Shown: positions 1 through 64,000 of the stretch, piece by piece
Layout of the letters: each line of letters begins with the position of its first letter
Position numbering within the stretch: the first letter of the stretch is position 1
NCBI RefSeq assembly: GCF_004361815.1
Contig: NZ_SNWA01000001.1
Span: 4,154,001 to 4,218,000, forward strand
Source of the DNA: Paraburkholderia sp. BL10I2N1
GTDB taxonomy: Bacteria; Pseudomonadota; Gammaproteobacteria; Burkholderiales; Burkholderiaceae
DNA length: 64,000 nucleotides
Reading direction: 5' to 3'
Program-made: the position numbers and the translations under genes
Notes under the pieces: generated by a model
The model's input: only the letters and a program-made list of their open reading frames with translations
The model's database searches: none
What the model was told of the DNA's origin: nothing

Positions 1-252
1 GCACGACATGCCGTCACATCGACCACAAACGATCACCGATAGACGGACGGGATAGTCCCGACTGTATCGAGAGCACGTCGACCTATCTGTGCGTCCTCCC
101 ACACAATGCTCTGACGTGTCGTTGCACACTCGGGCACCGGGCTCGTGGCAACGCATATGGGTGCGCAGACGCACAAACTTCACAGCAGGCACCGGGCAGA
201 ATCCTGACACTGGGTGGAGGTACATCCGGATCATTCATACAGGGCGCCTGAG

Positions 253-1875
253 ATGATGCACCTCGAGACGACGCAAGCACCAGCCAGCGGTCATTCCGGC
301 GACGCAGAACCGGCCCTTTCCGGCACAGAAAAGACGATGTCATTCGGCAGGGGAAACCGGATCATCGGATCGATGGACTGGTTCTTGCCAGCTGTTGCCG
401 GGGTCGTCATGTTGGCCCTCTTCTTTCGGATCCCCACGCTTTCCTCCCGCTCGATCTGGATGGACGAGGCGTACAGCTTCTGGTTTTCGAGTCTCTCATG
501 GACGGATTTATGGACCAGGACGCCCCTCTATGAAACACACCCGCCCTTCTACTATTCGCTACTGAAGATCTGGATCGCGCTGGCAGGATCCTCGGAAGCC
601 GCCATGCGATCGCTTTCTGTCGTCGCGAGCCTCGCAACGGTGGCGATCACAGCCTTCGCACCACGCCTCATCGGACTCGGAAAAAGCTACGCTCCGGCAG
701 GCATCGTGGCGGCTCTGCTTGTGGCCTTGAATGACGGAAATATCGAATACGCCCAGCAGGCGCGGCCCTACGCGCTTCAAACGCTGTTCTGCACGATGCT
801 CATCGTGACTTCGTTGATGCTGTTGCGCCGTCTGCTCGACGCGCAACGCAAGACAGCACGGATTCGCGGCGCGACTCTCCTCTGCCTCTCGTCAGGCATT
901 TGTGGCGGCATCGTACTGTGGCTTCACAACACGAGCCCATTCATCATTTTCAGCAACTGGACGGCGATATTCGCGGCCATCCTGCTGTTCTCCCCCTACA
1001 AGCGCGAGGACATGCTACTCGCCGCCAAGGCGTTGGCCGTGGCCCTGCTGGTATGGAGCCCGTGCATCCCGATCCTGTTGATCGAGAGCAGAACCGTCGC
1101 AGCCGCATTCTGGATCACGATCTCGCCCAGAATGATCACATGGCCCTACACGCTGGCAGCAGGTGGCAAGTTCGCATTTATTCCCGCCGTCGTCGTGGCC
1201 TCTCTCGCGTGGCTTGCGATCTGGAGAAGCAGCAAGGCAATCGCCCTGTACCTGGCCACCATCCTGTTCATGCCAGTGGCCTGCATTTTCGTGCTGTCTT
1301 ATCTTTACACACCGATCTTCATCACACGCACCTTCGCATGGATCACCCCGGCTTTCCTGCTTCTGGTCGCTTTCGGCCTGTATCTCCCGGGGAAGATGAA
1401 GACTTTCAGGCTCGCCATCCTGGCCGTTCTCGTCCTCCTGTGCAGCGTACAGAGCATCACGTACCTTCGCTCACCCACCGAAGACCTGCGCGGCGCCGTT
1501 CGCTACCTGGCTGACAACTACCGCCCAGGCGACCTTCTGCTCATCTACCCGAACGAGCTGGAAGTCGGTCTGCACTACTACGCGCGTCAGCAGCCCGTTG
1601 AGTTCGACATTGCGGCGATACCGTCGCGCTACCCGGCTGTCGGGTTCAAGCGTCCCTATCTCGGCAGCAATAAGGGCGCGCCAGCGACGATCGAGAGCGA
1701 CCGCGTGGAAATCGACCGGTTGCTGGCTTCCCATCAGCGGGTATGGTTCGTCGGCGACTGGCCGGGCCTCGGCGGCAAGATGAATATCGTGAGCAGCGAG
1801 GTGTTTCGGCAGCGCGGCGCGCCCTTGTCGTCGGTCGAATTCATTGGACCGCGGGTCACGCTTTTCGACAGATAG
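253..1875 (+). CDS. GT39-family membrane glycosyltransferase (ArnT/PMT-like)
   Basis: Polytopic inner-membrane protein of about 540 residues, of the type that moves a sugar from a polyprenyl-phosphate donor to a periplasmic acceptor. The sequence shows an early periplasmic-loop acidic pair in WMDEAYS (D71, E72), an HPP motif (H96-P98) and a following QARPYAL segment, all typical of the GT39/ArnT group, then many hydrophobic segments and a soluble C-terminal tail. A GTG at 214 would add 13 residues; I prefer the ATG at 253, which has CAGGG about nine bases upstream. It precedes another large membrane protein in the same direction, so both probably serve glycan assembly or modification. Acceptor and sugar cannot be told from sequence. 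Confidence 0.72.
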   Translation: MMHLETTQAPASGHSGDAEPALSGTEKTMSFGRGNRIIGSMDWFLPAVAGVVMLALFFRIPTLSSRSIWMDEAYSFWFSSLSWTDLWTRTPLYETHPPFYYSLLKIWIALAGSSEAAMRSLSVVASLATVAITAFAPRLIGLGKSYAPAGIVAALLVALNDGNIEYAQQARPYALQTLFCTMLIVTSLMLLRRLLDAQRKTARIRGATLLCLSSGICGGIVLWLHNTSPFIIFSNWTAIFAAILLFSPYKREDMLLAAKALAVALLVWSPCIPILLIESRTVAAAFWITISPRMITWPYTLAAGGKFAFIPAVVVASLAWLAIWRSSKAIALYLATILFMPVACIFVLSYLYTPIFITRTFAWITPAFLLLVAFGLYLPGKMKTFRLAILAVLVLLCSVQSITYLRSPTEDLRGAVRYLADNYRPGDLLLIYPNELEVGLHYYARQQPVEFDIAAIPSRYPAVGFKRPYLGSNKGAPATIESDRVEIDRLLASHQRVWFVGDWPGLGGKMNIVSSEVFRQRGAPLSSVEFIGPRVTLFDR

Positions 1876-1994
1876 CCCGCATTTTCGCCACTCGACGAGT
1901 GTGCCGCACGCGCTCGTCCGGCGTCATTCGACCACGTCCATGGCATGCCAACGATGAATGCAATGGTGCCCGATCGCCCTAACCGGATTGCGAT

Positions 1995-3650
1995 ATGCGC
2001 GAATACATGAGCACGTTCAAAGAGGCATCCGCCGGTCCAGACTATCCGGCCTGTTTCGCCTGGCTTCTGGTCTTCGCGTGCGGTGCGGGAATACTGCTCG
2101 GCCCGATCGTCAATGGGCACGACACCTATCTTTCGTTTTCGCACATCGAAGTCTGGGTGAACGCCTTGAGGGCGGGCGATCTGGTTTCGGTCTGGACCCC
2201 TGTCGATGCCAACGGCTTCGGCTCTCCCATGCCGTTTTTCTACCATAAGCTTTTCAATCTCGTGGCCGCGGCGCTCACGATCGCGACAGACGACATCGTT
2301 ATGGGATTCCGTCTGAGTGTTCTGCTCTTCGCCGCCATCATGCTGTACGGCGTCTATCAGTGTGCAGCGAAGCTCGGTATCGACCGCACGGCCAGCCTCG
2401 TCATCGCCATCGCATGTGTGCTGTCGCCGTACTCGCTGATTTGCGTCATCGAACGCGGTGCCGTCGCCGAATTTTCGGCCAATGCGCTGGTACCACTTGG
2501 AATCGCCTGCACCATCGATCTGTTGAACGGCAAAAACAGGACGTGGTCGGCGCTCAAGGTATTCGCCGTCCTGATGCTGCTCCTGCTCGCTCACCTCGTC
2601 ATCTTCGTCGCCGCTGCCGGCCTGCTGATCCTGTGCGCGCTCTACCTGCTCGTGCGCTCCACCCGGACAGGCGTTGCGCTCCTCGTGGCGAGCGGCAGCG
2701 CGCTTTTAGTCTTCCTTGTGCTGGTCTATGTGCCGTTCACGGTATGGGGCAGTTACTTCTGCCCAGCTCAAGCCACGCTCCATGGCCTGCCTGCCGACAA
2801 TGCTGTTCCGCTCATACGGATCTTTTCTCCCAAGCCAGGATCGTGGTTTGGCTGGCCCATTCTTACGCTGCTAGCCGGACTGGCTCTTCAGATTCGCAGC
2901 AGGAACGATCGTTACGCTCGCGTCGTTTTGACGTCCGGCATCGCGGCTCTTGTGCTGACGTTGTTTATGACGCAGCTCGCCGCCCCCGTCTGGCGACTGT
3001 CGGCCATGTTCGATTTCGTGCAGTTTCCGTGGCGCCTGCTGTCGATCGCTACACCGCTGATGTTCATCGCGTTCGCGGGCATGATCGAGCAGCTTCGCCC
3101 GACCTGGAGACGGGTTGCGCAGATCGCACTACTCGCGGTCACCGTAGCCCATGTCGTCGGCAAGGTGGACGTGTTACAGCAGACTCATACCGCCATTCCC
3201 CTCGCTGAGCTGAGGCACGAGATCCCGTCCGCGGAGCCGGGCCCAGACGCCGGTGGCGAATACTTTCCAGCGCGCTATCAGGCAAGGCTGACTGCGACGC
3301 CCAACATCCCGTTCGTCAAGGCCAGCTCGATTCTTCCCGAGCCACGGCAACTGGTCGAAAGTCACGGAGGGTGTACGTTCGAGGGTGGTGCGCGGATTCC
3401 GTACTTTCGAAACCTTCGTATTCATGCAAACTGCGAATCAGCCGGCGTCATACGGGTGAACCAGTTTTCCACCCCTTTCCTTGACGTCAGCGCGGTCAGT
3501 ACCGAAGGCGCCATGTCGCAACCGGTTGCACAAACGCCCTTCATCGATCTCCCGCTAAACAGGGGAGACTGGACGATACAGGTCAGGGAACGGACCTGGA
3601 TCGAACTGGTAAGGATGGCATGGCAGCAAACACTGACGCGCGCTATTTGA
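1995..3650 (+). CDS. Large membrane protein, PTPS-related (6-pyruvoyl-tetrahydropterin synthase-related) type
   Basis: Predicted polytopic membrane protein of 551 residues with about ten hydrophobic segments and a soluble C-terminal region. The N-terminal loop after the first membrane segment has the pattern GHDTY, then H, W, and a VDANGFGSPMPFFY stretch, which resembles the PTPS-related membrane family (related to GT-C glycosyltransferases and YfhO-like proteins). That family's biochemical role is not well established; a role in surface glycan synthesis is inferred from the upstream GT39 gene and the glycan locus nearby. It ends 11 bp from the convergent GntR gene. An internal ATG at 2007 is an alternative start. 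Confidence 0.6.
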   Translation: MREYMSTFKEASAGPDYPACFAWLLVFACGAGILLGPIVNGHDTYLSFSHIEVWVNALRAGDLVSVWTPVDANGFGSPMPFFYHKLFNLVAAALTIATDDIVMGFRLSVLLFAAIMLYGVYQCAAKLGIDRTASLVIAIACVLSPYSLICVIERGAVAEFSANALVPLGIACTIDLLNGKNRTWSALKVFAVLMLLLLAHLVIFVAAAGLLILCALYLLVRSTRTGVALLVASGSALLVFLVLVYVPFTVWGSYFCPAQATLHGLPADNAVPLIRIFSPKPGSWFGWPILTLLAGLALQIRSRNDRYARVVLTSGIAALVLTLFMTQLAAPVWRLSAMFDFVQFPWRLLSIATPLMFIAFAGMIEQLRPTWRRVAQIALLAVTVAHVVGKVDVLQQTHTAIPLAELRHEIPSAEPGPDAGGEYFPARYQARLTATPNIPFVKASSILPEPRQLVESHGGCTFEGGARIPYFRNLRIHANCESAGVIRVNQFSTPFLDVSAVSTEGAMSQPVAQTPFIDLPLNRGDWTIQVRERTWIELVRMAWQQTLTRAI

Positions 3651-3661
3651 GGGGTGTCGTA

Positions 3662-4411
3662 CTAGCCTGTTATCGCCTTGATGACGTCATCCTGCAAGCC
3701 GCGAATGTGACTGATCATCGCGTTGCGTGCTTCCACCTTGTCACGCGACTTGAGCGCGGCGAGAATCGCAAGGTGTTCGACGTGATTCTCCTGCTGGCGG
3801 TGAAGATGGCTCGTCACGCGAAAGAGCCGCGCGTTCAGCCGCATCATCGCGATCATCTGGACGAGAACGGCATTGCCCGACGCCTCCGCAATCGTCCTGT
3901 GCAGCAGATCATCCAGTTCACGATGCTCGACTTCGGTATGCTTGCCGACCTCGAGCGCGTGAACCTTCGCTTCCAGCGCCTCGATCACCACGGGCGTGAG
4001 CCGCTGGATACCGAGGTCGATCGCCTGTGCTTCGAGTACTTCACGAACCCGCATGCTTTCGAAAAACTCGCGAGCAGACACTGTGCGCACCGCGAAGCTG
4101 CGCGCGTCGGCGCGCACCAACAGGCCTTCGCCGGTGAGCCGGATCAGCGCCTCGCGAACGGGTGTCCGCGACATATCCAGTTGGTCGGCGACACGCAGCT
4201 CGTTGAGCAGCGCGCCCGCCTCGAGCTCACGATCCAGAATCATCTCGCGCAAACGCCGGTAGGCGCGCTCGCCGAGGCTGGCAACGCGTGTTTCGGAGAC
4301 CGCTTCTTCTGTCTGCACGGGCAATGCCTCCGGCTGCCGTACCTCGCCTGTCGATTTCCGCGATGCCTTCTTCACGCCGGTTCCCGCTGCCTTGATTTCT
4401 GCTCTTGTCAT
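3662..4411 (-). CDS. GntR-family transcriptional regulator, FadR/FCD subfamily
   Basis: A 249-residue one-component regulator. After a basic, Ala/Lys-rich tail of about 40 residues, a winged helix-turn-helix occupies roughly residues 45-110 (LGERAYRRLREMI, then MSRTPVREALIRL, the standard GntR recognition helix region). An all-helical FCD ligand domain follows to about residue 240. It carries a D-x3-H (DDLLH) and later His residues (HVEHL, SHI), as in metal-binding FCD proteins. The start has GGAAAAGAGAA upstream. It is the last gene of a minus-strand catabolic operon, so it probably senses the imported substrate or an intermediate. The palindrome at 8525-8538 is the likely operator. Confidence 0.85.
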   Translation of the reverse strand: MTRAEIKAAGTGVKKASRKSTGEVRQPEALPVQTEEAVSETRVASLGERAYRRLREMILDRELEAGALLNELRVADQLDMSRTPVREALIRLTGEGLLVRADARSFAVRTVSAREFFESMRVREVLEAQAIDLGIQRLTPVVIEALEAKVHALEVGKHTEVEHRELDDLLHRTIAEASGNAVLVQMIAMMRLNARLFRVTSHLHRQQENHVEHLAILAALKSRDKVEARNAMISHIRGLQDDVIKAITG

Positions 4412-4447
4412 GATTGCGCGTAATTCTCTTTTCCGCCGGATCCGCTT

Positions 4448-5890
4448 TCAGATGACAGCAGTCCCATTTTTAACCTGCGATGTTACAACGTCCGGGCGAC
4501 CGCATCGCAGGAACTGTCCATGACCGGCCTGCCCCCGGAACTGCCCGTCCGCCCAGACGGTCACGCCTCGACTCAGCGTCATCGCGGGCCATGCACGCAC
4601 TTCGCGGCCCTCGTAGGGCGTGTAGTCGGCCGCATGGTGAAGCTCGTCATTGCGGATCGTACGTTCGATACCCGTATCCCAGATCACCAGGTCGGCGTCA
4701 CTGCCAACCGCGATTGTGCCCTTGCGCGGGTACAGCCCGTACAGCTTCGCCGCGTTCGTCGACGTGAGCTGCACGAAACGGTTGATGCCGATCCGGCCGC
4801 CTATCACGCCTTCCGAGAACAGCAGCGGCAGCCGGGTTTCAAGGCCCGGAATGCCGTTGGGCACCAGGTGGAAGCCGCTAGCGGCGCCATGCAGCATCTT
4901 GCCGTGCGGATCGTCGTAGTTAAAGGGCGCGTGGTCCGACGATACGATCGTGAACATGCCGTTCTGTAATCCGGTCCACACGGCCTGCTGGTTCGCCTTG
5001 TCGCGTGGCGGCGGACTGCAGATGCACTTCGCGCCAGCGAAGCCTTCGAGCGCGAGGTCTTCTTCGCTGAGGAAAAGATACTGCGGGCAGGTTTCCGCGA
5101 AGATCGGCAGACCCCGGCCGCGCGCCCAGTGAATCTGCTCGATCGCCTCCCGTCCGGAGACATGGACGATCAGAATCGGCACCTCCGTCACCTCGGACAA
5201 TGCGATCGCCCGATGGGTGGCTTCCCGCTCGACCAGCATCGGCCGCGAATCGCCGTGATACTTCGGCGCGGTGAGCCCGGCCGCGAGCAGCCGTTCGGTC
5301 AGCCAGCCGATGCAGTCGCTGTTCTCCGCATGGACCATCGTCATGGCGCCATGAACGCGCGCGCAGGCGAGCACGTCTATGATCTGGCGGTCCTCGAGCT
5401 TCATGTCGTCGTAGGTCATATAGACCTTGATCGACGTATAACCGTCCGCGATCAGTGCCGGCAGTTCCTCCTTCAGCACTGCCTCTGTCGGGTCCGACAC
5501 GATCAGGTGGAACGCGTAGTCGATCGACGCCTTGCCGGCCGCTCGAGCGTGATAATCCTGCACCGCCGCGCGCACGCTGTGTCCCTTGAACTGCAACGCG
5601 AACGGAATGACCGTGGTAGTGCCGCCGCACGCCGCGGAGCGCGTGCCGGTCAGGAAGTCGTCCGCCATTTTCGAACCGTCTGACGTGGGCTGGTCGAGAT
5701 GAACGTGCGCATCCACGCCGCCCGGCGTGACGAAGCGGCCCTTCGCGTCGATCGTCTCGCGGCCACTGGGCAGATCCCGGCCGATCGCGACGATCACGCC
5801 ATCGCTGACGCCGATATCGGCGGTATAAAGATCGGCCGCCGTGGCGATGCGCGCGTCGCGAATCACCGTGTCAAAGCTGGACTGGTACAT
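4448..5890 (-). CDS. Dihydropyrimidinase / D-hydantoinase-family cyclic amidohydrolase
   Basis: Metal-dependent cyclic amidohydrolase that opens hydantoin or dihydropyrimidine rings to N-carbamoyl amino acids; 480 residues, the normal family length. Visible binuclear-site residues are H62 and H64 in DAHVHLDQ, the lysine expected to be carbamylated at K155 in SIKVYMTY, Y160, a His in MVHAENSD, a His in LIVHVSG and the Asp in SSDHAPF. I start at the ATG at 5890, just before MYQSSFDTVIRDARI, because the upstream in-frame extension is unlike the family. It lies between the ABC permease and GntR genes. The true substrate may be a non-pyrimidine cyclic ureide or imide, since no beta-ureidopropionase is adjacent. 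Confidence 0.85.
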   Translation of the reverse strand: MYQSSFDTVIRDARIATAADLYTADIGVSDGVIVAIGRDLPSGRETIDAKGRFVTPGGVDAHVHLDQPTSDGSKMADDFLTGTRSAACGGTTTVIPFALQFKGHSVRAAVQDYHARAAGKASIDYAFHLIVSDPTEAVLKEELPALIADGYTSIKVYMTYDDMKLEDRQIIDVLACARVHGAMTMVHAENSDCIGWLTERLLAAGLTAPKYHGDSRPMLVEREATHRAIALSEVTEVPILIVHVSGREAIEQIHWARGRGLPIFAETCPQYLFLSEEDLALEGFAGAKCICSPPPRDKANQQAVWTGLQNGMFTIVSSDHAPFNYDDPHGKMLHGAASGFHLVPNGIPGLETRLPLLFSEGVIGGRIGINRFVQLTSTNAAKLYGLYPRKGTIAVGSDADLVIWDTGIERTIRNDELHHAADYTPYEGREVRAWPAMTLSRGVTVWADGQFRGQAGHGQFLRCGRPDVVTSQVKNGTAVI

Positions 5891-5933
5891 GTCGGTCACG
5901 CGTGTTTTCTCTGTGGTCAATGTGAGCGGGCTG

Positions 5934-6659
5934 CTACGCGCGGCGTGCGGCGAGCCGTGCACGCCAGCCGCCGCGGCCTGCATCGTGCGCGGCGTAGCCC
6001 CGCCCGTAGTAGGCTTCGATCCTGCGCTGGAAGAAACTCCACACCGTCGTCATCAGCAGGTAGTAAAGCGCGGCCACGACGAACAGCTCGAGCACCATGA
6101 AGCGCTCCTGGATGAGCTCCTGCGTACGCCGGAGTAGCTCCTCCATCGAGATCACCGACGTGATCGAGGTCGTCTTCAGCAGGCTGTTCACGCTATTGCC
6201 GAGTGACGGCACGATGAGCCGCATCGCTTGCGGGAAAACGATCTGGCGCATCGTCTGCACGCCGTTCAGGCCGAGCGCCTTCGCGGCGTTGGTCTGCCCG
6301 CGAGGCACCGCGATGATGCCGCCGCGAATGATCTCGGCGAGGTACGCGGCTTCGTTAAGAATCAGGCCAATCAGCGCGGCCTCGATCACGGAGAAGCGCA
6401 GCCCGACCTGCGGAAGCCCCGTGTAGAGGATGATCAGTTGCACGAGCAGCGGCGTCCCACGAAGAACCCATACGTAGAACGCAGCCGGCGCCGACAGCCA
6501 ATGCTTTCCAGACAGCCGCGCAAACGCAACCAGCGAGCCGAGGATAAGGCCGCCGGCAATCGCCGCGAGTGTCAGCCAGATGGTTTGAAACGCTCCGCCG
6601 ATCAGGTAGGGGCTGATCAGATAAGAGGCGAAACCGTCCCAGTTCCATCCCTGGTTCAT
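5934..6659 (-). CDS. Polar amino-acid ABC transporter permease (HisM/GlnP type)
   Basis: Inner-membrane subunit of a HAAT/PAAT-type importer, 241 residues with about five membrane spans. The cytoplasmic EAA loop is clear (NEAAYLAEIIRGG followed by VPRGQTNAAKALGL), which docks the ATPase. The ATG at 6659 has AGGAG seven bases upstream; a GTG one codon earlier is less well placed. The binding protein is encoded immediately upstream and the cognate ATPase is in the divergent operon at 12831. Only one permease is present, so the channel is presumably a homodimer. Confidence 0.85.
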   Translation of the reverse strand: MNQGWNWDGFASYLISPYLIGGAFQTIWLTLAAIAGGLILGSLVAFARLSGKHWLSAPAAFYVWVLRGTPLLVQLIILYTGLPQVGLRFSVIEAALIGLILNEAAYLAEIIRGGIIAVPRGQTNAAKALGLNGVQTMRQIVFPQAMRLIVPSLGNSVNSLLKTTSITSVISMEELLRRTQELIQERFMVLELFVVAALYYLLMTTVWSFFQRRIEAYYGRGYAAHDAGRGGWRARLAARRA

Positions 6660-6702
6660 CACTTGACTCCTGGCAGATTAATCAACGTCGTTCCCGCGGC
6701 AT

Positions 6703-7545
6703 TCACTTTGGCTGCGCGACGGCGATGGGCGCATCGAGTGGCTTGATGCCGTACCTCGCGAACAGCTTCTGATAGCTGCCGTCCTTCTGCATCTGGTCGA
6801 GGACGCCGACAATCGCGCTCGCGAGCGCCGGATTTTTGGCGGCAAGCGCGACCGGCGTAGGATGGATGCCGGACACCGCACGCGCAAAGCCGCCACGCTT
6901 CTGGTATTCGCCGGCGACCGCGTCGATCGAGACGACCGCGTCAACCTGCCCGGCCGCCAGTGCCTGGTAGGCGATCGAGAATGTGTCGAAAGTACGCAGC
7001 GTGAACGGCTTCATGCCACGCGCCGTCATGTCCTTGATCATCGCGCGCGCCTGTGCCTCCTCGAATCCGCCGATCTCGACGCCTACCGTATGCCCCGCGA
7101 GGTCGTCCGTCTTCGTGATCTTCAGCGGATTTGAAGCCGTGGTGGAAATGCTGATCGCCTGATTCTCGTACGGGATCATCTGCATGATGCGGGTACGCTC
7201 GTCGGTCACGAAAATACCGGTATTGATGACGTCCCAGCGGCCGCCTTGCAGACCCGGCACCATCGCGTCGAAATCGATCTTCACGTATTCGGGCGTGAGG
7301 CACAGACGCTTCGCAATCTCCTCGCCCAGTTCGATGCGCATGCCCTTCAGTTGTCCGGAAGCGTCGGTGTATTGCAGCGGCGGCAACGTCGGGTTGGTCG
7401 ACATGATCAGTACGCCTTGCTTGATCAGCGCGTCGGCGGGAATCGATGACGTGCACGCGGCAGCAGGCTGCTGCGCGGCCATTGCCAAAGCAATCGCGAG
7501 TGCGCCTGAAAACAGGCGCGGGCGGACGAACGAACGATAGGACAT
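6703..7545 (-). CDS. Periplasmic amino-acid-type substrate-binding protein of an ABC importer
   Basis: A 280-residue SBP_bac_3-type binding protein. It has a signal peptide (basic start, hydrophobic ALAIALAMAA, probable cleavage near AAA-C or just after). The mature part has the hallmark order GVLIMSTNPTLPPLQY, GMRIELGEEIAKRL, DFDAMVPGLQGGRWD and a TDERTR motif, typical of polar amino-acid receptors. The start ATG has GGAG with a six-base spacing. It sits between the DapA-like gene and the permease, so it defines what the locus imports, probably an amino-acid-like compound. The substrate cannot be read from sequence. Confidence 0.85.
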   Translation of the reverse strand: MSYRSFVRPRLFSGALAIALAMAAQQPAAACTSSIPADALIKQGVLIMSTNPTLPPLQYTDASGQLKGMRIELGEEIAKRLCLTPEYVKIDFDAMVPGLQGGRWDVINTGIFVTDERTRIMQMIPYENQAISISTTASNPLKITKTDDLAGHTVGVEIGGFEEAQARAMIKDMTARGMKPFTLRTFDTFSIAYQALAAGQVDAVVSIDAVAGEYQKRGGFARAVSGIHPTPVALAAKNPALASAIVGVLDQMQKDGSYQKLFARYGIKPLDAPIAVAQPK

Positions 7546-7571
7546 GAGATTCTCCAGGGGGAAAAAAGGAA

Positions 7572-8465
7572 TCAGGACAGCGTGTTTAGTACACCGAGCG
7601 CCGCGAGATCGGCGCGTAGCAGTTCACGATCAGCGGCCGGCAGCGGCAGACGCGGCGCGCGCGGCTCACCGGCTGGCAAGCCCATCATCGCGAGGCCGGC
7701 CTTGCTTGCCGACACATAGCGATGCCCGCCGACCCAGCGCACGATCGGCAGCATCTCGCGATAGATCGCAAGCCCCGCGTCGATATCCCGCTTGACAGCG
7801 GTGCATTCGTATAGCCGTGCAGACAGCCGCGGCAGCAGGTTCGAGCACACCGCCACCCAGCCTTGCGCACCGACACACATGGATTCATAACCAAGGATCC
7901 CCGCGAAAACGGTCATGCGGTCGCCGCACAATTCGACGATGTCGCGCACTCGCGTGACTTCAAGCGTCGACTCCTTGATGTAGTTGACGTTGTCGATGTG
8001 CGACAGGCGCGCGACGAGTTCCGGCTTCAGGTCAACGTTCGCCGTGGCCGGATTGTTGTAGATCATGATCGGCAGTTCGATCGATTCGCCGATCCGGCGG
8101 TAATGCTCGAAGAGCTCGTCTTCGGTCGGCGTGCTGTAGAACGGCGGAATCACCATCACCCCGTCCGCGCCGAGTTCCTGCGCTTCCCGCGAACGGGCGA
8201 TGGCGTCATCGGTCCATTCCATCCCCGTGCCGAGCAGCACGGGCACGCGGCCCGCCGCCGCTTCAATCACGGTCTGTGCCACTTCGATCCGCTCCGAGTC
8301 CTTTAGAGACAGGAATTCGCCCGTACTTCCGAGCGGGATGAGCCCATGAATCCCCTCTTCGATCTGCCAGTTCACGAGTTTGTGCAGGGCTGGGATGTCG
8401 ACGTGCTTGCCGTCGGCGGTAAAGGGGGTAATCAGGACGGTGTAGGTGCCGCGAAAAGTCTTCAT
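7572..8465 (-). CDS. DapA/NAL-family class I lyase or deaminase
   Basis: TIM-barrel enzyme of the dihydrodipicolinate synthase / N-acetylneuraminate lyase superfamily, 297 residues. Visible are the GSTGE loop (46-50), the catalytic Tyr in MIYNNPAT (Y136) and the Schiff-base Lys in NYIKEST (K164). Chromosomal lysine synthesis would not need this copy; the placement points to a catabolic role. A relative, pyrroline-4-hydroxy-2-carboxylate deaminase, sits beside a multi-subunit D-hydroxyproline dehydrogenase in hydroxyproline pathways, and here too the divergent neighbour is a dehydrogenase of that style. No hydroxyproline epimerase is present, so that exact pathway is not shown. First gene of the minus-strand operon; start chosen at the ATG before KTFRGTYTVLITPF. 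Confidence 0.8.
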   Translation of the reverse strand: MKTFRGTYTVLITPFTADGKHVDIPALHKLVNWQIEEGIHGLIPLGSTGEFLSLKDSERIEVAQTVIEAAAGRVPVLLGTGMEWTDDAIARSREAQELGADGVMVIPPFYSTPTEDELFEHYRRIGESIELPIMIYNNPATANVDLKPELVARLSHIDNVNYIKESTLEVTRVRDIVELCGDRMTVFAGILGYESMCVGAQGWVAVCSNLLPRLSARLYECTAVKRDIDAGLAIYREMLPIVRWVGGHRYVSASKAGLAMMGLPAGEPRAPRLPLPAADRELLRADLAALGVLNTLS

Positions 8466-8514
8466 CGTAGAGCTGGAATCCGGTTTTTTTTGAGAGCTTT
8501 GAAATTGCATATTG

Positions 8515-8538
8515 TTTGTATAGCATTTGTATACAAAT
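8515..8538. promoter_or_regulatory. Probable GntR operator in the divergent promoter region
   Basis: A perfect 14-bp palindrome ATTTGTATACAAAT lies at 8525-8538. A second half-site TTTGTATA begins at 8515, eleven bases before the matching TTTGTATA of the palindrome at 8526, about one helical turn. TTGTATACAA-like cores are typical operators of FCD-type GntR regulators. The site lies in the 146-bp gap between the divergent genes at 8465 and 8612, and a possible -35 (TTGCAT at 8505) sits just upstream of it, so binding would be placed to control both operons. The regulator is probably the GntR protein at 3662-4411; that pairing is inferred. Confidence 0.6.
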
Positions 8539-8611
8539 TTCGCGCGTCAAGCCTTTTCAAATCCCGGCACCCGTCTTGAAGCTTGCAAAGCCCAACGCAA
8601 CAAGGTTTCTG

Positions 8612-11539
8612 ATGCGTCTAAAAAAATCGCACATCGCTCCATCCGGCAAGCTCATCTCGTTCGAATACGACGGCGAGCGCATCCGCGCGCTGGAGGGCGA
8701 GTCCATCGCCGCGGCGCTCGCCGACGCCGGCCGCGGGGTGTATCGAGAGACACTCAACGGGGAGCGACGCGGGCTGTATTGCGGTATGGGCAACTGCTTC
8801 GAATGCCTTGTGTGCGTGGACGGCAAACAGGGACAACGCGCCTGCATGACGAAGGCGGCGGACGGCATGCAGGTCACCGCACAGGGCACGGCGCGCGCAA
8901 ACGCCGGCGCTCATGTGCCGCTCGCGCCGACGCCTGAAGGCGCACAGCCGCGCGAGGTCGCCGTTGACGTGCTGGTGGTAGGCGCTGGTCCCGCGGGACT
9001 GATGGCGGCGTGTGCGGCCCGCTCGCGTGGTGCATCGGTCGAGGTGATCGACGAGCGCCCCATGGCGGGCGGCCAGTTCTTCAAGCAGATCGCCCCGAGC
9101 CAGCAGGCCAGCAAACTCGATCGACAGTTCCGCGAAGGCGCAGCGCTGATCCGGCGTGCCCGCGCGATGGGGGTCACGCTCACGCCAGACGCGTTCGTCT
9201 GGGGGGCATTCGGCCCGCACGAAATCGGCGTGATCGTGAATGGCGCAAGCGTTGTGTTCCGCCCGCTGCAGATCGTGCTCGCTCCCGGCGCGTACGAATA
9301 CACCGCGCCCTTCCCGGGTTGGACCTTGCCCGGCGTGATGACCACCGGCGGCGCACAAACGCTAGCGCGGGCGTATCGGGTGGCGCCGGGCGAGCGAATC
9401 GTCATTGCGGGCAACGGGCCGCTGAACCTGCAACTTGCCGCCGAGTTGGTGGCCGGCGGCGCGAACGTCGTGGCGGTTCTCGAAAGTGCAACGCGGCCCG
9501 GCTTGCGCCTGTGGCGCGAACTGCTTGTCGCGACCCGCGAAGCGCCCAGCCTGATTCGCGATGGCGCCGCTTACCTCGCCACGCTGCGCGCCGCGAACGT
9601 GCCGGTCATCTGGAATGCGCGCGGGCTCAAGGCGCATGGCAAGCAGCGGCTCGAAGAGATCGCCTACAGTTGCGGCGACAAACCCGTCACCCTCTCATGC
9701 GACACCCTGTGCGTCGGTTATGGCTTCGCGCCGACGACCGATATTGCACGGGCGCTCGGCTGCGCGCATTCGTTCGTCGACAGAGGCGTCGGTCATCTCG
9801 CCACTGACATCGACGCGAACGGGCAGACGAGCATCGCAGGCGTGTTTGCGGCAGGCGATGGCGCGCGCATCGGAGGCGCCCGGGTCGCGCTCGCGCGCGG
9901 GACGCTTGCGGGTCACGCGGCGGCGGATGCGCTACGTCTTCAGTCAAAGGCGGACGCCGGGCAATCGCGTGCTGCGGCACGCCGTGCGTTGGCGCGCGCG
10001 GACCGGTTCCAGACCGCGCTGTGGAAAATTTTCGCCACACCGGCGCCGAGCATCGTGGATCTGCCGCGCGATACGATCGTCTGCCGATGCGAGGACGTGA
10101 CGCAGGGCGCGATGCTCGACCAGCTGTCCATTGGGCACGACACGCTGGCGTCGATCAAGCGTAACACCCGTCTTGGCATGGGCCGCTGCCAAGGGCGCAA
10201 TTGCGCGGCGAGTTGCGCCAGGCTCATCGAGGAATCGACGGGCCGTGTCCGTGAGGTCATGCATTTTCTCGCCCCGCGCGTGCCGGTGCGGCCAGTGCCG
10301 CTCGCCGCGCTGGCGTTCGAGAAGCCCGAATGGGGAGGCCATCGTAAGGCGTCCACGCCGAACGTTGCGCGGCCCGTGGAAGAGCCCGCCCTGGGCGATC
10401 AGAATGCCGACGTCCTCGTGATCGGAGGCGGTGTGATGGGTGCGTGCCTCGGTCATTTTCTGAGCCGCGCGGGCCGCGACGTGCTGGTGGTGGACCGCGA
10501 CGATTTGAACCTGCAGGCGTCCGGCGCGAACGCGGGCAGCCTGCACGTGCAACTACTGTCGTTCGATTTCGGCAAGAAGGCCCGCGCGGGCGGCACGCCC
10601 GCGGCCAACACGCTTGTTCTCGGCCCCGCGTCGGTGCGGCTCTGGCAGCAACTCGAACGCGAAAGCGGCGACAACCTCGAAGTCCGCGTGACGGGCGGCC
10701 TGATGGTGGCCGACAGCGAGGCTGGTATGCACTTCCTCGAGCAAAAGATCGCGCTCGAAAAACAGTTCGGCATTGAAGCGGAACTGCTCGATGCACGCGG
10801 CCTGCTCGCGTTGTCCCCGCATCTGTCGCCCACTCTGCTCGGCGCGGAATACTGCCCGATGGAAGGCAAGATCAATCCGTTGCGCGCAACGTATGCCGTC
10901 ATGCGCCTTGCCAGCGCGCAGGGCGCGCGCTTCCAGCGTGCGACCAACGTCACGGCGATCATGCGAGATCGCGGCGGCTTTTCTGTCGCCACAAGCCGTG
11001 GCCGGATTCGCGCACGTGTCGTGGTGAACGCCGCCGGCGCGTGGGCAAAAGAGATCGGCGCGATGCTCGGCGTGCACGTCCCGGTGGCGGGCGCGCCGTT
11101 GCAGATGATCGCCACGGAACCTGCGCCGAAGCTCGTCGACCACCTGATCGCCCACGCCGACCGCCACCTGAGCCTGAAGCAGACGGCGACCGGCGGCATC
11201 CTGATCGGCGGCGGCTGGACCGCCGCGTTCGACCCCGTGCGGCGCATGAACCACGTAATGCGCGAGAGCATCGAAGGCAATGCCTGGGTCGCAAGTCACG
11301 TGCTGCCCGCGCTCAAGGGACTTCACATGGTGCGCGCCTGGGCCGGCATGAATATCGACATCGACGGCGCGCCGATTCTCGGTCCGGTGGAAGGCGTTCC
11401 CGGCTTTTTCAATGCCGTGACGTCGAACGGATACACCCTTGCACCGATCGTGTCGCAACTCGTGACCGATCTCATTCTTCAACGCTCTCCCGAACTCGAC
11501 ATCGCGCCCTTTCTGCTAGACCGGTTTGCATCTGCGTGA
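8612..11539 (+). CDS. Four-module FAD / iron-sulfur amino-acid dehydrogenase fusion (HcnABC / LhpFEB-like)
   Basis: A 975-residue soluble flavoprotein joining modules that are usually separate subunits. Residues 1-90 form a ferredoxin-like [2Fe-2S] domain (C57, C62, C65, C78). Residues from about 119 carry a GAGPAG Rossmann FAD site and a second nucleotide site (IVIAGNGPLN). Residues 480-535 are a BFD-like [2Fe-2S] domain (C491-x-C493 and C526-x4-C531). From residue 600 there is a DAO-type FAD domain (VLVIGGGVMG). The order matches gamma-alpha-beta subunits of hydrogen cyanide synthase, opine oxidases and D-hydroxyproline dehydrogenase. It probably oxidises a secondary or D-amino acid. The start at 8612 follows AAGG by seven bases; the upstream extension is discarded. 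Confidence 0.82.
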   Translation: MRLKKSHIAPSGKLISFEYDGERIRALEGESIAAALADAGRGVYRETLNGERRGLYCGMGNCFECLVCVDGKQGQRACMTKAADGMQVTAQGTARANAGAHVPLAPTPEGAQPREVAVDVLVVGAGPAGLMAACAARSRGASVEVIDERPMAGGQFFKQIAPSQQASKLDRQFREGAALIRRARAMGVTLTPDAFVWGAFGPHEIGVIVNGASVVFRPLQIVLAPGAYEYTAPFPGWTLPGVMTTGGAQTLARAYRVAPGERIVIAGNGPLNLQLAAELVAGGANVVAVLESATRPGLRLWRELLVATREAPSLIRDGAAYLATLRAANVPVIWNARGLKAHGKQRLEEIAYSCGDKPVTLSCDTLCVGYGFAPTTDIARALGCAHSFVDRGVGHLATDIDANGQTSIAGVFAAGDGARIGGARVALARGTLAGHAAADALRLQSKADAGQSRAAARRALARADRFQTALWKIFATPAPSIVDLPRDTIVCRCEDVTQGAMLDQLSIGHDTLASIKRNTRLGMGRCQGRNCAASCARLIEESTGRVREVMHFLAPRVPVRPVPLAALAFEKPEWGGHRKASTPNVARPVEEPALGDQNADVLVIGGGVMGACLGHFLSRAGRDVLVVDRDDLNLQASGANAGSLHVQLLSFDFGKKARAGGTPAANTLVLGPASVRLWQQLERESGDNLEVRVTGGLMVADSEAGMHFLEQKIALEKQFGIEAELLDARGLLALSPHLSPTLLGAEYCPMEGKINPLRATYAVMRLASAQGARFQRATNVTAIMRDRGGFSVATSRGRIRARVVVNAAGAWAKEIGAMLGVHVPVAGAPLQMIATEPAPKLVDHLIAHADRHLSLKQTATGGILIGGGWTAAFDPVRRMNHVMRESIEGNAWVASHVLPALKGLHMVRAWAGMNIDIDGAPILGPVEGVPGFFNAVTSNGYTLAPIVSQLVTDLILQRSPELDIAPFLLDRFASA

Positions 11540-11575
11540 AGCACCTCCACGACCACTCACACAAAGAATCCTGAC

Positions 11576-12820
11576 ATGCCCCATACCGACCTGAAAAACC
11601 GCATTGCCGCCTGGATCGACGCACACCGGGACGAGCAGCAGGCGCTACTCGCAACACTCGTGCGTTGTCCTTCCGACAACCCTCCCGGCGACTGTGCACC
11701 GCATGGCGAGCTTGCCGCGACCGAGATGGAAAAGCTCGGTTTCACAGCCGAGCGTCATCGCGTGCCGGATGACGTGGTCTCTCGGCACGGAATGCAAAGC
11801 GTCATGAATGTTGTTGTGCGCGAGCGCTTCGCGCCCGGTCCGATCATCGCGCTCAATGCGCATGGCGACGTGGTGCCGGCCGGCGGCGGCTGGAGTACCG
11901 ATCCGTATGGCGCCGAAGTCCGCGACGGCTGGATGTATGGGCGCGGAGCGGCGGTCTCGAAGTCTGACTTCGCGACCTACGCATACGCGTTGCGCGCGCT
12001 GAAGGAATGCGGCGCGCCGCTCGCCGGCACTGTCGAGCTGCACTTTACGTATGACGAGGAAACCGGCGGCATGACCGGCCCCGGGTGGCTTCTCGCCGAA
12101 GGCATCTCGCGGCCCGACTATGCTGTGTGCGCATCGTTTTCGCATCATGTGACTATCGCGCATAACGGCTGTCTTCATCTCGAAGTGAAGGTGGTCGGCA
12201 AGTCGGCGCACGCGGCGCGGCCCGATACCGGCCACGATGCACTCGAAGCCGCTACCCAAATCCTTGGCGACCTCTACTTGCACCGCGCGACACTTGCGGG
12301 CCGCCACTCGAAAGTAGCAGGCATCGATGCGCCAACGCTGGTCGTCGGCCTGATCGACGGCGGGATCAATACGAACGTCGTGCCTGACGAGATCACCTTC
12401 CGGCTCGACCGACGGATCATTCCCGAAGAACAGCCCGAAGAAGTCGAAGTCGAAATCCGCGCGCTCATCGATGCATCCACCGCCAGGTTGACGGGCATCC
12501 GCGTGGAAATCACGCGGATCCTGCTCGCCCGTCCATTCATGCCAATCGACGGCGCCGCGGCGCTTGCGGAGATTTTCCGTCGTGAGGCAAGCGAGGTCAC
12601 GCAGGAAGACGTGCAGACAAACGGCGTGCCGCTCTACGCCGATGCGCGGCTCTATGTCGAAGCGGGCGTGCCGACCATTATGTATGGCGCCGGTCCGCGT
12701 TCGCTGCTCGAAGCGAACGGCCATCGCGCGGACGAACGCGTACCGCTCGCGTCACTTGCACTTGCGAGCAAGGTGGTCGCTAATGCGATCGTCGAATTGC
12801 TTGCCCCCACCGCGACCTGA
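11576..12820 (+). CDS. M20-family zinc amidohydrolase (ArgE/DapE-like deacylase)
   Basis: Di-zinc hydrolase of 414 residues that typically removes an acyl, succinyl or carbamoyl group from an amino acid. Metal and catalytic residues are visible: H96-x-D98 in NAHGDVV, bridging D131 in [10 protein letters not shown], and the E161-E162 pair in TYDEETGG. A dimerisation lid domain sits in the middle. It lies 36 bp after the fusion dehydrogenase and 10 bp before the ABC ATPase, in one operon. Because a hydantoinase is in the same locus, N-carbamoyl-amino-acid hydrolysis is an attractive guess, but the motifs look closer to ArgE/DapE than to the HyuC-type carbamoylases. Confidence 0.8.
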
Positions 12821-12830
12821 GGCTAAATCC

Positions 12831-13562
12831 ATGATCGACATCACCAACGTATCGAAATGCTATGGCAGCGTTCAGGTGCTGGAACGATGCACGACACGCG
12901 TGACGCAGGGTGAAGTAGTCGTGATCTGCGGACCGTCTGGCTCCGGTAAATCGACTCTCATCAAATGTGTGAACGGTCTCGAACCGTTCCAGCAGGGTAC
13001 GATTCACGTCGGCGGTGTATCAGTCAGCGCGCGCGGCACCGATCTATCGAAGCTGCGCGCGCGCGTGGGGATGGTGTTTCAGCAGTTCGAGCTTTTTCCG
13101 CATCTGTCGATTATCGACAACCTCATTCTGCCGCAGGTTTCGGTCCTCAGGCGTGGCAAAGCCGAGGCGACGCAGAAGGCCCGCACGTTGCTCGAGCGCG
13201 TCGGACTTGCGCCGCACGCCCACAAGTATTCAGGGCAGCTATCCGGCGGCCAGCAACAGCGCGTGGCTATCGCGCGAGCCTTGTCAATGGACCCGGTCGC
13301 CCTTCTCTTCGACGAGCCCACGTCAGCGCTCGACCCCGAGATGGTCAACGAAGTCCTCGATGTAATGGTGGAGCTCGCTCGGGAAGGCATGACGATGATG
13401 TGCGTCACCCACGAAATGGGCTTCGCGCGCCGTGTGGCAGATCGTGTGATCTTCATGGATGGCGGGCAGATCGTCGAAGACAGTACAAAGGGCGACTTCT
13501 TCGACACGCCGAAGTCGCCACGAGCGAAGCACTTCTTGTCCAAAATACTGCAGGCCGCCTAG
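12831..13562 (+). CDS. Amino-acid ABC transporter ATP-binding protein (GlnQ/HisP type)
   Basis: Cytoplasmic ATPase of 243 residues, full length for the PAAT family. Walker A is GPSGSGKST (34-42), the Q-loop lies in [11 protein letters not shown], the signature is LSGGQQQR (137-144), Walker B ends in D161-E162 ([12 protein letters not shown]), and a switch His is in VTHEMGFA. It starts 10 bp after the M20 gene. It completes the importer whose permease and binding protein are in the divergent operon, so both operons must be expressed together. A longer frame beginning inside the M20 gene is not used. Confidence 0.9.
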
Positions 13563-13679
13563 TATCCCGAGTTAGAGATTCATTGCGTTATTTGCGTTGT
13601 GTACTAACCTAGGTTGCAGGGTACGCAAGTCAGTCGTGATCGGTTGCTGTTTGAGAGGAAGGTGTCGTTGCGGCTTGCG

Positions 13680-14108
13680 TCAGAGAGTTGGACCGCTCGG
13701 CCGCGGTTGCTGCCTGAAGGTCCATACGGAATTAATCAGGAAAGTCAAAACCAGCACCATGCCCGTCGCGATGACCTGGGCGATCATGTAGTTGAGCTGG
13801 CTGTCCTCGGTCAGCACCTTCATCACAACACCGTTGACCAGCACACCGAGGCACGCCGTCGCCGCGAACTTTGGCAGGGTATTCAGATGACTGCCGGCCG
13901 ATCTGAAAGTCAGCCGCCGGTTCAGGCAGTAATTCACGAGAGCCCCAACAACCGCCCCTGCGACCGATCCGGTAACGGGTCCGGCCCGGCCCGAAGCGAC
14001 CGTCGCGACGAGGACAAGGTATTGGGCAAGCGTGCCGACCGCGCCGATGCTGGCGTACGCGACAAACTTCAGCACCACGCGACCATCAGGCATTGCTTGC
14101 GCTGACAT
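13680..14108 (-). CDS. GtrA-family membrane protein
   Basis: Small protein of 142 residues with four hydrophobic segments, matching the GtrA family, thought to help translocate polyprenyl-phosphate-linked sugars across the inner membrane. Characteristic segments are FVAYASIGAVGTLAQYLVL, VGALVNYCLNRRLTF and the final LTFLINSVWTFR. The start at 14108 has AAGGA upstream, which makes the gene overlap the end of the GtrB-like gene by about 23 bases; an ATG at 14093 is the alternative. Overlap and order suggest translational coupling with the glycosyltransferase. Confidence 0.82.
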   Translation of the reverse strand: MSAQAMPDGRVVLKFVAYASIGAVGTLAQYLVLVATVASGRAGPVTGSVAGAVVGALVNYCLNRRLTFRSAGSHLNTLPKFAATACLGVLVNGVVMKVLTEDSQLNYMIAQVIATGMVLVLTFLINSVWTFRQQPRPSGPTL

Positions 14109-15159
14109 TCTGGTAACGATCCTTGATGAGATAGACGGGACGCTTCTTCGATTCTGCGTAAATGCGCCCGATATACTCGCCCAGTACACCGATCCCGATC
14201 AACTGCACGCCGCCCAGCATCAACACGGCGGTGAGCAGAGACGCGTACCCGGGCACCGCGACGCCGTGAATCAGGGTTCGTGCGATCAGAAAGGCGGCGT
14301 ACAAAAATGCGAACGTGGCGACCGCCGTACCGATATAAGTCCAGACGCGCAGCGGCAACGTACTGAAACTCGTAAAACCTTCCAGCGCAAAATTCCACAG
14401 CTTCCAGCCGGAGAACTTCGACTCGCCCGCTGCGCGAGACTCACGCACGTACTCCACGACGGCGGTCCGATAGCCCACCCAGGCAAACAACCCTTTCATG
14501 AAGCGTCTGGTTTCAGGCAATTTCTTCAGTGCGTTGGCCACTTCCCGCGTGATCAGCCGAAAGTCGCCGACGTTTTCCGGGATATGCGTATCGCAGACGG
14601 CGTTGTGCATCCGGTAGAACATGGCGGCCGTTTTCCGCTTGAGAAACGAATCCGAATCCCGATTGCTCCGTCTTGCCAGCACGACGTCATTACCTTCCCG
14701 CCACTTTTCGACCAGCTGCCTGATGACATAGGGCGGATCCTGAAGGTCGGCGTCGAACGGGATCAGGATGTCGCCCATCGCTTCATCGAGCCCCGCGGAC
14801 AAAGCGGCTTCCTTACCGAAATTGCGCGTCAGGTCGATGACACGGATCCGGCTATCGGCGACCGAGCGCTGCAGCAACTGGCACAAGGTGTTATCGCGGC
14901 TGCCGTCGTTGACGCAAACGATTTCGAAGGTAAGGCTATCAAGCGATTCCAGCACGGGCAATGTCGCTTCGAAGAACTTGCTGATCATCTCCTCTTCGTT
15001 ATAGAACGGCACAACCAGCGAAAGCAGCGGAACATCGGCAGTCACCACCACCGCAAGCGGCGGCGCTACCTGCTGGGCGTCGCCGTGAATTGGCAGGTCC
15101 GGATGCAACGCCCTCAGCAGAGGTGCACCGAGCAGTTGTTCGCGGCCCATGTAATTCAT
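14086..15159 (-). CDS. GtrB/DPMS-like GT2 polyprenyl-phosphate sugar transferase
   Basis: A 357-residue GT-A enzyme that makes a polyprenyl-phosphate sugar. The GT2 start is VPFYNEEEM, followed by VCVNDGSRDNT and the DxD-like acidic site in PFDADLQDPP. Two C-terminal membrane spans then precede GEYIGRIYAESKKRPVYLI, typical of GtrB/ArnC-like enzymes. The ATG at 15159 follows GGGGGGAC and matches the family N-terminus; a long upstream in-frame extension is probably untranslated. With GtrA downstream and an acyltransferase upstream it forms a minus-strand glycan-modification operon. Confidence 0.85.
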   Translation of the reverse strand: MNYMGREQLLGAPLLRALHPDLPIHGDAQQVAPPLAVVVTADVPLLSLVVPFYNEEEMISKFFEATLPVLESLDSLTFEIVCVNDGSRDNTLCQLLQRSVADSRIRVIDLTRNFGKEAALSAGLDEAMGDILIPFDADLQDPPYVIRQLVEKWREGNDVVLARRSNRDSDSFLKRKTAAMFYRMHNAVCDTHIPENVGDFRLITREVANALKKLPETRRFMKGLFAWVGYRTAVVEYVRESRAAGESKFSGWKLWNFALEGFTSFSTLPLRVWTYIGTAVATFAFLYAAFLIARTLIHGVAVPGYASLLTAVLMLGGVQLIGIGVLGEYIGRIYAESKKRPVYLIKDRYQNVSASNA

Positions 15160-15304
15160 GATTGTCCCCCCAGCCGTGGCAGGCCGTTCGAAGCAGATGG
15201 CATCCCCGTTCGCACACGCGTGCAGACCCGAGCCTGTGAACCAATTTAATCCAGAGCGGACGGCACGTTTGTTCGCATCCCAACACTCCCGGCCAAACGG
15301 CACT

Positions 15305-16549
15305 TCAGGCAGCCGCGGCGGGCTGGGCCTTTGTCCTGGTACGAGAGAGCCCCGATCTGCGCAGCAGCGAGCGACCGAGCGCAATACCAGGCCGCTCGAC
15401 AAAGACGAACGTCAAGGACGAAAAGCCGCTCACGACCAGAGCCGTCAGAGACACGACGCTCCAATATCGCGTTACGGATCCGATCGCGAACTCGCGCAGC
15501 GGTGCGATTGAGAACACCAGGTGCAGACAGATGCCGTGGGTCAGGTAAATGCCGTAGCTGATGGCGCCAAGGCGTTGCGCAGCGCGTGTCCTCAAAAGAC
15601 CGAATATGTCGCAACCGTTGGTGATCAGATAAAAGAAGACCGCCAGCAGAATTGCCTGAGTTATGGGATGTGAAACCTGATAACCGGCATAGACCACGGC
15701 CAGCAAGGCCACGGCCGCTATCGAGCTTGCGGCTGCGGGAAGATTCGTTCCGAACCTGCCGTCTCGCAGGGAGGCGAATATCATGCCGATGCTGAATAGC
15801 AGGATGAAAGCAGACTGTGGAAAACGACCTGCCAGACTGAGTGACGCCGCGACAAGGAATACCGCGACAGAAAAAGCCAGCCGGAACCTTCGTGAGAAAG
15901 CAATCAGCGAGGTCAAGGCAAGCGAGAAATAGAAGTACCATTCCCACCCCAACGTCCAGACCATTCCCGTCATGATGGGAGGACCGCCGTAACCATTGAC
16001 CCGGACATTTGCGCCCAGCCCGAGCAGCATCCAGTTCCCGATCTCCTTGACGAGCTGGATTGCGCTTACGTTCAGGTGCGGCCCCGTTGCCGAAAGCGTA
16101 ATTGCCAGCATCAGGGCAATAACCAGGTAGTACAACGGAGCGATGCGGAAGAATCGCGCGGTATAGAGGGAAAACAGATAGCGTCTGTAATCGGTGGCAT
16201 TGCGGGTGTGACTCGACGCCGCGACCGCCTTCCCCCAGAAAAGGAAACTCGTGATGATGAAGAACAGCGCAACCCCGATACTGCCCAGCTGGTTGAAGAA
16301 TAAGCTTGGACCGGCTCCCCAATAGCCTGTCGTCATATAGACGTAGTAGCCGGATCCATGCGCAAAAAACACGCCCAACGCCAGGAAGCCGCGTAGTCCG
16401 TCGATCGTCCGTGACCGGTTATTGTGCTGCGCAGGCGGCTCGTCCAGGCCCTTGAAGTAGCGCAGCGAGAAAAGCCCGAGCAGAACGACCATCACCGGAA
16501 CAATGCGCCACGGCTCATAAATTCCACTATTGATCAGATCTGAGCCCAT
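15305..16549 (-). CDS. Acyltransferase-3 family membrane O-acyltransferase (first of three)
   Basis: Integral membrane acyltransferase of 414 residues with about ten spans, which typically acetylates sugars of O-antigen or exopolysaccharide. The conserved helix IDGLRGFLALGVFFAHG contains the catalytic-type His, and the ARFFRIAPLYY motif follows. The C-terminus has the family ending around LTFVFVERPG. It heads the operon with the GtrB- and GtrA-like genes. Base composition here is somewhat AT-richer than in the catabolic locus. Acceptor unknown. Confidence 0.82.
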   Translation of the reverse strand: MGSDLINSGIYEPWRIVPVMVVLLGLFSLRYFKGLDEPPAQHNNRSRTIDGLRGFLALGVFFAHGSGYYVYMTTGYWGAGPSLFFNQLGSIGVALFFIITSFLFWGKAVAASSHTRNATDYRRYLFSLYTARFFRIAPLYYLVIALMLAITLSATGPHLNVSAIQLVKEIGNWMLLGLGANVRVNGYGGPPIMTGMVWTLGWEWYFYFSLALTSLIAFSRRFRLAFSVAVFLVAASLSLAGRFPQSAFILLFSIGMIFASLRDGRFGTNLPAAASSIAAVALLAVVYAGYQVSHPITQAILLAVFFYLITNGCDIFGLLRTRAAQRLGAISYGIYLTHGICLHLVFSIAPLREFAIGSVTRYWSVVSLTALVVSGFSSLTFVFVERPGIALGRSLLRRSGLSRTRTKAQPAAAA

Positions 16550-17151
16550 CCTGTTCCCTCGACCGTTGTTGTGAAACGCGCGCCTGCGCGGTCACGATGG
16601 ACGCCATACGGGTGCCATGTCGCAATCCGATGCAACTCATATTAGGTGGGTGCCCGCGCCTTCGTTGTTCGCTCGCGAACACACCCAGAGCGATTGGAGC
16701 GGATCCCGTTGAGGCGGGTACTGCGGGATACTGCCGACCCGCCCTGCGGCGGGTTCCCGCCACAAGAACGAACGGTTGGCGACCTGAGCAGCGTCAGGCA
16801 GCCCTGCCCTTCGATCCAATGTCAAAGCTGGAAAATGACAAACACGCGACGAACTGGCAACGAGCAGGCGTCGGCAGAATCGGGCCGGTTTCGTGCTGTA
16901 GCACTCATTTTCCCGGGCCTTCCGGGTGGACACGCTCCGTCGAGCTATTTATTGTCAGAAGGGACGACAGTTGCGCCGTATGCCTGTGTGCCGCATCTCT
17001 GACGTTCAAATTTATCGAAGGGCCGTTCAGGATTGTTACCCTACGGATAGCCGATCAGCGTTCTTTCAATGCAAGCCCCATGTCGGCCGTAAAGACCGGA
17101 CAACTATTTCATAGATATTGCGCTGAAGTGCCCTTGTTACGCGGAAAGCTC
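16550..17151. other. 602-bp intergenic stretch with a probable decayed acyltransferase end
   Basis: This lies between the start of the minus-strand acyltransferase and the plus-strand glycosyltransferase, so it must hold both promoters. An open frame runs through it into the glycosyltransferase, but the translation is low in family features and I do not use it. The only recognisable piece is LTFKFIEGPFR (see 16999-17031). No RNA gene or clear hairpin was seen. Confidence 0.4.
16999..17031 (+). pseudogene. Possible C-terminal remnant of an acyltransferase-3 gene
   Basis: The plus-strand reading here gives LTFKFIEGPFR. This matches the conserved tail of acyltransferase-3 proteins, for example LTYRFIEVPFR in the intact copy at 22874-24025 of this window. 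Sequence upstream in the same frame no longer looks like membrane spans. It may be the last trace of a fourth acyltransferase lost by deletion. The match is only eleven residues, so chance remains possible. Confidence 0.3.
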
Positions 17152-18276
17152 ATGAAACGTCCTACAAAAGTGAACGTCCATCTCTTTTACGGTGCCGACC
17201 CGACTCAATACCGGCAGGGAAAGGCAAAGGGCTGCCTTTATGGCTATCATCACGCCGAGTCGGAGAACTATCATCTCACCTACTCTCATGATGCTAAAGA
17301 AGGAAAAATCAGGAGATTTTTCCGGAAAGGTCTTAAAGCTGCTGTCGGATTTGATTTTTTGCACACCTGGCATAACAGACGGCAGATACTCGATGCAGAT
17401 GTAGTCTGGACGCACACGGAATTCGAATATCTGGCAGTTGCGCTCCTTCTTCGACTGCATCGTCGCCCGAAGAATCCACTCCTTCTGGCACAAAGCGTAT
17501 GGCTCTTTGACCGCTGGCACCGCTATGGCCCGGTACGCAGATTGCTCTATCGCTCATTGGCGAAGCGAGCCGATATGATGACAACCCATTCGTCGATAAA
17601 CCAGAAATTGTGTAAAACCTGTCTCGGCCTTCCCGCCACCCAGGTTTTTTACGGGATATGCACTGACGACTTTCCGATTTCCACGGTTGCGCCGTGGCGC
17701 CCCCACTCACCCCTTCGAATTGCCGCGATAGGCAATGATAGAGACAGAGACTGGGATACGCTCATCGATTCGTTTTATGACGATAACCGGTTCGAGGTTC
17801 GACTCGCAACGAGAAGACGGGTGCGTTCAGCAAAGCAATCGCCCAACATCAAAATCGGACCGGTGTTTGGCCTCGCAGCGCAACGTGAACTGTACTATTG
17901 GGCTGACGTCATTGTGGTCCCGCTTCGAGAAAACAAACACGTGTCCGGGATCACGGTTATTCTCGAATCCGTTACGTATGGCAAACCGGTCATTGCCACT
18001 GACGTCGGTGGACTGCAGGAGTATTTCTCGCCGAATGAAGTGACGTACGTTCCTGTCGCCGACGCAATAGCGCTCCGTGATGCAGCACTTTCTCTTTCAC
18101 AATCTCCCGAGGACGCCTGGAATAAAGCGTTGCTCGCCAGCCAGCGACTCATAACGAGCGGGTATACGACAGCAAATTTCGCGAAGCAGCATGTCGCACT
18201 CACCGAACAGATGCTCGCAGCAGCCTGCAGCCCGGAAACGGGAGAAATGCTGACTGAGGGTTTGCGTGGTTCGTGA
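17152..18276 (+). CDS. GT4-like glycosyltransferase, AT-rich
   Basis: Predicted cytosolic glycosyltransferase of 374 residues with a GT-B fold. The C-terminal donor domain shows VPLRENKHVSGITVILE followed by GKPVIATDVGGLQEYF, the usual nucleotide-sugar region. The first Glu of the common E-x7-E motif is replaced (VSGITVILE), a variant seen in some GT4-like enzymes. The ATG follows GCGGAAAG. Composition is unlike the neighbours: 17281-17340 has only 22 G/C in 60 bases, suggesting recent transfer. The N-terminal extension possible in this frame is rejected as atypical. Confidence 0.7.
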   Translation: MKRPTKVNVHLFYGADPTQYRQGKAKGCLYGYHHAESENYHLTYSHDAKEGKIRRFFRKGLKAAVGFDFLHTWHNRRQILDADVVWTHTEFEYLAVALLLRLHRRPKNPLLLAQSVWLFDRWHRYGPVRRLLYRSLAKRADMMTTHSSINQKLCKTCLGLPATQVFYGICTDDFPISTVAPWRPHSPLRIAAIGNDRDRDWDTLIDSFYDDNRFEVRLATRRRVRSAKQSPNIKIGPVFGLAAQRELYYWADVIVVPLRENKHVSGITVILESVTYGKPVIATDVGGLQEYFSPNEVTYVPVADAIALRDAALSLSQSPEDAWNKALLASQRLITSGYTTANFAKQHVALTEQMLAAACSPETGEMLTEGLRGS

Positions 18277-18330
18277 TGGCGCCGCGGTACAAGTTATGCC
18301 GACGTTGAGTTTTCCTCGACACCTGACGCA

Positions 18331-18356
18331 GCCGGGCGATGTGCGCCGCGCCCGGC
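18331..18356. other. GC-rich hairpin between convergent genes
   Basis: GCCGGGCG at 18331-18338 pairs with CGCCCGGC at 18349-18356 across a ten-base loop. It lies between the ends of the glycosyltransferase and the next acyltransferase. It has no T-run on either side, so it is at best a weak or factor-assisted terminator. Confidence 0.3.
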
Positions 18357-18485
18357 GCTGAACTGCCCGAACCGGTTCAGGATTACCGCGCGCATCTGCA
18401 GTTCGGTGACCTGGCAGTCGATGTCTCACGCCGCCACTTCTTTGCGGCCATGCATGACTGTTGCCCGGCCGATCTCGAGCAGCGT

Positions 18486-19748
18486 TCAGTCGGGTACGCC
18501 TACCGACTCGCCTGCGTGTGCCGGTCCGGCGCGCCGGACTCTGGAATCGGTTCTGGGCATCAGTGCGGATTTTCTCAAGACCGCGCTGGAGAATCGCCGG
18601 GCTTCTCTTACGCCCCATGAATCCAGGATCACAAATGCCCTCGCCGACAGGACACTCAGCGCGACAACGAAGGCCGCACAGGATGCGATCAATACGGGAC
18701 GACTCAGGTATTCGTGAAGCGCAATGAAGTACCACGCCCCGAACGAGCAGAGTACCAGGGGATGCATCAGATAAAGAGAGAAAGAGATATGTCCAAAAAA
18801 TCTCGAAACACGGCACGAAAATGCGCTCTGGAACGGCTTCAGCATCATGACGGACACGACAATTATCGTCGCAGCGACGGAATACACGGGAGCCCAGTTA
18901 TCACGCGCCAGATAGTGGAATGTCAGCACGGGCACAAGCAGAACCAGCATCAACATGATCGATACGGCAATCTTCGAGACCTTTCTTCCCAACAGCAATC
19001 TGACCTGTTCAAGCTGATATAGCTCGGCAATGAACAACCCCATCATGAAGGAGACCAGATCCCGGTTGATCAACCAGACGGCGACCAGCGCCAGCCCGTA
19101 GGGGATCCATCTTTTTTCCAGTTCACCGAAAAGGGCCAGAAGGCAAAAAATCAGGAACGATCCGAAAAACTCGAGCTGCATGGTCCAAAGGACAAAGACA
19201 TACGAATTCACATGGAAATAATCGAAGTAAACATCGTAAAGCGCAAATTTCACAAGACTGAAGAAATCAGGCGACCATTGATAAAATTGCGCTATCCATT
19301 CGCTACCGGACATCACTGCAACGCGCTGGTTGTACATCAACCCAAGCTTCATCAGACAGAATGCAATGCAACAGGCGAAGAAGATGGGGACAGTCAACCG
19401 GATATAGCGGCGAAGTGCCTGGTCAGCGATCAGTTCCCGCCTTCGCTTCTGCACGTAACCCACTGACAGGACATAACCGGACAGAACAAAGAACACGTAT
19501 ACGGCGATCGCGCCATCTGTCAGGAAGTGGTAAAACACAACGCCGACGGTTGCCACGCTGTACTGGAGATAGCCCCAGAACGCGCCTTTCGCAAGGAGGT
19601 GTCTGACTCCCTCAGCGGACGGCCCGCTGGATCGGAGCAGGTAGAAGGGAAAGAGGTGGCACAGCACAACGATGAGCGCAGCCCATCCGCGCAACCCGTC
19701 GAGGTATGCCAATCGGGAAGAGTCCGACTCTCCAGCACCAGCTGTCAT
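18486..19748 (-). CDS. Acyltransferase-3 family membrane O-acyltransferase (second of three)
   Basis: Membrane acyltransferase of 420 residues from the ATG at 19748, which follows GGGGA. The first helix LDGLRGWAALIVVLCHLF contains the conserved His, followed by a RYIRLTVPIFF segment and further spans. The C-terminal end RAFVILDSWG replaces the usual FIExPFR tail, so this copy is divergent. It is convergent with the AT-rich glycosyltransferase and divergent from the GT9 gene. Likely role: O-acetylation or other acyl decoration of a surface glycan. Confidence 0.78.
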   Translation of the reverse strand: MTAGAGESDSSRLAYLDGLRGWAALIVVLCHLFPFYLLRSSGPSAEGVRHLLAKGAFWGYLQYSVATVGVVFYHFLTDGAIAVYVFFVLSGYVLSVGYVQKRRRELIADQALRRYIRLTVPIFFACCIAFCLMKLGLMYNQRVAVMSGSEWIAQFYQWSPDFFSLVKFALYDVYFDYFHVNSYVFVLWTMQLEFFGSFLIFCLLALFGELEKRWIPYGLALVAVWLINRDLVSFMMGLFIAELYQLEQVRLLLGRKVSKIAVSIMLMLVLLVPVLTFHYLARDNWAPVYSVAATIIVVSVMMLKPFQSAFSCRVSRFFGHISFSLYLMHPLVLCSFGAWYFIALHEYLSRPVLIASCAAFVVALSVLSARAFVILDSWGVREARRFSSAVLRKSALMPRTDSRVRRAGPAHAGESVGVPD

Positions 19749-20161
19749 GTGAAATCCCCAATCGAAAATGCTGGCGGTCGCCCACCGACGCACGACGTCG
19801 GGCTTGCGCGCACAGGCAGATCGCGAGCGTCCGCGGACACTCGGTCATGACGCAACGAGCGTGCGGCAAGCAGGGTTCCGGAAGAATCATGCGGCATGAC
19901 CTCCTCGGCACAATGGTCGTTTCCGCACACAAACCGACATCGGCTAGCCAGCCACCCCTCCTTGAAACATCACACGATCGAATCTGCCTGACCGGTACGG
20001 GTCGGCCGCTGCGCGAGCTTGGCAAATCTGTACGCTCGCCAACAAATTCCCGCGCGGCAAAGCTGGACAATTGACAGCGCAGCAAGGGGACGCACAACGC
20101 CGTGCGTAAAGACTAGACCAGGTGAAGAACATCAAATTACGCCCGTCTAAGGGAGCGCAAA
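19749..20161. other. 413-bp divergent promoter region
   Basis: Non-coding stretch between the divergent acyltransferase and GT9 genes. A TTGACA hexamer at 20071-20076 could be a -35 box for the GT9 operon, but the -10 that should follow is weak. No gene, repeat or stable hairpin was seen. Confidence 0.4.
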
Positions 20162-21349
20162 ATGGGATGGAAAGGGTCGCTCATAGAAGCACCACTCTGG
20201 CTTGCGGGCCGGCTTCGGCCATCTGGCATCGATCCGCTCCGCGAGGAGCCTCGCAACATTCTGGTGCTGCGGCCCAACGATTTCGGCGACCTGCTGACGA
20301 CCACGCCGCTATTCGAGGCGCTGCGCCGGCGCTTTCCCTCGACCCGGCTCGTTGCGGGAATCGGCCAATGGGGTCGGGCGGTTCTCGAGAACAATCCCTT
20401 TGTCGACGAGATCGTTGAAGTCGACGCACCATGGAACAACAAGATCGTCAAGGATCAGTCGCTGCGCAGCGCGATGCGGTTCATCTGGGGATCGGAACAG
20501 GTCGATGCACTGCGTCGCCACAACGGTTTTGACGTCGGCATTGACGTGCTCGGCAGTCATCTCGGAGTGATGCTGATGTTACGTGCCGGCGCACGCTACA
20601 GAATCGGCGTACGCGGCTATCGCGGCGGCTGGAGCGCATGTCACGCCCATATCGGCTTTACTCCCGAGGTTCACGTGGCCCGCGCCGCGCTGGCGCAAGC
20701 CGAATTGCTCGGCGCGCGCGATCTGCCCGAACCGCGGCCACAGCTTTACCTGACCGAGGCAGAACGCAGTCAGGCAGCGCACGTCTGGCGGGCGGATTCA
20801 TCGCTGGAGCCAAGACCTGTGCGTCTGCTGGTAGGGTGTGCCGCAGGCCTTCCCGAGAAAAGCTGGTCCGCCGAGGCAATGGGGACGGCACTCGGGAAAA
20901 TATCGAGGTTGCTTGCCCCGATGGCCGGCAGCGACATCGTCATCATTGGCGGACCGGCGGATCAAACCACGGCAGCGCAGATCATGGCGCACGCGGGTCC
21001 TCGCGCGGGCATTCGCTCGATGGTGGGCCAGGCATCGCTCAGAGGGACCTTTGCGCTGGCTGAGCAGGCTGACGTCGTGCTCACCTACTCATCCATGCTA
21101 TTGCACGTGGCTGCCGCGTTTCGACGTCCTACGCTAGCCGTGCTGGGAGGGACGTCGGAAGTGGCCAACGCACAGGCACACGATGTCGTCTGGGGCTACC
21201 CGGCGCCGTATAGCAGCGTCGGGCCGTCGAAGGTCACGCCCGGCAAACCCGCTGCCAACTGGCCCACGGTCGACCGGGTTGTAGAGGCCGTACTGGACAA
21301 AGCCAGAAACGCACCTGTTCTGCGACAACCCCATCAGATCGCTCTATAG
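20162..21349 (+). CDS. GT9-family heptosyltransferase-like glycosyltransferase
   Basis: A 395-residue GT-B enzyme related to LPS heptosyltransferases WaaC/WaaF/WaaQ. The N-terminal signature NILVLRPNDFGDLLTTTPLF is typical, as are the second-domain features VIIGGPADQ and the donor-site stretch ending in SSMLLHVAAAFRRPTLAVLGGTSE. The start follows GGGAG at the right distance. First of three plus-strand genes (GT9, flippase, acyltransferase). It may add a core or repeat-unit sugar; specificity cannot be assigned. Confidence 0.82.
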   Translation: MGWKGSLIEAPLWLAGRLRPSGIDPLREEPRNILVLRPNDFGDLLTTTPLFEALRRRFPSTRLVAGIGQWGRAVLENNPFVDEIVEVDAPWNNKIVKDQSLRSAMRFIWGSEQVDALRRHNGFDVGIDVLGSHLGVMLMLRAGARYRIGVRGYRGGWSACHAHIGFTPEVHVARAALAQAELLGARDLPEPRPQLYLTEAERSQAAHVWRADSSLEPRPVRLLVGCAAGLPEKSWSAEAMGTALGKISRLLAPMAGSDIVIIGGPADQTTAAQIMAHAGPRAGIRSMVGQASLRGTFALAEQADVVLTYSSMLLHVAAAFRRPTLAVLGGTSEVANAQAHDVVWGYPAPYSSVGPSKVTPGKPAANWPTVDRVVEAVLDKARNAPVLRQPHQIAL

Positions 21350-21358
21350 AGAGATGCA

Positions 21359-22840
21359 ATGCGCTCTTCCATGCCCAGCCTGAAAAAAAACGCAGCCGCC
21401 AACTTTCTGGGGAGCGCGTTGCCGCTGATCGTCTCGTTCATTACGGTGCCGCTGTACCTCAAGCATATTGGTGCGGAGCGATACGGTGTGCTCGCGATTG
21501 TATGGACGCTGCAGGGTTATTTCGGGTATATCGATTTCGGTCTGTCGACCGCGACCTCGAACCGCATTGCGCAACTGTCGAAAGCGTCGCCTGCCGAACG
21601 CGAGTCGGTATTGTGGACCGCCCTGCTGCTCAACACGGGATTTGGGATCATCGGCGGCACGATCCTGTTCCTGGTCGGTCATCTACTCTTTGCACAGTTC
21701 CACATCGCGCCCGCCATCAACGCGGAAGTGCTGCAGGCGATGCCGTGGATCGCCTGCGCGATACCGATTTCGACTGTGACCGGCGTGTTCACCGGGGCAA
21801 TGTCCGGCCGTGAGCAATTCGGCCCGCTCAACGCAGTCCAGTTCGTCGGTGTCCTCATATACCAGATCGCACCGCTGCTTTTCGCGATCCTGATCAAGCC
21901 CGAGCTACAGATCGTCATTCGCGCCGCCATCCTCGGCAGCGCCGCATCGCTGGTCCTTCTGATCGTCGTGACGTTCTGGGTGTTTCCGCTACGCTTCGCC
22001 GCCGGAGCCAGCCTGCGACATATCAAACCGCTGTTTTCGTACGGTGCGTGGGTGATGGTGAGCAACTTCACCACCCCGGTGCTGGATTCCACCGACCGGC
22101 TGATGATCGGCAGCATTCTCGGTCCGCAGGCTGTCGCGTGGTACCAGGTACCGTCCAATCTCGCCCTGCGCGGCAAGATCTTCGCCGCTGTTTTCGCCCG
22201 CACATTGTTTCCCAGGTTGTCGGCTCTTGAAAAGCACGACGCCGTGGCGCTTGCCGTGCAGGCGACGCGCGGACTCTGCGTTCTGATTACGCCGATCTTC
22301 GTCTTTGGCATCTTCCTGATGCAGCCGTTTCTGCATGTGTGGATCGGCCACGATTTTGCGTCAAGAACCACCTCCATCGGCGAAATCGTTCTTATCGGCG
22401 TATGGGCAAATTCCCTCGCCCACATTCCTGGCAGTCATCTGACCGCGGGCGGCAAACCGGGGGTGGTGGCACGCCTTCATGCAGCCCAGGTTGTGCCGCT
22501 TGTCGCGTTGCTGTGGTGGACGCTGCATAGCTTCGGCGTGATCGGAGCGGCCTTTTCCTGGACCCTTCGCTATGTTATCGAGACCATCCTGCTGTTCATG
22601 GCGGCGCGTCTGGGCTCCGGGTTAGCGCGCTTTCTGATCGCGCCTGCGCTACTCATTGTCTCGGCGTTTGTGGCCACGGTGCTGTTCTCATGGACGTCGC
22701 CCGCCCGCATCGTCTCGTGGATCCTTCTGGTGGGGCTCGCGATTGTCTGGGCGCTGCAGGCCGAACCCGCCTGGCGTGCCCGCCTGCTGCGTTCGCTATC
22801 GTCTGCCCTTGTGCAATATCGATCGTGGCGACGTGCGTAG
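21359..22840 (+). CDS. Polysaccharide flippase (Wzx/PST-type, MOP superfamily)
   Basis: Polytopic membrane protein of 493 residues with about 12-14 spans that would move lipid-linked glycan units across the inner membrane. The N-terminus (KKNAAANFLGSALPLIVSF followed by YLKHIGAERYGVLAIVW) is the classical MOP/PST exporter start. It begins nine bases after the GT9 stop. It is the only flippase-like gene in the window and could serve the neighbouring ligase/polymerase at 26438. Confidence 0.85.
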   Translation: MRSSMPSLKKNAAANFLGSALPLIVSFITVPLYLKHIGAERYGVLAIVWTLQGYFGYIDFGLSTATSNRIAQLSKASPAERESVLWTALLLNTGFGIIGGTILFLVGHLLFAQFHIAPAINAEVLQAMPWIACAIPISTVTGVFTGAMSGREQFGPLNAVQFVGVLIYQIAPLLFAILIKPELQIVIRAAILGSAASLVLLIVVTFWVFPLRFAAGASLRHIKPLFSYGAWVMVSNFTTPVLDSTDRLMIGSILGPQAVAWYQVPSNLALRGKIFAAVFARTLFPRLSALEKHDAVALAVQATRGLCVLITPIFVFGIFLMQPFLHVWIGHDFASRTTSIGEIVLIGVWANSLAHIPGSHLTAGGKPGVVARLHAAQVVPLVALLWWTLHSFGVIGAAFSWTLRYVIETILLFMAARLGSGLARFLIAPALLIVSAFVATVLFSWTSPARIVSWILLVGLAIVWALQAEPAWRARLLRSLSSALVQYRSWRRA

Positions 22841-22873
22841 ACCCAGATGCAAGTCACACAACGCGAGAGACTC

Positions 22874-24025
22874 ATGCGTGAACATACGGTGGTGGGTTCA
22901 TTCGAAGGCGCCCGCGGGGTCGCGGCGCTGCTGGTTGCCGTCTATCACTTCAGCCTTTTCATGCCCTTCAACCTGCCGTATCCGGTGTTCATCCGGTACG
23001 GCTACCTGTTTGTCGATCTTTTCTTCGTCCTGAGTGGCTACGTCATCTGCTCTTCGTATCAGAACCGGCTCAGTAGCGGCAACGCTTTCTGGAACTTCGC
23101 GATCCGCCGGTTCGGGCGGCTTTTTCCTCTGCTCATATTTTCGACGGCGGTCTACGTCCTCATTCCCAATCTGCACGCCCTGACCAAATACGTCCTCGTC
23201 GTGCTCGGTCATCAGAACATGTTCGCGAGTCCAACATCCTCGGGCTACTTCCTGCCGTCGGGGGCCGAGATCCTCGCCACGCTGACGATGACGCACGGCC
23301 TTGGTCTCTTCGACAAGGCCATCCTGAACTACGTCAGCTGGAGCATCAGCACGGAGTTCTACACCTACATGCTGTTCGCGGGCGTGTGCATCGCGATTTC
23401 GGGCCGCGTGAGACTGGCCGCCTTTGCGCTGCTCAGCGTCTTGGCGTTCCTGATCACCTGCTGGGCGAGCCTCGTCTGGCATGATTGCATCGCCAACGTG
23501 GAGTGCCTGAACATCACCTACGATTTTGGCCTGACACGATGCATTGCATCGTTCTTCATGGGCTGTCTTACGTTTCACGCCGCGAAATTCGCCACGCGTC
23601 ATGAGAGCGCGCTGCAGGCATGCGCGCTGCTGGCTGCCGGGGGCATTTTCATGGCGCTTAAGCATGCACCGGCTCTCGCCCTGGGACTGCCGTTTGTTTT
23701 CGCGCTGCTGATCCTGTCGCTCTCATCCGACCGGGGCTTCGTGGCCCGGTGTCTCAGGAGCAAACCCGCGCAGATGTTGGGCTGCCGTTCCTATTCCATC
23801 TATCTTCTGCATCCGGCGCTCATCTACCTGTTTGGGCTCGCGGCACGATATTCCGTCCGACCTGCCTTCGGGATCGTGACGCTATCGATCTACCTGACGA
23901 CGCTCTTTATCGTCTCAGGGCTGACATACCGTTTTATCGAAGTGCCGTTCCGCGATGTCTTCAATCGATGGGCGGGAAAGCAACGGCTCGCGCCGGCAAC
24001 GGAATATCTGGTGCGGCCAGACTAG
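22874..24025 (+). CDS. Acyltransferase-3 family membrane O-acyltransferase (third of three)
   Basis: Membrane acyltransferase of 383 residues from the ATG at 22874, preceded by GAGAGA; an ATG nine codons earlier is possible. Conserved elements are EGARGVAALLVAVYHFS with the catalytic His, AIRRFGRLFPLLIF, and the classical end LTYRFIEVPFRDVF. Last gene of the plus-strand GT9-flippase operon and convergent with the GT4 gene at 24112. It probably decorates the same glycan with an acyl group. Confidence 0.83.
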   Translation: MREHTVVGSFEGARGVAALLVAVYHFSLFMPFNLPYPVFIRYGYLFVDLFFVLSGYVICSSYQNRLSSGNAFWNFAIRRFGRLFPLLIFSTAVYVLIPNLHALTKYVLVVLGHQNMFASPTSSGYFLPSGAEILATLTMTHGLGLFDKAILNYVSWSISTEFYTYMLFAGVCIAISGRVRLAAFALLSVLAFLITCWASLVWHDCIANVECLNITYDFGLTRCIASFFMGCLTFHAAKFATRHESALQACALLAAGGIFMALKHAPALALGLPFVFALLILSLSSDRGFVARCLRSKPAQMLGCRSYSIYLLHPALIYLFGLAARYSVRPAFGIVTLSIYLTTLFIVSGLTYRFIEVPFRDVFNRWAGKQRLAPATEYLVRPD

Positions 24026-24111
24026 TACGACATCCCGGAAATGGGCTTAATAATCTCCGGCTGCGCATAAGGCGCGAGGAGCGCGACACTCGACATCGGG
24101 GCGCCAGGCGG

Positions 24112-25266
24112 TCAGAAAGCCTCGATCGCTTCGTGATAGACGCCGGCAACCTGCGCCGCCACGACCGGACGGTCGAAATGTGCACGCGCATAGGCGCGGC
24201 ACGCCGCCGCGTCGGGTAAGGTGCGGGTACCACGCAGCGCCTCGATGATCCCGCTGCCGATCGCATGAAAACCCCCGGACGACAGTACCAGATCAGGCGA
24301 GAGCGGCGCTACGGCCTCCGGCAGGCCCCCTACCGGCGTCACCAGCACTGGCGTACCCGAGGCCAGCGATTCGATCGTGGTCAAACCGAAACCCTCGAGC
24401 GCGACGGTTGGCACCACCGTCATGTCGGCCGCCGCATACCACATCGGCAACGCCGAGTCGGGCACGAAACCCAGAAACTTCACGTGATCTTCGAGGCCAC
24501 GCGCCGCCACGCGCGCACGCAGGTTCGCCTCGAGCGGTCCGCGCCCCGCGATCGCCAGCAGCGCATCCGGTACCGCCTGCCTGATCAGATACATCGCGTC
24601 GATCAGATCCTCGATGCCCATGCGCCAGACGAGACGACGCACGCAAAAGAGGACCGGCCGGTCCTGCGGCAAGCCTAACGAGGCGCGCGCGTCCCGCTTC
24701 GCGAGGCCCGTATCGAAACGTGCGACGTCGACACAGCCCGGCACCACGCGAATGCTGTCTTCATGTATGCGGTACTGGGTATGCAGGATCTGCCCGAATG
24801 CCTGCGACAGCACGATATGCCGGGTGCCGCCGCGATAGACGAAGCGTTCGAGCGAGCGGCGCACGCCGCGCGCGAATGCCTTGCCACCGGCCTGGATCGA
24901 CTCGTCGGCCCACGGCCCGTGAAAGTGCACCACACGCGGCACACCGCTGAATACACCTGTAGTCGGTGCGGTATAGAGCGCGAAATGCGCGGCCACGACA
25001 TCCGGTTTGCGTGCGCGTTTGAGTCTTGACGAGAGCGCCCGGGCGGCCCACAGGCGCCGCCCGAGCCGCGAATCGGCCGTGGCGAACGACTGCACCGTCC
25101 CGCCCGAAGCCTTCTCGACCCCATCGCTGCCCGCCACCAGGCCGCGCACGTTGACCCCCTGCGCAGGCAACGACTCGACGAGTTCCATGAACATGCGATC
25201 GAGGCCGCCCGGTCGCTCTCCGAACCAGTGCATGCCGATCTGCAGCGAATCGATCTGAGTGCTCAT
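24112..25266 (-). CDS. GT4-family glycosyltransferase
   Basis: A 384-residue GT-B enzyme. The N-terminal acceptor domain contains GERPGGLDRMFMELVESL. The donor domain contains FCVRRLVWRMGIEDLIDA, IAGRGPLE and the E-x7-E motif EGFGLTTIE followed by SGTPVLVTPVGGLPE, all typical of GT4 mannosyl/glucosyl-type transferases. Its ATG overlaps the stop of the next upstream GT4 gene in an ATGA arrangement, so the two are translationally coupled within the minus-strand operon 28030-24112. Confidence 0.88.
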   Translation of the reverse strand: MSTQIDSLQIGMHWFGERPGGLDRMFMELVESLPAQGVNVRGLVAGSDGVEKASGGTVQSFATADSRLGRRLWAARALSSRLKRARKPDVVAAHFALYTAPTTGVFSGVPRVVHFHGPWADESIQAGGKAFARGVRRSLERFVYRGGTRHIVLSQAFGQILHTQYRIHEDSIRVVPGCVDVARFDTGLAKRDARASLGLPQDRPVLFCVRRLVWRMGIEDLIDAMYLIRQAVPDALLAIAGRGPLEANLRARVAARGLEDHVKFLGFVPDSALPMWYAAADMTVVPTVALEGFGLTTIESLASGTPVLVTPVGGLPEAVAPLSPDLVLSSGGFHAIGSGIIEALRGTRTLPDAAACRAYARAHFDRPVVAAQVAGVYHEAIEAF

Positions 25267-26441
25267 GAGTCCACCGTAGCCGGCGGAGACGGAACCGGGA
25301 CAGGCGCCACCGCGCGCCGCGCACAGATGCGCTCATACAGCGCCAGGTAGCGTTGCGCCATCGTGGACCACTCGAGCGTTCTGGCCAGCTCACGCGCGAC
25401 CTGCCCCATTTGCCTCGCGCTGTCGCGATCACTGACAAAACGCTCGATCGCCCCGGCGAGCGCAGGCGCATCTTCAGGATTGTCCAGCACCACGCCGCTG
25501 TCCGGTCCGATCACTTCGGCGCCGCCCGTCGTCCGCGCCGCCACCACCGGCAGCGCGCTGGCAAGCGCCTCCAGCAACACCAGGCTCATCGCTTCGTAAC
25601 GCGAAGGAAACACGAACGCGTCGACCGAACGCATCAGCGCGGGCATGTCTTTCACGAAGTCGATGAAATGTACCCGCTCGGCCACGCCGAGTTCCGCCGC
25701 CATTGCCGGATGCGGACTCCCCCGGAAACCAGCGGCGACGACAAGGTGCACTTCGCGCGAGGTCATCGCAAGTGCGCGCAGCACCGTGTCGAGATTCTTG
25801 CGCGACACGGTCAGATCGCCTGCGAACAGCAACAGGAAAGGTGCGTCGGGCAAGCCGAAGCGAGCGCGCCCGGAAACGCCTGGCGCGAATTCGTCGATAT
25901 CGACACCGTTGTAAATGACCTGCACCCGCGCCGGGTCGATACCATGCCTGAGCACTTCGCTACGCACCTTGTCCGACACCGGAACCACCACCTGCGCGCG
26001 CCTGAACGCCCCCGCCTCGAGGTAGCCGTTAACTCGCGTGAAGATAACCTGGTAGGCATCGTAAGCGCTGCGAAAAAAGCGAAACGGATAAAAGCCGCAT
26101 CGATACCACCCGTCGTGCACAAAATGGACGGCGTTGACATCGGCTCGCGCCCACGTAATGAAGCCGTTCACGTGCACCACGTCGAACTCGTGCCGATGCG
26201 CGCGGATCCACAGGCCGCTGCGCCACGCGAACGACTGGTACTGCAAAAGGCGCGTGGGCAGCCGGCTGGAGCTGATCTGCACAAACAGCGCGAGCGGGTG
26301 ATCCGCCAGTTCAGGTGCCGCGCGCGATGCGAGCATCGTCACCTGGTGGCCCGCCGCCAGCGCCGCGCGGGCAATCTCGTAGTTGACACGCCCCTGCCCA
26401 TCGTTCTTCGCGACGACGTGTGTCACGATCAGAATATTCAT
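25263..26441 (-). CDS. GT4-family glycosyltransferase
   Basis: A 392-residue GT-B enzyme beginning MNILIVTHVVAKNDGQGRVN, the glycine-bearing acceptor loop of GT4 enzymes. The donor domain has LFAGDLTVSRKNLDTVLRA and a motif near FVFPSRYEAMSLVLLEALA followed by LPVVAARTTGGAE. The ATG overlaps the upstream ligase stop (ATGA) and its own stop overlaps the next GT4 start, giving a three-gene coupled operon. Frames extending upstream into the ligase gene are rejected. Confidence 0.87.
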   Translation of the reverse strand: MNILIVTHVVAKNDGQGRVNYEIARAALAAGHQVTMLASRAAPELADHPLALFVQISSSRLPTRLLQYQSFAWRSGLWIRAHRHEFDVVHVNGFITWARADVNAVHFVHDGWYRCGFYPFRFFRSAYDAYQVIFTRVNGYLEAGAFRRAQVVVPVSDKVRSEVLRHGIDPARVQVIYNGVDIDEFAPGVSGRARFGLPDAPFLLLFAGDLTVSRKNLDTVLRALAMTSREVHLVVAAGFRGSPHPAMAAELGVAERVHFIDFVKDMPALMRSVDAFVFPSRYEAMSLVLLEALASALPVVAARTTGGAEVIGPDSGVVLDNPEDAPALAGAIERFVSDRDSARQMGQVARELARTLEWSTMAQRYLALYERICARRAVAPVPVPSPPATVDS

Positions 26442-28030
26442 ACGCTTACTCCTGGTGCCGGCCCTCGGCCAGCGCGTAGAACCGCCGCCGGCGCCACAGC
26501 GCGCCCAGCAGGTGCCGATGCAACCGATGCCGCCTTCGCGGCGGCTTTTGCCGCGTGTGCCTCGTGCGCACTGTAAAGGGCATAACGCAGCCCGATGACC
26601 GGCATCGTCACGCCAACGTAGAAAAGCATCCCCGTTCCGGATGTCATCGTATTGAACATGAGCAGCATCGCGAAAATCGCGACCGACACGCCCACGCCAC
26701 ATATCACGAAGCGGTCTTTCGGTTGTCGTCGGCTCGCCTTGAACGCCCGCCACATCAACAGAACGATCCCTGTCATAAACAGCAGCGTGCCGGGCCACCC
26801 CATCACGAATGGAATTTCCATCACGCCACTATCGAACCCGCCGCCAGCGGGCGCCGTACTGTCGGTCGCAAGCTTCGCGCCAAGGCCTATCGAACCGAGC
26901 CCCTCTCCTGAGATATCCGATAGCGCCGTCGTCAGAAAGATCTCGTAAAAGTAGGTCCGCTCCCGAAAGCTGCTGTCGTTGCTGATATCGGTAAGCGTAC
27001 TCATACGGCCGAGCACGCCATCCGATATCTGATCGAACATCATCAACGGCGCGCATAGCATCACGATACCCAGTACACCGCCGATCATCCGCCGCCGGCT
27101 CCTCCCGTCGAGCATCGCAAGTGGATAGACGAGGCCGATGACGAGGCCTCCCCAGCACGTGCGCACCGACGTGAACAGTAACGCCGCGACACCTGCAAGC
27201 GCCATCAGGATGGCGAGGCGCTTGCGCGAAGCCAGTGACATCAGCACCATATACATGATCGCCACGGCAAAGATACCGGGCGCATTCATCGTGCTCCAGA
27301 CACGCAGCCCGTATGGAACAGGGTGGCCGAAAGTCCAGCCTTTTATCTGGATGATCCAGAACGCGTCCCATGGCGGCACCACAACGAACTGAATGACGCC
27401 ATAGATGCCCATTAACAGACCGGCATACAACACCGTGCTCATCAGAACACGCTGGTAGTCAGGGTAGTGTCGCCATGTGACGTTGAGATAGAACGCCACC
27501 AGCGCCGGAAACGCCCAGTTGACCAGCGTATACAGCGCCGGCGCGAAGCCGGCCTGTATCACACCGACAACGAACGCATATAACATCGCGACGACGATCA
27601 GCACGAGCGGCGCGTTACGGCGCTGGCCAAGCCCGTTCGCGTGCTTGATGAACGAGAGGCCGCACAGCGAGACTGCCAGCAACGGCGCGACCATGATCGG
27701 ACTTTTGTCGTTGAACGCGCCGTTCACGAAATCCGCGAGGCGTCGCACCTCCGGTGAGAGGAAAAACAGCCAGCAGACGAAGCCCAGGTAGTGCGGAGGC
27801 GAGAACCGGTAGAACATCACAGCGATCACCAGGGCGCCAGCCGGATAAAACAGCTCGGCGATCTTTCCCTGGTGAACAGCGATCAGCAGCAACGTCAGGA
27901 TGAAGAAGCCGATCGGCAAGAGCGCCGGAAAGCGCGCGACCCACGACCCCTCGACGCGCACGCGTGGTTTGCCACGTTCCGCGTGCGACGCAGTCGCTAG
28001 CCGCGACGGCAATGACGGTGCTCTTGACAT
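26438..28030 (-). CDS. O-antigen ligase / polymerase-like membrane protein (WaaL/Wzy type)
   Basis: Polytopic membrane protein of 530 residues with about a dozen spans and the large periplasmic loop and late helices of the Wzy_C (O-antigen ligase) family. A motif around SFRERTYFYEIFL plus GEGLGSIGLGAK resembles the conserved RxxxW/H-type loop region. The ATG at 28030 follows GGGGGGCAAC and gives a sensible N-terminus; an upstream extension exists. Head of the operon with two GT4 genes. Ligase and polymerase cannot be separated by sequence alone. Confidence 0.75.
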   Translation of the reverse strand: MSRAPSLPSRLATASHAERGKPRVRVEGSWVARFPALLPIGFFILTLLLIAVHQGKIAELFYPAGALVIAVMFYRFSPPHYLGFVCWLFFLSPEVRRLADFVNGAFNDKSPIMVAPLLAVSLCGLSFIKHANGLGQRRNAPLVLIVVAMLYAFVVGVIQAGFAPALYTLVNWAFPALVAFYLNVTWRHYPDYQRVLMSTVLYAGLLMGIYGVIQFVVVPPWDAFWIIQIKGWTFGHPVPYGLRVWSTMNAPGIFAVAIMYMVLMSLASRKRLAILMALAGVAALLFTSVRTCWGGLVIGLVYPLAMLDGRSRRRMIGGVLGIVMLCAPLMMFDQISDGVLGRMSTLTDISNDSSFRERTYFYEIFLTTALSDISGEGLGSIGLGAKLATDSTAPAGGGFDSGVMEIPFVMGWPGTLLFMTGIVLLMWRAFKASRRQPKDRFVICGVGVSVAIFAMLLMFNTMTSGTGMLFYVGVTMPVIGLRYALYSAHEAHAAKAAAKAASVASAPAGRAVAPAAVLRAGRGPAPGVSV

Positions 28031-28144
28031 CCAGTTGCCCCCCGGCAATGAAAACCACGCGATGACGCCAGACGTGCGCGCCCGTTCGCGTTCAGGCCAG
28101 CCCGCACTGACGGCGGACCTGGCTGGCACTGCACGCGCGCGTGG

Positions 28145-28678
28145 TCACAGCAGTTCGTATGTTTTGACGATCGAAAGCCCGCTGCGCAGGCGGCGCACGT
28201 TTCCCGACTGAGCATGGCTGCCGCGCTGGCTGCACGAAAGACCGATGAAGGGCACGCCGTGCTCGAGAAAAGGACCTTCAGTCTTGCGAAAACCAAACTG
28301 CTCGTAAAAGCTCCTCAGTCCGACGGGTGCGGTCACCCGGATCAGGCGTCCCGGCCAACGCTCCGCAATGGCGCTCAATGCCCGCTCGATCAGCAATTCG
28401 GCCGTGCCATCGCCGCGTCTCGCGGGACTGGTCAGTATCTTGTCGATCACCACTTCCGGATCTTCCTCGTCTCCCGGACGAAGCCGCGCATAAGCCAGCA
28501 CCGGCATCGGCAGGCAGATGTCCTGCATCGCAAACAGATGCAGCGCGGTTTCGTCGTGGCCATCGGCGTCGAGACAAACGTGCGCCTGTTCGACGACGAA
28601 CACAGCACTTCGCGCCCGCATGATCAGATACAGTTCTCGCGGTGTGAGCTGTTCAAATTCGAGCGTTTTCCAGTTCAT
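28145..28678 (-). CDS. elaA: ElaA-type GNAT acetyltransferase
   Basis: A GNAT-fold N-acetyltransferase of 177 residues resembling E. coli ElaA, whose substrate is not known. The N-terminus MNWKTLEFEQLTPRELY and the core ARSAVFVVEQ with LDADGHDETALHLF match that family. The acetyl-CoA loop is the degenerate ARRGDGTAELL, and SFYEQFGFRKTEGPFLEHG is the usual GNAT C-terminal part. Starts at 28690 or 28732 are possible; I choose MNWK by similarity to ElaA. It is a single gene next to, but divergent from, the carrier-protein operon. Confidence 0.8.
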   Translation of the reverse strand: MNWKTLEFEQLTPRELYLIMRARSAVFVVEQAHVCLDADGHDETALHLFAMQDICLPMPVLAYARLRPGDEEDPEVVIDKILTSPARRGDGTAELLIERALSAIAERWPGRLIRVTAPVGLRSFYEQFGFRKTEGPFLEHGVPFIGLSCSQRGSHAQSGNVRRLRSGLSIVKTYELL

Positions 28679-28957
28679 CACAGAGTCCATTATCGAAATT
28701 CGACGGGAACATGGCTGTTCGCATGGAAACAAGGTACGCCGCCGAACCTCCAGATTCAGTGCGGCACCGCACTGACGATACCGGGTCGCGATCCGTTAAA
28801 TACCGACAACCAGCGACGTATGCGGCTGCTGCAGCGCGATCAGCCGGATACGTGACTGGTGAAGGACCACCGGCGACGCTGAAGCCGCCTCGTCAGGCAC
28901 GAGGCCAGGACTCAGAAAACACTGCACAGCTCTATCTCCTCAAGGGAGCGCCTCACT

Positions 28958-29209
28958 ATGAAAACAGCATTGCGACGCATTCTTTCCGAATCGGCCCGTC
29001 TCGATGTGCCGCCGGACACGCTGGCTGACGACGCCGACCTTTACGCGGCCGGCCTGTCGTCACTGGCGACCGTGCACCTGATGCTGGCGATCGAAGACGA
29101 ATTCGGCATCGAGATTCCCGACCGGATGCTGACGCGCCGCCTGTTCTCCAGCATCGATTCACTGTCCGCCGCGGTCAGCGAATTGCAGCAGGCAAAGGCG
29201 GCAGCATGA
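28958..29209 (+). CDS. Stand-alone acyl/amino-acyl carrier protein
   Basis: An 83-residue acidic helical protein with a carrier-protein fold: DDADLYAAGLSSL contains the probable phosphopantetheine attachment Ser35, and AIEDEFGIEIPD is the recognition helix. The usual GxDS motif reads GLSS here, so the Asp before the Ser is Ser. The start follows AAGGGAG. The ATG of the flavoprotein gene overlaps its stop (ATGA). With an amino acid:carrier-protein ligase two genes downstream, it is most likely the protein that receives an activated amino acid, not the fatty-acid ACP. Confidence 0.85.
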   Translation: MKTALRRILSESARLDVPPDTLADDADLYAAGLSSLATVHLMLAIEDEFGIEIPDRMLTRRLFSSIDSLSAAVSELQQAKAAA

Positions 29210-30471
29210 ACGCCCCGCTGATGCAGGAGGCCATCGCGCCAGTCGCCGAAGCGGCCACGCCCGCCGCCACCCTGGCCGCCGTGGAACCCGAATCCGGCTG
29301 GCGCGCCGCCGCGCAGCGCTGCGCCCAGATCGCCGCGCAACACGCCGATCCGGTCGACCGGCAGGCGCGCTTTCCAGTCGAAGCCTTCGACGCGCTGAAG
29401 CGCGAACGTCTGCTGTCGGCGATGGTGCCGGCGCGCTTCGGCGGCGCGGGACTCTCGCTCGCGGACGTCGCCTCGATATGCGAGATCCTCGCCCAGGGCT
29501 GCGCCTCGACCGCCATGGTGTACGCGATGCACCAGATCCAGGTCGCCTGCATCGAGGAGCACGGCAGCGACACGCCGTGGCACCAGAACCTGCTCACGCA
29601 GCTGGTCGAGCAGCAGTGGCTCCTCGCATCGGCTACGTCTGAAGAAACCATCGGCGGCAACATGCGCACCAGCGCCTGTGCAGTCGAACTCGACGGCGAG
29701 CTCTTTCGCATCGAAAAGCTCGCTCCGACGATTTCGTACGGCGCACACGCGGACGGCATCCTCGTCACCGCGCGGCGCACGGCCGAATCGGCGGCGGCGG
29801 ACCAGGTGCTGATCGTCGCGCTGCGCGATGAGACGGAGCTCGAAAAACGCGGCGGCTGGGACTCGATGGGCATGCGCGGCACCTGCAGCGAAGGCTTCCG
29901 CCTCGTCGCCACCGGGCTTGCCGAACAGATCCTGCCGACGCCTTTCGCCGATATCGCCGACCAGACCATGCTGCCCGTCTCGCATACGCTGTGGGCCGCT
30001 GTCTGGACCGGCGTGGCAGCCGATGCGGTGAACCGCGCGAAGGCCTTTTTCCGGGCTCAGGCGCGCTCGAAGCCGGGTTCGGTGCCTCCGGCAGGCATGC
30101 GTCTCGCTGAGGCTGTGGGCCTGCTGCAGATGATGCAGGCGCGCCTGTCGGTCGCACTCGATGCCGCGCGTGCCGCGCATCGGGCGAAACACGGCGCCTC
30201 GCAGGCCGACGCGCCACTCTCGGCGATGCTCGGCTTCGCGTCGGACATGAATACGCTGAAGACGAGCATCTCGTCGACGGCGCTGCTCGTCGTTCAGGAA
30301 GTGTTGATGATCTGCGGCATGGCCGGCTACAAGAACGGTACGGAATACAGCGTGGGCCGCCATCTGCGCGACCTGCACTCCGCGCCGCTGATGATCAACA
30401 ACGACCGTATTGCACAAAACACAGCGAGCCTGCTGCTGGCGCAGCGTCCGGCCGCCCCGGGGAGAGCCTGA
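29206..30471 (+). CDS. Acyl-CoA dehydrogenase-like flavoprotein of a carrier-protein operon
   Basis: A 421-residue flavoprotein with the acyl-CoA dehydrogenase fold: N-terminal helices (RERLLSAMVPARFGGAGLS), a middle beta domain and C-terminal helices. The region that normally holds a catalytic Glu and an EGTN-like tail reads LMINNDRIAQNTASLLL, with no obvious Glu. The enzyme may therefore act as a carrier-protein-specific oxidase, a monooxygenase or a divergent dehydrogenase instead of a beta-oxidation enzyme. Translationally coupled to the carrier protein by ATGA. Likely substrate is the aminoacyl thioester on that carrier; this is inference. Confidence 0.78.
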   Translation: MNAPLMQEAIAPVAEAATPAATLAAVEPESGWRAAAQRCAQIAAQHADPVDRQARFPVEAFDALKRERLLSAMVPARFGGAGLSLADVASICEILAQGCASTAMVYAMHQIQVACIEEHGSDTPWHQNLLTQLVEQQWLLASATSEETIGGNMRTSACAVELDGELFRIEKLAPTISYGAHADGILVTARRTAESAAADQVLIVALRDETELEKRGGWDSMGMRGTCSEGFRLVATGLAEQILPTPFADIADQTMLPVSHTLWAAVWTGVAADAVNRAKAFFRAQARSKPGSVPPAGMRLAEAVGLLQMMQARLSVALDAARAAHRAKHGASQADAPLSAMLGFASDMNTLKTSISSTALLVVQEVLMICGMAGYKNGTEYSVGRHLRDLHSAPLMINNDRIAQNTASLLLAQRPAAPGRA

Positions 30472-30472
30472 C

Positions 30473-31504
30473 ATGAACACGATGACCGACACGGCAGCGC
30501 TGGCGGCAGCGAATCCCGACGAGACACCGGCCGCGCCGACCTTTCGCGATGAACTGCTCGCAAAAGGCATCCTGATCGATACCGGTGAAAACGGTCTGTA
30601 TGGCCGCAGCCAGGTGTTCGAAGACGTCGTCGACCGCCTCAACGTTGCGATCACGCATCTCGGCGCGGACCAGCAGCCTGAAGTGCTGCGTTTCCCGCCC
30701 GCGATGCGCCGCACCGATTTCGAGGACAGCGAGTACCTGAAGAGCTTTCCGGATCTCGCCGGCACGATCCACTCTTTCTGCGGCAATGATGCCGGTCAGC
30801 AACGCCTGTTGCGCTGCCTCGACGATGCGATGGAGCGAAGCGACGACGACCGCGACACCGAATGGATGTCGCAGCAAAAACCGACCCGCGTCGTGCTGAC
30901 GCCGGCCGCGTGCTATCCGATCTATCCGGTAATGGCGAGGCGCGGGCCGATGCCTGCCAATGGCCGGACCATCGACGTGCTGTCGTACTGCTTCCGGCAC
31001 GAACCGTCGCTGGATCCGGCGCGCATGCAAATGTTCCGTCAACGCGAATACGTGCGCCTCGGCAACGCCGAACAGGTGATGGCGTTCCGCCAGATGTGGA
31101 TCGAACGCGGATCGCTGCTCGTCACGCTGCTGCAGCTGCCGGTCGATGTCGATCTCGCCAACGATCCGTTCTTCGGCCGCGGCGGCAAGATCATCGCCGA
31201 CAGCCAGCGCGCGCAGGCGCTCAAGTTCGAGCTGCTGATCCCGGTCGCCAATGCGCAAAGCAAGACCGCGTGCCTGTCGTTCAACTATCACATGGACCAC
31301 TTCGGCGCGATCTGGAAGATCGAATGCGAGGACGGGTCCGTCGCGCATACCGGCTGCGTGGGCTTCGGCATGGAGCGGATCACGCTTGCGCTGTTCCGTC
31401 ATCACGGGCTCGACGTGAACGCGTGGCCTGACGATGTACGCGCGCTGCTGTGGGGCGATACGAAGGCGCGTGTCGCTCACGGTCTGGCTGGAGGGGCCGT
31501 ATGA
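30473..31504 (+). CDS. Amino acid:[carrier protein] ligase (class II aaRS-like)
   Basis: A 343-residue relative of the catalytic core of atypical seryl-tRNA synthetases without a tRNA-binding arm. Such enzymes, characterised from Bradyrhizobium and Agrobacterium, adenylate glycine or alanine and transfer it to a carrier protein. Visible are motif 2 (CFRHEPSLDPARMQMFRQRE) and motif 3 (GFGMERITLALFRHHG). Cys147, Glu192 and Cys295 are spaced 45 and 148 residues, the spacing I recall for the zinc ligands Cys131/Glu176/Cys279 of the Bradyrhizobium enzyme. The start follows GGGGAGAG and the stop overlaps the next ATG. Its carrier is probably the protein at 28958. Confidence 0.88.
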   Translation: MNTMTDTAALAAANPDETPAAPTFRDELLAKGILIDTGENGLYGRSQVFEDVVDRLNVAITHLGADQQPEVLRFPPAMRRTDFEDSEYLKSFPDLAGTIHSFCGNDAGQQRLLRCLDDAMERSDDDRDTEWMSQQKPTRVVLTPAACYPIYPVMARRGPMPANGRTIDVLSYCFRHEPSLDPARMQMFRQREYVRLGNAEQVMAFRQMWIERGSLLVTLLQLPVDVDLANDPFFGRGGKIIADSQRAQALKFELLIPVANAQSKTACLSFNYHMDHFGAIWKIECEDGSVAHTGCVGFGMERITLALFRHHGLDVNAWPDDVRALLWGDTKARVAHGLAGGAV

Positions 31505-32571
31505 ACTCGCCGCTCACGACCGTCTGGAACAACCCGGCGGTGGCCGCGCCACCGCCTGCGCCGGCTTTCGCCGGGACCCTCGCGCCGGTGAGCCCGGTCA
31601 TCGTGCCCGCCCGCCCGGCGCGCGATCATGCGTCGCACGCACTGCATCAGGGTGACCGGGTCTGGCAGGAAACCAACTGCTATGTCGACCTCTGGATCGA
31701 ACTGCTGCACGGCTTCGGCCTCGATCCGCGCGCGGCGTTCGGCTTTACCGTGACGCAGGACTTCGAAGGCGATCAGTTCACCTTCTTCAAGTTTCCGCTC
31801 GAAGATATCGAGCGCCTGTACGGCACGCAGGTGCAGGAGCTTGCGATCTACGATTCGCTCGAAGACCGCGTGCTCGCGCAAACGCTGCGCGGCCATACGG
31901 TGCTCGTCGAAGTCGACGGCTACTATCTGCCGAACACGCGCGCCACCTCGTATCGCCGCGAACACCCGAAGACGACGGTGGGCATCGACTTCATCGATCC
32001 GTCCGCGCGGCGGCTCGGCTATTTCCACAATACCGGCTACCACACGCTGGACGGCGAAGACTACGACGGCGTGTTCCGCAAGCTGCCGCAGTTCGCGGGC
32101 AAGCCCGACCTGCTGTTCCCTTATGTCGAGTTCGCCAAGCAGGTACGCCCGGCCCTGGAAGGCACCGCCCTCGCCGAAGCGTCGGCGGACCTGCTGTGCG
32201 CGCATCTGGCGCGCCGGCCGCTGCGCAATCCCGTTACGGAATGGCGGACCGCGTTTCCGGCCCATCTGGACATGCTGCTCGAACGCGGCGAGCCGTTCTT
32301 CCATCCCTATTCGTTCAACCTGATGCGGCAGCTCGGCGCAAACTTCGAGTTTCTGTCGAAGTATCTGCTGTGGCTCAAGGCCCAGGGTTTCGCGATGCCC
32401 GATACGATTCCCGCGTCGGCGCAGACGATCGCATCGGAGGCGATGGTGATGCAGTTCCGCCTCGTGCGGGCCATGGCGCGCGGTCGCCGCGATACGTGCG
32501 ACGACTGCTTCGACGTGCTCGAAGCAGCCTATGAAGACACGTTGCCGCCGCTCGCCGCGCTTGCGCTGTGA
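31501..32571 (+). CDS. DUF1839-family protein
   Basis: A 356-residue soluble protein of the DUF1839 type, commonly seen beside amino acid:carrier-protein ligases and without an established function. The body begins at HQGDRVWQETNCYVDLWIEL. It includes conserved-looking TQDFEGDQFTFFKF, EVDGYYLPNT and TVGIDFIDP segments, giving many Asp/His/Tyr residues that could form an active site. About 45 Pro/Ala-rich residues precede the body. The ATG overlaps the ligase stop (ATGA). Its coupling suggests a step on, or release of, the aminoacyl carrier product. Confidence 0.8.
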   Translation: MNSPLTTVWNNPAVAAPPPAPAFAGTLAPVSPVIVPARPARDHASHALHQGDRVWQETNCYVDLWIELLHGFGLDPRAAFGFTVTQDFEGDQFTFFKFPLEDIERLYGTQVQELAIYDSLEDRVLAQTLRGHTVLVEVDGYYLPNTRATSYRREHPKTTVGIDFIDPSARRLGYFHNTGYHTLDGEDYDGVFRKLPQFAGKPDLLFPYVEFAKQVRPALEGTALAEASADLLCAHLARRPLRNPVTEWRTAFPAHLDMLLERGEPFFHPYSFNLMRQLGANFEFLSKYLLWLKAQGFAMPDTIPASAQTIASEAMVMQFRLVRAMARGRRDTCDDCFDVLEAAYEDTLPPLAALAL

Positions 32572-32595
32572 TGCGATGCATCGTCGGAATTCACC

Positions 32596-35127
32596 GTGCG
32601 AGCCTTGTTGAACGACCGCTCTGATCTTGCGCCGCACGGCGCCCGTGAGCAGTTCCCGACCGGCGGCACGCATGCGGACGGTGTCTGGCCGCGCCCCCTC
32701 GGGCACGGCTGGCAGTGCGTGACGACGAAGGCCGGCGCGTGCGCCTTGCCGTCCGCGTTACCCGCCGACGGCTGGCTGGTGGCTCCGGTGCCGGGCACGG
32801 TCGCGTCGGCGTGGCGCTCTGCGGGTAAGCTCGATTCCGAACGGCCGCCGCCCTTTGCGTTCGACGATCACTGGTACCGCCTGCCGCTTGCGGGCAACGG
32901 TACGCAGCGATTGCGTCTGCACGGTCTTGCTACGCTTGCCGAGGTCTGGCTCGACGACCAGAAGCTCCTCATGTCCGATTCGATGTTCGTCGCGCACGAC
33001 GTCGAATTTGAACTGAGTGGTGAAGCTACGCTCTCGCTGTGCTTCCGTTCGCTCGCGCCTCTGCTCGCCGCGCGTCGTTCGCGTGCGCGCTGGCGGCCGC
33101 GACTCGTCACGCCGCCGACACTGCGCAACGTCCGCACGACGCTGCTCGGTTACATGCCGGGCTGGTGTCCGCCGTTGCAGGCGGTCGGTCCGTGGCGCCC
33201 CGTGGAACTGCTAGGCAGCGCGCCCCACGCATTCGACACCGTCGACCTGCGCACCCATCTGGACGGCGACGACGGTATCGTTTCTGTAACGATCTGTTTT
33301 GTCCATCCGCACGCCGACACGACATCCGCGTCGTTAAATTGCGGGGACGTCCGTTCGTCTCTTCAGTGGACCGATGCGCACACGCTCAGCGGTTCGTTAC
33401 GTTTGCCCTACGCCGAGCGGTGGTGGCCGCACACGCATGGTGTGCCGAAACTGCACGCCGTAGCGCTGCAGCTTGGCGGCGAATCGTTCGCGCTCGGCGA
33501 CGTCGGCTTTCGTTCGATCGATGTCGCACGCGGCGCCGATGGCGATGGTTTTACCCTGCTTGTCAACGGCACGCCGGTGTTCTGCCGCGGCGCCTGCTGG
33601 ACGAGCGCCGATCTCGCGACGCTCGCCGGCACGCCGGAACAACTCGCACAGACCTTCTCGCTCGCACGCGATGCGGGGATGAACATGCTGCGTGTGGGCG
33701 GCACGATGGTGTACGAGTCGGACACGTTCTACCGGCTCGCCGACGCATACGGCATGCTCGTGTGGCAGGACTTCGCCTTCGCGAACTTCGACTATCCGAC
33801 CGACGACGACTTCGTCGCGAGCATCACCCGCGAAGCGACGCAGTTTCTCGCGCGCACACGGCGTTTCGCGTCGCTCGCGGTACTGTGCGGCGGCAGCGAA
33901 GTCGACCAGCAGGCGGCGATGTTCGGCCTGCCCACTTCGATGCGCGCGCAACCGCTCTTCACGGAGCGCCTGCCTGGCATCGTCGAGCGCGAACGTCCGG
34001 ACGTGCCCTATGTGAGCAATTCGCCGTCCGGCGGCGTCTGGCCGTTCTCGACGCGCACCGGCATCACACACTACTACGGCGTCGGTGCGTATCAACGACC
34101 GCTCGATGACGTGCGCCGCTCGCAGGTCCGTTTCGCCGCCGAATGTCTCGCGTTCGCGAACGTCCCCGACGACGCCACGCTGCACGACGCAACCGGCACG
34201 ATCCATCTGCACGATCCGCGCTGGAAGGCCGCCGTGCCGCGCGACCCAGGCGCCGGCTGGGACTTCGACGACGTGCGCGACCACTACCTGCATACACTCT
34301 ACGGAATCGAACCGGCGCGGTTGCGCTATGAAGATCCGCGGCGTTACCTGGATCTGTCGCGCGCGGTGATTGCCGAACTGATGACCGACGTGTTCGCTGA
34401 ATGGCGCCGCCACGGCTCGCCGTGCGGCGGCGGTCTCGTCTGGCAGCTTCAGGACCTGAAGGCCGGTGCGGGCTGGGGCCTCATCGACGCGCTGGGACGC
34501 CCTAAAAGCGCCTGGCACGCCCTTTCGCAGGTGCTGCAACCCATCCAGGTCGTCATCATCGACGAAGGGCTGAACGGCCTCGATCTGCATCTGATCAATG
34601 AGACAGCCGATACGTTATCGTTGCAGCTGGATCTCGTCTGCCTGCGCGATGGCACCGTCAACGTCGTGTCGGCCACCCGCGCCGTCGAATTGCTGCCGCA
34701 CAGCACGCAGTGCATCCCGGCGGCGGACTGCCTCGGGCAGTTCTTCGATTTCACCTGTGCGTACCGCTTCGGCCCGCGCGCACACGATGTAACGATTGCC
34801 ACGCTGCGCGATCCGGCAAGCGGAACGATCTGCTCGGAAGCGTTCCATCTGCCGCAGCGCCATGCGCTCGAACGGCATGACCTCGGCCTCACCGCCACGC
34901 CTGAAGCCATGCCGCACGGCTGGCAGCTCGTCATCGAGTCGCGCCGTTTCGCACGCTTCGTCCATATTGCGGATGCGCACTACCGCGCAGGCCGCGACTG
35001 GTTTCATCTGCCGCCCAACCGTCCGGTCAGGATCACGCTGCTGCCGCTCAACGCGGGCGAAACAACCGCAGCACCCGACGGCGAAGTGCGGGCGATCAAT
35101 TCAGCCGCCCCCGTCTTCTACCGCTGA
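32596..35127 (+). CDS. GH2-family glycosidase, beta-mannosidase-like
   Basis: An 843-residue protein with the GH2 layout: N-terminal jelly-roll (FDDHWYRLPLAG, AEVWLDD), immunoglobulin-like domain and TIM barrel. Barrel motifs include RVGGTMVYESDTFYRLADAYG and GMLVWQDFAFANFDYP, close to beta-mannosidases. The probable acid/base is E435 (CGGSEVDQQ) and the nucleophile E516 (FAAECLAF), so both catalytic carboxylates are present. There is no signal peptide. It starts with GTG 24 bp after the DUF1839 gene and is the last gene of the operon. A glycosidase with an aminoacyl-carrier system is unexpected; substrate unknown. Confidence 0.75.
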   Translation: MRALLNDRSDLAPHGAREQFPTGGTHADGVWPRPLGHGWQCVTTKAGACALPSALPADGWLVAPVPGTVASAWRSAGKLDSERPPPFAFDDHWYRLPLAGNGTQRLRLHGLATLAEVWLDDQKLLMSDSMFVAHDVEFELSGEATLSLCFRSLAPLLAARRSRARWRPRLVTPPTLRNVRTTLLGYMPGWCPPLQAVGPWRPVELLGSAPHAFDTVDLRTHLDGDDGIVSVTICFVHPHADTTSASLNCGDVRSSLQWTDAHTLSGSLRLPYAERWWPHTHGVPKLHAVALQLGGESFALGDVGFRSIDVARGADGDGFTLLVNGTPVFCRGACWTSADLATLAGTPEQLAQTFSLARDAGMNMLRVGGTMVYESDTFYRLADAYGMLVWQDFAFANFDYPTDDDFVASITREATQFLARTRRFASLAVLCGGSEVDQQAAMFGLPTSMRAQPLFTERLPGIVERERPDVPYVSNSPSGGVWPFSTRTGITHYYGVGAYQRPLDDVRRSQVRFAAECLAFANVPDDATLHDATGTIHLHDPRWKAAVPRDPGAGWDFDDVRDHYLHTLYGIEPARLRYEDPRRYLDLSRAVIAELMTDVFAEWRRHGSPCGGGLVWQLQDLKAGAGWGLIDALGRPKSAWHALSQVLQPIQVVIIDEGLNGLDLHLINETADTLSLQLDLVCLRDGTVNVVSATRAVELLPHSTQCIPAADCLGQFFDFTCAYRFGPRAHDVTIATLRDPASGTICSEAFHLPQRHALERHDLGLTATPEAMPHGWQLVIESRRFARFVHIADAHYRAGRDWFHLPPNRPVRITLLPLNAGETTAAPDGEVRAINSAAPVFYR

Positions 35128-35744
35128 TCGCCACGCAATCAAGCACCTCGCGGCGTCAGGATGCGCACCAACACTTGTGCCTTCACCGTTGGTGTCGTCC
35201 CGACACATTTGCCGCCTGGCATCGGTCCTCGTTCCCCAAAAAAGCGATCCGTGCGGTAGCACACGAAGACCATGAACCACTTCTGAATCAATTCCGGTAC
35301 AGCCACTGTTGGTTCGTCAGGGCTGTCGCGACGGGGCGTCTCATGCTCGATCCGCTGCCGCGCCAATCGTTTGCTGACGCCACGAACCCAATCCGATCAA
35401 GGACTTGGCGCAATCACAAATGTCGTCGCTGTTTCGCTTGCCCGTCCGGGACGATGTACAGAATTGAAACAAAAATGCACGTTTTGCCTCACGCCACAAG
35501 ATCGCGTCCATCGCTGCGCCGCACCAGCGTTCATTTTCGGTCCCGCTGGCATGCTCCTCGCTAAATGAGAGGCGCAACATCCAGCGCCGACGCAAACCAG
35601 CTCGATCAATGCGGAAAGCGCGAGGCTACACGGGGCCGGTACTGCGTACTCCTAGCCGCTCACCAGGCGACAGCTATCACGGGACACAGCACTGGGTTAA
35701 AAAAAAGAAGCCGCGTAACGCGCGGCTTCGCGCGAGGACCGATC
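35128..35744. other. 617-bp non-coding stretch upstream of the exopolysaccharide cluster
   Basis: No credible gene was found; short frames here have no family features. It should carry the promoter of the Crp-like gene. Its only clear structure is the hairpin with an A-run at 35699-35729, described separately, immediately before the ribosome-binding site of the next gene. Confidence 0.5.
35699..35729 (-). terminator. Rho-independent terminator facing the minus strand, directly upstream of the Crp-like gene
   Basis: A perfect nine-base stem, GAAGCCGCG at 35707-35715 and CGCGGCTTC at 35721-35729, with a five-base loop. Read on the minus strand it is followed by eight T residues (A-run 35699-35706), a textbook intrinsic terminator. 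No minus-strand gene lies upstream of it, so what it ends is unclear. On the plus strand it would be a leader hairpin ending just before the GAGGA ribosome-binding site. Confidence 0.7.
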
Positions 35745-36479
35745 ATGCTCACCCTTCAATCCGATCTGCACGGCAACCATTTGCTCGGCGCATTGCCGTC
35801 CCATGAGTGGCAGGCGCTGGCTCCCCATCTCGAACTCGTTCATCTGCGCACCGAGCAGTTGCTGTGCGACTCGGGACAGCGCATTCACCACGTCTACTTT
35901 CCGACCACCGCGATCATCTCCCTGCTCTATACGATGGAAGATGGCGGCTCGGTCGAGATCGCAGCAGTCGGCCGCGAAGGCATGACGGGCGTACCCGTCC
36001 TGACCGGCGGCGAAACGATGCCGAACCGCGTGCAGGTGCAATGCGCCGGCTTCGCTTACCGGATGACCGCGCAGGCGCTGAAGGCCCATTTCGCCCGCTC
36101 CGATTTCATGCGCCGCCTGATGCTGCTCTACATGCACGCCCTCCTCACTCAGGTCGCGCAGACGGCAGCCTGCAACCGCCATCATTCGCTCAACAAACAA
36201 TTGTGCCGGTGGCTCCTGATCGAGATCGACCGTGTCGCCACCGACGACCTCGCCGTCACGCAGCAGCTCATCGCGGACATGCTGGGCGTGCGTCGTGAAG
36301 GCATCACGGAAGCCGCGGGCAAGCTGCATAGCGACGGCCTGATCCATCACAGCCGCGGTCACATCCGTGTGCTGGACCGCAAGGGTCTCGAAGCGCGTGC
36401 GTGCGAGTGCTATGGCCTCGTGAAGCGTGAATTCGACCGGCTGCTGCCGCGCCTGCATCAAGCTGAAGCCGTCAGTTAG
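35745..36479 (+). CDS. Crp/Fnr-family transcriptional regulator
   Basis: A 244-residue regulator. An N-terminal cupin-type effector domain (residues about 10-120, with VYFPTTAIISLLY and VGREGMTGVPV) is followed by a dimer helix and a winged helix-turn-helix (TQQLIADMLGVRREGITEA). The effector pocket lacks the canonical cAMP-binding Arg-Ser/Thr motif and there are no clustered N-terminal Cys, so the ligand is not cAMP or an iron-sulfur cluster on this evidence. The ATG follows GAGGA. It lies ten bases before the initiating sugar transferase, so it probably regulates the exopolysaccharide operon and is co-transcribed with it. Confidence 0.85.
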   Translation: MLTLQSDLHGNHLLGALPSHEWQALAPHLELVHLRTEQLLCDSGQRIHHVYFPTTAIISLLYTMEDGGSVEIAAVGREGMTGVPVLTGGETMPNRVQVQCAGFAYRMTAQALKAHFARSDFMRRLMLLYMHALLTQVAQTAACNRHHSLNKQLCRWLLIEIDRVATDDLAVTQQLIADMLGVRREGITEAAGKLHSDGLIHHSRGHIRVLDRKGLEARACECYGLVKREFDRLLPRLHQAEAVS

Positions 36480-36488
36480 AGGACGGCC

Positions 36489-37880
36489 ATGTTCAGAAAC
36501 ACCGCGCGCTGCCTCGATGCGCTCTTCGTGATTGCGGGGGCACTGATCGCCCACCGGCTACGCTTCGCGACGGGGTACGAACTGGCTGACGACGAGCGGC
36601 TCCTGATCGCATTCAACTGCGTTCTGGTGCTGCTCCTGTTCCCCATGTTCGGCTTCTACGAGACCTGGCGCGGCAAGTCGCTGCCTGCGATGCTCGGGCG
36701 CGTCGTGCTGGCGTGGTTCGCCGTGGTCACGACGAGTCTCGTGCTGGTCTTCACGCTGCACCGGATGGACGCTGTGTCGCGCCTGTGGTTCGGCTACTCG
36801 ACGCTGATCTCCGGCGCACTGATCGTCGCCACGAAGTGCATCGCGCATCTGATGCTGCGCACGGCGCGGCGGCATGGCCTGAACTATCGTACCGTCGCCG
36901 TGGTCGGCACGCCTGGCTTCACGCGCACGCTGCTGTCCCATCTCGAACTCGCTCCGCACGCAGGGTTCAAACCGGTATGCGTTTTCGATACGACGCAGGC
37001 CGGCGAGGCCTCGCCCGATATCATCGCGCGCATGAGCAAGCTGCCCGTCCTCCGCGACATGGACGGGTTCGTGGCGAAGGTGCGCGAAGAACATATCAAC
37101 GAAGTGTGGCTGGCGCTGCCACTCTCGGAGGAACGCACGATCTATCGCTTCACGCGGGCGTTCCAGAACGACTTCATCAATCTGCGTTTCATTCCCGATA
37201 CGCGCAGCATGACGCTGTTCAGTCATTCGCTTGTCGAAGTGCTGGGCCTGCCCACCATCAATCTGTGCGGTGCCCCACACCCTTCGCCGCAGTTGTGGCC
37301 GAAGATAGTGTTTGATCGTCTCTTCGCGTTAGCGGTGCTCATCATACTTGCACCGCTTTTCGCCGTTATTGCGGTGGCGATCAAGACGACCTCGCCTGGC
37401 CCGGTGTTCTTCACACAGATGCGCAAGGGCATCGATGGCCGGCCGTTCGGAATTTACAAGTTCCGTTCGATGACGGTGCATCACGAGGAAGCGGGCAATC
37501 TCACGCAGGCGAGAAAAGGCGACGCACGGGTGACGAAATTGGGTGCGTTCCTGCGTCGCACGAGCCTCGATGAACTGCCGCAGTTCTACAACGTGCTGAT
37601 TGGACAGATGTCGGTCGTGGGTCCGCGCCCGCATGCGCTCGAACACGACGACCTTTACAAGGATCTGGTGTATGGCTACATGCATCGCTATCGCATCAAA
37701 CCGGGCATCACCGGCTGGGCACAGGTGAACGGCTATCGCGGTGCGACGGCGAAGATCGAGAAGATGGAAGCGCGGGTGAAGTTCGACCTGTTCTATATCC
37801 ACAACTGGTCGTTCTGGTTCGACGTGAAGATCGTGCTGATCACCCTGCTGAAGGGTTTCGTCGGACGCAACGCGTATTAA
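36489..37880 (+). CDS. Undecaprenyl-phosphate glucose phosphotransferase-like initiating enzyme (WcaJ/ExoY family)
   Basis: A 463-residue polyprenyl glycosylphosphotransferase that puts the first sugar-phosphate on undecaprenyl phosphate. Four N-terminal membrane segments and a nucleotide-binding-like central region (TVAVVGTPGFTRTLL) precede the catalytic C-terminal domain. That domain contains SPGPVFFTQMRKG, IYKFRSM, RRTSLDELPQFYNVL and KPGITGWAQVNGYRG, all hallmarks of the family. It opens a cluster with GT, Wza and Wzc genes, the standard arrangement for exopolysaccharide operons such as cepacian-type loci. Confidence 0.9.
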   Translation: MFRNTARCLDALFVIAGALIAHRLRFATGYELADDERLLIAFNCVLVLLLFPMFGFYETWRGKSLPAMLGRVVLAWFAVVTTSLVLVFTLHRMDAVSRLWFGYSTLISGALIVATKCIAHLMLRTARRHGLNYRTVAVVGTPGFTRTLLSHLELAPHAGFKPVCVFDTTQAGEASPDIIARMSKLPVLRDMDGFVAKVREEHINEVWLALPLSEERTIYRFTRAFQNDFINLRFIPDTRSMTLFSHSLVEVLGLPTINLCGAPHPSPQLWPKIVFDRLFALAVLIILAPLFAVIAVAIKTTSPGPVFFTQMRKGIDGRPFGIYKFRSMTVHHEEAGNLTQARKGDARVTKLGAFLRRTSLDELPQFYNVLIGQMSVVGPRPHALEHDDLYKDLVYGYMHRYRIKPGITGWAQVNGYRGATAKIEKMEARVKFDLFYIHNWSFWFDVKIVLITLLKGFVGRNAY

Positions 37881-37898
37881 AACCTGCGGGGGCGTGGG

Positions 37899-38855
37899 GT
37901 GAATACAGAGCTTGAAGCTGCACTGCGCGTATCAGTGATCGTGCCGACCTATCGCCGGCAGGTTGATCTCGCTCGCTGTCTGGCGGCGCTCGACGAACAG
38001 TTTCGGCCGGCCGACGAAGTGATCGTGGTCGCGCGTCCGGATGACCATGCAACCCAGGCCTTTCTGCAGCAACGCGCGCGAGGGCGTGGCACGCAGGGGC
38101 TGCAGGTCGCGCCAGTGACGCGACCCGGCGTGGTCGCGGCCTACAACCGCGGCCTCGATGCCGCAACGTGCGACATCATCTGCTTCACCGACGACGACGC
38201 CGCCCCTCATCCTGACTGGACACAGCGCCTCATCGAAACATTTCTGTCCGACCCCGGCATCGGCGGTGTCGGCGGACGCGACATCGTGCATCAGAACGGC
38301 ATGATCCTCGAAGGGGCGCGACGAAACGTGGGACTCGTTCGCTGGTACGGGCGCCCGGTCGGCAACCATCACATCGGCTGCGGCAAGGCGCGTCGGGTAC
38401 ATGTGCTCAAGGGCGTCAATATGGCGTTCCGCCGCGAGGCTGTCGAAGGACTGCGCTTTGACGAGCGGCTGCGCGGCAACGGCGCGCAGGTGCACTGTGA
38501 AATGGAGTACAGCCTCGATGTATTGAGGCGCAAGTGGGCACTGGTCTACGACCCGTCGATTCTCGTCGAGCACTATCCGGCGCCGCGCAGTGACGAAGAC
38601 CAGCGCTTCAGTTTCAACCATGTTGCGTTTTATAACGCTTCGTTCAACCTGCGGCTCATCATTTGCGAACACCTGTCGGGACCGGGCAGGTGGGCGTTTG
38701 TCGCGTATTCGACGTTGATCGGCAATCGCGCGGATCCGGGGCTTGCCCGCGCGATAACCCTGGCGTTCAGCGGCGTTGCACCAGAAATTGCATTGCGTAA
38801 ATGGTGGATCGGCTTGCGCGCGATGCGCGGAGCCTGGCAGGAAGCAAGGCGCTGA
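37899..38855 (+). CDS. GT2-family glycosyltransferase
   Basis: A 318-residue GT-A enzyme. It shows VSVIVPTYRRQVDLARCL at the start, the aspartates of AAYNRGLDAATCDIICFTDDD (DxD-like) and a GANFAFR-like segment here written KGVNMAFRREAVEGLRFDE. It probably adds a sugar to the lipid-linked repeat unit. The GTG start follows a GGGGGCGTGGG stretch. It lies between the initiating transferase and Wza. Confidence 0.85.
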   Translation: MNTELEAALRVSVIVPTYRRQVDLARCLAALDEQFRPADEVIVVARPDDHATQAFLQQRARGRGTQGLQVAPVTRPGVVAAYNRGLDAATCDIICFTDDDAAPHPDWTQRLIETFLSDPGIGGVGGRDIVHQNGMILEGARRNVGLVRWYGRPVGNHHIGCGKARRVHVLKGVNMAFRREAVEGLRFDERLRGNGAQVHCEMEYSLDVLRRKWALVYDPSILVEHYPAPRSDEDQRFSFNHVAFYNASFNLRLIICEHLSGPGRWAFVAYSTLIGNRADPGLARAITLAFSGVAPEIALRKWWIGLRAMRGAWQEARR

Positions 38856-38895
38856 CAGCATCACAGCGCTTCGTGTAACGCGAGGGACCATAACC

Positions 38896-40167
38896 ATGAT
38901 GTTTAAAACGATTTGTACGGGGCTCGTAGCGATCTCCTTATGCGCCTGCTCGCTCTCGCCTGGCGGCTTTCTCGACAAGAGCCGCCTGACCGAGAAGCCG
39001 CCGGCGCAGCCTGCCGCGGCACCGGCGACCTTCGAGGTCCAGCCCATCGACGTGGCCTACTTCCAGGCAAACCCGCCTGAAGTCGCGCCACCGGCGCCGT
39101 GTCCGCTCACCTGCCTGACGCCGCAGTCCCGCGCGTCACATGCTTACAGGATCGGGGTCAACGACCAGTTGCAGGTGATCGTCTGGGATCATCCCGAGCT
39201 GACTTCCCAAGGCGGCGGAGGGAGCACAGGCACTGCCGGCGTTCCGCCGCTGCCTTCCGGCGGGACGGGTGGCGGCGGGACGGGTGGCGGCGCAACCGCA
39301 GGGGGCGCGACATCGTCTGGTGGCGTAGAGCCTGGCGGATTGACACTGCGCGTAGCTTCGGACGGCACGGTGTTTTTCCCGCGAGTCGGCCGTATCAAGG
39401 TCGCTGGCAAGTCCCCTCAGGAAGTCCAGCGTCTCCTGACAGACGGCCTGCGCAAAACGATTGTCAATCCCCAGCTCGACGTTCGCGTGACCGGCTTCAA
39501 CAGCCAGCAGGCACAGATCCTCGGCGACGTGAAGCTCCCGCAGGCGCAGGCCCTCACCGATGTGCCGCTGTCGATCATCGACGCGATCAACCGGGCGGGC
39601 GGCGCGAACAGTGATGCCGACCTGCAGAATGTCGGTGTCACGCGCGGTGGCAAGCGTTATCAGGTCGACGTCGCGTCAGTCCTCGAAACGGGCAATGTCC
39701 AGCAGAATGTCGTGCTCGAGGACGGTGACATCGTCGACGTGCCTGACCGGACGAACAGCCGCGTGTTCGTGCTGGGTGAGATCAGCAAGCCCGCGGCCGT
39801 GCCGATGAACCGCGGCAAACTGACGCTCGCCGATGCCATTGCCAATTCCGGCAGCGTCGATAACAAGACGTCCGACCCGCATTTCATTTATGTGATCCGC
39901 GGTATCCAGCCGCCATCCCCCGGCCCCGGCTCCAGCCCGAAAGCGGTACCGGTCGGCGCAAAGATGACGACCTCAGTCGTCCAGCCGGACGTGTTCCGTC
40001 TCGACATGACGCAGGTCGACGCGTTGGTGCTCATGACCCGGTTCGATCTTCAGCCGCTCGATATCGTGTATGTCCAGATTGCGGATTCCGCGCGCTTTAA
40101 CCGGTTGCTCGACCTGATCACGCCATCGCTGCAGACGCTCTTCTTCACCAAACAACTGGCGCAATAA
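38896..40167 (+). CDS. Wza-type outer-membrane polysaccharide export lipoprotein
   Basis: A 423-residue lipoprotein (lipobox L-C-A-C18 after a hydrophobic signal) that forms the outer-membrane exit channel. The polysaccharide export domain begins at YRIGVNDQLQVIVWDHPEL and resumes at RVASDGTVFFPRVGRIKV, followed by two SLBB-type repeats (AQILGDVKLPQ and VFVLGEISKPA). Odd feature: a Gly/Ser/Thr-rich low-complexity insert at about residues 104-152 inside the export domain, partly built from a 15-bp tandem repeat. The ATG at 38896 gives the signal peptide; an upstream extension overlapping the GT2 gene is rejected. Confidence 0.88.
   Translation: MMFKTICTGLVAISLCACSLSPGGFLDKSRLTEKPPAQPAAAPATFEVQPIDVAYFQANPPEVAPPAPCPLTCLTPQSRASHAYRIGVNDQLQVIVWDHPELTSQGGGGSTGTAGVPPLPSGGTGGGGTGGGATAGGATSSGGVEPGGLTLRVASDGTVFFPRVGRIKVAGKSPQEVQRLLTDGLRKTIVNPQLDVRVTGFNSQQAQILGDVKLPQAQALTDVPLSIIDAINRAGGANSDADLQNVGVTRGGKRYQVDVASVLETGNVQQNVVLEDGDIVDVPDRTNSRVFVLGEISKPAAVPMNRGKLTLADAIANSGSVDNKTSDPHFIYVIRGIQPPSPGPGSSPKAVPVGAKMTTSVVQPDVFRLDMTQVDALVLMTRFDLQPLDIVYVQIADSARFNRLLDLITPSLQTLFFTKQLAQ
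39261..39290 (+). repeat. 15-bp tandem repeat inside the wza-like gene
   Basis: The unit CGGGACGGGTGGCGG occurs twice in a row and encodes part of the Gly-Thr-rich insert of the export lipoprotein. The length is a multiple of three, so copy-number change would keep the frame. Confidence 0.75.
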
Positions 40168-40192
40168 CCTACGGCTAGCGAGAGAAAATAAA

Positions 40193-42580
40193 ATGAGTAC
40201 CTATGACAACGCGGATATCTCGCCGACACTGCGAGGCGACGAGGACGAGGTCATGCGTGACCTTGTCCGGCTCGTGCGCGAGCAGATCTGGCTCGTGCTC
40301 GGCATCGCCGGCGCCGTCATCCTCGCGTCGGTGCTGTACGCGAAGATGGCCACGCACATCTATTCAGCCGATGCCCTGCTGCAGGTCGATCCACCCGCTA
40401 CCGGCCCATCATCAGCGGGGTCCGCGCTGGCGTCGCTGACGTCCGGCAGCGCCCTGCGCACCGACGCGGAGATCGAGATCATCAAAAGCCGTGCAGTCGT
40501 CGAGCCGGTCGTCGAACAGTTCAAGCTGAACTTCGGTGCCTGGCCGAATACGATGCCGGTGCTCGGCGGTCTGTCGAGCCTGTTCGCCCGCCCCGGACAC
40601 CCGATGCCCGCCTGGTTCGGCATGCGTTCCTATGCATGGGGCGGCGAAGAGTTCAGCGTCGAGTCGATCAACGTACCCAAGGCTCTGGAGGGCGTGACGC
40701 TGACGCTGCGCGCGCTCGGCTACGGCCGTTTCGAGCTGACCGACGACCACGGCCGCGAGCTGCTGACCGGCACCGCAGGCCAGCTTGCCGAGGCGAACGG
40801 GGTGTCCTTGCTGGTCAACCGTCTCGTCGCCCGCCCGGGAACGGAGTTCTTCGTCCAGCGCGCGAACCAGCTCGATGCCGTGCAAGGGCTGGCGGGCGGC
40901 TTGGGGGTCATAGAAAAGGGCCACGACACTGGCATCATTCAGCTTTCCTACATGGGTGTCGATCCGCAGGAGATCACGGCGATCACCAATGCGGTCGCGA
41001 GATCGTACATGCAGCAGCGAACCGAACGCGCGCAGGAAGAAGCAAGCAAGATGCTGAGCTTTCTGAACAGCGAACTGCCGCGGCTGCGCGAGGAACTCAA
41101 ACGCTCCGAAACCGCGCTCTCGGAATATCAGGCACGGGTCGGTTCGTTCCAGCCAACCCAGGAGGCCGCCGTGTTCCTGTCTGGCGGCCTGGAATATGAA
41201 AAGCAGATCGCCAACCTGCGCATTGCGCGAGCCGAACTTCTGCAACGCTTTACTCCGGACAGCGGTGAGGTCCAGACGATCGACGCACAACTTGCCGCGC
41301 TGTCGCGCGAAAAGGCACGTTTTGAAGAGCATTTCAAAACGCTGCCTGGCTCGGAGCGCGAAGCCATGTCGCTGCAACGCGACGCCAAGGTGGCTGAAGA
41401 AATCTACGTCGCGCTGCTCAACAAGACCCAGGAACTGTCGATCACGCGGGCCGGCATGATCGGCAACGCGCACATTCTCGACGAGGCGCTGCTGCCGTCC
41501 GCGCCGGTGAAACCGAAGAGTGCGATGATCATCTCGGCGGGTGTCGTGCTCGGCATCATTGCAGGCGTCGGGGTGGCTTTCTGCCGTCGCACGTTCTTTA
41601 CCGGCGTATCGGATCCCGAACTGGCCGAACGGCGCTTCCAGTTGCCGATCTTCGGCGCCATTCCGGTCAGCGCCGAACAGGTGCGCGGCGACACGCTGCT
41701 GGCCGGAAGCAGCCGCAAGGCTTTGCCTGACGGAGCACGCCGACCCGGCGCGTTACCAGCGCTGCCAACCGGTGTCGCACGCCTGTTCCGGCCGCTGCAG
41801 CACGCCGAGGCCGTCGCGGCTTCGGCATCGACACCCGCAGCCGCGCGCAACGTGGTTCCCGCGTCGAGCGCGCCGATCCGCTCACTGCTCGCGAAAACGC
41901 ATCCGTTCGACCTGTCGGTCGAAGGTCTCAGAGGCTTGCGCGCCACGCTGCAATTCGGGCTCATCGACACGCCGAACCGCATCGTCGCATTCACGAGTCC
42001 GGCGCCGTCCGACGGCAAGAGCTTCCTGTGCGCGAACCTCGCCGCGCTGTTCGCCGAATCGGGCAAGCGCGTCCTGCTGATCGACGCCGATCTGCGACGC
42101 GGGCGCCTCGCACAGTACTTCGGCCGCTCCCCGAACGGGGGCCTCACCGAACTGCTGACCGGTCAGGTTGACCTGCACGTTGCGGCACGCGCCACAGGCG
42201 TCGACGGACTGCACTTCATCGCGGCCGGAGCCTATCCGCCGAACCCGTCCGAAATCCTGACGTCAAGCCGGTTCAGCGAAGCACTTGAACGCTTCAGCGA
42301 ACAGTTCGATCTGGTGATCGTGGATACGCCGCCCCTGCTCGCGGTAGCGGACGCTGCGATCGTCGCGAACATCGCCGGGGCCACGGTGCTGGTCATCCGC
42401 GCGGGCGCCCACACCGAACGCGAAATTGACGAATCGTTGAAAAAGCTGCGCCGCGCACATGCGCGGACGATCGGTGGCGTCATCAACGCGATCCCGCTCA
42501 AGCGCAATGGCCGCTATGCCTCGGCCGACTACACGTACGCGTACGCCTACTCCTCGGTCGATCCGGACGTCGTGCAGTAA
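40193..42580 (+). CDS. Wzc-type chain-length regulator and bacterial tyrosine autokinase
   Basis: A 795-residue inner-membrane protein pairing a Wzz/GNVR periplasmic coiled-coil part with a cytoplasmic BY-kinase. Membrane segments lie near residues 35-55 and 445-465. The kinase has Walker A SPAPSDGKSF with K609, Walker A' VLLIDADLRRG and Walker B VIVDTPPLL. The C-terminus ends in a Tyr cluster (Y775, Y780, Y782, Y784, Y786) for autophosphorylation. It controls export with Wza, encoded 25 bp upstream. No Wzb-type phosphatase gene is visible in the window. Confidence 0.9.
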   Translation: MSTYDNADISPTLRGDEDEVMRDLVRLVREQIWLVLGIAGAVILASVLYAKMATHIYSADALLQVDPPATGPSSAGSALASLTSGSALRTDAEIEIIKSRAVVEPVVEQFKLNFGAWPNTMPVLGGLSSLFARPGHPMPAWFGMRSYAWGGEEFSVESINVPKALEGVTLTLRALGYGRFELTDDHGRELLTGTAGQLAEANGVSLLVNRLVARPGTEFFVQRANQLDAVQGLAGGLGVIEKGHDTGIIQLSYMGVDPQEITAITNAVARSYMQQRTERAQEEASKMLSFLNSELPRLREELKRSETALSEYQARVGSFQPTQEAAVFLSGGLEYEKQIANLRIARAELLQRFTPDSGEVQTIDAQLAALSREKARFEEHFKTLPGSEREAMSLQRDAKVAEEIYVALLNKTQELSITRAGMIGNAHILDEALLPSAPVKPKSAMIISAGVVLGIIAGVGVAFCRRTFFTGVSDPELAERRFQLPIFGAIPVSAEQVRGDTLLAGSSRKALPDGARRPGALPALPTGVARLFRPLQHAEAVAASASTPAAARNVVPASSAPIRSLLAKTHPFDLSVEGLRGLRATLQFGLIDTPNRIVAFTSPAPSDGKSFLCANLAALFAESGKRVLLIDADLRRGRLAQYFGRSPNGGLTELLTGQVDLHVAARATGVDGLHFIAAGAYPPNPSEILTSSRFSEALERFSEQFDLVIVDTPPLLAVADAAIVANIAGATVLVIRAGAHTEREIDESLKKLRRAHARTIGGVINAIPLKRNGRYASADYTYAYAYSSVDPDVVQ

Positions 42581-42971
42581 ATCCTGGGCTCGCCGGCGGG
42601 CAGCATCGAACCTCGATGGTGTCCGCCGGCCGCATGCCGGTACGCTTGCCAGGCGGGGTCTGCTCTCTCGTTTCAGGAAGTCTGCCAGGGCCTGTTCACG
42701 CTAATAACGGGCTGGCGAACGTGCCTTTCCGCCCGCAGTGCAAGGAGCAATGAGCGCCGTTTGGCCGAGCCAGACGCCCCGAAGGAAGTCCCCTTGGGGG
42801 ACAAGCGACGCCCGACGCCGCGATGTGGCCGGAAAGGCACGTTCCCCTGATTAGAAAAACCTTCGCGGGGCTGGCCGCTATTAGCGTGAACAGGCCCTGG
42901 TGAGCGGCAACGCGGAAAGCCGCGCCAACTCCACGTTGTGCGGCTCCATGCAACCCGGGAAGAGAGGGACT
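42581..42971. other. Gap between wzc-like gene and inverted GT4 gene, mostly a palindromic element
   Basis: The stretch carries no credible gene. More than half of it is the inverted-repeat element at 42685-42900. The surrounding sequence lies between two convergent genes and has no other T-tailed hairpin that I could find. Confidence 0.5.
42685..42900. mobile_element. MITE-like palindromic element with 22-bp terminal inverted repeats
   Basis: A 216-bp element bounded by perfect 22-bp inverted repeats, CCAGGGCCTGTTCACGCTAA plus TA at 42685-42706, and its complement at 42879-42900. A nested 15-bp pair GAACGTGCCTTTCCG lies at 42717-42731, with its complement at 42830-42844. There is no transposase and no clear target duplication. 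The size and nested ends fit a non-autonomous miniature transposon or a REP-like repeat. Since it lies between convergent genes it could also act as a bidirectional terminator. Confidence 0.6.
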
Positions 42972-44225
42972 TCAGCCAGTCACGGCAACCATCGCGCGCT
43001 TCATCTGCGCAAGGTAGCCATCGAGCGAGAAGTACTGCATGACATCGTTGAGTGCCTGATCCGCGATGCGTTGTGCGAGTTCCGGAGCGGCGCGCAGGGT
43101 TTCGATTGCCTCGGCCAGCAGGGCCGGCATTCCCGGCTCGACGAGCCAGCCGTTCTTGCGATGCCGCACGATCTCGACCACCCCACCCGCTGCCGCGGCG
43201 ATCACCGGCCGACCAGCCGCCATTCCTTCGATGATCACCCGACCGAACGGTTCGGCTTCGGTTGACGTATGCAGAATGACGTCGACGGCTTTCATCCAGG
43301 CCGGCATGTCGTCACGAAACCCGGCAAAGTGCACCCGGTCAGCGACGCCAAGGCGCGCCGCCTGGCGATGCAGCGACTCGGCATAACGCTGCTCGCCGAA
43401 GAGCGCCGAGCCGACGAGTACCAGATGCACATCCGGCATCCGCGCCAACGCTTCCAGCGCGATGTGCTGCCCCTTCCACGGCGCGAGCCGTCCGAACAGG
43501 CCCGCCAGATAGACACCCTCGGGAAGTCCGAGACGTCGGCGCAACGTACCGATGTCATCCGCATCGACCGAACTGAATTCCCGCACGTCCACGCCGTTGT
43601 GCACGACCGGAACGGCCTCGGGACGGCAATCTGTCAAGGCAACGAGCGACGCCGCCGACGCGTGTGAATTGGCGATGATGCCGTCAACCGCGTAGCGCGT
43701 GAGCCACTTCACCATGAGCCGCTGCATCACCCCAAAATGCTCGCGAGACATGATGTCGTGCAGATGCCAGATGATGGGCTTGCGATGCAACGGCTTGCCG
43801 AGCGCGCCGAGCACAAGCGCCTTTTGCGTGTTGAGAAACAGGACATCGAAGTCTTCCGCTTGCCGCGCGATGGCACGGACCTGCCGGACGATGCCGGGCA
43901 GCGTGCCCAGCCAGCCCAGCCGCACACCCTCTTTCCTGATCCGCGAGACGCCGTGGTCGAGCGTCAGGTGAACCTTGACGCCCTGCGATTCGAGCCGGGA
44001 CCGGAAGGGGCCGTCCGACAACAGCAGCACCTCGCGGCGCGCAACCCATGCCACCGCAAGGGGCAACATCGAAAACTCCGCGCCGCCGAGCTGTCCGCTC
44101 TGATCGACGAAAAGCACACTTGGCGTGATGACTGTCGCGGACGGCGCGTGAATGTCGTCGATGATCGCGGTAGCTGCGGCGCCGCGCGACATCATTTGCG
44201 CGCGGGAAAGGTCAGATGTGCTCAT
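42972..44225 (-). CDS. GT4-family glycosyltransferase (paralogue A)
   Basis: A 417-residue GT-B enzyme. The N-terminal domain begins PSVLFVDQSGQLGGAEFSML with the Gly-rich acceptor loop. The donor domain shows LFGRLAPWKGQHIALEAL and EPFGRVIIEGMAAGRPVIAA with the E-x7-E pattern. It is a close relative of the gene at 45734-46984 over nearly its whole length, but is on the opposite strand and differs in the first 35 residues. It is divergent from the other two GT4 genes of the cluster, sharing the 335-bp promoter region. Confidence 0.87.
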   Translation of the reverse strand: MSTSDLSRAQMMSRGAAATAIIDDIHAPSATVITPSVLFVDQSGQLGGAEFSMLPLAVAWVARREVLLLSDGPFRSRLESQGVKVHLTLDHGVSRIRKEGVRLGWLGTLPGIVRQVRAIARQAEDFDVLFLNTQKALVLGALGKPLHRKPIIWHLHDIMSREHFGVMQRLMVKWLTRYAVDGIIANSHASAASLVALTDCRPEAVPVVHNGVDVREFSSVDADDIGTLRRRLGLPEGVYLAGLFGRLAPWKGQHIALEALARMPDVHLVLVGSALFGEQRYAESLHRQAARLGVADRVHFAGFRDDMPAWMKAVDVILHTSTEAEPFGRVIIEGMAAGRPVIAAAAGGVVEIVRHRKNGWLVEPGMPALLAEAIETLRAAPELAQRIADQALNDVMQYFSLDGYLAQMKRAMVAVTG

Positions 44226-44560
44226 GTTGGTCGCGCTCTGGAATCTTTAGTTATTGGCTACCTATTATTTCGCCGCACGCAGCAGTCAAGTGTGCTTATC
44301 CGCACTTACCCAGCCTGACACAATCCTTTCGGATAGCTATACTCATTTCCTTCGCGCACACCCGGTTGAAAGAAATGGCCGCTACCGCGGTTATGTCAGC
44401 GGACGGCGAAGCGCTTCGGCGAGCACCTTGAGCCTGATCACTGAGCGCCGGCCGCAGCACCATGCGTCGCCTTGTGTGTGTCCGTCCGCACAGAACGCCG
44501 CCCCCATCCCCCGTACCCTACGTCCGATGTTCCTGCGCAGAGAGAGGGGGAGTCAACGTC
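44226..44560. other. 335-bp divergent promoter region in the exopolysaccharide cluster
   Basis: Non-coding, with an AT-rich core from about 44245 to 44350. It holds the promoter at 44315-44343 for the plus-strand pair and must also hold the promoter for the minus-strand GT4. No gene or RNA was recognised. Confidence 0.5.
44315..44343 (+). promoter_or_regulatory. Sigma70-like promoter for the plus-strand GT4 pair
   Basis: CTGACA at 44315-44320 and TATACT at 44338-44343 are separated by 17 bases, each one base from consensus. The predicted transcript has a leader of about 210 bases before the ATG at 44561. Confidence 0.5.
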
Positions 44561-45727
44561 ATGAAAGTGGCCATCGTGCATGACTGGCTCGTCGTCTCTG
44601 GCGGTGCTGAAAAAGTACTTCAACAGATCATTGAATGTTTTCCGGACGCCGATCTGTTCAGCCTCGTCGACTTTCTCGAGGACAGGTCGCTCGTGCGCGG
44701 AAAACCTGTACGCACGTCGTTCATCCAGCATCTGCCGTTCGCGAAGCGCCGCTATCGCGGATATCTGCCGCTCATGCCGCTCGCCATCGAACAGTTCGAT
44801 CTGGCCGGATATGACCTCATCATCACCAGTTCCTATGCCGTGGCCAAGGGCGTGCTGGTTGGTCCCGATCAGACGCATGTGAGCTATGTGCACTCGCCCA
44901 TCCGCTACGCCTGGGACATGCAGCATCAATATCTACGCGAAGCCCATCTGACGCGCGGCCCGCGCTCCTGGGCAGCCCGCGCGCTGCTGCACTATCTGCG
45001 CAACTGGGATACGCACTCGGCGAACGGTGTCGACCAGTTGATCTGCAACTCGCATTTCGTGTCGCGGCGAATCATGAAGACCTACCGTCGCGAAGCGTCG
45101 GTGGTGCCGCCGCCGGTCGACGTCCAGGGCTTCGAGATGCGCGCCGGCAAGGAAGATTTCTATCTGACCGCGTCGCGCATGGTCCCCTACAAACGCATGG
45201 ATCTGATCGTCGAAGCGTTTTCGGCGATGCCCGAGCGACACCTCGTCGTGATCGGGGACGGCCCGCAGATGTCGCTGATTCGTGCCAAGGCGGGACCTAA
45301 CGTCACGATTCTCGGGTACCAGCCATTCGATGTCCTGAAGGACCACATGCAGCGCGCGCGAGCCTTCCTGTTTGCCGCCGAGGAAGACTTCGGCATTGCG
45401 CCGCTCGAAGCGCAGGCATGCGGAACGCCCGTGATCGCCTATGGCCGCGGCGGCGCGCAGGAAACGATCATCCCGCCCGGCGAGCCGAATCCGACCGGCA
45501 TTCACTTCACGGAGCAAAGCCTGCCGTCGCTATGGGCTGCGATCGAGCTGTTCGAACAGCAGGCGGCGCTCTTCACACCGCAGGCTTGCCGCGCCAACGC
45601 TGAGCGCTTCGCACCCGCCGTTTTCCGTCGCTCGTTCATGATGGAAGTGATGCGGACAATCGCGGCGCAGAATGCGGTTCGGACGGCGCCTTACATACCT
45701 GACCGTGCACGCGTGAAAATGGAGTAA
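44561..45727 (+). CDS. GT4-family glycosyltransferase (WbaZ/mannosyltransferase-like)
   Basis: A 388-residue GT-B enzyme beginning MKVAIVHDWLVVSGGAEKVL. It has the characteristic SYVHSPIRYAWDM segment of WbaZ-like sugar transferases. The donor domain has ASRMVPYKRMDLIVEAF, VIGDGPQ and EEDFGIAPLEAQACGTPVIAYGRGG. The start follows GAGAGGGGGAG. It is followed six bases later by paralogue B, whose ribosome-binding site GGAG lies in this gene's end, so the two are coupled. Sugar specificity is not determinable, although mannose is common for this group. Confidence 0.87.
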   Translation: MKVAIVHDWLVVSGGAEKVLQQIIECFPDADLFSLVDFLEDRSLVRGKPVRTSFIQHLPFAKRRYRGYLPLMPLAIEQFDLAGYDLIITSSYAVAKGVLVGPDQTHVSYVHSPIRYAWDMQHQYLREAHLTRGPRSWAARALLHYLRNWDTHSANGVDQLICNSHFVSRRIMKTYRREASVVPPPVDVQGFEMRAGKEDFYLTASRMVPYKRMDLIVEAFSAMPERHLVVIGDGPQMSLIRAKAGPNVTILGYQPFDVLKDHMQRARAFLFAAEEDFGIAPLEAQACGTPVIAYGRGGAQETIIPPGEPNPTGIHFTEQSLPSLWAAIELFEQQAALFTPQACRANAERFAPAVFRRSFMMEVMRTIAAQNAVRTAPYIPDRARVKME

Positions 45728-45733
45728 TCCGCG

Positions 45734-46984
45734 ATGACTTCACCTGCGTCCGTCAACGCACAGGTCCTCGTCGCCACACCGGCTGCGAGGCCCGCCGTCG
45801 ACTTAGCCGACACCTCGAGTCTCAGGGGGCCTCCGAGCGTGCTATTCGTCGATCAGAGCGGACAGCTCGGCGGCGCCGAACTCTGCCTGTTGCCGCTTGC
45901 GTCTAGCTGGACCGCACGACGTGAAGTTCTGCTGCTCGCGGACGGACCGTTCCGCAAACGGCTGGAGTCGCTGGGCGTTCAGGTCGAACTGACGTGCGAC
46001 GCCCGCGTGTCCCGCATCAGCAAGGACGCGGTGCGCGTCGGCTGGCTGATGGCGCTACCCGGCATCATCCGGCAGGCCCGCGCGATCGCACACCGCGCCA
46101 GATCGTTTGATGTCCTGTTCCTGAATACGCAGAAGGCGCTCGTCCTCGGCGCACTCGGCAAGCCGCTGCATCGCAAGCGGATCGTCTGGCATCTGCACGA
46201 TATCCTGTCGGCCGAGCACTTCGGCCCCGTGCAAAGGCTCATCGTCAAATGGCTGACGCGTCTCGCGGTGGACCATGTGATCGCCAATTCACGGGCGTCC
46301 GCTTTTTCACTCGTCGAGCTCGCGAAATGCGCGCCGGAGTCGGTGCCAGTCGTGCATAACGGTGTCGATATGGACGTCTTCCGCAGCATCGATGCATCCG
46401 ATCTCGGCGCGTTGCGCAAGCGTCTCGGTCTGCCGGAGACTGCCTATCTCGCTGGCCTCTTCGGCCGGCTCTCGCCGTGGAAGGGCCAGCATGTTGCGCT
46501 TGATGCACTGGCAAAGCTACCCGACGTGCACCTCGTGCTGGTTGGCGCGGCGCTCTTTGGCGAAGAGGCCTATGTGATCTCGCTGCGCGCCCAGGCCGCC
46601 CGGCTAGGTATCGAAGACCGCCTGCATTTCGCGGGCTTCCACGACGACGCGCCAGCGTGGATGAAGGCCATGGACGTAATCCTGCATACGTCGACCGTGC
46701 CCGAGCCATTCGGCCGCGTGATCATCGAGGGGATGGCCGCTGGTCGACCGGTCATCGCATCCGCAGCCGGCGGCGTGATGGAAATCGTACGGCATGGCAA
46801 GAATGGCTGGCTCGTGGAACCCGACAATGCCGCCGCCCTGGTCGATGCGGTGCAAACGCTGCGCGCAGAGCCGGATCTCGCGCAACGTCTAGCCAGCCAG
46901 GCACTCATCGATGTGAAACGGCATTTTTCTCTTGAAGCTTACCTGACGCAGATGACGAACGCCATCGCCAGCGTCGCACGCTGA
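45734..46984 (+). CDS. GT4-family glycosyltransferase (paralogue B)
   Basis: A 416-residue GT-B enzyme, strongly similar to paralogue A at 42972-44225. Shared blocks include VLFVDQSGQLGGAE, VLFLNTQKALVLGALGKPLH, PVVHNGVD and EPFGRVIIEGMAAGRPVIA. It carries the acceptor-loop glycines and E-x7-E. The two probably add the same or a similar sugar at different positions. It is coupled to the upstream GT4. Differences concentrate in the N-terminal tail and scattered surface residues. Confidence 0.87.
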   Translation: MTSPASVNAQVLVATPAARPAVDLADTSSLRGPPSVLFVDQSGQLGGAELCLLPLASSWTARREVLLLADGPFRKRLESLGVQVELTCDARVSRISKDAVRVGWLMALPGIIRQARAIAHRARSFDVLFLNTQKALVLGALGKPLHRKRIVWHLHDILSAEHFGPVQRLIVKWLTRLAVDHVIANSRASAFSLVELAKCAPESVPVVHNGVDMDVFRSIDASDLGALRKRLGLPETAYLAGLFGRLSPWKGQHVALDALAKLPDVHLVLVGAALFGEEAYVISLRAQAARLGIEDRLHFAGFHDDAPAWMKAMDVILHTSTVPEPFGRVIIEGMAAGRPVIASAAGGVMEIVRHGKNGWLVEPDNAAALVDAVQTLRAEPDLAQRLASQALIDVKRHFSLEAYLTQMTNAIASVAR

Positions 46985-47057
46985 TCGAGCGGGTGACAGT
47001 GCCATCACGCGTGCGACGTGAGCATTCCGCTTGCGATCGGGTCAAGAGACGCCGACT

Positions 47058-47294
47058 TCAGCGCGCAAGCGAACCGCCGCGGCCGCCCGTTTGCATGTCA
47101 TGCAGCGCAGCGAGCATCGCCAGGTACGCACGCTCGTTGGCGACTTCCTCGTCGGTGAGTCCGTTGCAGGCCTGGGCACCCATGATGATGCCGAGACACA
47201 GTCCATAACTGCCCGTAAAAGCGATCGGCGCGGGCGACGGACGCCTCATGCGCTCATAGGCAATGTCGAGAGCACGCCTGAGGTTGCTTTGCAT
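47058..47294 (-). CDS. Small uncharacterised protein (78 residues)
   Basis: A short helical protein with a Cys-containing central stretch (GSYGLCLGIIMGAQACNG) and an acidic segment LTDEEVANERAYLAML. I do not recognise the family. A strong GGGGGA ribosome-binding site ten bases before the ATG supports it as a real gene; a TTG two codons earlier is too close to that site. It is a single gene between the exopolysaccharide cluster and rpiA with an AT-rich upstream region. No membrane segment or signal is evident. Confidence 0.55.
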   Translation of the reverse strand: MQSNLRRALDIAYERMRRPSPAPIAFTGSYGLCLGIIMGAQACNGLTDEEVANERAYLAMLAALHDMQTGGRGGSLAR

Positions 47295-47488
47295 GGTCAA
47301 TCGTTCCCCCTTTCGCTTTCAACATGAACAGCCAAAGCGTAGCGGATGGAATATGCACACAGAAGGAGATTTTTCCTAAATCCAGCGTCTGATAGCCATC
47401 TCTTTTTGAGCGGGAAGTTTTTTCGTTTTATACCGAACGGGATATGGACTTTCGGACAAAATTTCGCTTTCCCGCTTCGTTTGAAATG

Positions 47489-47524
47489 AAAAACGGCGCC
47501 GCCTGCGATGTGCAGTGCGGCGCC
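47489..47524 (-). terminator. Rho-independent terminator after rpiA
   Basis: GGCGCCGC and GCGGCGCC (47517-47524 and 47495-47502) form an eight-base stem with a 14-base loop. On the minus strand it is followed by G and five T residues. It lies about 50 bases past the rpiA stop. Confidence 0.75.
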
Positions 47525-47574
47525 GACTCAGACGGTCACCGGACAAACCGATACGGCCGTCCGGTCGAGGGTGG

Positions 47575-48270
47575 CTAGTTCCTGCCGTACCTGATCGTCT
47601 CGACACCGGTATCCGTGCCTAGCAGGCACAGATCGGCGCCGCGACCGGCGAACAGGCCCACGGTCACGACACCGGGCCACGCGTTGATTTCGGTCTCGAG
47701 CGCGCGCGGGTCTGTGATCCGCAAACCCTTCACGTCAATGATCTCGTTGCCGTTGTCGGTGATGAAGGGCGAGCCGTCCTTCGTCACGCGCACGACTGGC
47801 ACCCCGCCCAGCGCCGTCACGCGGCGGCCGATTGCGGTGCGTGCCATCGGCACGACTTCGATGGGCAAAGGAAACGCGCCCATCACATCGACACGCTTCG
47901 TGGCGTCGGCGATGCAGACGAACACGTCCGAAACCGACGCGACGATCTTCTCCCGTGTCAATGCACCACCACCGCCCTTGATCATTGCGCCAGTGGGGTC
48001 AATTTCGTCGGCGCCGTCGACGTACACCGGCAGCGAGTCGATTTCGTTCAGGTCGAATACCTTGAAGCCGTGCGACTGCAGACGCGCGGTCGTGGCGATG
48101 GAACTGGACACCGCGCCGCGATAGCGCGCTTTCGTGGCGGCGAGCGCGTCGATGAAGCAGTTGGCTGTCGAGCCAGTGCCGACGCCGATCACGGAGCCCT
48201 CAGGCACGTTGGCGTTCACATAGTCGGCGGCGGCCTGGCCGACCAGTTGTTTGAGTTCGTCTTGGGTCAT
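47575..48270 (-). CDS. rpiA: Ribose-5-phosphate isomerase A
   Basis: Cytoplasmic pentose-phosphate-pathway enzyme interconverting ribose 5-phosphate and ribulose 5-phosphate; 231 residues, normal for the family. Conserved motifs are [15 protein letters not shown] (phosphate loop), DGADEIDP (catalytic Asp residues) and [14 protein letters not shown] (catalytic Glu/Lys). The ATG at 48270 matches the usual start MTQDELKQ; the upstream in-frame extension is rejected. It is followed by a clear terminator and preceded by the amidase gene on the same strand. Confidence 0.95.
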
Positions 48271-48398
48271 GGGAAGTGCAGACAAGCGGAAAATCGCAAG
48301 TTTACCGGAGTCGGGCGGGTCGGCCCGGTTTATCGGGCCAGCGCTCAAAAATGGCGCAGCGCCTGCTGCCATCGGCGGCAATCAACGCGAGTGTGGCC

Positions 48399-49283
48399 TT
48401 AAGGCGCGGATGGGGTCTCGCCGCCCTCCTTCGGCATGTATTTATCCAGCAGCGCCTGAGCGATCGCATCGGTTTCCGCGTCCGGATTGCCCGTGTAGTC
48501 GCGTGGGCGGAAATGCATCTGGAACGCGGCGAATACGCGCTTCGTCCGCTCGTCGAGCACACCGTCGGTGGCGGTCTCGTAGCCATAGCGGGCAAGCTTC
48601 TGCTGCAGGCCGCGGATGTCGACTGGCATCGAAGGGTCGCGTCCCGCGAGATGCGCGCTGACCACCGAGGCATCCGGCCATGCGCCGACACCTGCATCAT
48701 AAAGCTGCTTCCACGGAAACACCGGGCCGGGATCGATCTTGCGCTGCGGAGCGATGTCGCTGTGACCGACCACGCGCGTCGGAGGAATGTTGTAGCGCGT
48801 GACGATGTCCTTCGCGAGCCGGATCAGCGCATCGACCTGCGCGGGCGGATAGGGCTGCCAGCTGCGGCCCTGCGGCGTGTCGACAGGGCCCAGATTGACG
48901 TTCTCGATACCGATCGATGCCGCGTTCAGTTCCGTCGTGCCCTGCCAGTAGCTGACGCCCGCATGCCACGCGCGCTGCGACTCAGGCACGAGCTGCCAGA
49001 TGACCGGCTTGCCGTTCCTCAACTGCGGGGCGTCCGGGACGACGTAATGCACGCTGACGCCTTCGGTCGTCAGGACGCGCAACGATTGCGCCTCGTCGAT
49101 CTCGGTGTAGTGCATCACCAGGAAACGCACGCGCGAATCGACGTTCTGCGCCTGATAGCGCGAATCGGCGATGTAGTTGCCGCGGTCGACCGCGGTGGTC
49201 GAACACGCGGCCGCCAGCAGCGCAACGAGTGCGAAAGCCCCGACGCGCATCGCGTGCACGCGACCTGTTTCGGTGAAGTTCAT
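48399..49283 (-). CDS. N-acetylmuramoyl-L-alanine amidase, AmiD-like lipoprotein
   Basis: A 294-residue peptidoglycan amidase. The signal peptide VGAFALVALLAAAC ends in a lipobox, so it is an outer-membrane-anchored lipoprotein. The amidase_2 domain has the zinc His in LVMHYTEIDEA and a second zinc pair in VGHSDIAPQRKIDPGP. A peptidoglycan-binding repeat (LQQKLARYGYETATDGVLDERTKRVFAAFQ) forms the C-terminus. It cleaves the amide bond between muramic acid and the peptide for wall recycling. An alternative start at 49250 would still keep the signal. Confidence 0.87.
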   Translation of the reverse strand: MNFTETGRVHAMRVGAFALVALLAAACSTTAVDRGNYIADSRYQAQNVDSRVRFLVMHYTEIDEAQSLRVLTTEGVSVHYVVPDAPQLRNGKPVIWQLVPESQRAWHAGVSYWQGTTELNAASIGIENVNLGPVDTPQGRSWQPYPPAQVDALIRLAKDIVTRYNIPPTRVVGHSDIAPQRKIDPGPVFPWKQLYDAGVGAWPDASVVSAHLAGRDPSMPVDIRGLQQKLARYGYETATDGVLDERTKRVFAAFQMHFRPRDYTGNPDAETDAIAQALLDKYMPKEGGETPSAP

Positions 49284-49304
49284 GCTGCGAAGAATGCAGA
49301 TGCC

Positions 49305-50054
49305 TCAGGTCTTCGTGAGCGCCGTACGCTGCCGCACGGCCTCGTAAAGGCATACCCCGCTCGCCACCGACACATTCAGGCTCTCGACACTGCCGGCCAT
49401 CGGAATATGCATCACCATGTCGCACGTATCGCGCGTGAGGCGGCGCATGCCTTCGCCCTCAGCACCCATCACGAGCGCAACGGGACCGTCGAACTTCGTG
49501 TCGTACAGACTCTTCGGCGCGTCATCCGAGGTGCCGACTACCCACACGCCGGCCTCTTTCAGTTCGCGCAGCGCGCGCGCCAGATTGGTGACCGTGATGT
49601 ACGGCACGGTGTCGGCGGCGCCACTCGCCACTTTCGCGGCCGTCGCGTTGAGCCCGACCGCGCGATCGCGCGGCGCGATGATCGCATGTGCGCCCGCGGC
49701 ATCGGCAACCCGCAGACATGCGCCGAGGTTGTGCGGATCGGTCACGCCATCGAGCACCAGCAGCAACGCCGGCCCGTTGATCCCGTCGAGCAGCTCCGCG
49801 AGATTCTGCGCGAGCGGCAGATCCCCCGCACGTGCGACGACGCCCTGGTGGCGCTCGGTATGCGCGAGTCCCCACAGCCGCGTTTCATCGGCGGCGATCA
49901 GGCGCACGCCGGCTTCTTTCGCCACGTGCAGGAATTCCGTCATCCGGCGATCCTTGCGCGTCGCGTCGTAATAAATATCTTCGACCGTCGACGCATCGTG
50001 CCGCAGACGTGCGGTCACCGCGTGGAAACCATAGAGAACCTTGAGACGTGCCAT
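49305..50054 (-). CDS. rlmB: 23S rRNA (guanosine-2251-2'-O)-methyltransferase RlmB
   Basis: A 249-residue SpoU/TrmH-type methyltransferase acting on G2251 of 23S rRNA. The N-terminal substrate-binding part begins [17 protein letters not shown]. The knot domain has [15 protein letters not shown] (motif 1), [13 protein letters not shown] (motif 2) and [17 protein letters not shown] (motif 3). It follows rnr on the same strand, the classical rnr-rlmB pairing known from other bacteria, which supports the assignment. Confidence 0.95.
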
Positions 50055-50278
50055 GACTGAAACAACCTTTGATTGAGCGAATCTGCGATGCGCTGTTGAA
50101 CGCGCCTGTTATCGCACGTTGAGATGCGTGTCTGACTGACAAACTGGCCGACAAACTGCCGAAAACGGACAACGCGCAACCAGCATTCGATATGCCGGCT
50201 GCGCGCTGCATACTGCTTCAACCCTTCAGACCGAACCAGGCCATCGGCCAGGCGTCAGCCGGGCTTGAACCGGGAGTG

Positions 50279-52759
50279 TCAACGCTTCTTGCGTGCCTGG
50301 GTCTTCGATGCGGGCTTCGCCGCGGCGCCGTGCTTCTTCGCGGCGCCGCGCGCTGCGCGCGCTTCCTTGACTGCCGCGGTTTGCGCGGGCGCGGCCTTTT
50401 TGCGTTTGCCACCTTCGACTGGCGGCAGCGACCGCACACGCGGACCGCCACTCTCGCCAGCCGACTTGTCGGCAAGCGAAGGCCGGCTCGTCGGCGACTT
50501 GATGGGCGTATCGCGCACCAGACGGAAATCGATCTTGCGCGCATCGAGATCGACGCGGCTCACCTGCACACGCACGCGATCCGACAGACGATAGCGAATG
50601 CCCGTGCGTTCGCCGCGCAGTTCGTTCTTGATCTCGTCGTACTGGAAGTAGTCGGAGCCCAGTTCGGTGACGTGTACAAGGCCCTCGATAAAGAGCGCGT
50701 CGAGCTGCACGAAAATCCCGAACGACGTCACGCCGTTCACCATGCCGCCATACTCTTCGCCGAGCTTGTCGCGCATGAAGTAGCACTTGAGCCACGCTTC
50801 GACGTCGCGCGAGGCTTCGTCCGCGCGCCGCTCGTTCGCCGAGCAGTGCAGGCCGAGCTCTTCCCAGATCGCCGTGTTCGAGCGGTTGCGGCTGCGCTTC
50901 TCGTCATCGGCCTGCTGCATCGCGCGGGCGCGCGGCGACAGCGCGGTATTCAGTGTGACGCCATGCGGCGCGCTCGGCTGATACTTGCGCCCCTGCAGGA
51001 CAGCGTAGATCGCGCGGTGCGTCAGCAGGTCGGGATAGCGGCGGATGGGACTCGTGAAGTGCGCGTACGCCTCGTACGCGAGACCGAAGTGGCCGATGTT
51101 CTCCGGGCTGTAGACCGCCTGCTGCATCGAACGCAGCAACATCGTCTGCAGCATCTGCGCGTCGGGCCGGTCGCGGATCTGCGCCATCAGCGCGGCGTAG
51201 TCGCTCGCGTGAGGCGTCTCGCCGCCGCCGAGCGTCAGACCCATGCCGCGCAGGAACGTACGCAGATTTTCGAGCTTCTCGGCCGTGGGGCCTGCGTGCA
51301 CGCGGTACAGGCCCGGATGCTTGTTGCGCTTCATGAAGTCGGCCGCGCACACGTTCGCGGCCAGCATGCATTCTTCGATCAGCTTGTGCGCGTCGTTGCG
51401 CGTGCGCGGAATGATCTGTTCGATCTTGCCCTGCGCGTTGCAGACGATGTACGTCTCGGTCGTATCGAAATCGATCGCGCCGCGCTTCTGGCGCGCGGTG
51501 AAGAGCGACTTGTACACGCCGTGCAGGTTCTGCAGTTGGGGCAGCAAGGCCGCGCGACGTGCGGCCTCCGGACCTTTGGTGTTGGCCAGCACCGCGGCGA
51601 CTTCCGTATAGGTGAGCCGCGCCGCCGAATGCATCACGCCCGGATAGAACTGGTACGCCTTGATCTCGCCGCGGGCGGTGATGACCATGTCGCACACCAG
51701 CACGCAACGGTCGACCTGCGGATTGAGCGAGCACAACCCGTTTGACAGCTTCTCCGGCAGCATCGGAATCACACGGCGCGGGAAATACACCGACGTGCTG
51801 CGTTCGATCGCATCGACGTCGAGGCCGCTATCGGGATGCACGTAATGCGACACGTCGGCGATTGCGACGATCAGGCGGAAACCTTCACCCCGGCCGACAG
51901 TGACCGGCTCGCAGTAGACGGCATCGTCGAAGTCGCGCGCATCTTCGCCGTCGATCGTAACGAGCGGCACATCGCGCAAATCGATCCGATGGCGGATATC
52001 GGACGGACGGACTTCAACGGGCAGCTTCGCGGCGTCGTCGAGCGCGGCCTGGCTGAACTCGTACGGCACGCCATACTTGCGCACCGCGATTTCGATTTCC
52101 ATGCCCGGATCGTCGATGTCGCCGAGCACTTCGACCACGCGCCCGAGCGGTTGCGAATGGCGGCTCGGAAAGTCCGTCAGTTCCACGACGACCACCTGCC
52201 CGACTTTCGCCTTCTTGGTGTTCTGTGTGATCAGGATGTCGTGGCCGATGCGCTTGTCTTCGGGCGCGACGATCAGCGCGCCGTTCTCGTTGAGCAACCG
52301 GCCGATCACGCGCCGGTTAGCGCGGTCCGTCACCTCGACGATATGGCCTTCGGGCCGGCCGCGCCGGTCATACCCGACGATGCGCGCGAGCACGCGATCG
52401 TTATGCATGACCTTCTGCATTTCGCCGGTGGGCAGGAACAGATCGTCCTGACCGTCATCGCGCACAAGAAAGCCGTAGCCATCGCGATGCCCCTGCACGC
52501 GACCCGCGACGAAATTCGACGGATGGGTCAGCTGATAGTGGCCGCGCTGGTCGAGACGGATCTGTCCGTCACGCTCCATGGCCGCGAGGCGCTTGAAAAA
52601 ACCTTCGCGCTCCTGGCGCTTGATCGACAGTGCCTCGGCGATGTCGTTTGCAGCAAGCGGCGTTTCGCCCGTGCGCAGCACGCCGAGAATTTCTTCACGG
52701 CTCGGAATCGGATAGGGATATTTGCTCAAGGGCTTGTCGATGATTTTTTCTCGTTGCAT
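50279..52759 (-). CDS. rnr: Ribonuclease R
   Basis: Processive 3'-5' exoribonuclease of about 826 residues. An N-terminal winged-helix region (SREEILGVLRTGETPL) precedes cold-shock domains and the RNB core. That core has DGEDARDFDDAVYCEP (metal-binding Asp residues, about 268-280) and RRYPDLLTHRAIY. An S1 domain and a Lys/Ala-rich tail ending QARKKR follow, typical of RNase R in this group. I start at MQREKIIDKP (52759); ATGs further upstream are possible. Upstream gene of the rnr-rlmB pair. Confidence 0.95.
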   Translation of the reverse strand: MQREKIIDKPLSKYPYPIPSREEILGVLRTGETPLAANDIAEALSIKRQEREGFFKRLAAMERDGQIRLDQRGHYQLTHPSNFVAGRVQGHRDGYGFLVRDDGQDDLFLPTGEMQKVMHNDRVLARIVGYDRRGRPEGHIVEVTDRANRRVIGRLLNENGALIVAPEDKRIGHDILITQNTKKAKVGQVVVVELTDFPSRHSQPLGRVVEVLGDIDDPGMEIEIAVRKYGVPYEFSQAALDDAAKLPVEVRPSDIRHRIDLRDVPLVTIDGEDARDFDDAVYCEPVTVGRGEGFRLIVAIADVSHYVHPDSGLDVDAIERSTSVYFPRRVIPMLPEKLSNGLCSLNPQVDRCVLVCDMVITARGEIKAYQFYPGVMHSAARLTYTEVAAVLANTKGPEAARRAALLPQLQNLHGVYKSLFTARQKRGAIDFDTTETYIVCNAQGKIEQIIPRTRNDAHKLIEECMLAANVCAADFMKRNKHPGLYRVHAGPTAEKLENLRTFLRGMGLTLGGGETPHASDYAALMAQIRDRPDAQMLQTMLLRSMQQAVYSPENIGHFGLAYEAYAHFTSPIRRYPDLLTHRAIYAVLQGRKYQPSAPHGVTLNTALSPRARAMQQADDEKRSRNRSNTAIWEELGLHCSANERRADEASRDVEAWLKCYFMRDKLGEEYGGMVNGVTSFGIFVQLDALFIEGLVHVTELGSDYFQYDEIKNELRGERTGIRYRLSDRVRVQVSRVDLDARKIDFRLVRDTPIKSPTSRPSLADKSAGESGGPRVRSLPPVEGGKRKKAAPAQTAAVKEARAARGAAKKHGAAAKPASKTQARKKR

Positions 52760-52968
52760 GGACGTCGGTCGGTGATGCCTTTGGATGCACCTGCGCTTCA
52801 TTGTGCTGAAACTGCCTGACCCGGTTCGTGCAGGTTGCCTCGCGCGTTTGTGCACCGTGCCATCGAACTTCTGCGGGGCATTCTAACACCCGTCCCGCTC
52901 GCCACGCGGCCCTTGCAGGCTCGCCGGACATGGCGCACAGGCCGTGCAGCGGCACCTTCTCGAAATAC

Positions 52969-52996
52969 TTGACACGATCGTTCGTAACGCTATAAT
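52969..52996 (+). promoter_or_regulatory. Consensus sigma70 promoter of the first tRNA-Leu gene
   Basis: TTGACA (52969-52974) and TATAAT (52991-52996), both perfect, are separated by 16 bases. Transcription should start about 15 bases before the tRNA. Confidence 0.85.
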
Positions 52997-53021
52997 TGCG
53001 TTCTTTGCTGCACACCCACCT

Positions 53022-53108
53022 GCCCAGGTGGCGGAATTGGTAGACGCACCAGGTTCAGGTCCTGGCGGTGGCAACACCGTGGAGGTTCGAGTCCTCTCTT
53101 GGGCACCA
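53022..53108 (+). tRNA. tRNA-Leu (CAG), copy 1
   Basis: An 87-base cloverleaf with a class II long variable arm and encoded 3' CCA. The anticodon CAG at 53056-53058 reads CUG, the main leucine codon in GC-rich genomes. The arms pair (GCCCAGG with CTTGGGC allowing one wobble) and the TTCGAGTCC T-arm is intact. Bracketed by its own promoter and terminator. Confidence 0.97.
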
Positions 53109-53117
53109 GATTCAAAA

Positions 53118-53146
53118 GAAAACCGCCTTCGGGCGGTTTTCTTTTT
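53118..53146 (+). terminator. Rho-independent terminator after tRNA-Leu copy 1
   Basis: A ten-base stem GAAAACCGCC / GGCGGTTTTC with a TTCG tetraloop (53118-53141) is followed by five T residues. Confidence 0.93.
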
Positions 53147-53248
53147 GTGTGAGACTTGGCAATCGGGCCGTGAAGGATTGAATCCAGATGCCAGCTCAGT
53201 GCAGCAAAGCGGATGGCAGTGAGTCGCAAATCAATTTGCATGTTCCAA

Positions 53249-53276
53249 TTGACACGCTGCATCATCCCGCTACAAT
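53249..53276 (+). promoter_or_regulatory. Sigma70 promoter of the second tRNA-Leu gene
   Basis: TTGACA (53249-53254), a 16-base spacer, then TACAAT (53271-53276). The layout matches that of the first copy and lies 20 bases before the tRNA. Confidence 0.8.
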
Positions 53277-53296
53277 AGCCGTCTAGCTTGAAACGT

Positions 53297-53383
53297 GCCC
53301 AGGTGGCGGAATTGGTAGACGCACCAGGTTCAGGTCCTGGCGGTGGCAACACCGTGGAGGTTCGAGTCCTCTCTTGGGCACCA
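53297..53383 (+). tRNA. tRNA-Leu (CAG), copy 2
   Basis: Identical over its 87 bases to the copy at 53022-53108, including CAG anticodon and encoded CCA. It has a separate promoter and terminator, so the two are independent transcription units arising from a local duplication. Confidence 0.97.
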
Positions 53384-53964
53384 CCGTTTCGAGCAATACA
53401 AGACACCCCGCAATGCGATCAGCCTGCGGGGTTTTTTGTTTCTGCGCTCCGTCCAGGCTTGCATCGCCGTTTCCGTGCGCGATGTCCGCGGTGATATCCC
53501 GTAGCCCGACGGTATCAAACGCATGCACGACAACCAGGTCGGTCGCTTCGCGTGCACCCCCCTTGCCCCACGCTTCCCCTATAAGGGGCCAGCCGATTTC
53601 GACATCGGATACTGCGCCGTCTTCGGGATCGGCGATATCCAGTCCCTGAAGCGCGCCGGACACGCCGCGCTCAACCAAAGCGCGAGATCCTGGTGCAATG
53701 CACCAATAAAAAATCACCAAAAAATCATCCAATAAATCGCTTTCAAATAATACATAAATTACATATAGCCAACATTACGGCCCTTGATCTTTCGAAGAGA
53801 AAGCATGGACCTCAGGGATTATTACGGATTGAACGGTTTCAACAATGCAACCACTTAACGCTCGGCGTACACTCGCTCGGAGCCCGCACCCACGGGGCAT
53901 GCGAAGGATGTTCAGGCGGCCTGCTGCATGAAGGCGGGATACTGGAGACAAGGAGAACAATGAA
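53384..53964. other. 581-bp gap between the second tRNA-Leu and the MFS gene
   Basis: It starts with the terminator at 53405-53437. From about 53700 to 53775 it is markedly AT-rich, with TTTCAA (53741) and TATAGC (53764) spaced 17 bases apart as a weak promoter candidate for the MFS gene. No credible gene was found; the frame on the minus strand is an antisense reading of the tRNA. Confidence 0.5.
53405..53437 (+). terminator. Rho-independent terminator after tRNA-Leu copy 2
   Basis: CCCCGCA at 53406-53412 pairs with TGCGGGG at 53425-53431, followed by six T residues. Confidence 0.85.
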
Positions 53965-55185
53965 ATGAGCTGGACCCGGGAACAGAGAAACGTCACGATT
54001 GCGGCCTATCTCGGCTGGACACTGGACGCATTCGATTTCTTTCTGATGGTATTCGTCCTGAAAGACATTGCGGCGGAATTCGGCACCGACGTGAAGTCGG
54101 TCAGTTTTGCCATCATGTTGACCTTGATCATGCGCCCACTCGGTGCCCTGATTTTCGGCTGGCTTGCCGACAAGTTCGGCCGCCGTCCGACGCTGATGAT
54201 CAACATCGCGTGCTTCTCATTGCTTGAGCTGCTGTCCGGCCTCTCGCCGAACCTGACCACCCTGCTAGTGCTTCGCGCCCTCTTCGGCATTGCGATGGGC
54301 GGCGAATGGGGCGTCGGCGGCGCGCTGACAATGGAAACCGTGCCGCCTAAATCGCGTGGATTTGTGTCGGGCCTGCTGCAGGCGGGTTACCCGAGCGGCT
54401 ATCTGCTCGCGTCGGTCGTGTTCGGCCTGTTCTTCCAGTACATCGGCTGGCGCGGCATGTTTTTCGTCGGTGTGCTGCCCGCGCTGCTGGTGCTGTACAT
54501 CCGGGCGCACGTGCCCGAATCGCCCGCCTTCAAGACGCTCGAGAAGAAAGCTCACCCGGGCCTGATCGCCTCGTTGAAGAAGAATGTGAAGCTGTCGCTC
54601 TACTCGATCGTGCTGATGACCGCGTTCAACTTCTTCTCGCATGGCTCGCAGGATCTATATCCGACGTTCCTGCGCGTGCAACATGAGTTTGACGCGCACA
54701 CGGTGTCGTTGATCACAATCACGCTGAACATCGGTGCGATCGTCGGCGGCCTGTTCTTTGGCGCGCTATCGGAAAAGATCGGCCGCCGACGCGCCATCTT
54801 CATCGCAGCGCTGATCTCGCTGCCGGTGCTGCCGCTCTGGGCATTCTCGTCGACGCCGGTCTTGCTCGCAGCCGGCGCGTTCCTGATGCAGATCTCGGTG
54901 CAAGGTGCGTGGGGCGTGATTCCGGTTCACCTGAACGAAATCTCGCCCGATGAAATCCGCGCTACGTTCCCGGGGCTCGTGTACCAGCTCGGCAACCTGA
55001 TCGCATCGGTCAACGGACCACTCCAGGCAGGCGTCGCCGAAGCACACGGCAACAACTACGCGACGGTGATGGCAACCGTGATCGGCATTGTTGCGGTTGT
55101 GATCGCGGTCCTGATTCTCTTTAGCCGTGAGCGCCGCGGCATCGATATGACCCAGTCCGCCAGAGAGGTCGCGACAGCAGACTGA
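53965..55185 (+). CDS. MFS transporter, carboxylate/sugar-acid type
   Basis: A 406-residue major facilitator with 12 predicted spans. The loop 2-3 signature GWLADKFGRRPTLM and its second-half counterpart GALSEKIGRRRAIF are present. The first span contains GWTLDAFDFFLMVFVL with the D-x-F-D pair, and the MGGEWGVGGALTMETVPPKSRG segment follows, as in the lactate/sialate (Jen1/NanT-like) group of proton symporters. Substrate probably a monocarboxylate or similar acid. A strong AAGGAG precedes an overlapping ATGAAATGA, so the ATG at 53965 follows a two-codon leader. Confidence 0.8.
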   Translation: MSWTREQRNVTIAAYLGWTLDAFDFFLMVFVLKDIAAEFGTDVKSVSFAIMLTLIMRPLGALIFGWLADKFGRRPTLMINIACFSLLELLSGLSPNLTTLLVLRALFGIAMGGEWGVGGALTMETVPPKSRGFVSGLLQAGYPSGYLLASVVFGLFFQYIGWRGMFFVGVLPALLVLYIRAHVPESPAFKTLEKKAHPGLIASLKKNVKLSLYSIVLMTAFNFFSHGSQDLYPTFLRVQHEFDAHTVSLITITLNIGAIVGGLFFGALSEKIGRRRAIFIAALISLPVLPLWAFSSTPVLLAAGAFLMQISVQGAWGVIPVHLNEISPDEIRATFPGLVYQLGNLIASVNGPLQAGVAEAHGNNYATVMATVIGIVAVVIAVLILFSRERRGIDMTQSAREVATAD

Positions 55186-55495
55186 TCGCCGCGATCCGCC
55201 AGACGCGGTTTCACTCCGATCGAGTCCGGTTAAATGCCGGACTCAGCCACACCAGAACAGGCGGTCCATCAAGCCGCCAGGCCGGAAATACGAGGCCGTT
55301 CCGATTTCGATCGGAACGGCCTGGTCGAGCGCTCCGCCAACCAGGCGCTCTGAAGGCGCCATAGAAGCCGCGCACAAGCGAGGCGGCGCCGGCCGTATGT
55401 CGACCGCGCCCCCTGCACGCGCCCCCGCAGGACAAACGCTAGCGCGCCGCTCTGAGAGGCGTGCCAGCCGGATCTTGAAACAGGGAGAAAGCGCC
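55186..55495. other. 310-bp gap between MFS gene and fadE
   Basis: No gene found. Its centre holds the perfect 13-bp hairpin at 55293-55322. The fadE promoter is presumably between that hairpin and 55496, but no clear -35/-10 pair was seen. Confidence 0.45.
55293..55322. other. Perfect hairpin with TTCG tetraloop
   Basis: AGGCCGTTCCGAT pairs with ATCGGAACGGCCT across TTCG, a 13-bp stem without mismatch. No T-run follows on either strand. It could be a processing or stabilising element, a terminator needing factors, or a leader structure of fadE. Confidence 0.6.
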
Positions 55496-57994
55496 ATGCC
55501 ACTGCTCATCGTTGCGCTGATCGTCGCCAGTGCGGCGCTCGTCTATGTAGAGGCGCGTGCGTTGTGGTGGCTGGCCTTGCTCGGCGTGTGGGTCGGGCTC
55601 GCGTATATCAGCGGCGCAGCGGGACCGGTTACCGCAGCGCTCTTCGCGATCCTCGTCGTGCTGCCTGCGCTCGTGCTCACGATCAAACCGTTGCGCCGTG
55701 TGTGGCTGACGAAACCCGTATTCGAAGTCTTCCGCAAGATCCTGCCGCAGATGTCGCCGACCGAACGGGATGCGATCGAAGCCGGCACGGTCTGGTGGGA
55801 TAGCGCGCTCTTCTCTGGACGGCCGCACTGGGACACGCTGCTCGCGCACGGCCCCGCGACGCTCAGCGCCGAGGAACAGTCGTTCCTCGACAACGAATGC
55901 CAGCACCTGTGCGATCTCGCGAACGACTGGGAAACCACCGCGGTCTGGCAGGACCTGTCGCCGGAAACGTGGCGGTACATCAAGGAAAAAGGCTTCCTCG
56001 GCATGATCATTCCGAAGCAGTACGGCGGCAGGCAGTTCTCCGCGTACGCGCACTCGCAGATCATCATGAAGCTGGCAACGCGCTGCTCGGCCGCCGCTGT
56101 TTCGGTGATGGTGCCGAACTCGCTCGGCCCCGCCGAACTGCTAATGCACTACGGCACCGAGGCGCAAAGAAACTACTATCTGCCGCGCCTTGCGAGCGGC
56201 GAGGAGATCCCCTGCTTCGCGCTCACGAGCCCTTATGCCGGCTCGGACGCGGCGGCGATACCGGATGTCGGCATCGTCTGCAAGGGCATGTTCGAGGGCC
56301 GCGAGACGCCCGGTTTTCGCGTCTCGTGGGACAAGCGCTACATCACGCTCGGCCCGATCGCGACCGTCCTCGGCCTTGCGTTCCGCGCGTACGATCCCGA
56401 TCATCTGCTTGGCACCGACGACGAACCCGGCATCACCTGCGCGTTGATACCGACGAACCATCCGGGCGTGAATATCGGCCGCCGCCACTGGCCGCTCAAT
56501 GCCGTGTTCCAGAACGGCCCGAACTCCGGCAAGGACGTCTTCATCCCGCTCGACTGGGTGATCGGCGGACGCACCCAGGTCGGCAACGGCTGGCGCATGC
56601 TGATGGAATGCCTCGCAGCGGGACGCGCGATCTCGCTGCCTTCGTCGAATGTCGGCATCGCCAAGCTCGCCGTGCGCGGCACCGGCGCGTATGCCGCCGT
56701 GCGCCGCCAGTTCCGCACGGCCGTGGGCAGGTTTGAAGGCGTCCAGGAAGCGCTCGGCCGGATGGGCGGCAACCTGTATGTGATGGACGCCGCGCGCCGC
56801 CTGTCGGCTCATGCGATCGATCTCGGCGAAAAGCCCTCGGTCATCTCAGCGATCGCCAAATATCACCTCACCGAGCGTGCCCGGAAGGTGATCAACGACG
56901 GTATGGATGTCGTCGCCGGCAAGGGCATCTGCATGGGTCCGTCGAATTTCCTCGCGCGGGCGTATCAGCAGGTGCCGATCTCGATCACGGTCGAAGGCGC
57001 GAACATTCTCACGCGCTGCCTGATCATCTTCGGCCAGGGCGCGATCCGCTGCCACCCCTACGTGCTGAAGGAAATGGCCGCGACCCGTGAAACGGATCGC
57101 AACAAGGCGCTACGCGATTTCGACGACGCCTTCTTCGGGCACGTCAACTTCACGATGTCGAACGTCGTGCGCAGCTTCCTGTATGGCGTGACGGGCGGCG
57201 CCTTCATCGCGAAGCCGCAGCGCGCGCACGCGCCGCTCGTGCACTACTACCGCGCGGCGACCCGACTTTCGACCGCGTTTGCGCTGCTCGCGGACGTGTC
57301 GATGTTCGTGCTCGGCGGCGATCTGAAGCGTCGCGAGCGGATCTCGGGGCGTCTTGGCGATGTGCTGTCGCAGCTGTATCTGATCTCCGCGACGCTCAAG
57401 CGGTTCGAGGACGAGGGCCGCCAGGAGAGCGATCTGCCGCTGGTGTGCTGGGGTGTCGAAGATGCGCTGTACCAGGCGCAGCAAGCCATCGACGGCGTGC
57501 TCGCGAACTATCCGAACCGCGTAGCCGCGGGACTTGTGCGCGTGCTCGCCTATCCGTTCGGGCTGCCGCATCGCGCGCCGCCAGACAGTCTCGGCACCGC
57601 GATCGCGGAATTGATGCAGACGCCAGGCGCCGCGCGCGATCGGCTGGTGGCGGATTCCTACGTGCCACCGGTCGAAGTCGATCCGCTCGGCTATGGCGAA
57701 CTCGTCTTCGAGCTGACGCCACGCGTGACTGAAATCGACCAGAAGCTGCGCGACGCAGTCAGACAAGGGCTGATCGCACCGATGCCGCAAAGCCTGCCCG
57801 ATCTCGCGGGCTGGACCGAGGCCGCCCTGCAGCATGGCCTGATCGACGCGAATGAACGCCAGCTCCTCGCCGACTACGCACGCTACGGCGCGGAGGTGGT
57901 GAAAGTCGACGATTTCGCGCCCGACTTCGACATGCTCGCCGGCCTGCAAAAACGAAAGGATGCGCTCGACAAGGCGAAGCAGCTTGCCGCCTGA
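55496..57994 (+). CDS. fadE: Acyl-CoA dehydrogenase, FadE type
   Basis: An 832-residue enzyme with the large FadE architecture. Two N-terminal hydrophobic segments (residues 1-65) are followed by an acyl-CoA dehydrogenase core and a long C-terminal extension. The ATSPYAG-type loop reads CFALTSPYAGSDAA. The likely catalytic Glu is E500 in SITVEGANILTR, followed by FGQGAIRCHP. It catalyses the first, FAD-dependent step of fatty-acid beta-oxidation at the membrane. The ATG follows GGGAG. It leads a plus-strand fatty-acid block. Confidence 0.93.
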   Translation: MPLLIVALIVASAALVYVEARALWWLALLGVWVGLAYISGAAGPVTAALFAILVVLPALVLTIKPLRRVWLTKPVFEVFRKILPQMSPTERDAIEAGTVWWDSALFSGRPHWDTLLAHGPATLSAEEQSFLDNECQHLCDLANDWETTAVWQDLSPETWRYIKEKGFLGMIIPKQYGGRQFSAYAHSQIIMKLATRCSAAAVSVMVPNSLGPAELLMHYGTEAQRNYYLPRLASGEEIPCFALTSPYAGSDAAAIPDVGIVCKGMFEGRETPGFRVSWDKRYITLGPIATVLGLAFRAYDPDHLLGTDDEPGITCALIPTNHPGVNIGRRHWPLNAVFQNGPNSGKDVFIPLDWVIGGRTQVGNGWRMLMECLAAGRAISLPSSNVGIAKLAVRGTGAYAAVRRQFRTAVGRFEGVQEALGRMGGNLYVMDAARRLSAHAIDLGEKPSVISAIAKYHLTERARKVINDGMDVVAGKGICMGPSNFLARAYQQVPISITVEGANILTRCLIIFGQGAIRCHPYVLKEMAATRETDRNKALRDFDDAFFGHVNFTMSNVVRSFLYGVTGGAFIAKPQRAHAPLVHYYRAATRLSTAFALLADVSMFVLGGDLKRRERISGRLGDVLSQLYLISATLKRFEDEGRQESDLPLVCWGVEDALYQAQQAIDGVLANYPNRVAAGLVRVLAYPFGLPHRAPPDSLGTAIAELMQTPGAARDRLVADSYVPPVEVDPLGYGELVFELTPRVTEIDQKLRDAVRQGLIAPMPQSLPDLAGWTEAALQHGLIDANERQLLADYARYGAEVVKVDDFAPDFDMLAGLQKRKDALDKAKQLAA

Positions 57995-58046
57995 ACCTTG
58001 CGCCGTGCACACTGACAACAATCCCACGGGCGAGGAGCACCGGACG

Positions 58047-59456
58047 ATGAACGACTCTTACCTGAACTTCGTCAACTCGCCCTTCGGCGCCCGGCTCGCG
58101 CGCTCGCTTGGCCTGCCGAAGCCCGAGGTGTTGCGCCGTTACCGGACCGACCGACCCGAATTCGAAGATCTCATCGCGATCGGCGCGGGACCGCAGCCGG
58201 CGCTGCTCGATGCGCTTGCCGACGTGATCAGCCGCCTCGGCGTGACGAGCGTCGCGCACGAAGGCGCCGGGCTCTGGATGCCGCTCGCCAATCGGCACGG
58301 CCTGATGACCGGCCGCTTCGAGCCTGTCGATGGCGACGCTTCGCAGGGACGTCTCGCCGCGCTGCTGTTCGATGCCAGCGGCATCGACGACAGCAGCCAG
58401 TTCGACGCGCTCTATGCATTCTTTCACGACGCGCTGCGCTCGCTCGGCAAGTGTGGCCGCATCGTCGTGCTCGGACGGCCGCCCGAGGCGTGCGCGAACC
58501 CGCGTCAATGGACTGCGCAACGCGCACTGGAAGGATTGACCCGGTCGCTCGGCAAGGAAGCGCGGCGAGGCATCACAGCCAATCTGGTGTACGTGGCGCA
58601 GGGCGCGGAAGACGGTATCGAAGCCACGTTGAGGTTTTTCCTGTCGCCCCGTTCCGCGTATGTGTCGGGGCAGGTCGTGCGCCTGGAGAAAGCCGCGAGC
58701 GGCGGCGAGGCGATCGACTGGAAACAGCCGCTGACCGGTCTGCGTGCGCTCGTGACGGGTGCTGCACGCGGCATTGGGGCATCGATTGCTGGCGTGCTGG
58801 CGGCGGAAGGCGCGCACGTGATCGGCATCGACATCCCGACGGCGAAAGACGCGCTGGGTGCGACGATGCGGCAACTCAACGGCACCGCCCTCGCCTTCGA
58901 TATCGCTGCCTCCGAAGCGCCCGCACAGATCGCCGCCGCGCTCGACGAAAACGGTGTCGACATCATCGTCCACAACGCGGGGATCACGAAGGACAAAACG
59001 ATCGCGAAGATGAGCGAAGCCGCGTGGCACAGCGTAATCGACATTAATCTGTCGGCGCAGGAACGGATCGACGATGTGCTCCTCGAAGCGGGCACGTTGC
59101 GCGACGGTGGCAGGATTATCTGTGTATCGTCGATCAGCGGCATCGCGGGCAATCGCGGCCAGAGCAACTATGCGACGTCCAAGGCAGGCGTGATCGGCCA
59201 TGTAGAGAGCATGGCGGCCCCTCTGCGCGAGCGGCGCATCACGATCAATGCGGTCGCGCCCGGCTTCATCGAAACGCGGATGACCGCCACGATTCCACTC
59301 GCCATCCGCGAAGCCGGCCGTCGCATGAATTCGATGAGCCAGGGCGGCCAGCCGGTCGACGTCGCGCAGACCGTCGCGTGGTTCGCGCACCCGGGCTCGG
59401 CTGGCGTGACCGGGCAGGTGGTCCGCGTCTGCGGCCAGAGCCTCATCGGAGCGTAA
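58047..59456 (+). CDS. Two-domain 3-oxoacyl reductase (FabG4-like SDR)
   Basis: A 469-residue protein. Residues 1-220 form a flavodoxin-like, SDR-degenerate domain. Residues 230-467 form an active short-chain dehydrogenase with TGAARGIGA (T237-G238), NAG in HNAGITKD, Ser362 in SSISG, Tyr375 and Lys379 (YATSK). This arrangement matches long FabG4-type reductases known in mycobacteria and proteobacteria, which act on 3-oxoacyl thioesters. The start follows GAGGAG. The stop is only 2 bp from the MaoC start, suggesting coupled action on the same thioester. Confidence 0.88.
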   Translation: MNDSYLNFVNSPFGARLARSLGLPKPEVLRRYRTDRPEFEDLIAIGAGPQPALLDALADVISRLGVTSVAHEGAGLWMPLANRHGLMTGRFEPVDGDASQGRLAALLFDASGIDDSSQFDALYAFFHDALRSLGKCGRIVVLGRPPEACANPRQWTAQRALEGLTRSLGKEARRGITANLVYVAQGAEDGIEATLRFFLSPRSAYVSGQVVRLEKAASGGEAIDWKQPLTGLRALVTGAARGIGASIAGVLAAEGAHVIGIDIPTAKDALGATMRQLNGTALAFDIAASEAPAQIAAALDENGVDIIVHNAGITKDKTIAKMSEAAWHSVIDINLSAQERIDDVLLEAGTLRDGGRIICVSSISGIAGNRGQSNYATSKAGVIGHVESMAAPLRERRITINAVAPGFIETRMTATIPLAIREAGRRMNSMSQGGQPVDVAQTVAWFAHPGSAGVTGQVVRVCGQSLIGA

Positions 59457-59458
59457 TC

Positions 59459-60370
59459 ATGGGTGAGCCCCTCGGCTACGGTCCGGCCGTAGGTTCGACA
59501 CGGCCGAAGACCGTCGTGATCGAGCGTTTGCCGAAGCCCGCCGCACTATACGGACGCGCACTGTCCGGTCTCGTCAAGCGTGGGCGCGAAGCGCCTCTAC
59601 CGCCAGTGTGTTTCGTGCGACCGGCCGTCACGCTGGAGGAGGCCGCCATTGATCGCTATGCGCGTGTGTGCGGCTTCATCCCCGAACAGGGCATGCCGTT
59701 CACGTTTCCGCATCTGCTCGCGTTCCCACTCCATCTGCTGATGCTGACCGATCCGGCGTTTCCGTGGCCCGCGCTCGGGCTCGTGCATCTGGCCAACAGC
59801 GTCCATCTGCGCAAGCCGCTCGATGCCGGCGACGTGCTGCGCGTCGAAGTCGAATTCGGCGCGCTGCTCAAGCACGACAAGGGTCAGGCATTCGTGCTGC
59901 ACTCGCGGCTTTACCGGCGCGGCGAGGCAGTGTGGGATGGCGACAGCGTCTATCTGAAGCGCGCAGTCCGGGCGCAGGGCGATCCGCTCGCGCCGCTCGA
60001 TATCGACCGCGACGCGCTTACCCGGCAGGCACGCTGGCAACTGCCGCCGCAACTGGGGCGCGACTACGCGAAGGCGTCCGGCGACTACAACCCCATTCAC
60101 CTGACGGCGCTCTCGGCCCGCGCCTTCGGTTTTCCGCGCGCCATTGCGCACGGCATGTGGACGCTTGCGCGCGCGGCGTCCGCTTTGCAACCTCCCAGGC
60201 GGCTGGCGAGCGCCATCATCAGTGGAGAATTCAAGCTGCCGATGCTGCTGCCCGGCGAGGTGTCGCTCTGGACGGCCTCGCCTCTTTCCACTTCACGCGA
60301 ACTCGAAGTGCGCGACGTGGCCGGCGCGAAGCCGCATCTGCGCGGCCGCTTTCAGTGGACGCTGCAATGA
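59459..60370 (+). CDS. MaoC-family enoyl hydratase / 3-hydroxyacyl dehydratase
   Basis: A 303-residue double-hotdog protein. The C-terminal half contains the catalytic signature SGDYNPIHLTALSARAFGFPRAIAHGMW, with the Asp-His pair (read as D..N..H...G) for water addition to an enoyl thioester. The N-terminal half is a degenerate copy with FTFPHLLAFPLH. It is almost fused to the FabG-like gene, so the pair forms a hydratase-dehydrogenase route of beta-oxidation or 3-hydroxyacyl supply. Confidence 0.85.
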   Translation: MGEPLGYGPAVGSTRPKTVVIERLPKPAALYGRALSGLVKRGREAPLPPVCFVRPAVTLEEAAIDRYARVCGFIPEQGMPFTFPHLLAFPLHLLMLTDPAFPWPALGLVHLANSVHLRKPLDAGDVLRVEVEFGALLKHDKGQAFVLHSRLYRRGEAVWDGDSVYLKRAVRAQGDPLAPLDIDRDALTRQARWQLPPQLGRDYAKASGDYNPIHLTALSARAFGFPRAIAHGMWTLARAASALQPPRRLASAIISGEFKLPMLLPGEVSLWTASPLSTSRELEVRDVAGAKPHLRGRFQWTLQ

Positions 60371-60521
60371 GCATTGGCATGGCGCACCGCAATGAAAAGG
60401 TGGAATCAATGCGGTGCCGTTTTCGTTTTACAGATTCCAGTAGTCGGCTGGCGCGCTGTGCCACTATCCTCACTCGTGTTCAAACTGTCGAGTAACAGGG
60501 AACGACCCGAAGGAGCCAGGC

Positions 60522-61823
60522 ATGTCCTACCCGCTTCCTGCTGTACGGCGCGTCGCGATCATTGGCGGCAACCGGATTCCGTTTGCGCGTTCCAACACCG
60601 CATACGCGAGCGCGTCGAACCAGGACATGTTGACGTTCACCCTGCAGGGTCTGATCGACCGTTTCAACCTGCATGGAGAGCGGCTCGGCGAGGTCGCGGC
60701 GGGCGCAGTCATCAAGCATTCACGCGACTTCAACCTGACGCGGGAATCGCTGCTGTCGACGACGCTCGCCAGGGAAACCCCTGCCTATGACGTGCAGCAG
60801 GCCTGCGGCACCGGCCTCGAAGCCGCGATTCTGGTCGCGAACAAGATCGCGCTCGGGCAGATCGAAGCCGGGATCGCGGGCGGCGTCGATACGACTTCGG
60901 ATGCGCCGATTGGCGTCAACGAGCGCATGCGCAAGATTCTGCTCGAAGCGAATCGCGGCAGGACGACCAGCGAGCGCGTGAGCGCGCTCGCCCGCCTGCG
61001 CCCGCAGATGCTTTTCAAGCCGCTGCTGCCGCGCAATAGCGAACCGCGCACGGGCCTGTCGATGGGCGAGCATTGCGAACTGATGGCCAAGCGCTGGGGC
61101 ATCTCACGCGAGGCGCAGGACGTCCTCGCCCATGAAAGCCATCGCAAGCTTGCGGATGCCTATCAGCGCGGCTTTCTGAACGATCTGATGACGCCTTGGC
61201 GCGGCCTCGCGCGCGACAACAACCTGCGTGCCGACCTCACGCTCGAGAAGCTCGCGAACCTGAAGCCGGTATTCGATCGCGACGCCGGAACGCTCACCGC
61301 CGGCAACTCGACGCCGCTCACTGACGGCGCGTCGGCCGTGCTGCTGGCGAGCGAAGCGTGGGCGGCCGCGCGCGGATTGCCGGTGCTGGCGTACCTGTCG
61401 TGGTCGGAAACGGCGGCGGTCGATTTCTTCGATAAAAAGGAGGGTTTGCTGATGGCGCCCGCCTACGCCGTGCCGCGCATGCTCACCCGCGCGGGCCTGA
61501 CGTTGCAGGACTTCGACTTCTACGAAATTCACGAGGCTTTTGCCGCGCAGGTGCTCTGCACGCTCGCGGCGTGGCAGGATGACGAATATTGCCGCACGCA
61601 ACTCCGTCTGCCCGGCCCACCCGGTGTGATCAATCGGGCGAAACTGAATGTGAACGGCAGTTCGCTCGCGACCGGCCATCCGTTCGCGGCGACCGGCGGA
61701 CGGATCGTCGCCAGCCTCGCGAAGCTGCTGGCGCAGCTCGACAAACCCGCTGGCACGGCGCGTGGACTGATTTCAATCTGCGCGGCGGGCGGCCAGGGTG
61801 TCGTCGCGATACTCGAACGTTAG
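60522..61823 (+). CDS. fadI: 3-ketoacyl-CoA thiolase (FadI-like)
   Basis: A 433-residue thiolase that cleaves 3-ketoacyl-CoA to acetyl-CoA plus a shortened acyl-CoA. Active-site residues visible are C95 (QQACGTGLEA), H337 in FYEIHEAFAAQV, H386 in ATGHPFAATGGR and C420 in SICAAGGQG. The length fits FadI better than the shorter AtoB. The ATG is preceded by GAAGGAG-like sequence. Third step of the fatty-acid block, after FadE and the hydratase/reductase pair. Confidence 0.88.
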   Translation: MSYPLPAVRRVAIIGGNRIPFARSNTAYASASNQDMLTFTLQGLIDRFNLHGERLGEVAAGAVIKHSRDFNLTRESLLSTTLARETPAYDVQQACGTGLEAAILVANKIALGQIEAGIAGGVDTTSDAPIGVNERMRKILLEANRGRTTSERVSALARLRPQMLFKPLLPRNSEPRTGLSMGEHCELMAKRWGISREAQDVLAHESHRKLADAYQRGFLNDLMTPWRGLARDNNLRADLTLEKLANLKPVFDRDAGTLTAGNSTPLTDGASAVLLASEAWAAARGLPVLAYLSWSETAAVDFFDKKEGLLMAPAYAVPRMLTRAGLTLQDFDFYEIHEAFAAQVLCTLAAWQDDEYCRTQLRLPGPPGVINRAKLNVNGSSLATGHPFAATGGRIVASLAKLLAQLDKPAGTARGLISICAAGGQGVVAILER

Positions 61824-61910
61824 CGTCACGCCGAAGTGAAGCTCAGATGAAGCCCGTATCAAGCCCGTACGATACCCAGAAAAACACAGACAGACTCAGG
61901 AGGACAACCG

Positions 61911-63701
61911 ATGATCCAGTCCACGCAAACGCCGCCGCCCGCGGGTACCGCTCCGGCGCCGGCTGCACCGACAGGAGCGAGCGCGCCCAGAACGCCCAAC
62001 ACCGATGGCATCTGGTACGCGTCGTATCCGGAGGACGTCCCGCGCGACATCGATGTCAACCAGTACGAGTCGCTGGTTCAGTTCTTCGACGAATCGATCG
62101 AGAAGTATCGCGAGCGCGTCGCGTATGTGAGCGTCGGCGCGAACCTGACGTACGGTGAGCTGGGCCGCAAGGCAACCGCGTTCGCGGCGTATCTGCAAGG
62201 CATCGGCGTCAAGCCTGGCGAGCGCGTGGCGATCATGCTGCCGAATACGTTCCAGTATCCGGTGTCACTGTTTGGCGTGCTCAAATCGGGCGCGATCGTC
62301 GTCAACGTGAACCCGCTCTACACGGTGCGCGAACTGGCGCATCAGCTCAAGGACAGCGGCGCACAGACGATCGTCGTGTTCGAGAACTTCGCGAAGACCC
62401 TCGAAGACGCGCTGCCTGGCACGAAGATACAGAACGTGATCGTCACCGGTCTCGGCGACCTGCTCGCCGACGGCCCCAATCTCAAGGGCCGTTTTCTGAA
62501 CTTCATGCTGAAGCACGTGAAGAAAATGGTGCCCGCCTACAACTTGCCCGAAGCGGTGCGGCTGCTCGATGCGCTCAGGATCGGCTATGCGACGCCGCTC
62601 ACGCCTGTCCGCCTCTCGCCTGGCGACATCGCGTTCCTGCAATACACCGGGGGCACGACGGGCGTCGCCAAAGGCGCGATGCTCATGCACCGGAACATCA
62701 TCGCGAACGTCCTGCAGGCGAAAGCGTGGGCCGCAGGCCAACTGACGGCCACCATCGAAACTGTGCTGACGCCGTTGCCGCTCTATCACATCTATTCGCT
62801 GACCGTGAACGCCCTGATTTTCATGGGGCTCGGCGGGCGCAACATCCTGATCGCCAATCCGCGTGACGTGAAGCGTGTGATGATGATCATCCGGCACGAG
62901 AAATTCACCGGCATCACCGCGGTCAATACGCTCTACAACGCGTTCCTCGAGAACGAGGAGTTCAGAAAGCGCGACTTTTCCGACCTGAAGCTCGCGATGG
63001 CGGGCGGCATGGCCACGCAGAAGGCCGTCGCGGACCGCTTCAAGGCGGTGACCGGCCAGCCGATCGTCGAGGGCTATGGGCTAACCGAATGTTCGCCGAT
63101 CGTGTCGATGAATCCGGTCGACCTGAAGCACATGCGCGATTTCGAAGGCTCGATTGGACTGCCCGCCCCGTCGACCCATGTGCGCTTCAGGAAAGACGAC
63201 GGAACGTGGGCCAACATCGGCGAGCCGGGCGAACTGTGCGTCAAGGGTCCGCAGGTGATGAAAGGCTACTGGAACCGCCCCGACGAAACCGCAAAAGTCT
63301 TCGACGACGAAGGCTGGCTCGCCACCGGCGATATCGGCGTGATGGACTCGCGCGGCTTCATCCGGCTGATCGACCGCAAGAAGGACATGATCCTGGTGTC
63401 GGGCTTCAACGTCTATCCGAACGAGGTTGAAGACGTGATCGCCATGCACCCGGACGTGCGCGAAGTCGCGGCGATCGGCATTCCCGACGCGGCTCAGGGA
63501 GAACGCATCAAGGTATTCATCGTGCGGCGTAACCGGGACCTGACGGAAGAACAGGTCATCGCACACTGCCGCAAGCACCTGACGGGCTACAAGGTGCCGA
63601 AGGTGGTCGAGTTCCGCGACGAACTTCCGCAAACCAATGTCGGCAAGATCCTGCGCCGCCAGTTGCGCGACGAGGAACTGGCCCGACAGAGACCCGCCTG
63701 A
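61911..63701 (+). CDS. fadD: Long-chain acyl-CoA synthetase (FadD-like AMP-forming ligase)
   Basis: A 596-residue ANL-superfamily ligase that activates fatty acids to acyl-CoA. Visible motifs are YTGGTTGVAKGAMLMHRN (P-loop), GYGLTECSPIVSMNP, the hinge GWLATGDIGVMDSRGFIRL with DRKKD, and the C-terminal catalytic Lys in NVGKILRRQL. A Pro/Ala-rich N-terminal stretch (residues 1-30) precedes the body. The ATG follows AGGAGGA. Complements FadE and FadI downstream of the same region. Confidence 0.9.
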   Translation: MIQSTQTPPPAGTAPAPAAPTGASAPRTPNTDGIWYASYPEDVPRDIDVNQYESLVQFFDESIEKYRERVAYVSVGANLTYGELGRKATAFAAYLQGIGVKPGERVAIMLPNTFQYPVSLFGVLKSGAIVVNVNPLYTVRELAHQLKDSGAQTIVVFENFAKTLEDALPGTKIQNVIVTGLGDLLADGPNLKGRFLNFMLKHVKKMVPAYNLPEAVRLLDALRIGYATPLTPVRLSPGDIAFLQYTGGTTGVAKGAMLMHRNIIANVLQAKAWAAGQLTATIETVLTPLPLYHIYSLTVNALIFMGLGGRNILIANPRDVKRVMMIIRHEKFTGITAVNTLYNAFLENEEFRKRDFSDLKLAMAGGMATQKAVADRFKAVTGQPIVEGYGLTECSPIVSMNPVDLKHMRDFEGSIGLPAPSTHVRFRKDDGTWANIGEPGELCVKGPQVMKGYWNRPDETAKVFDDEGWLATGDIGVMDSRGFIRLIDRKKDMILVSGFNVYPNEVEDVIAMHPDVREVAAIGIPDAAQGERIKVFIVRRNRDLTEEQVIAHCRKHLTGYKVPKVVEFRDELPQTNVGKILRRQLRDEELARQRPA

Positions 63702-63748
63702 GCTCGCGAGGCTGGCACAGGCGGGCGGTTTAGATTCTGGAGAGATTC

Positions 63749-64000
63749 ATGACGTACGCAATGCATCGTCCCATGCGTCCTCGTTCGTGTTGTGCCAGCT
63801 CCACGACACTGAAGCGTCTCGTCAGTCTCCTCGCAGCAGGCGTTTTCGCCTGCGTGGCGGGCGTATCGTCCGCCCAGACCGACGAGCTGCAGGCCGTGAC
63901 GGTGGATCTGCCCGCCTCGCTCAACGTAGCGTCTGCGTCGCCCGCGCAAGTTGGCAAGCTCCCCGTCGACGAGCAGGTGCGCTGGCTGCGCCGGGCCGCC
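63749..64000 (+). CDS. Start of an exported protein, cut by the window end
   Basis: An open frame of 84 codons running off the window. The ATG follows GGAGAG. Residues about 20-48 (LKRLVSLLAAGVFACVAGVSSAQ in outline) look like a Sec signal peptide with cleavage after a small-residue site. What follows is too short to assign a family. It begins 47 bp after the FadD-like gene, in the same direction. Confidence 0.65.
   Translation, partial: MTYAMHRPMRPRSCCASSTTLKRLVSLLAAGVFACVAGVSSAQTDELQAVTVDLPASLNVASASPAQVGKLPVDEQVRWLRRAA

Follow-up and report, generated by a model that had tools for sequence, protein, structure and literature searches.

Five genes lie head to tail on the forward strand of a 64,000-nucleotide stretch of the Paraburkholderia sp. 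BL10I2N1 genome (here called the window), with genes of exopolysaccharide type on both sides. The features of this region are as follows.

20162..28129, strand unspecified: upstream exopolysaccharide-type genes (GT9, Wzx, Acyl_transf_3, two GT4, and a Wzy_C match below cut-off)
28958..29209, + strand: stand-alone carrier protein (CP), 83 aa; PF00550 at 43.7 bits, NF005480 at 125.2 bits (cut-off 72)
29206..30471, + strand: acyl-CoA-dehydrogenase-fold flavoprotein, 421 aa; PF02771
30473..31504, + strand: class-II aaRS-derived amino acid:[carrier protein] ligase, 343 aa; NF005479
31501 (ATG)..32571, + strand: DUF1839 protein, papain-like, with a predicted CcbD-like fold; PF08893 at 441.7 bits (cut-off 22.5)
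32596 (GTG, start uncertain)..35127, + strand: GH2 enzyme, 843 aa; PF22666 GH2 N-domain
35565..36479, + strand: downstream Crp/Fnr-like regulator, PF13545; counted with the setting
36489..46984, strand unspecified: downstream exopolysaccharide-type genes (WcaJ-type initiating transferase, GT2, Wza, Wzc, three GT4)

The open reading frames place ATGA overlaps at the CP/flavoprotein (29206-29209) and ligase/DUF1839 (31501-31504) junctions, with a 1-nt gap between flavoprotein and ligase and a 24-nt gap between DUF1839 and GH2. The first-pass annotation had described five head-to-tail genes with three tight junctions, and this arrangement is real: its ORFs, junctions and families were all recovered. 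A scan for sigma-70 promoters found none.

The five-gene order is conserved across families and occurs in many soil and plant-associated bacteria. Because the order is maintained across families, chance clustering of the five genes was ruled out. The loci that we name, the best 80 among 537 confirmed matches, are biased toward Paraburkholderia. Nine DUF1839 cores recur from one locus set to another, and eight of these belong to full cassettes, so that the 105 full cassettes represent approximately 97 distinct ones; the counts of 114 copies (GH2) and 126 copies (ligase, flavoprotein) given below likewise contain doubles. Rare linkage of the GH2 gene had been proposed as a refuting outcome, and the opposite was found: the gene is linked to the cassette, adjoining DUF1839, in all 16 phylum-sample genomes, and it adjoins none of 12 DUF1839-free ligases. 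Nor is a GH2 enzyme unexpected in this set, as had been thought, since a glycosidase was already reported there in 2010 (PMC2922099). Several loci retain DUF1839, some together with CP, having lost the flavoprotein and ligase.

The likely phosphopantetheine site of CP is Ser35 (codon 29060-29062) in the motif GLSSL; this Ser is conserved in at least 97% of 40 rows. The ligase scores 528.9 bits against the NF005479 amino acid--[ACP] ligase model (cut-off 357), and residues 15-329 of its 343 align to 3mey/4h2w (bll0957), which it resembles in comprising the catalytic core only. Among the matches listed, C147, E177 and C295, a Cys-Glu-Cys set that we take to be the three metal ligands, are present in 125 of 126 copies, the remaining copy being cut short. 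Family membership and these conserved residues support the earlier proposal that an amino acid would be loaded as a thioester. Such carrier loading is published for relatives, with Ala, Gly and Ser in the table of PMC9437257. The bll0957-like ligases, near to the enzymes of demonstrated chemistry, have another gene neighbourhood, one that lacks DUF1839 and GH2. The ORF 3′ of the bll0957-like ligase resembles a GNAT protein by eye but matched no Pfam or NCBIfam model, and we therefore claim no replacement transferase at those loci.

The chemistry of amino acid:[CP] ligases has been known since 2010, and no product was found in the literature searched. The first idea for them was non-ribosomal peptide formation, according to a 2010 PNAS title quoted in PMC2922099. 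The cassette does include a carrier protein and a ligase, and CtaG, a fold relative of DUF1839 (see below), is termed a peptidyl transferase in PMC6772006. However, there is a single carrier, the cassette has no condensation or further loading module, and sugar enzymes recur instead, so peptide formation appears very unlikely.

The flavoprotein has the acyl-CoA dehydrogenase fold, but the original label of "dehydrogenase-like" needs correcting: alignments read by eye place no Glu at the usual acyl-CoA dehydrogenase base position, presumably that of MCAD E376, although other base positions are possible. Among the matches listed, the sequence at this position is MI.NDR in 124 of 126 copies and MINNHR in one, and one copy is cut short. 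When the flavoprotein profile is compared with structures, DnmZ, 3m9v (KijD3), 4kcf and 3mxl (nitrososynthase) make up four of the top six rows, which recalls flavin N-oxygenases of the KijD3/DnmZ type, but dehydrogenases take ranks 1 and 3. Dehydrogenase and oxygenase readings tie in both fold and profile searches. Oxidation of the amino acid, as first suggested, is plausible, whether as dehydrogenation or as oxygenation. The carrier-bound amino acid is the presumed substrate. A flavin reductase, one of seven in this genome, is encoded ∼34 kb upstream of the cassette.

DUF1839 domains make up a family of at least 4,948 protein clusters. The predicted model of the window's member (pLDDT 86.2) matches the fold of CcbD-like condensation enzymes over the whole domain (Foldseek, VIA), and CcbD, AziU2/U3 and CtaG rank far above papain-like hydrolases. 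This likeness is one of fold, and Cys60 here is a candidate counterpart of Cys19 in CcbD. A search of DUF1839 profile A1 against PDB sequences returned one chance-level row and no CcbD, CtaG or AziU2/U3; no sequence match was found between DUF1839 and CcbD or LmbD, the condensation enzymes of the actinomycete antibiotics celesticetin and lincomycin. Cys60 (codon 31678-31680; residue 61 in the model) lies where the first long helix begins and is conserved in 101 of the 105 full cassettes (∼97 distinct) among the matches listed. H155 and H176 (model residues 156 and 177) are invariant in 21 rows, and either could be the partner of the Cys in a catalytic Cys-His-Glu set such as CcbD-like enzymes have. 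Modelling makes DUF1839 a candidate aminoacyl-CP:amine transferase, that is, a candidate amide synthase of the CcbD fold.

Alternatively, DUF1839 could be an ester-former, a thioesterase or an editing hydrolase that frees the modified amino acid, with GH2 acting on an unrelated substrate. Papain-like folds do include hydrolases, and PMC10318531, which proposes C(T/S)H, offers only a guess of glycan processing. We nevertheless consider this reading improbable, given the fold ranking and the consistent pairing of GH2 with DUF1839 (16 of 16 phylum-sample genomes, versus 0 of 12 DUF1839-free ligases).

By sequence, the GH2 enzyme matches GH2 beta-mannosidases of known structure. Its alignment to one such enzyme assigns E435 (codon 33898-33900) as acid/base and E516 (codon 34141-34143) as nucleophile. 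Both are invariant in 16 rows and present in 112 of 114 copies among the matches listed, the exceptions (L099 and L127) being damaged loci. No signal peptide is apparent by eye. The label "beta-mannosidase-like" did not survive, because the NE motif and Trp of beta-mannosidases (PMC12243196) are absent. The same marks, the Trp being near C2/C3, speak against a GH2_13 beta-mannosidase. Instead, the window's enzyme carries S434-E435 and G368. Among the matches listed, SE is found in 111 of 114 copies and NE in one, and none of the 114 has the Trp, its place being taken by G (86 copies), S, P, A or N. Replacement of NE by SE and of His/Trp by Gly, along with the lack of a signal peptide, is shared with GH2_14 as described in PMC12243196; the SE motif and the Gly at the His place make the enzyme GH2_14-like. 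Judged from sequence, the pocket marks would fit a C2-modified sugar. In PMC12243196, both studied GH2_14 members, one of them from Burkholderia, are slow on pNP-beta-galactoside and inactive on mannobiose and mannotriose, and the Burkholderia member is weak on lacto-N-tetraose and beta-1,6-galactobiose.

The genomic setting bears on what the sugar might be. With Paraburkholderia proteins as exopolysaccharide markers, which distant homologues may escape, markers were found near most Burkholderiaceae loci, near 5 of 16 phylum-sample loci (all five in this family, the window's own), near none of the 11 outside it, and near 2 of 7 plasmid loci, which likewise come from Burkholderiaceae. Exopolysaccharide genes were therefore rejected as a defining part of the cassette. 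A Wzz-type gene near L017 may be a distant homologue that the markers missed. One that clusters with it lies near 3 of 12 ligase-only loci (L060-L062), and thus the setting fails to separate cassette from ligase-only loci cleanly. An alpha/beta-hydrolase co-occurs with DUF1839 (Fisher 1.5e-21, uncorrected for shared ancestry), although in Paraburkholderia this partner sits in the same exopolysaccharide region and the locus itself may account for the correlation. A flippase-hydrolase fusion was also found.

It is possible, if doubtful, that the product is instead a small diffusible compound in which, as in lincosamides, an amino acid is linked to an amino-sugar glycoside; the Burkholderiaceae polysaccharide region would then be a landing site only. 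DUF1839 has its close fold relatives among enzymes of antibiotic pathways, markers were found at none of the 11 phylum-sample loci outside the family, and the Azospirillum and Mycetohabitans cassettes have the alpha/beta-hydrolase alongside but no exopolysaccharide cluster within the annotated stretch. An ABC-transporter ATPase also recurs, by eye, near L016, L019, L027 and L061. The flippase-hydrolase fusion and the markers near most Burkholderiaceae loci argue against this reading.

We give about even weight to the proposal that the cassette is a carrier-protein pathway decorating a sugar with an amino acid. In this pathway, the ligase would adenylate a small amino acid and transfer it to the phosphopantetheine of CP, as published for relatives, and the flavoprotein would oxidise the CP-bound aminoacyl group. 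Cys60 of DUF1839 would then accept the acyl group and pass it to an amine, most likely a sugar amino group, much as CcbD does in celesticetin biosynthesis; this step is proposed because of the fold, the conserved Cys and the gene company. In the weakest step, GH2, apparently cytosolic, would act on the substituted sugar, possibly to release the aminoacylated glycoside or to proof-read it. In Burkholderiaceae, the surrounding genes make an exopolysaccharide, and one of its precursors is the probable acceptor. The CcbD fold and this setting support the first-pass suggestion of joining to a sugar-containing product. Counting against the pathway are the lack of a sequence match to CcbD, the phylum-sample loci outside Burkholderiaceae at which no markers were found, the Azospirillum and Mycetohabitans cassettes with no exopolysaccharide cluster in their annotated stretch, the Wzz-type genes near ligase-only loci, and the loci that retain DUF1839 but have lost the flavoprotein and ligase. 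Tentatively, a fuller glycan aminoacylation route can be drawn, in which the ligase charges CP, the flavoenzyme remodels the amino acid (perhaps at nitrogen), a lipid-linked repeat unit has an amino sugar capped by the CcbD-type synthase, the GH2_14-like enzyme cleaves or proof-reads this capped sugar, and the hydrolase-flippase partner passes the unit outward.

Parts of this pathway have precedents. In butirosin side chain synthesis, BtrI, BtrJ and BtrO supply carrier, ligase and flavin enzyme, the pathway using an ATP-grasp ligase and a luciferase-like oxygenase. In the Dlt and AlmEFG systems, too, a carrier protein is charged with an amino acid that ends up on a surface glycan, but these systems use other ligases, have membrane acyltransferases in place of DUF1839, and are not known to include a flavoprotein or GH2. 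Beyond the carrier, ligase and flavin enzyme, the butirosin pathway has a papain-like acyltransferase, a part for which DUF1839 is the candidate in the cassette. This acyltransferase, BtrH, acts on a sugar amine (PMC10318531). The butirosin acceptor is an aminoglycoside, unlike the one proposed for the cassette. In the lincomycin and celesticetin pathways, a stand-alone adenylation domain (LmbC/CcbC) that is not an aaRS relative does the loading (PMC4351081).

A note added in proof in 2010 (PMC2922099) described a neighbourhood of ligase, ACP, redox enzyme, ORF Atu2574, glycosidase and liposaccharide genes, and predicted that the conserved uncharacterised ORF (Atu2574) couples an amino acid with an amino sugar at the cell surface. 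The fold, active-site, GH2 subfamily and partner-hydrolase evidence is absent from that account as available, and we found no literature joining three of the topics ligase, exopolysaccharide, GH2 and dehydrogenase. What is new here is that the likely attaching enzyme of this gene set can be named by its modelled shape, as DUF1839. Together, a CcbD-fold DUF1839 and a GH2_14-like GH2 would point to an acceptor class, amino sugars, and to a place to search, the Paraburkholderia exopolysaccharide, and the open question of the ligase product is therefore directly testable. The pathway would assign a function to the DUF1839 family and also to a GH2 subfamily of which the studied members turn over test substrates slowly. 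If the fuller route is true, Paraburkholderia, Cupriavidus and Rhizobium would have in their surface glycans a hitherto unseen oxidised-aminoacyl substituent, and GH2_14 would gain its natural substrate.

The five open reading frames that the first-pass annotation placed at 28958..35127 were all found as described. Within the window, ATGA overlaps join the carrier protein gene to the flavoprotein gene and the ligase gene to DUF1839 (start ATG 31501), while gaps of 1 nt and 24 nt separate flavoprotein from ligase and DUF1839 from GH2. Among 37 complete cassettes from the first locus sets, with start codons assigned by script, the carrier protein and flavoprotein genes overlap by 4 or 1 nt or lie flush in 34, which makes close coupling a general trait. 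The Paraburkholderia sp. BL10I2N1 genome carries one DUF1839 copy.

Of 398 genomes sampled from the phylum, 16 carry DUF1839 and 28 the ligase with a score above cut-off, all 16 among the latter included. Every DUF1839 genome (the window's included) has all five genes in the same order; the GH2 gene, whose linkage the annotation had proposed to check across neighbourhoods, accompanies DUF1839 and the ligase in 16 of 16. The 12 remaining ligase genomes have the flavoprotein, with neither DUF1839 nor a match to the cassette GH2 in the 15-20 kb taken. Weaker ligase matches fall at 17 places in 16 further genomes, and none of DUF1839, flavoprotein or GH2 was found near the eight places taken. In the ligase tree, all 37 DUF1839-linked rows fall to the same side of a branch supported at 100/97. 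Loci L066-L073 hold distant ligase homologues (about 320-440 aa) in other families, with DUF1839, GH2 and flavoprotein unmatched nearby. At locus L054, a ligase resembling bll0957, a solved relative, is followed by a protein of 291 aa that matches nothing in Pfam or NCBIfam and may be the terminal enzyme of the cassette without DUF1839.

DUF1839 is present in 56 of 97 genomes of the genus, and 24 of its 62 places there were taken, yielding 22 complete cassettes and two remnants, each in a genome that also carries a second, complete cassette. Of 80 named loci (the best 80 of 537 confirmed matches), 68 carry a complete cassette, simple in 66 and with one more DUF1839 in the other two; two of the 12 incomplete loci (L122, L131) lie at contig ends. 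Of 59 matched plasmid records, seven loci were taken and all are complete. The cassette is conserved and real, and its association has been known since 2010: a note added in proof named as companions of the ligase an ACP, a redox enzyme, the conserved ORF Atu2574, a glycosidase and genes for liposaccharide, and predicted that the Atu2574 product forms an amide on a cell-surface sugar (PMC2922099). DUF1839 has also been listed among papain-like proteins, its proposed site being C(T/S)H and its role guessed as glycan processing (PMC10318531). Neither the gene association nor the outline function is therefore new; no tie between DUF1839 and CcbD, the celesticetin condensation enzyme, was found in the literature searched.

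Pfam matches place the cassette within a Wzx/Wzy-type exopolysaccharide locus:

One flank: GT9, Wzx, Acyl_transf_3, GT4s and a Wzy_C match below cut-off
Other flank: WcaJ-type initiating transferase, GT2, Wza, Wzc and GT4s

A GNAT-family gene at 28145-28732 (minus strand), divergent from the cassette, belongs to a neighbour cluster found at 13 loci of the same family.

With Paraburkholderia proteins as queries, which may miss distant homologues, exopolysaccharide markers lie near five of 16 phylum-sample DUF1839 loci, all five from the window's own family, and near two of seven plasmid loci, both Burkholderiaceae. None was found at the 11 phylum-sample DUF1839 loci outside that family; this sparseness counts against a pathway that aminoacylates an amino sugar. 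The 12 ligase-only loci showed no marker either, but at three (L060-L062) a neighbour clusters with the Wzz-type protein of L017.

A candidate sixth partner is a tandem alpha/beta-hydrolase, whose gene follows GH2 and overlaps it by 4 nt in two Azospirillum loci and one Mycetohabitans locus. In three Rhizobiaceae-type loci this hydrolase shares one protein with a Wzx-like flippase domain (PF13440):

L016:14391-17696, flippase-hydrolase fusion
L018:2460-5768, flippase-hydrolase fusion
L155:16865-20176, flippase-hydrolase fusion (Rhizobium)

Within the genus, the hydrolase is present in 56 of 56 genomes with DUF1839 versus five of 41 without, a comparison uncorrected for shared ancestry. At 47 of 62 DUF1839 places the two share a contig and lie no more than 60 kb apart. 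Of the three hydrolase copies in the window's own genome, the nearest stands just ahead of the window, some 30 kb from the cassette; its match stops 45 bases from window position 1. The protein bears a resemblance, with scores under the cut-off, to hydrolases 1 and 2 of exosortase-A systems. The Rhizobium cassette has efp, epmA and a gene resembling lysine-2,3-aminomutase immediately upstream (L155:6549-9375); four relatives (L016, L018, L020, L022; cluster C39) carry a protein that, judged by eye, looks like this aminomutase.

Remnant loci (L033, L034/L119, L099, L111, L116, L117, L127, L128) keep DUF1839, often with the carrier protein; their flavoprotein and ligase are absent or reduced, and GH2 is lost or down to a piece. 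DUF1839 without a ligase (for example at L033, L034, L099 and L117) is unaccounted for by aminoacylation and counts against it. In Cupriavidus-type cassettes (L015, L014/L023 from one genome, L151, L152, L157), DUF1839 has Q or R in place of the Cys and also lacks the KTT motif; these genomes carry a second, lone DUF1839 with the Cys intact.

The solved sequences nearest to the GH2 enzyme are beta-mannosidases. Among 114 copies, some from loci counted twice between locus sets, the residue before the acid/base Glu is Ser rather than Asn in 111, and every copy has G, S, P, A or N where Trp or His would stand. PMC12243196 gives SE plus Gly as the marks of GH2_14, describes Ser as suiting C2 amination in GH2_16, and suggests that substituted substrates may fit the GH2_14 pocket. 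There, two studied GH2_14 members are slow on pNP-beta-galactoside and neither cuts mannobiose; the Burkholderia member is weak on two further substrates. Together with this literature, the residue marks fit an unusual sugar, perhaps N-acylated, as the intended substrate of this enzyme, which in the cassette may serve trimming, recycling or proof-reading. Aminoacylation of an amino sugar is the best reading of the cassette as a whole; resting on the enzyme assignments made here, we give it an even chance of being correct.
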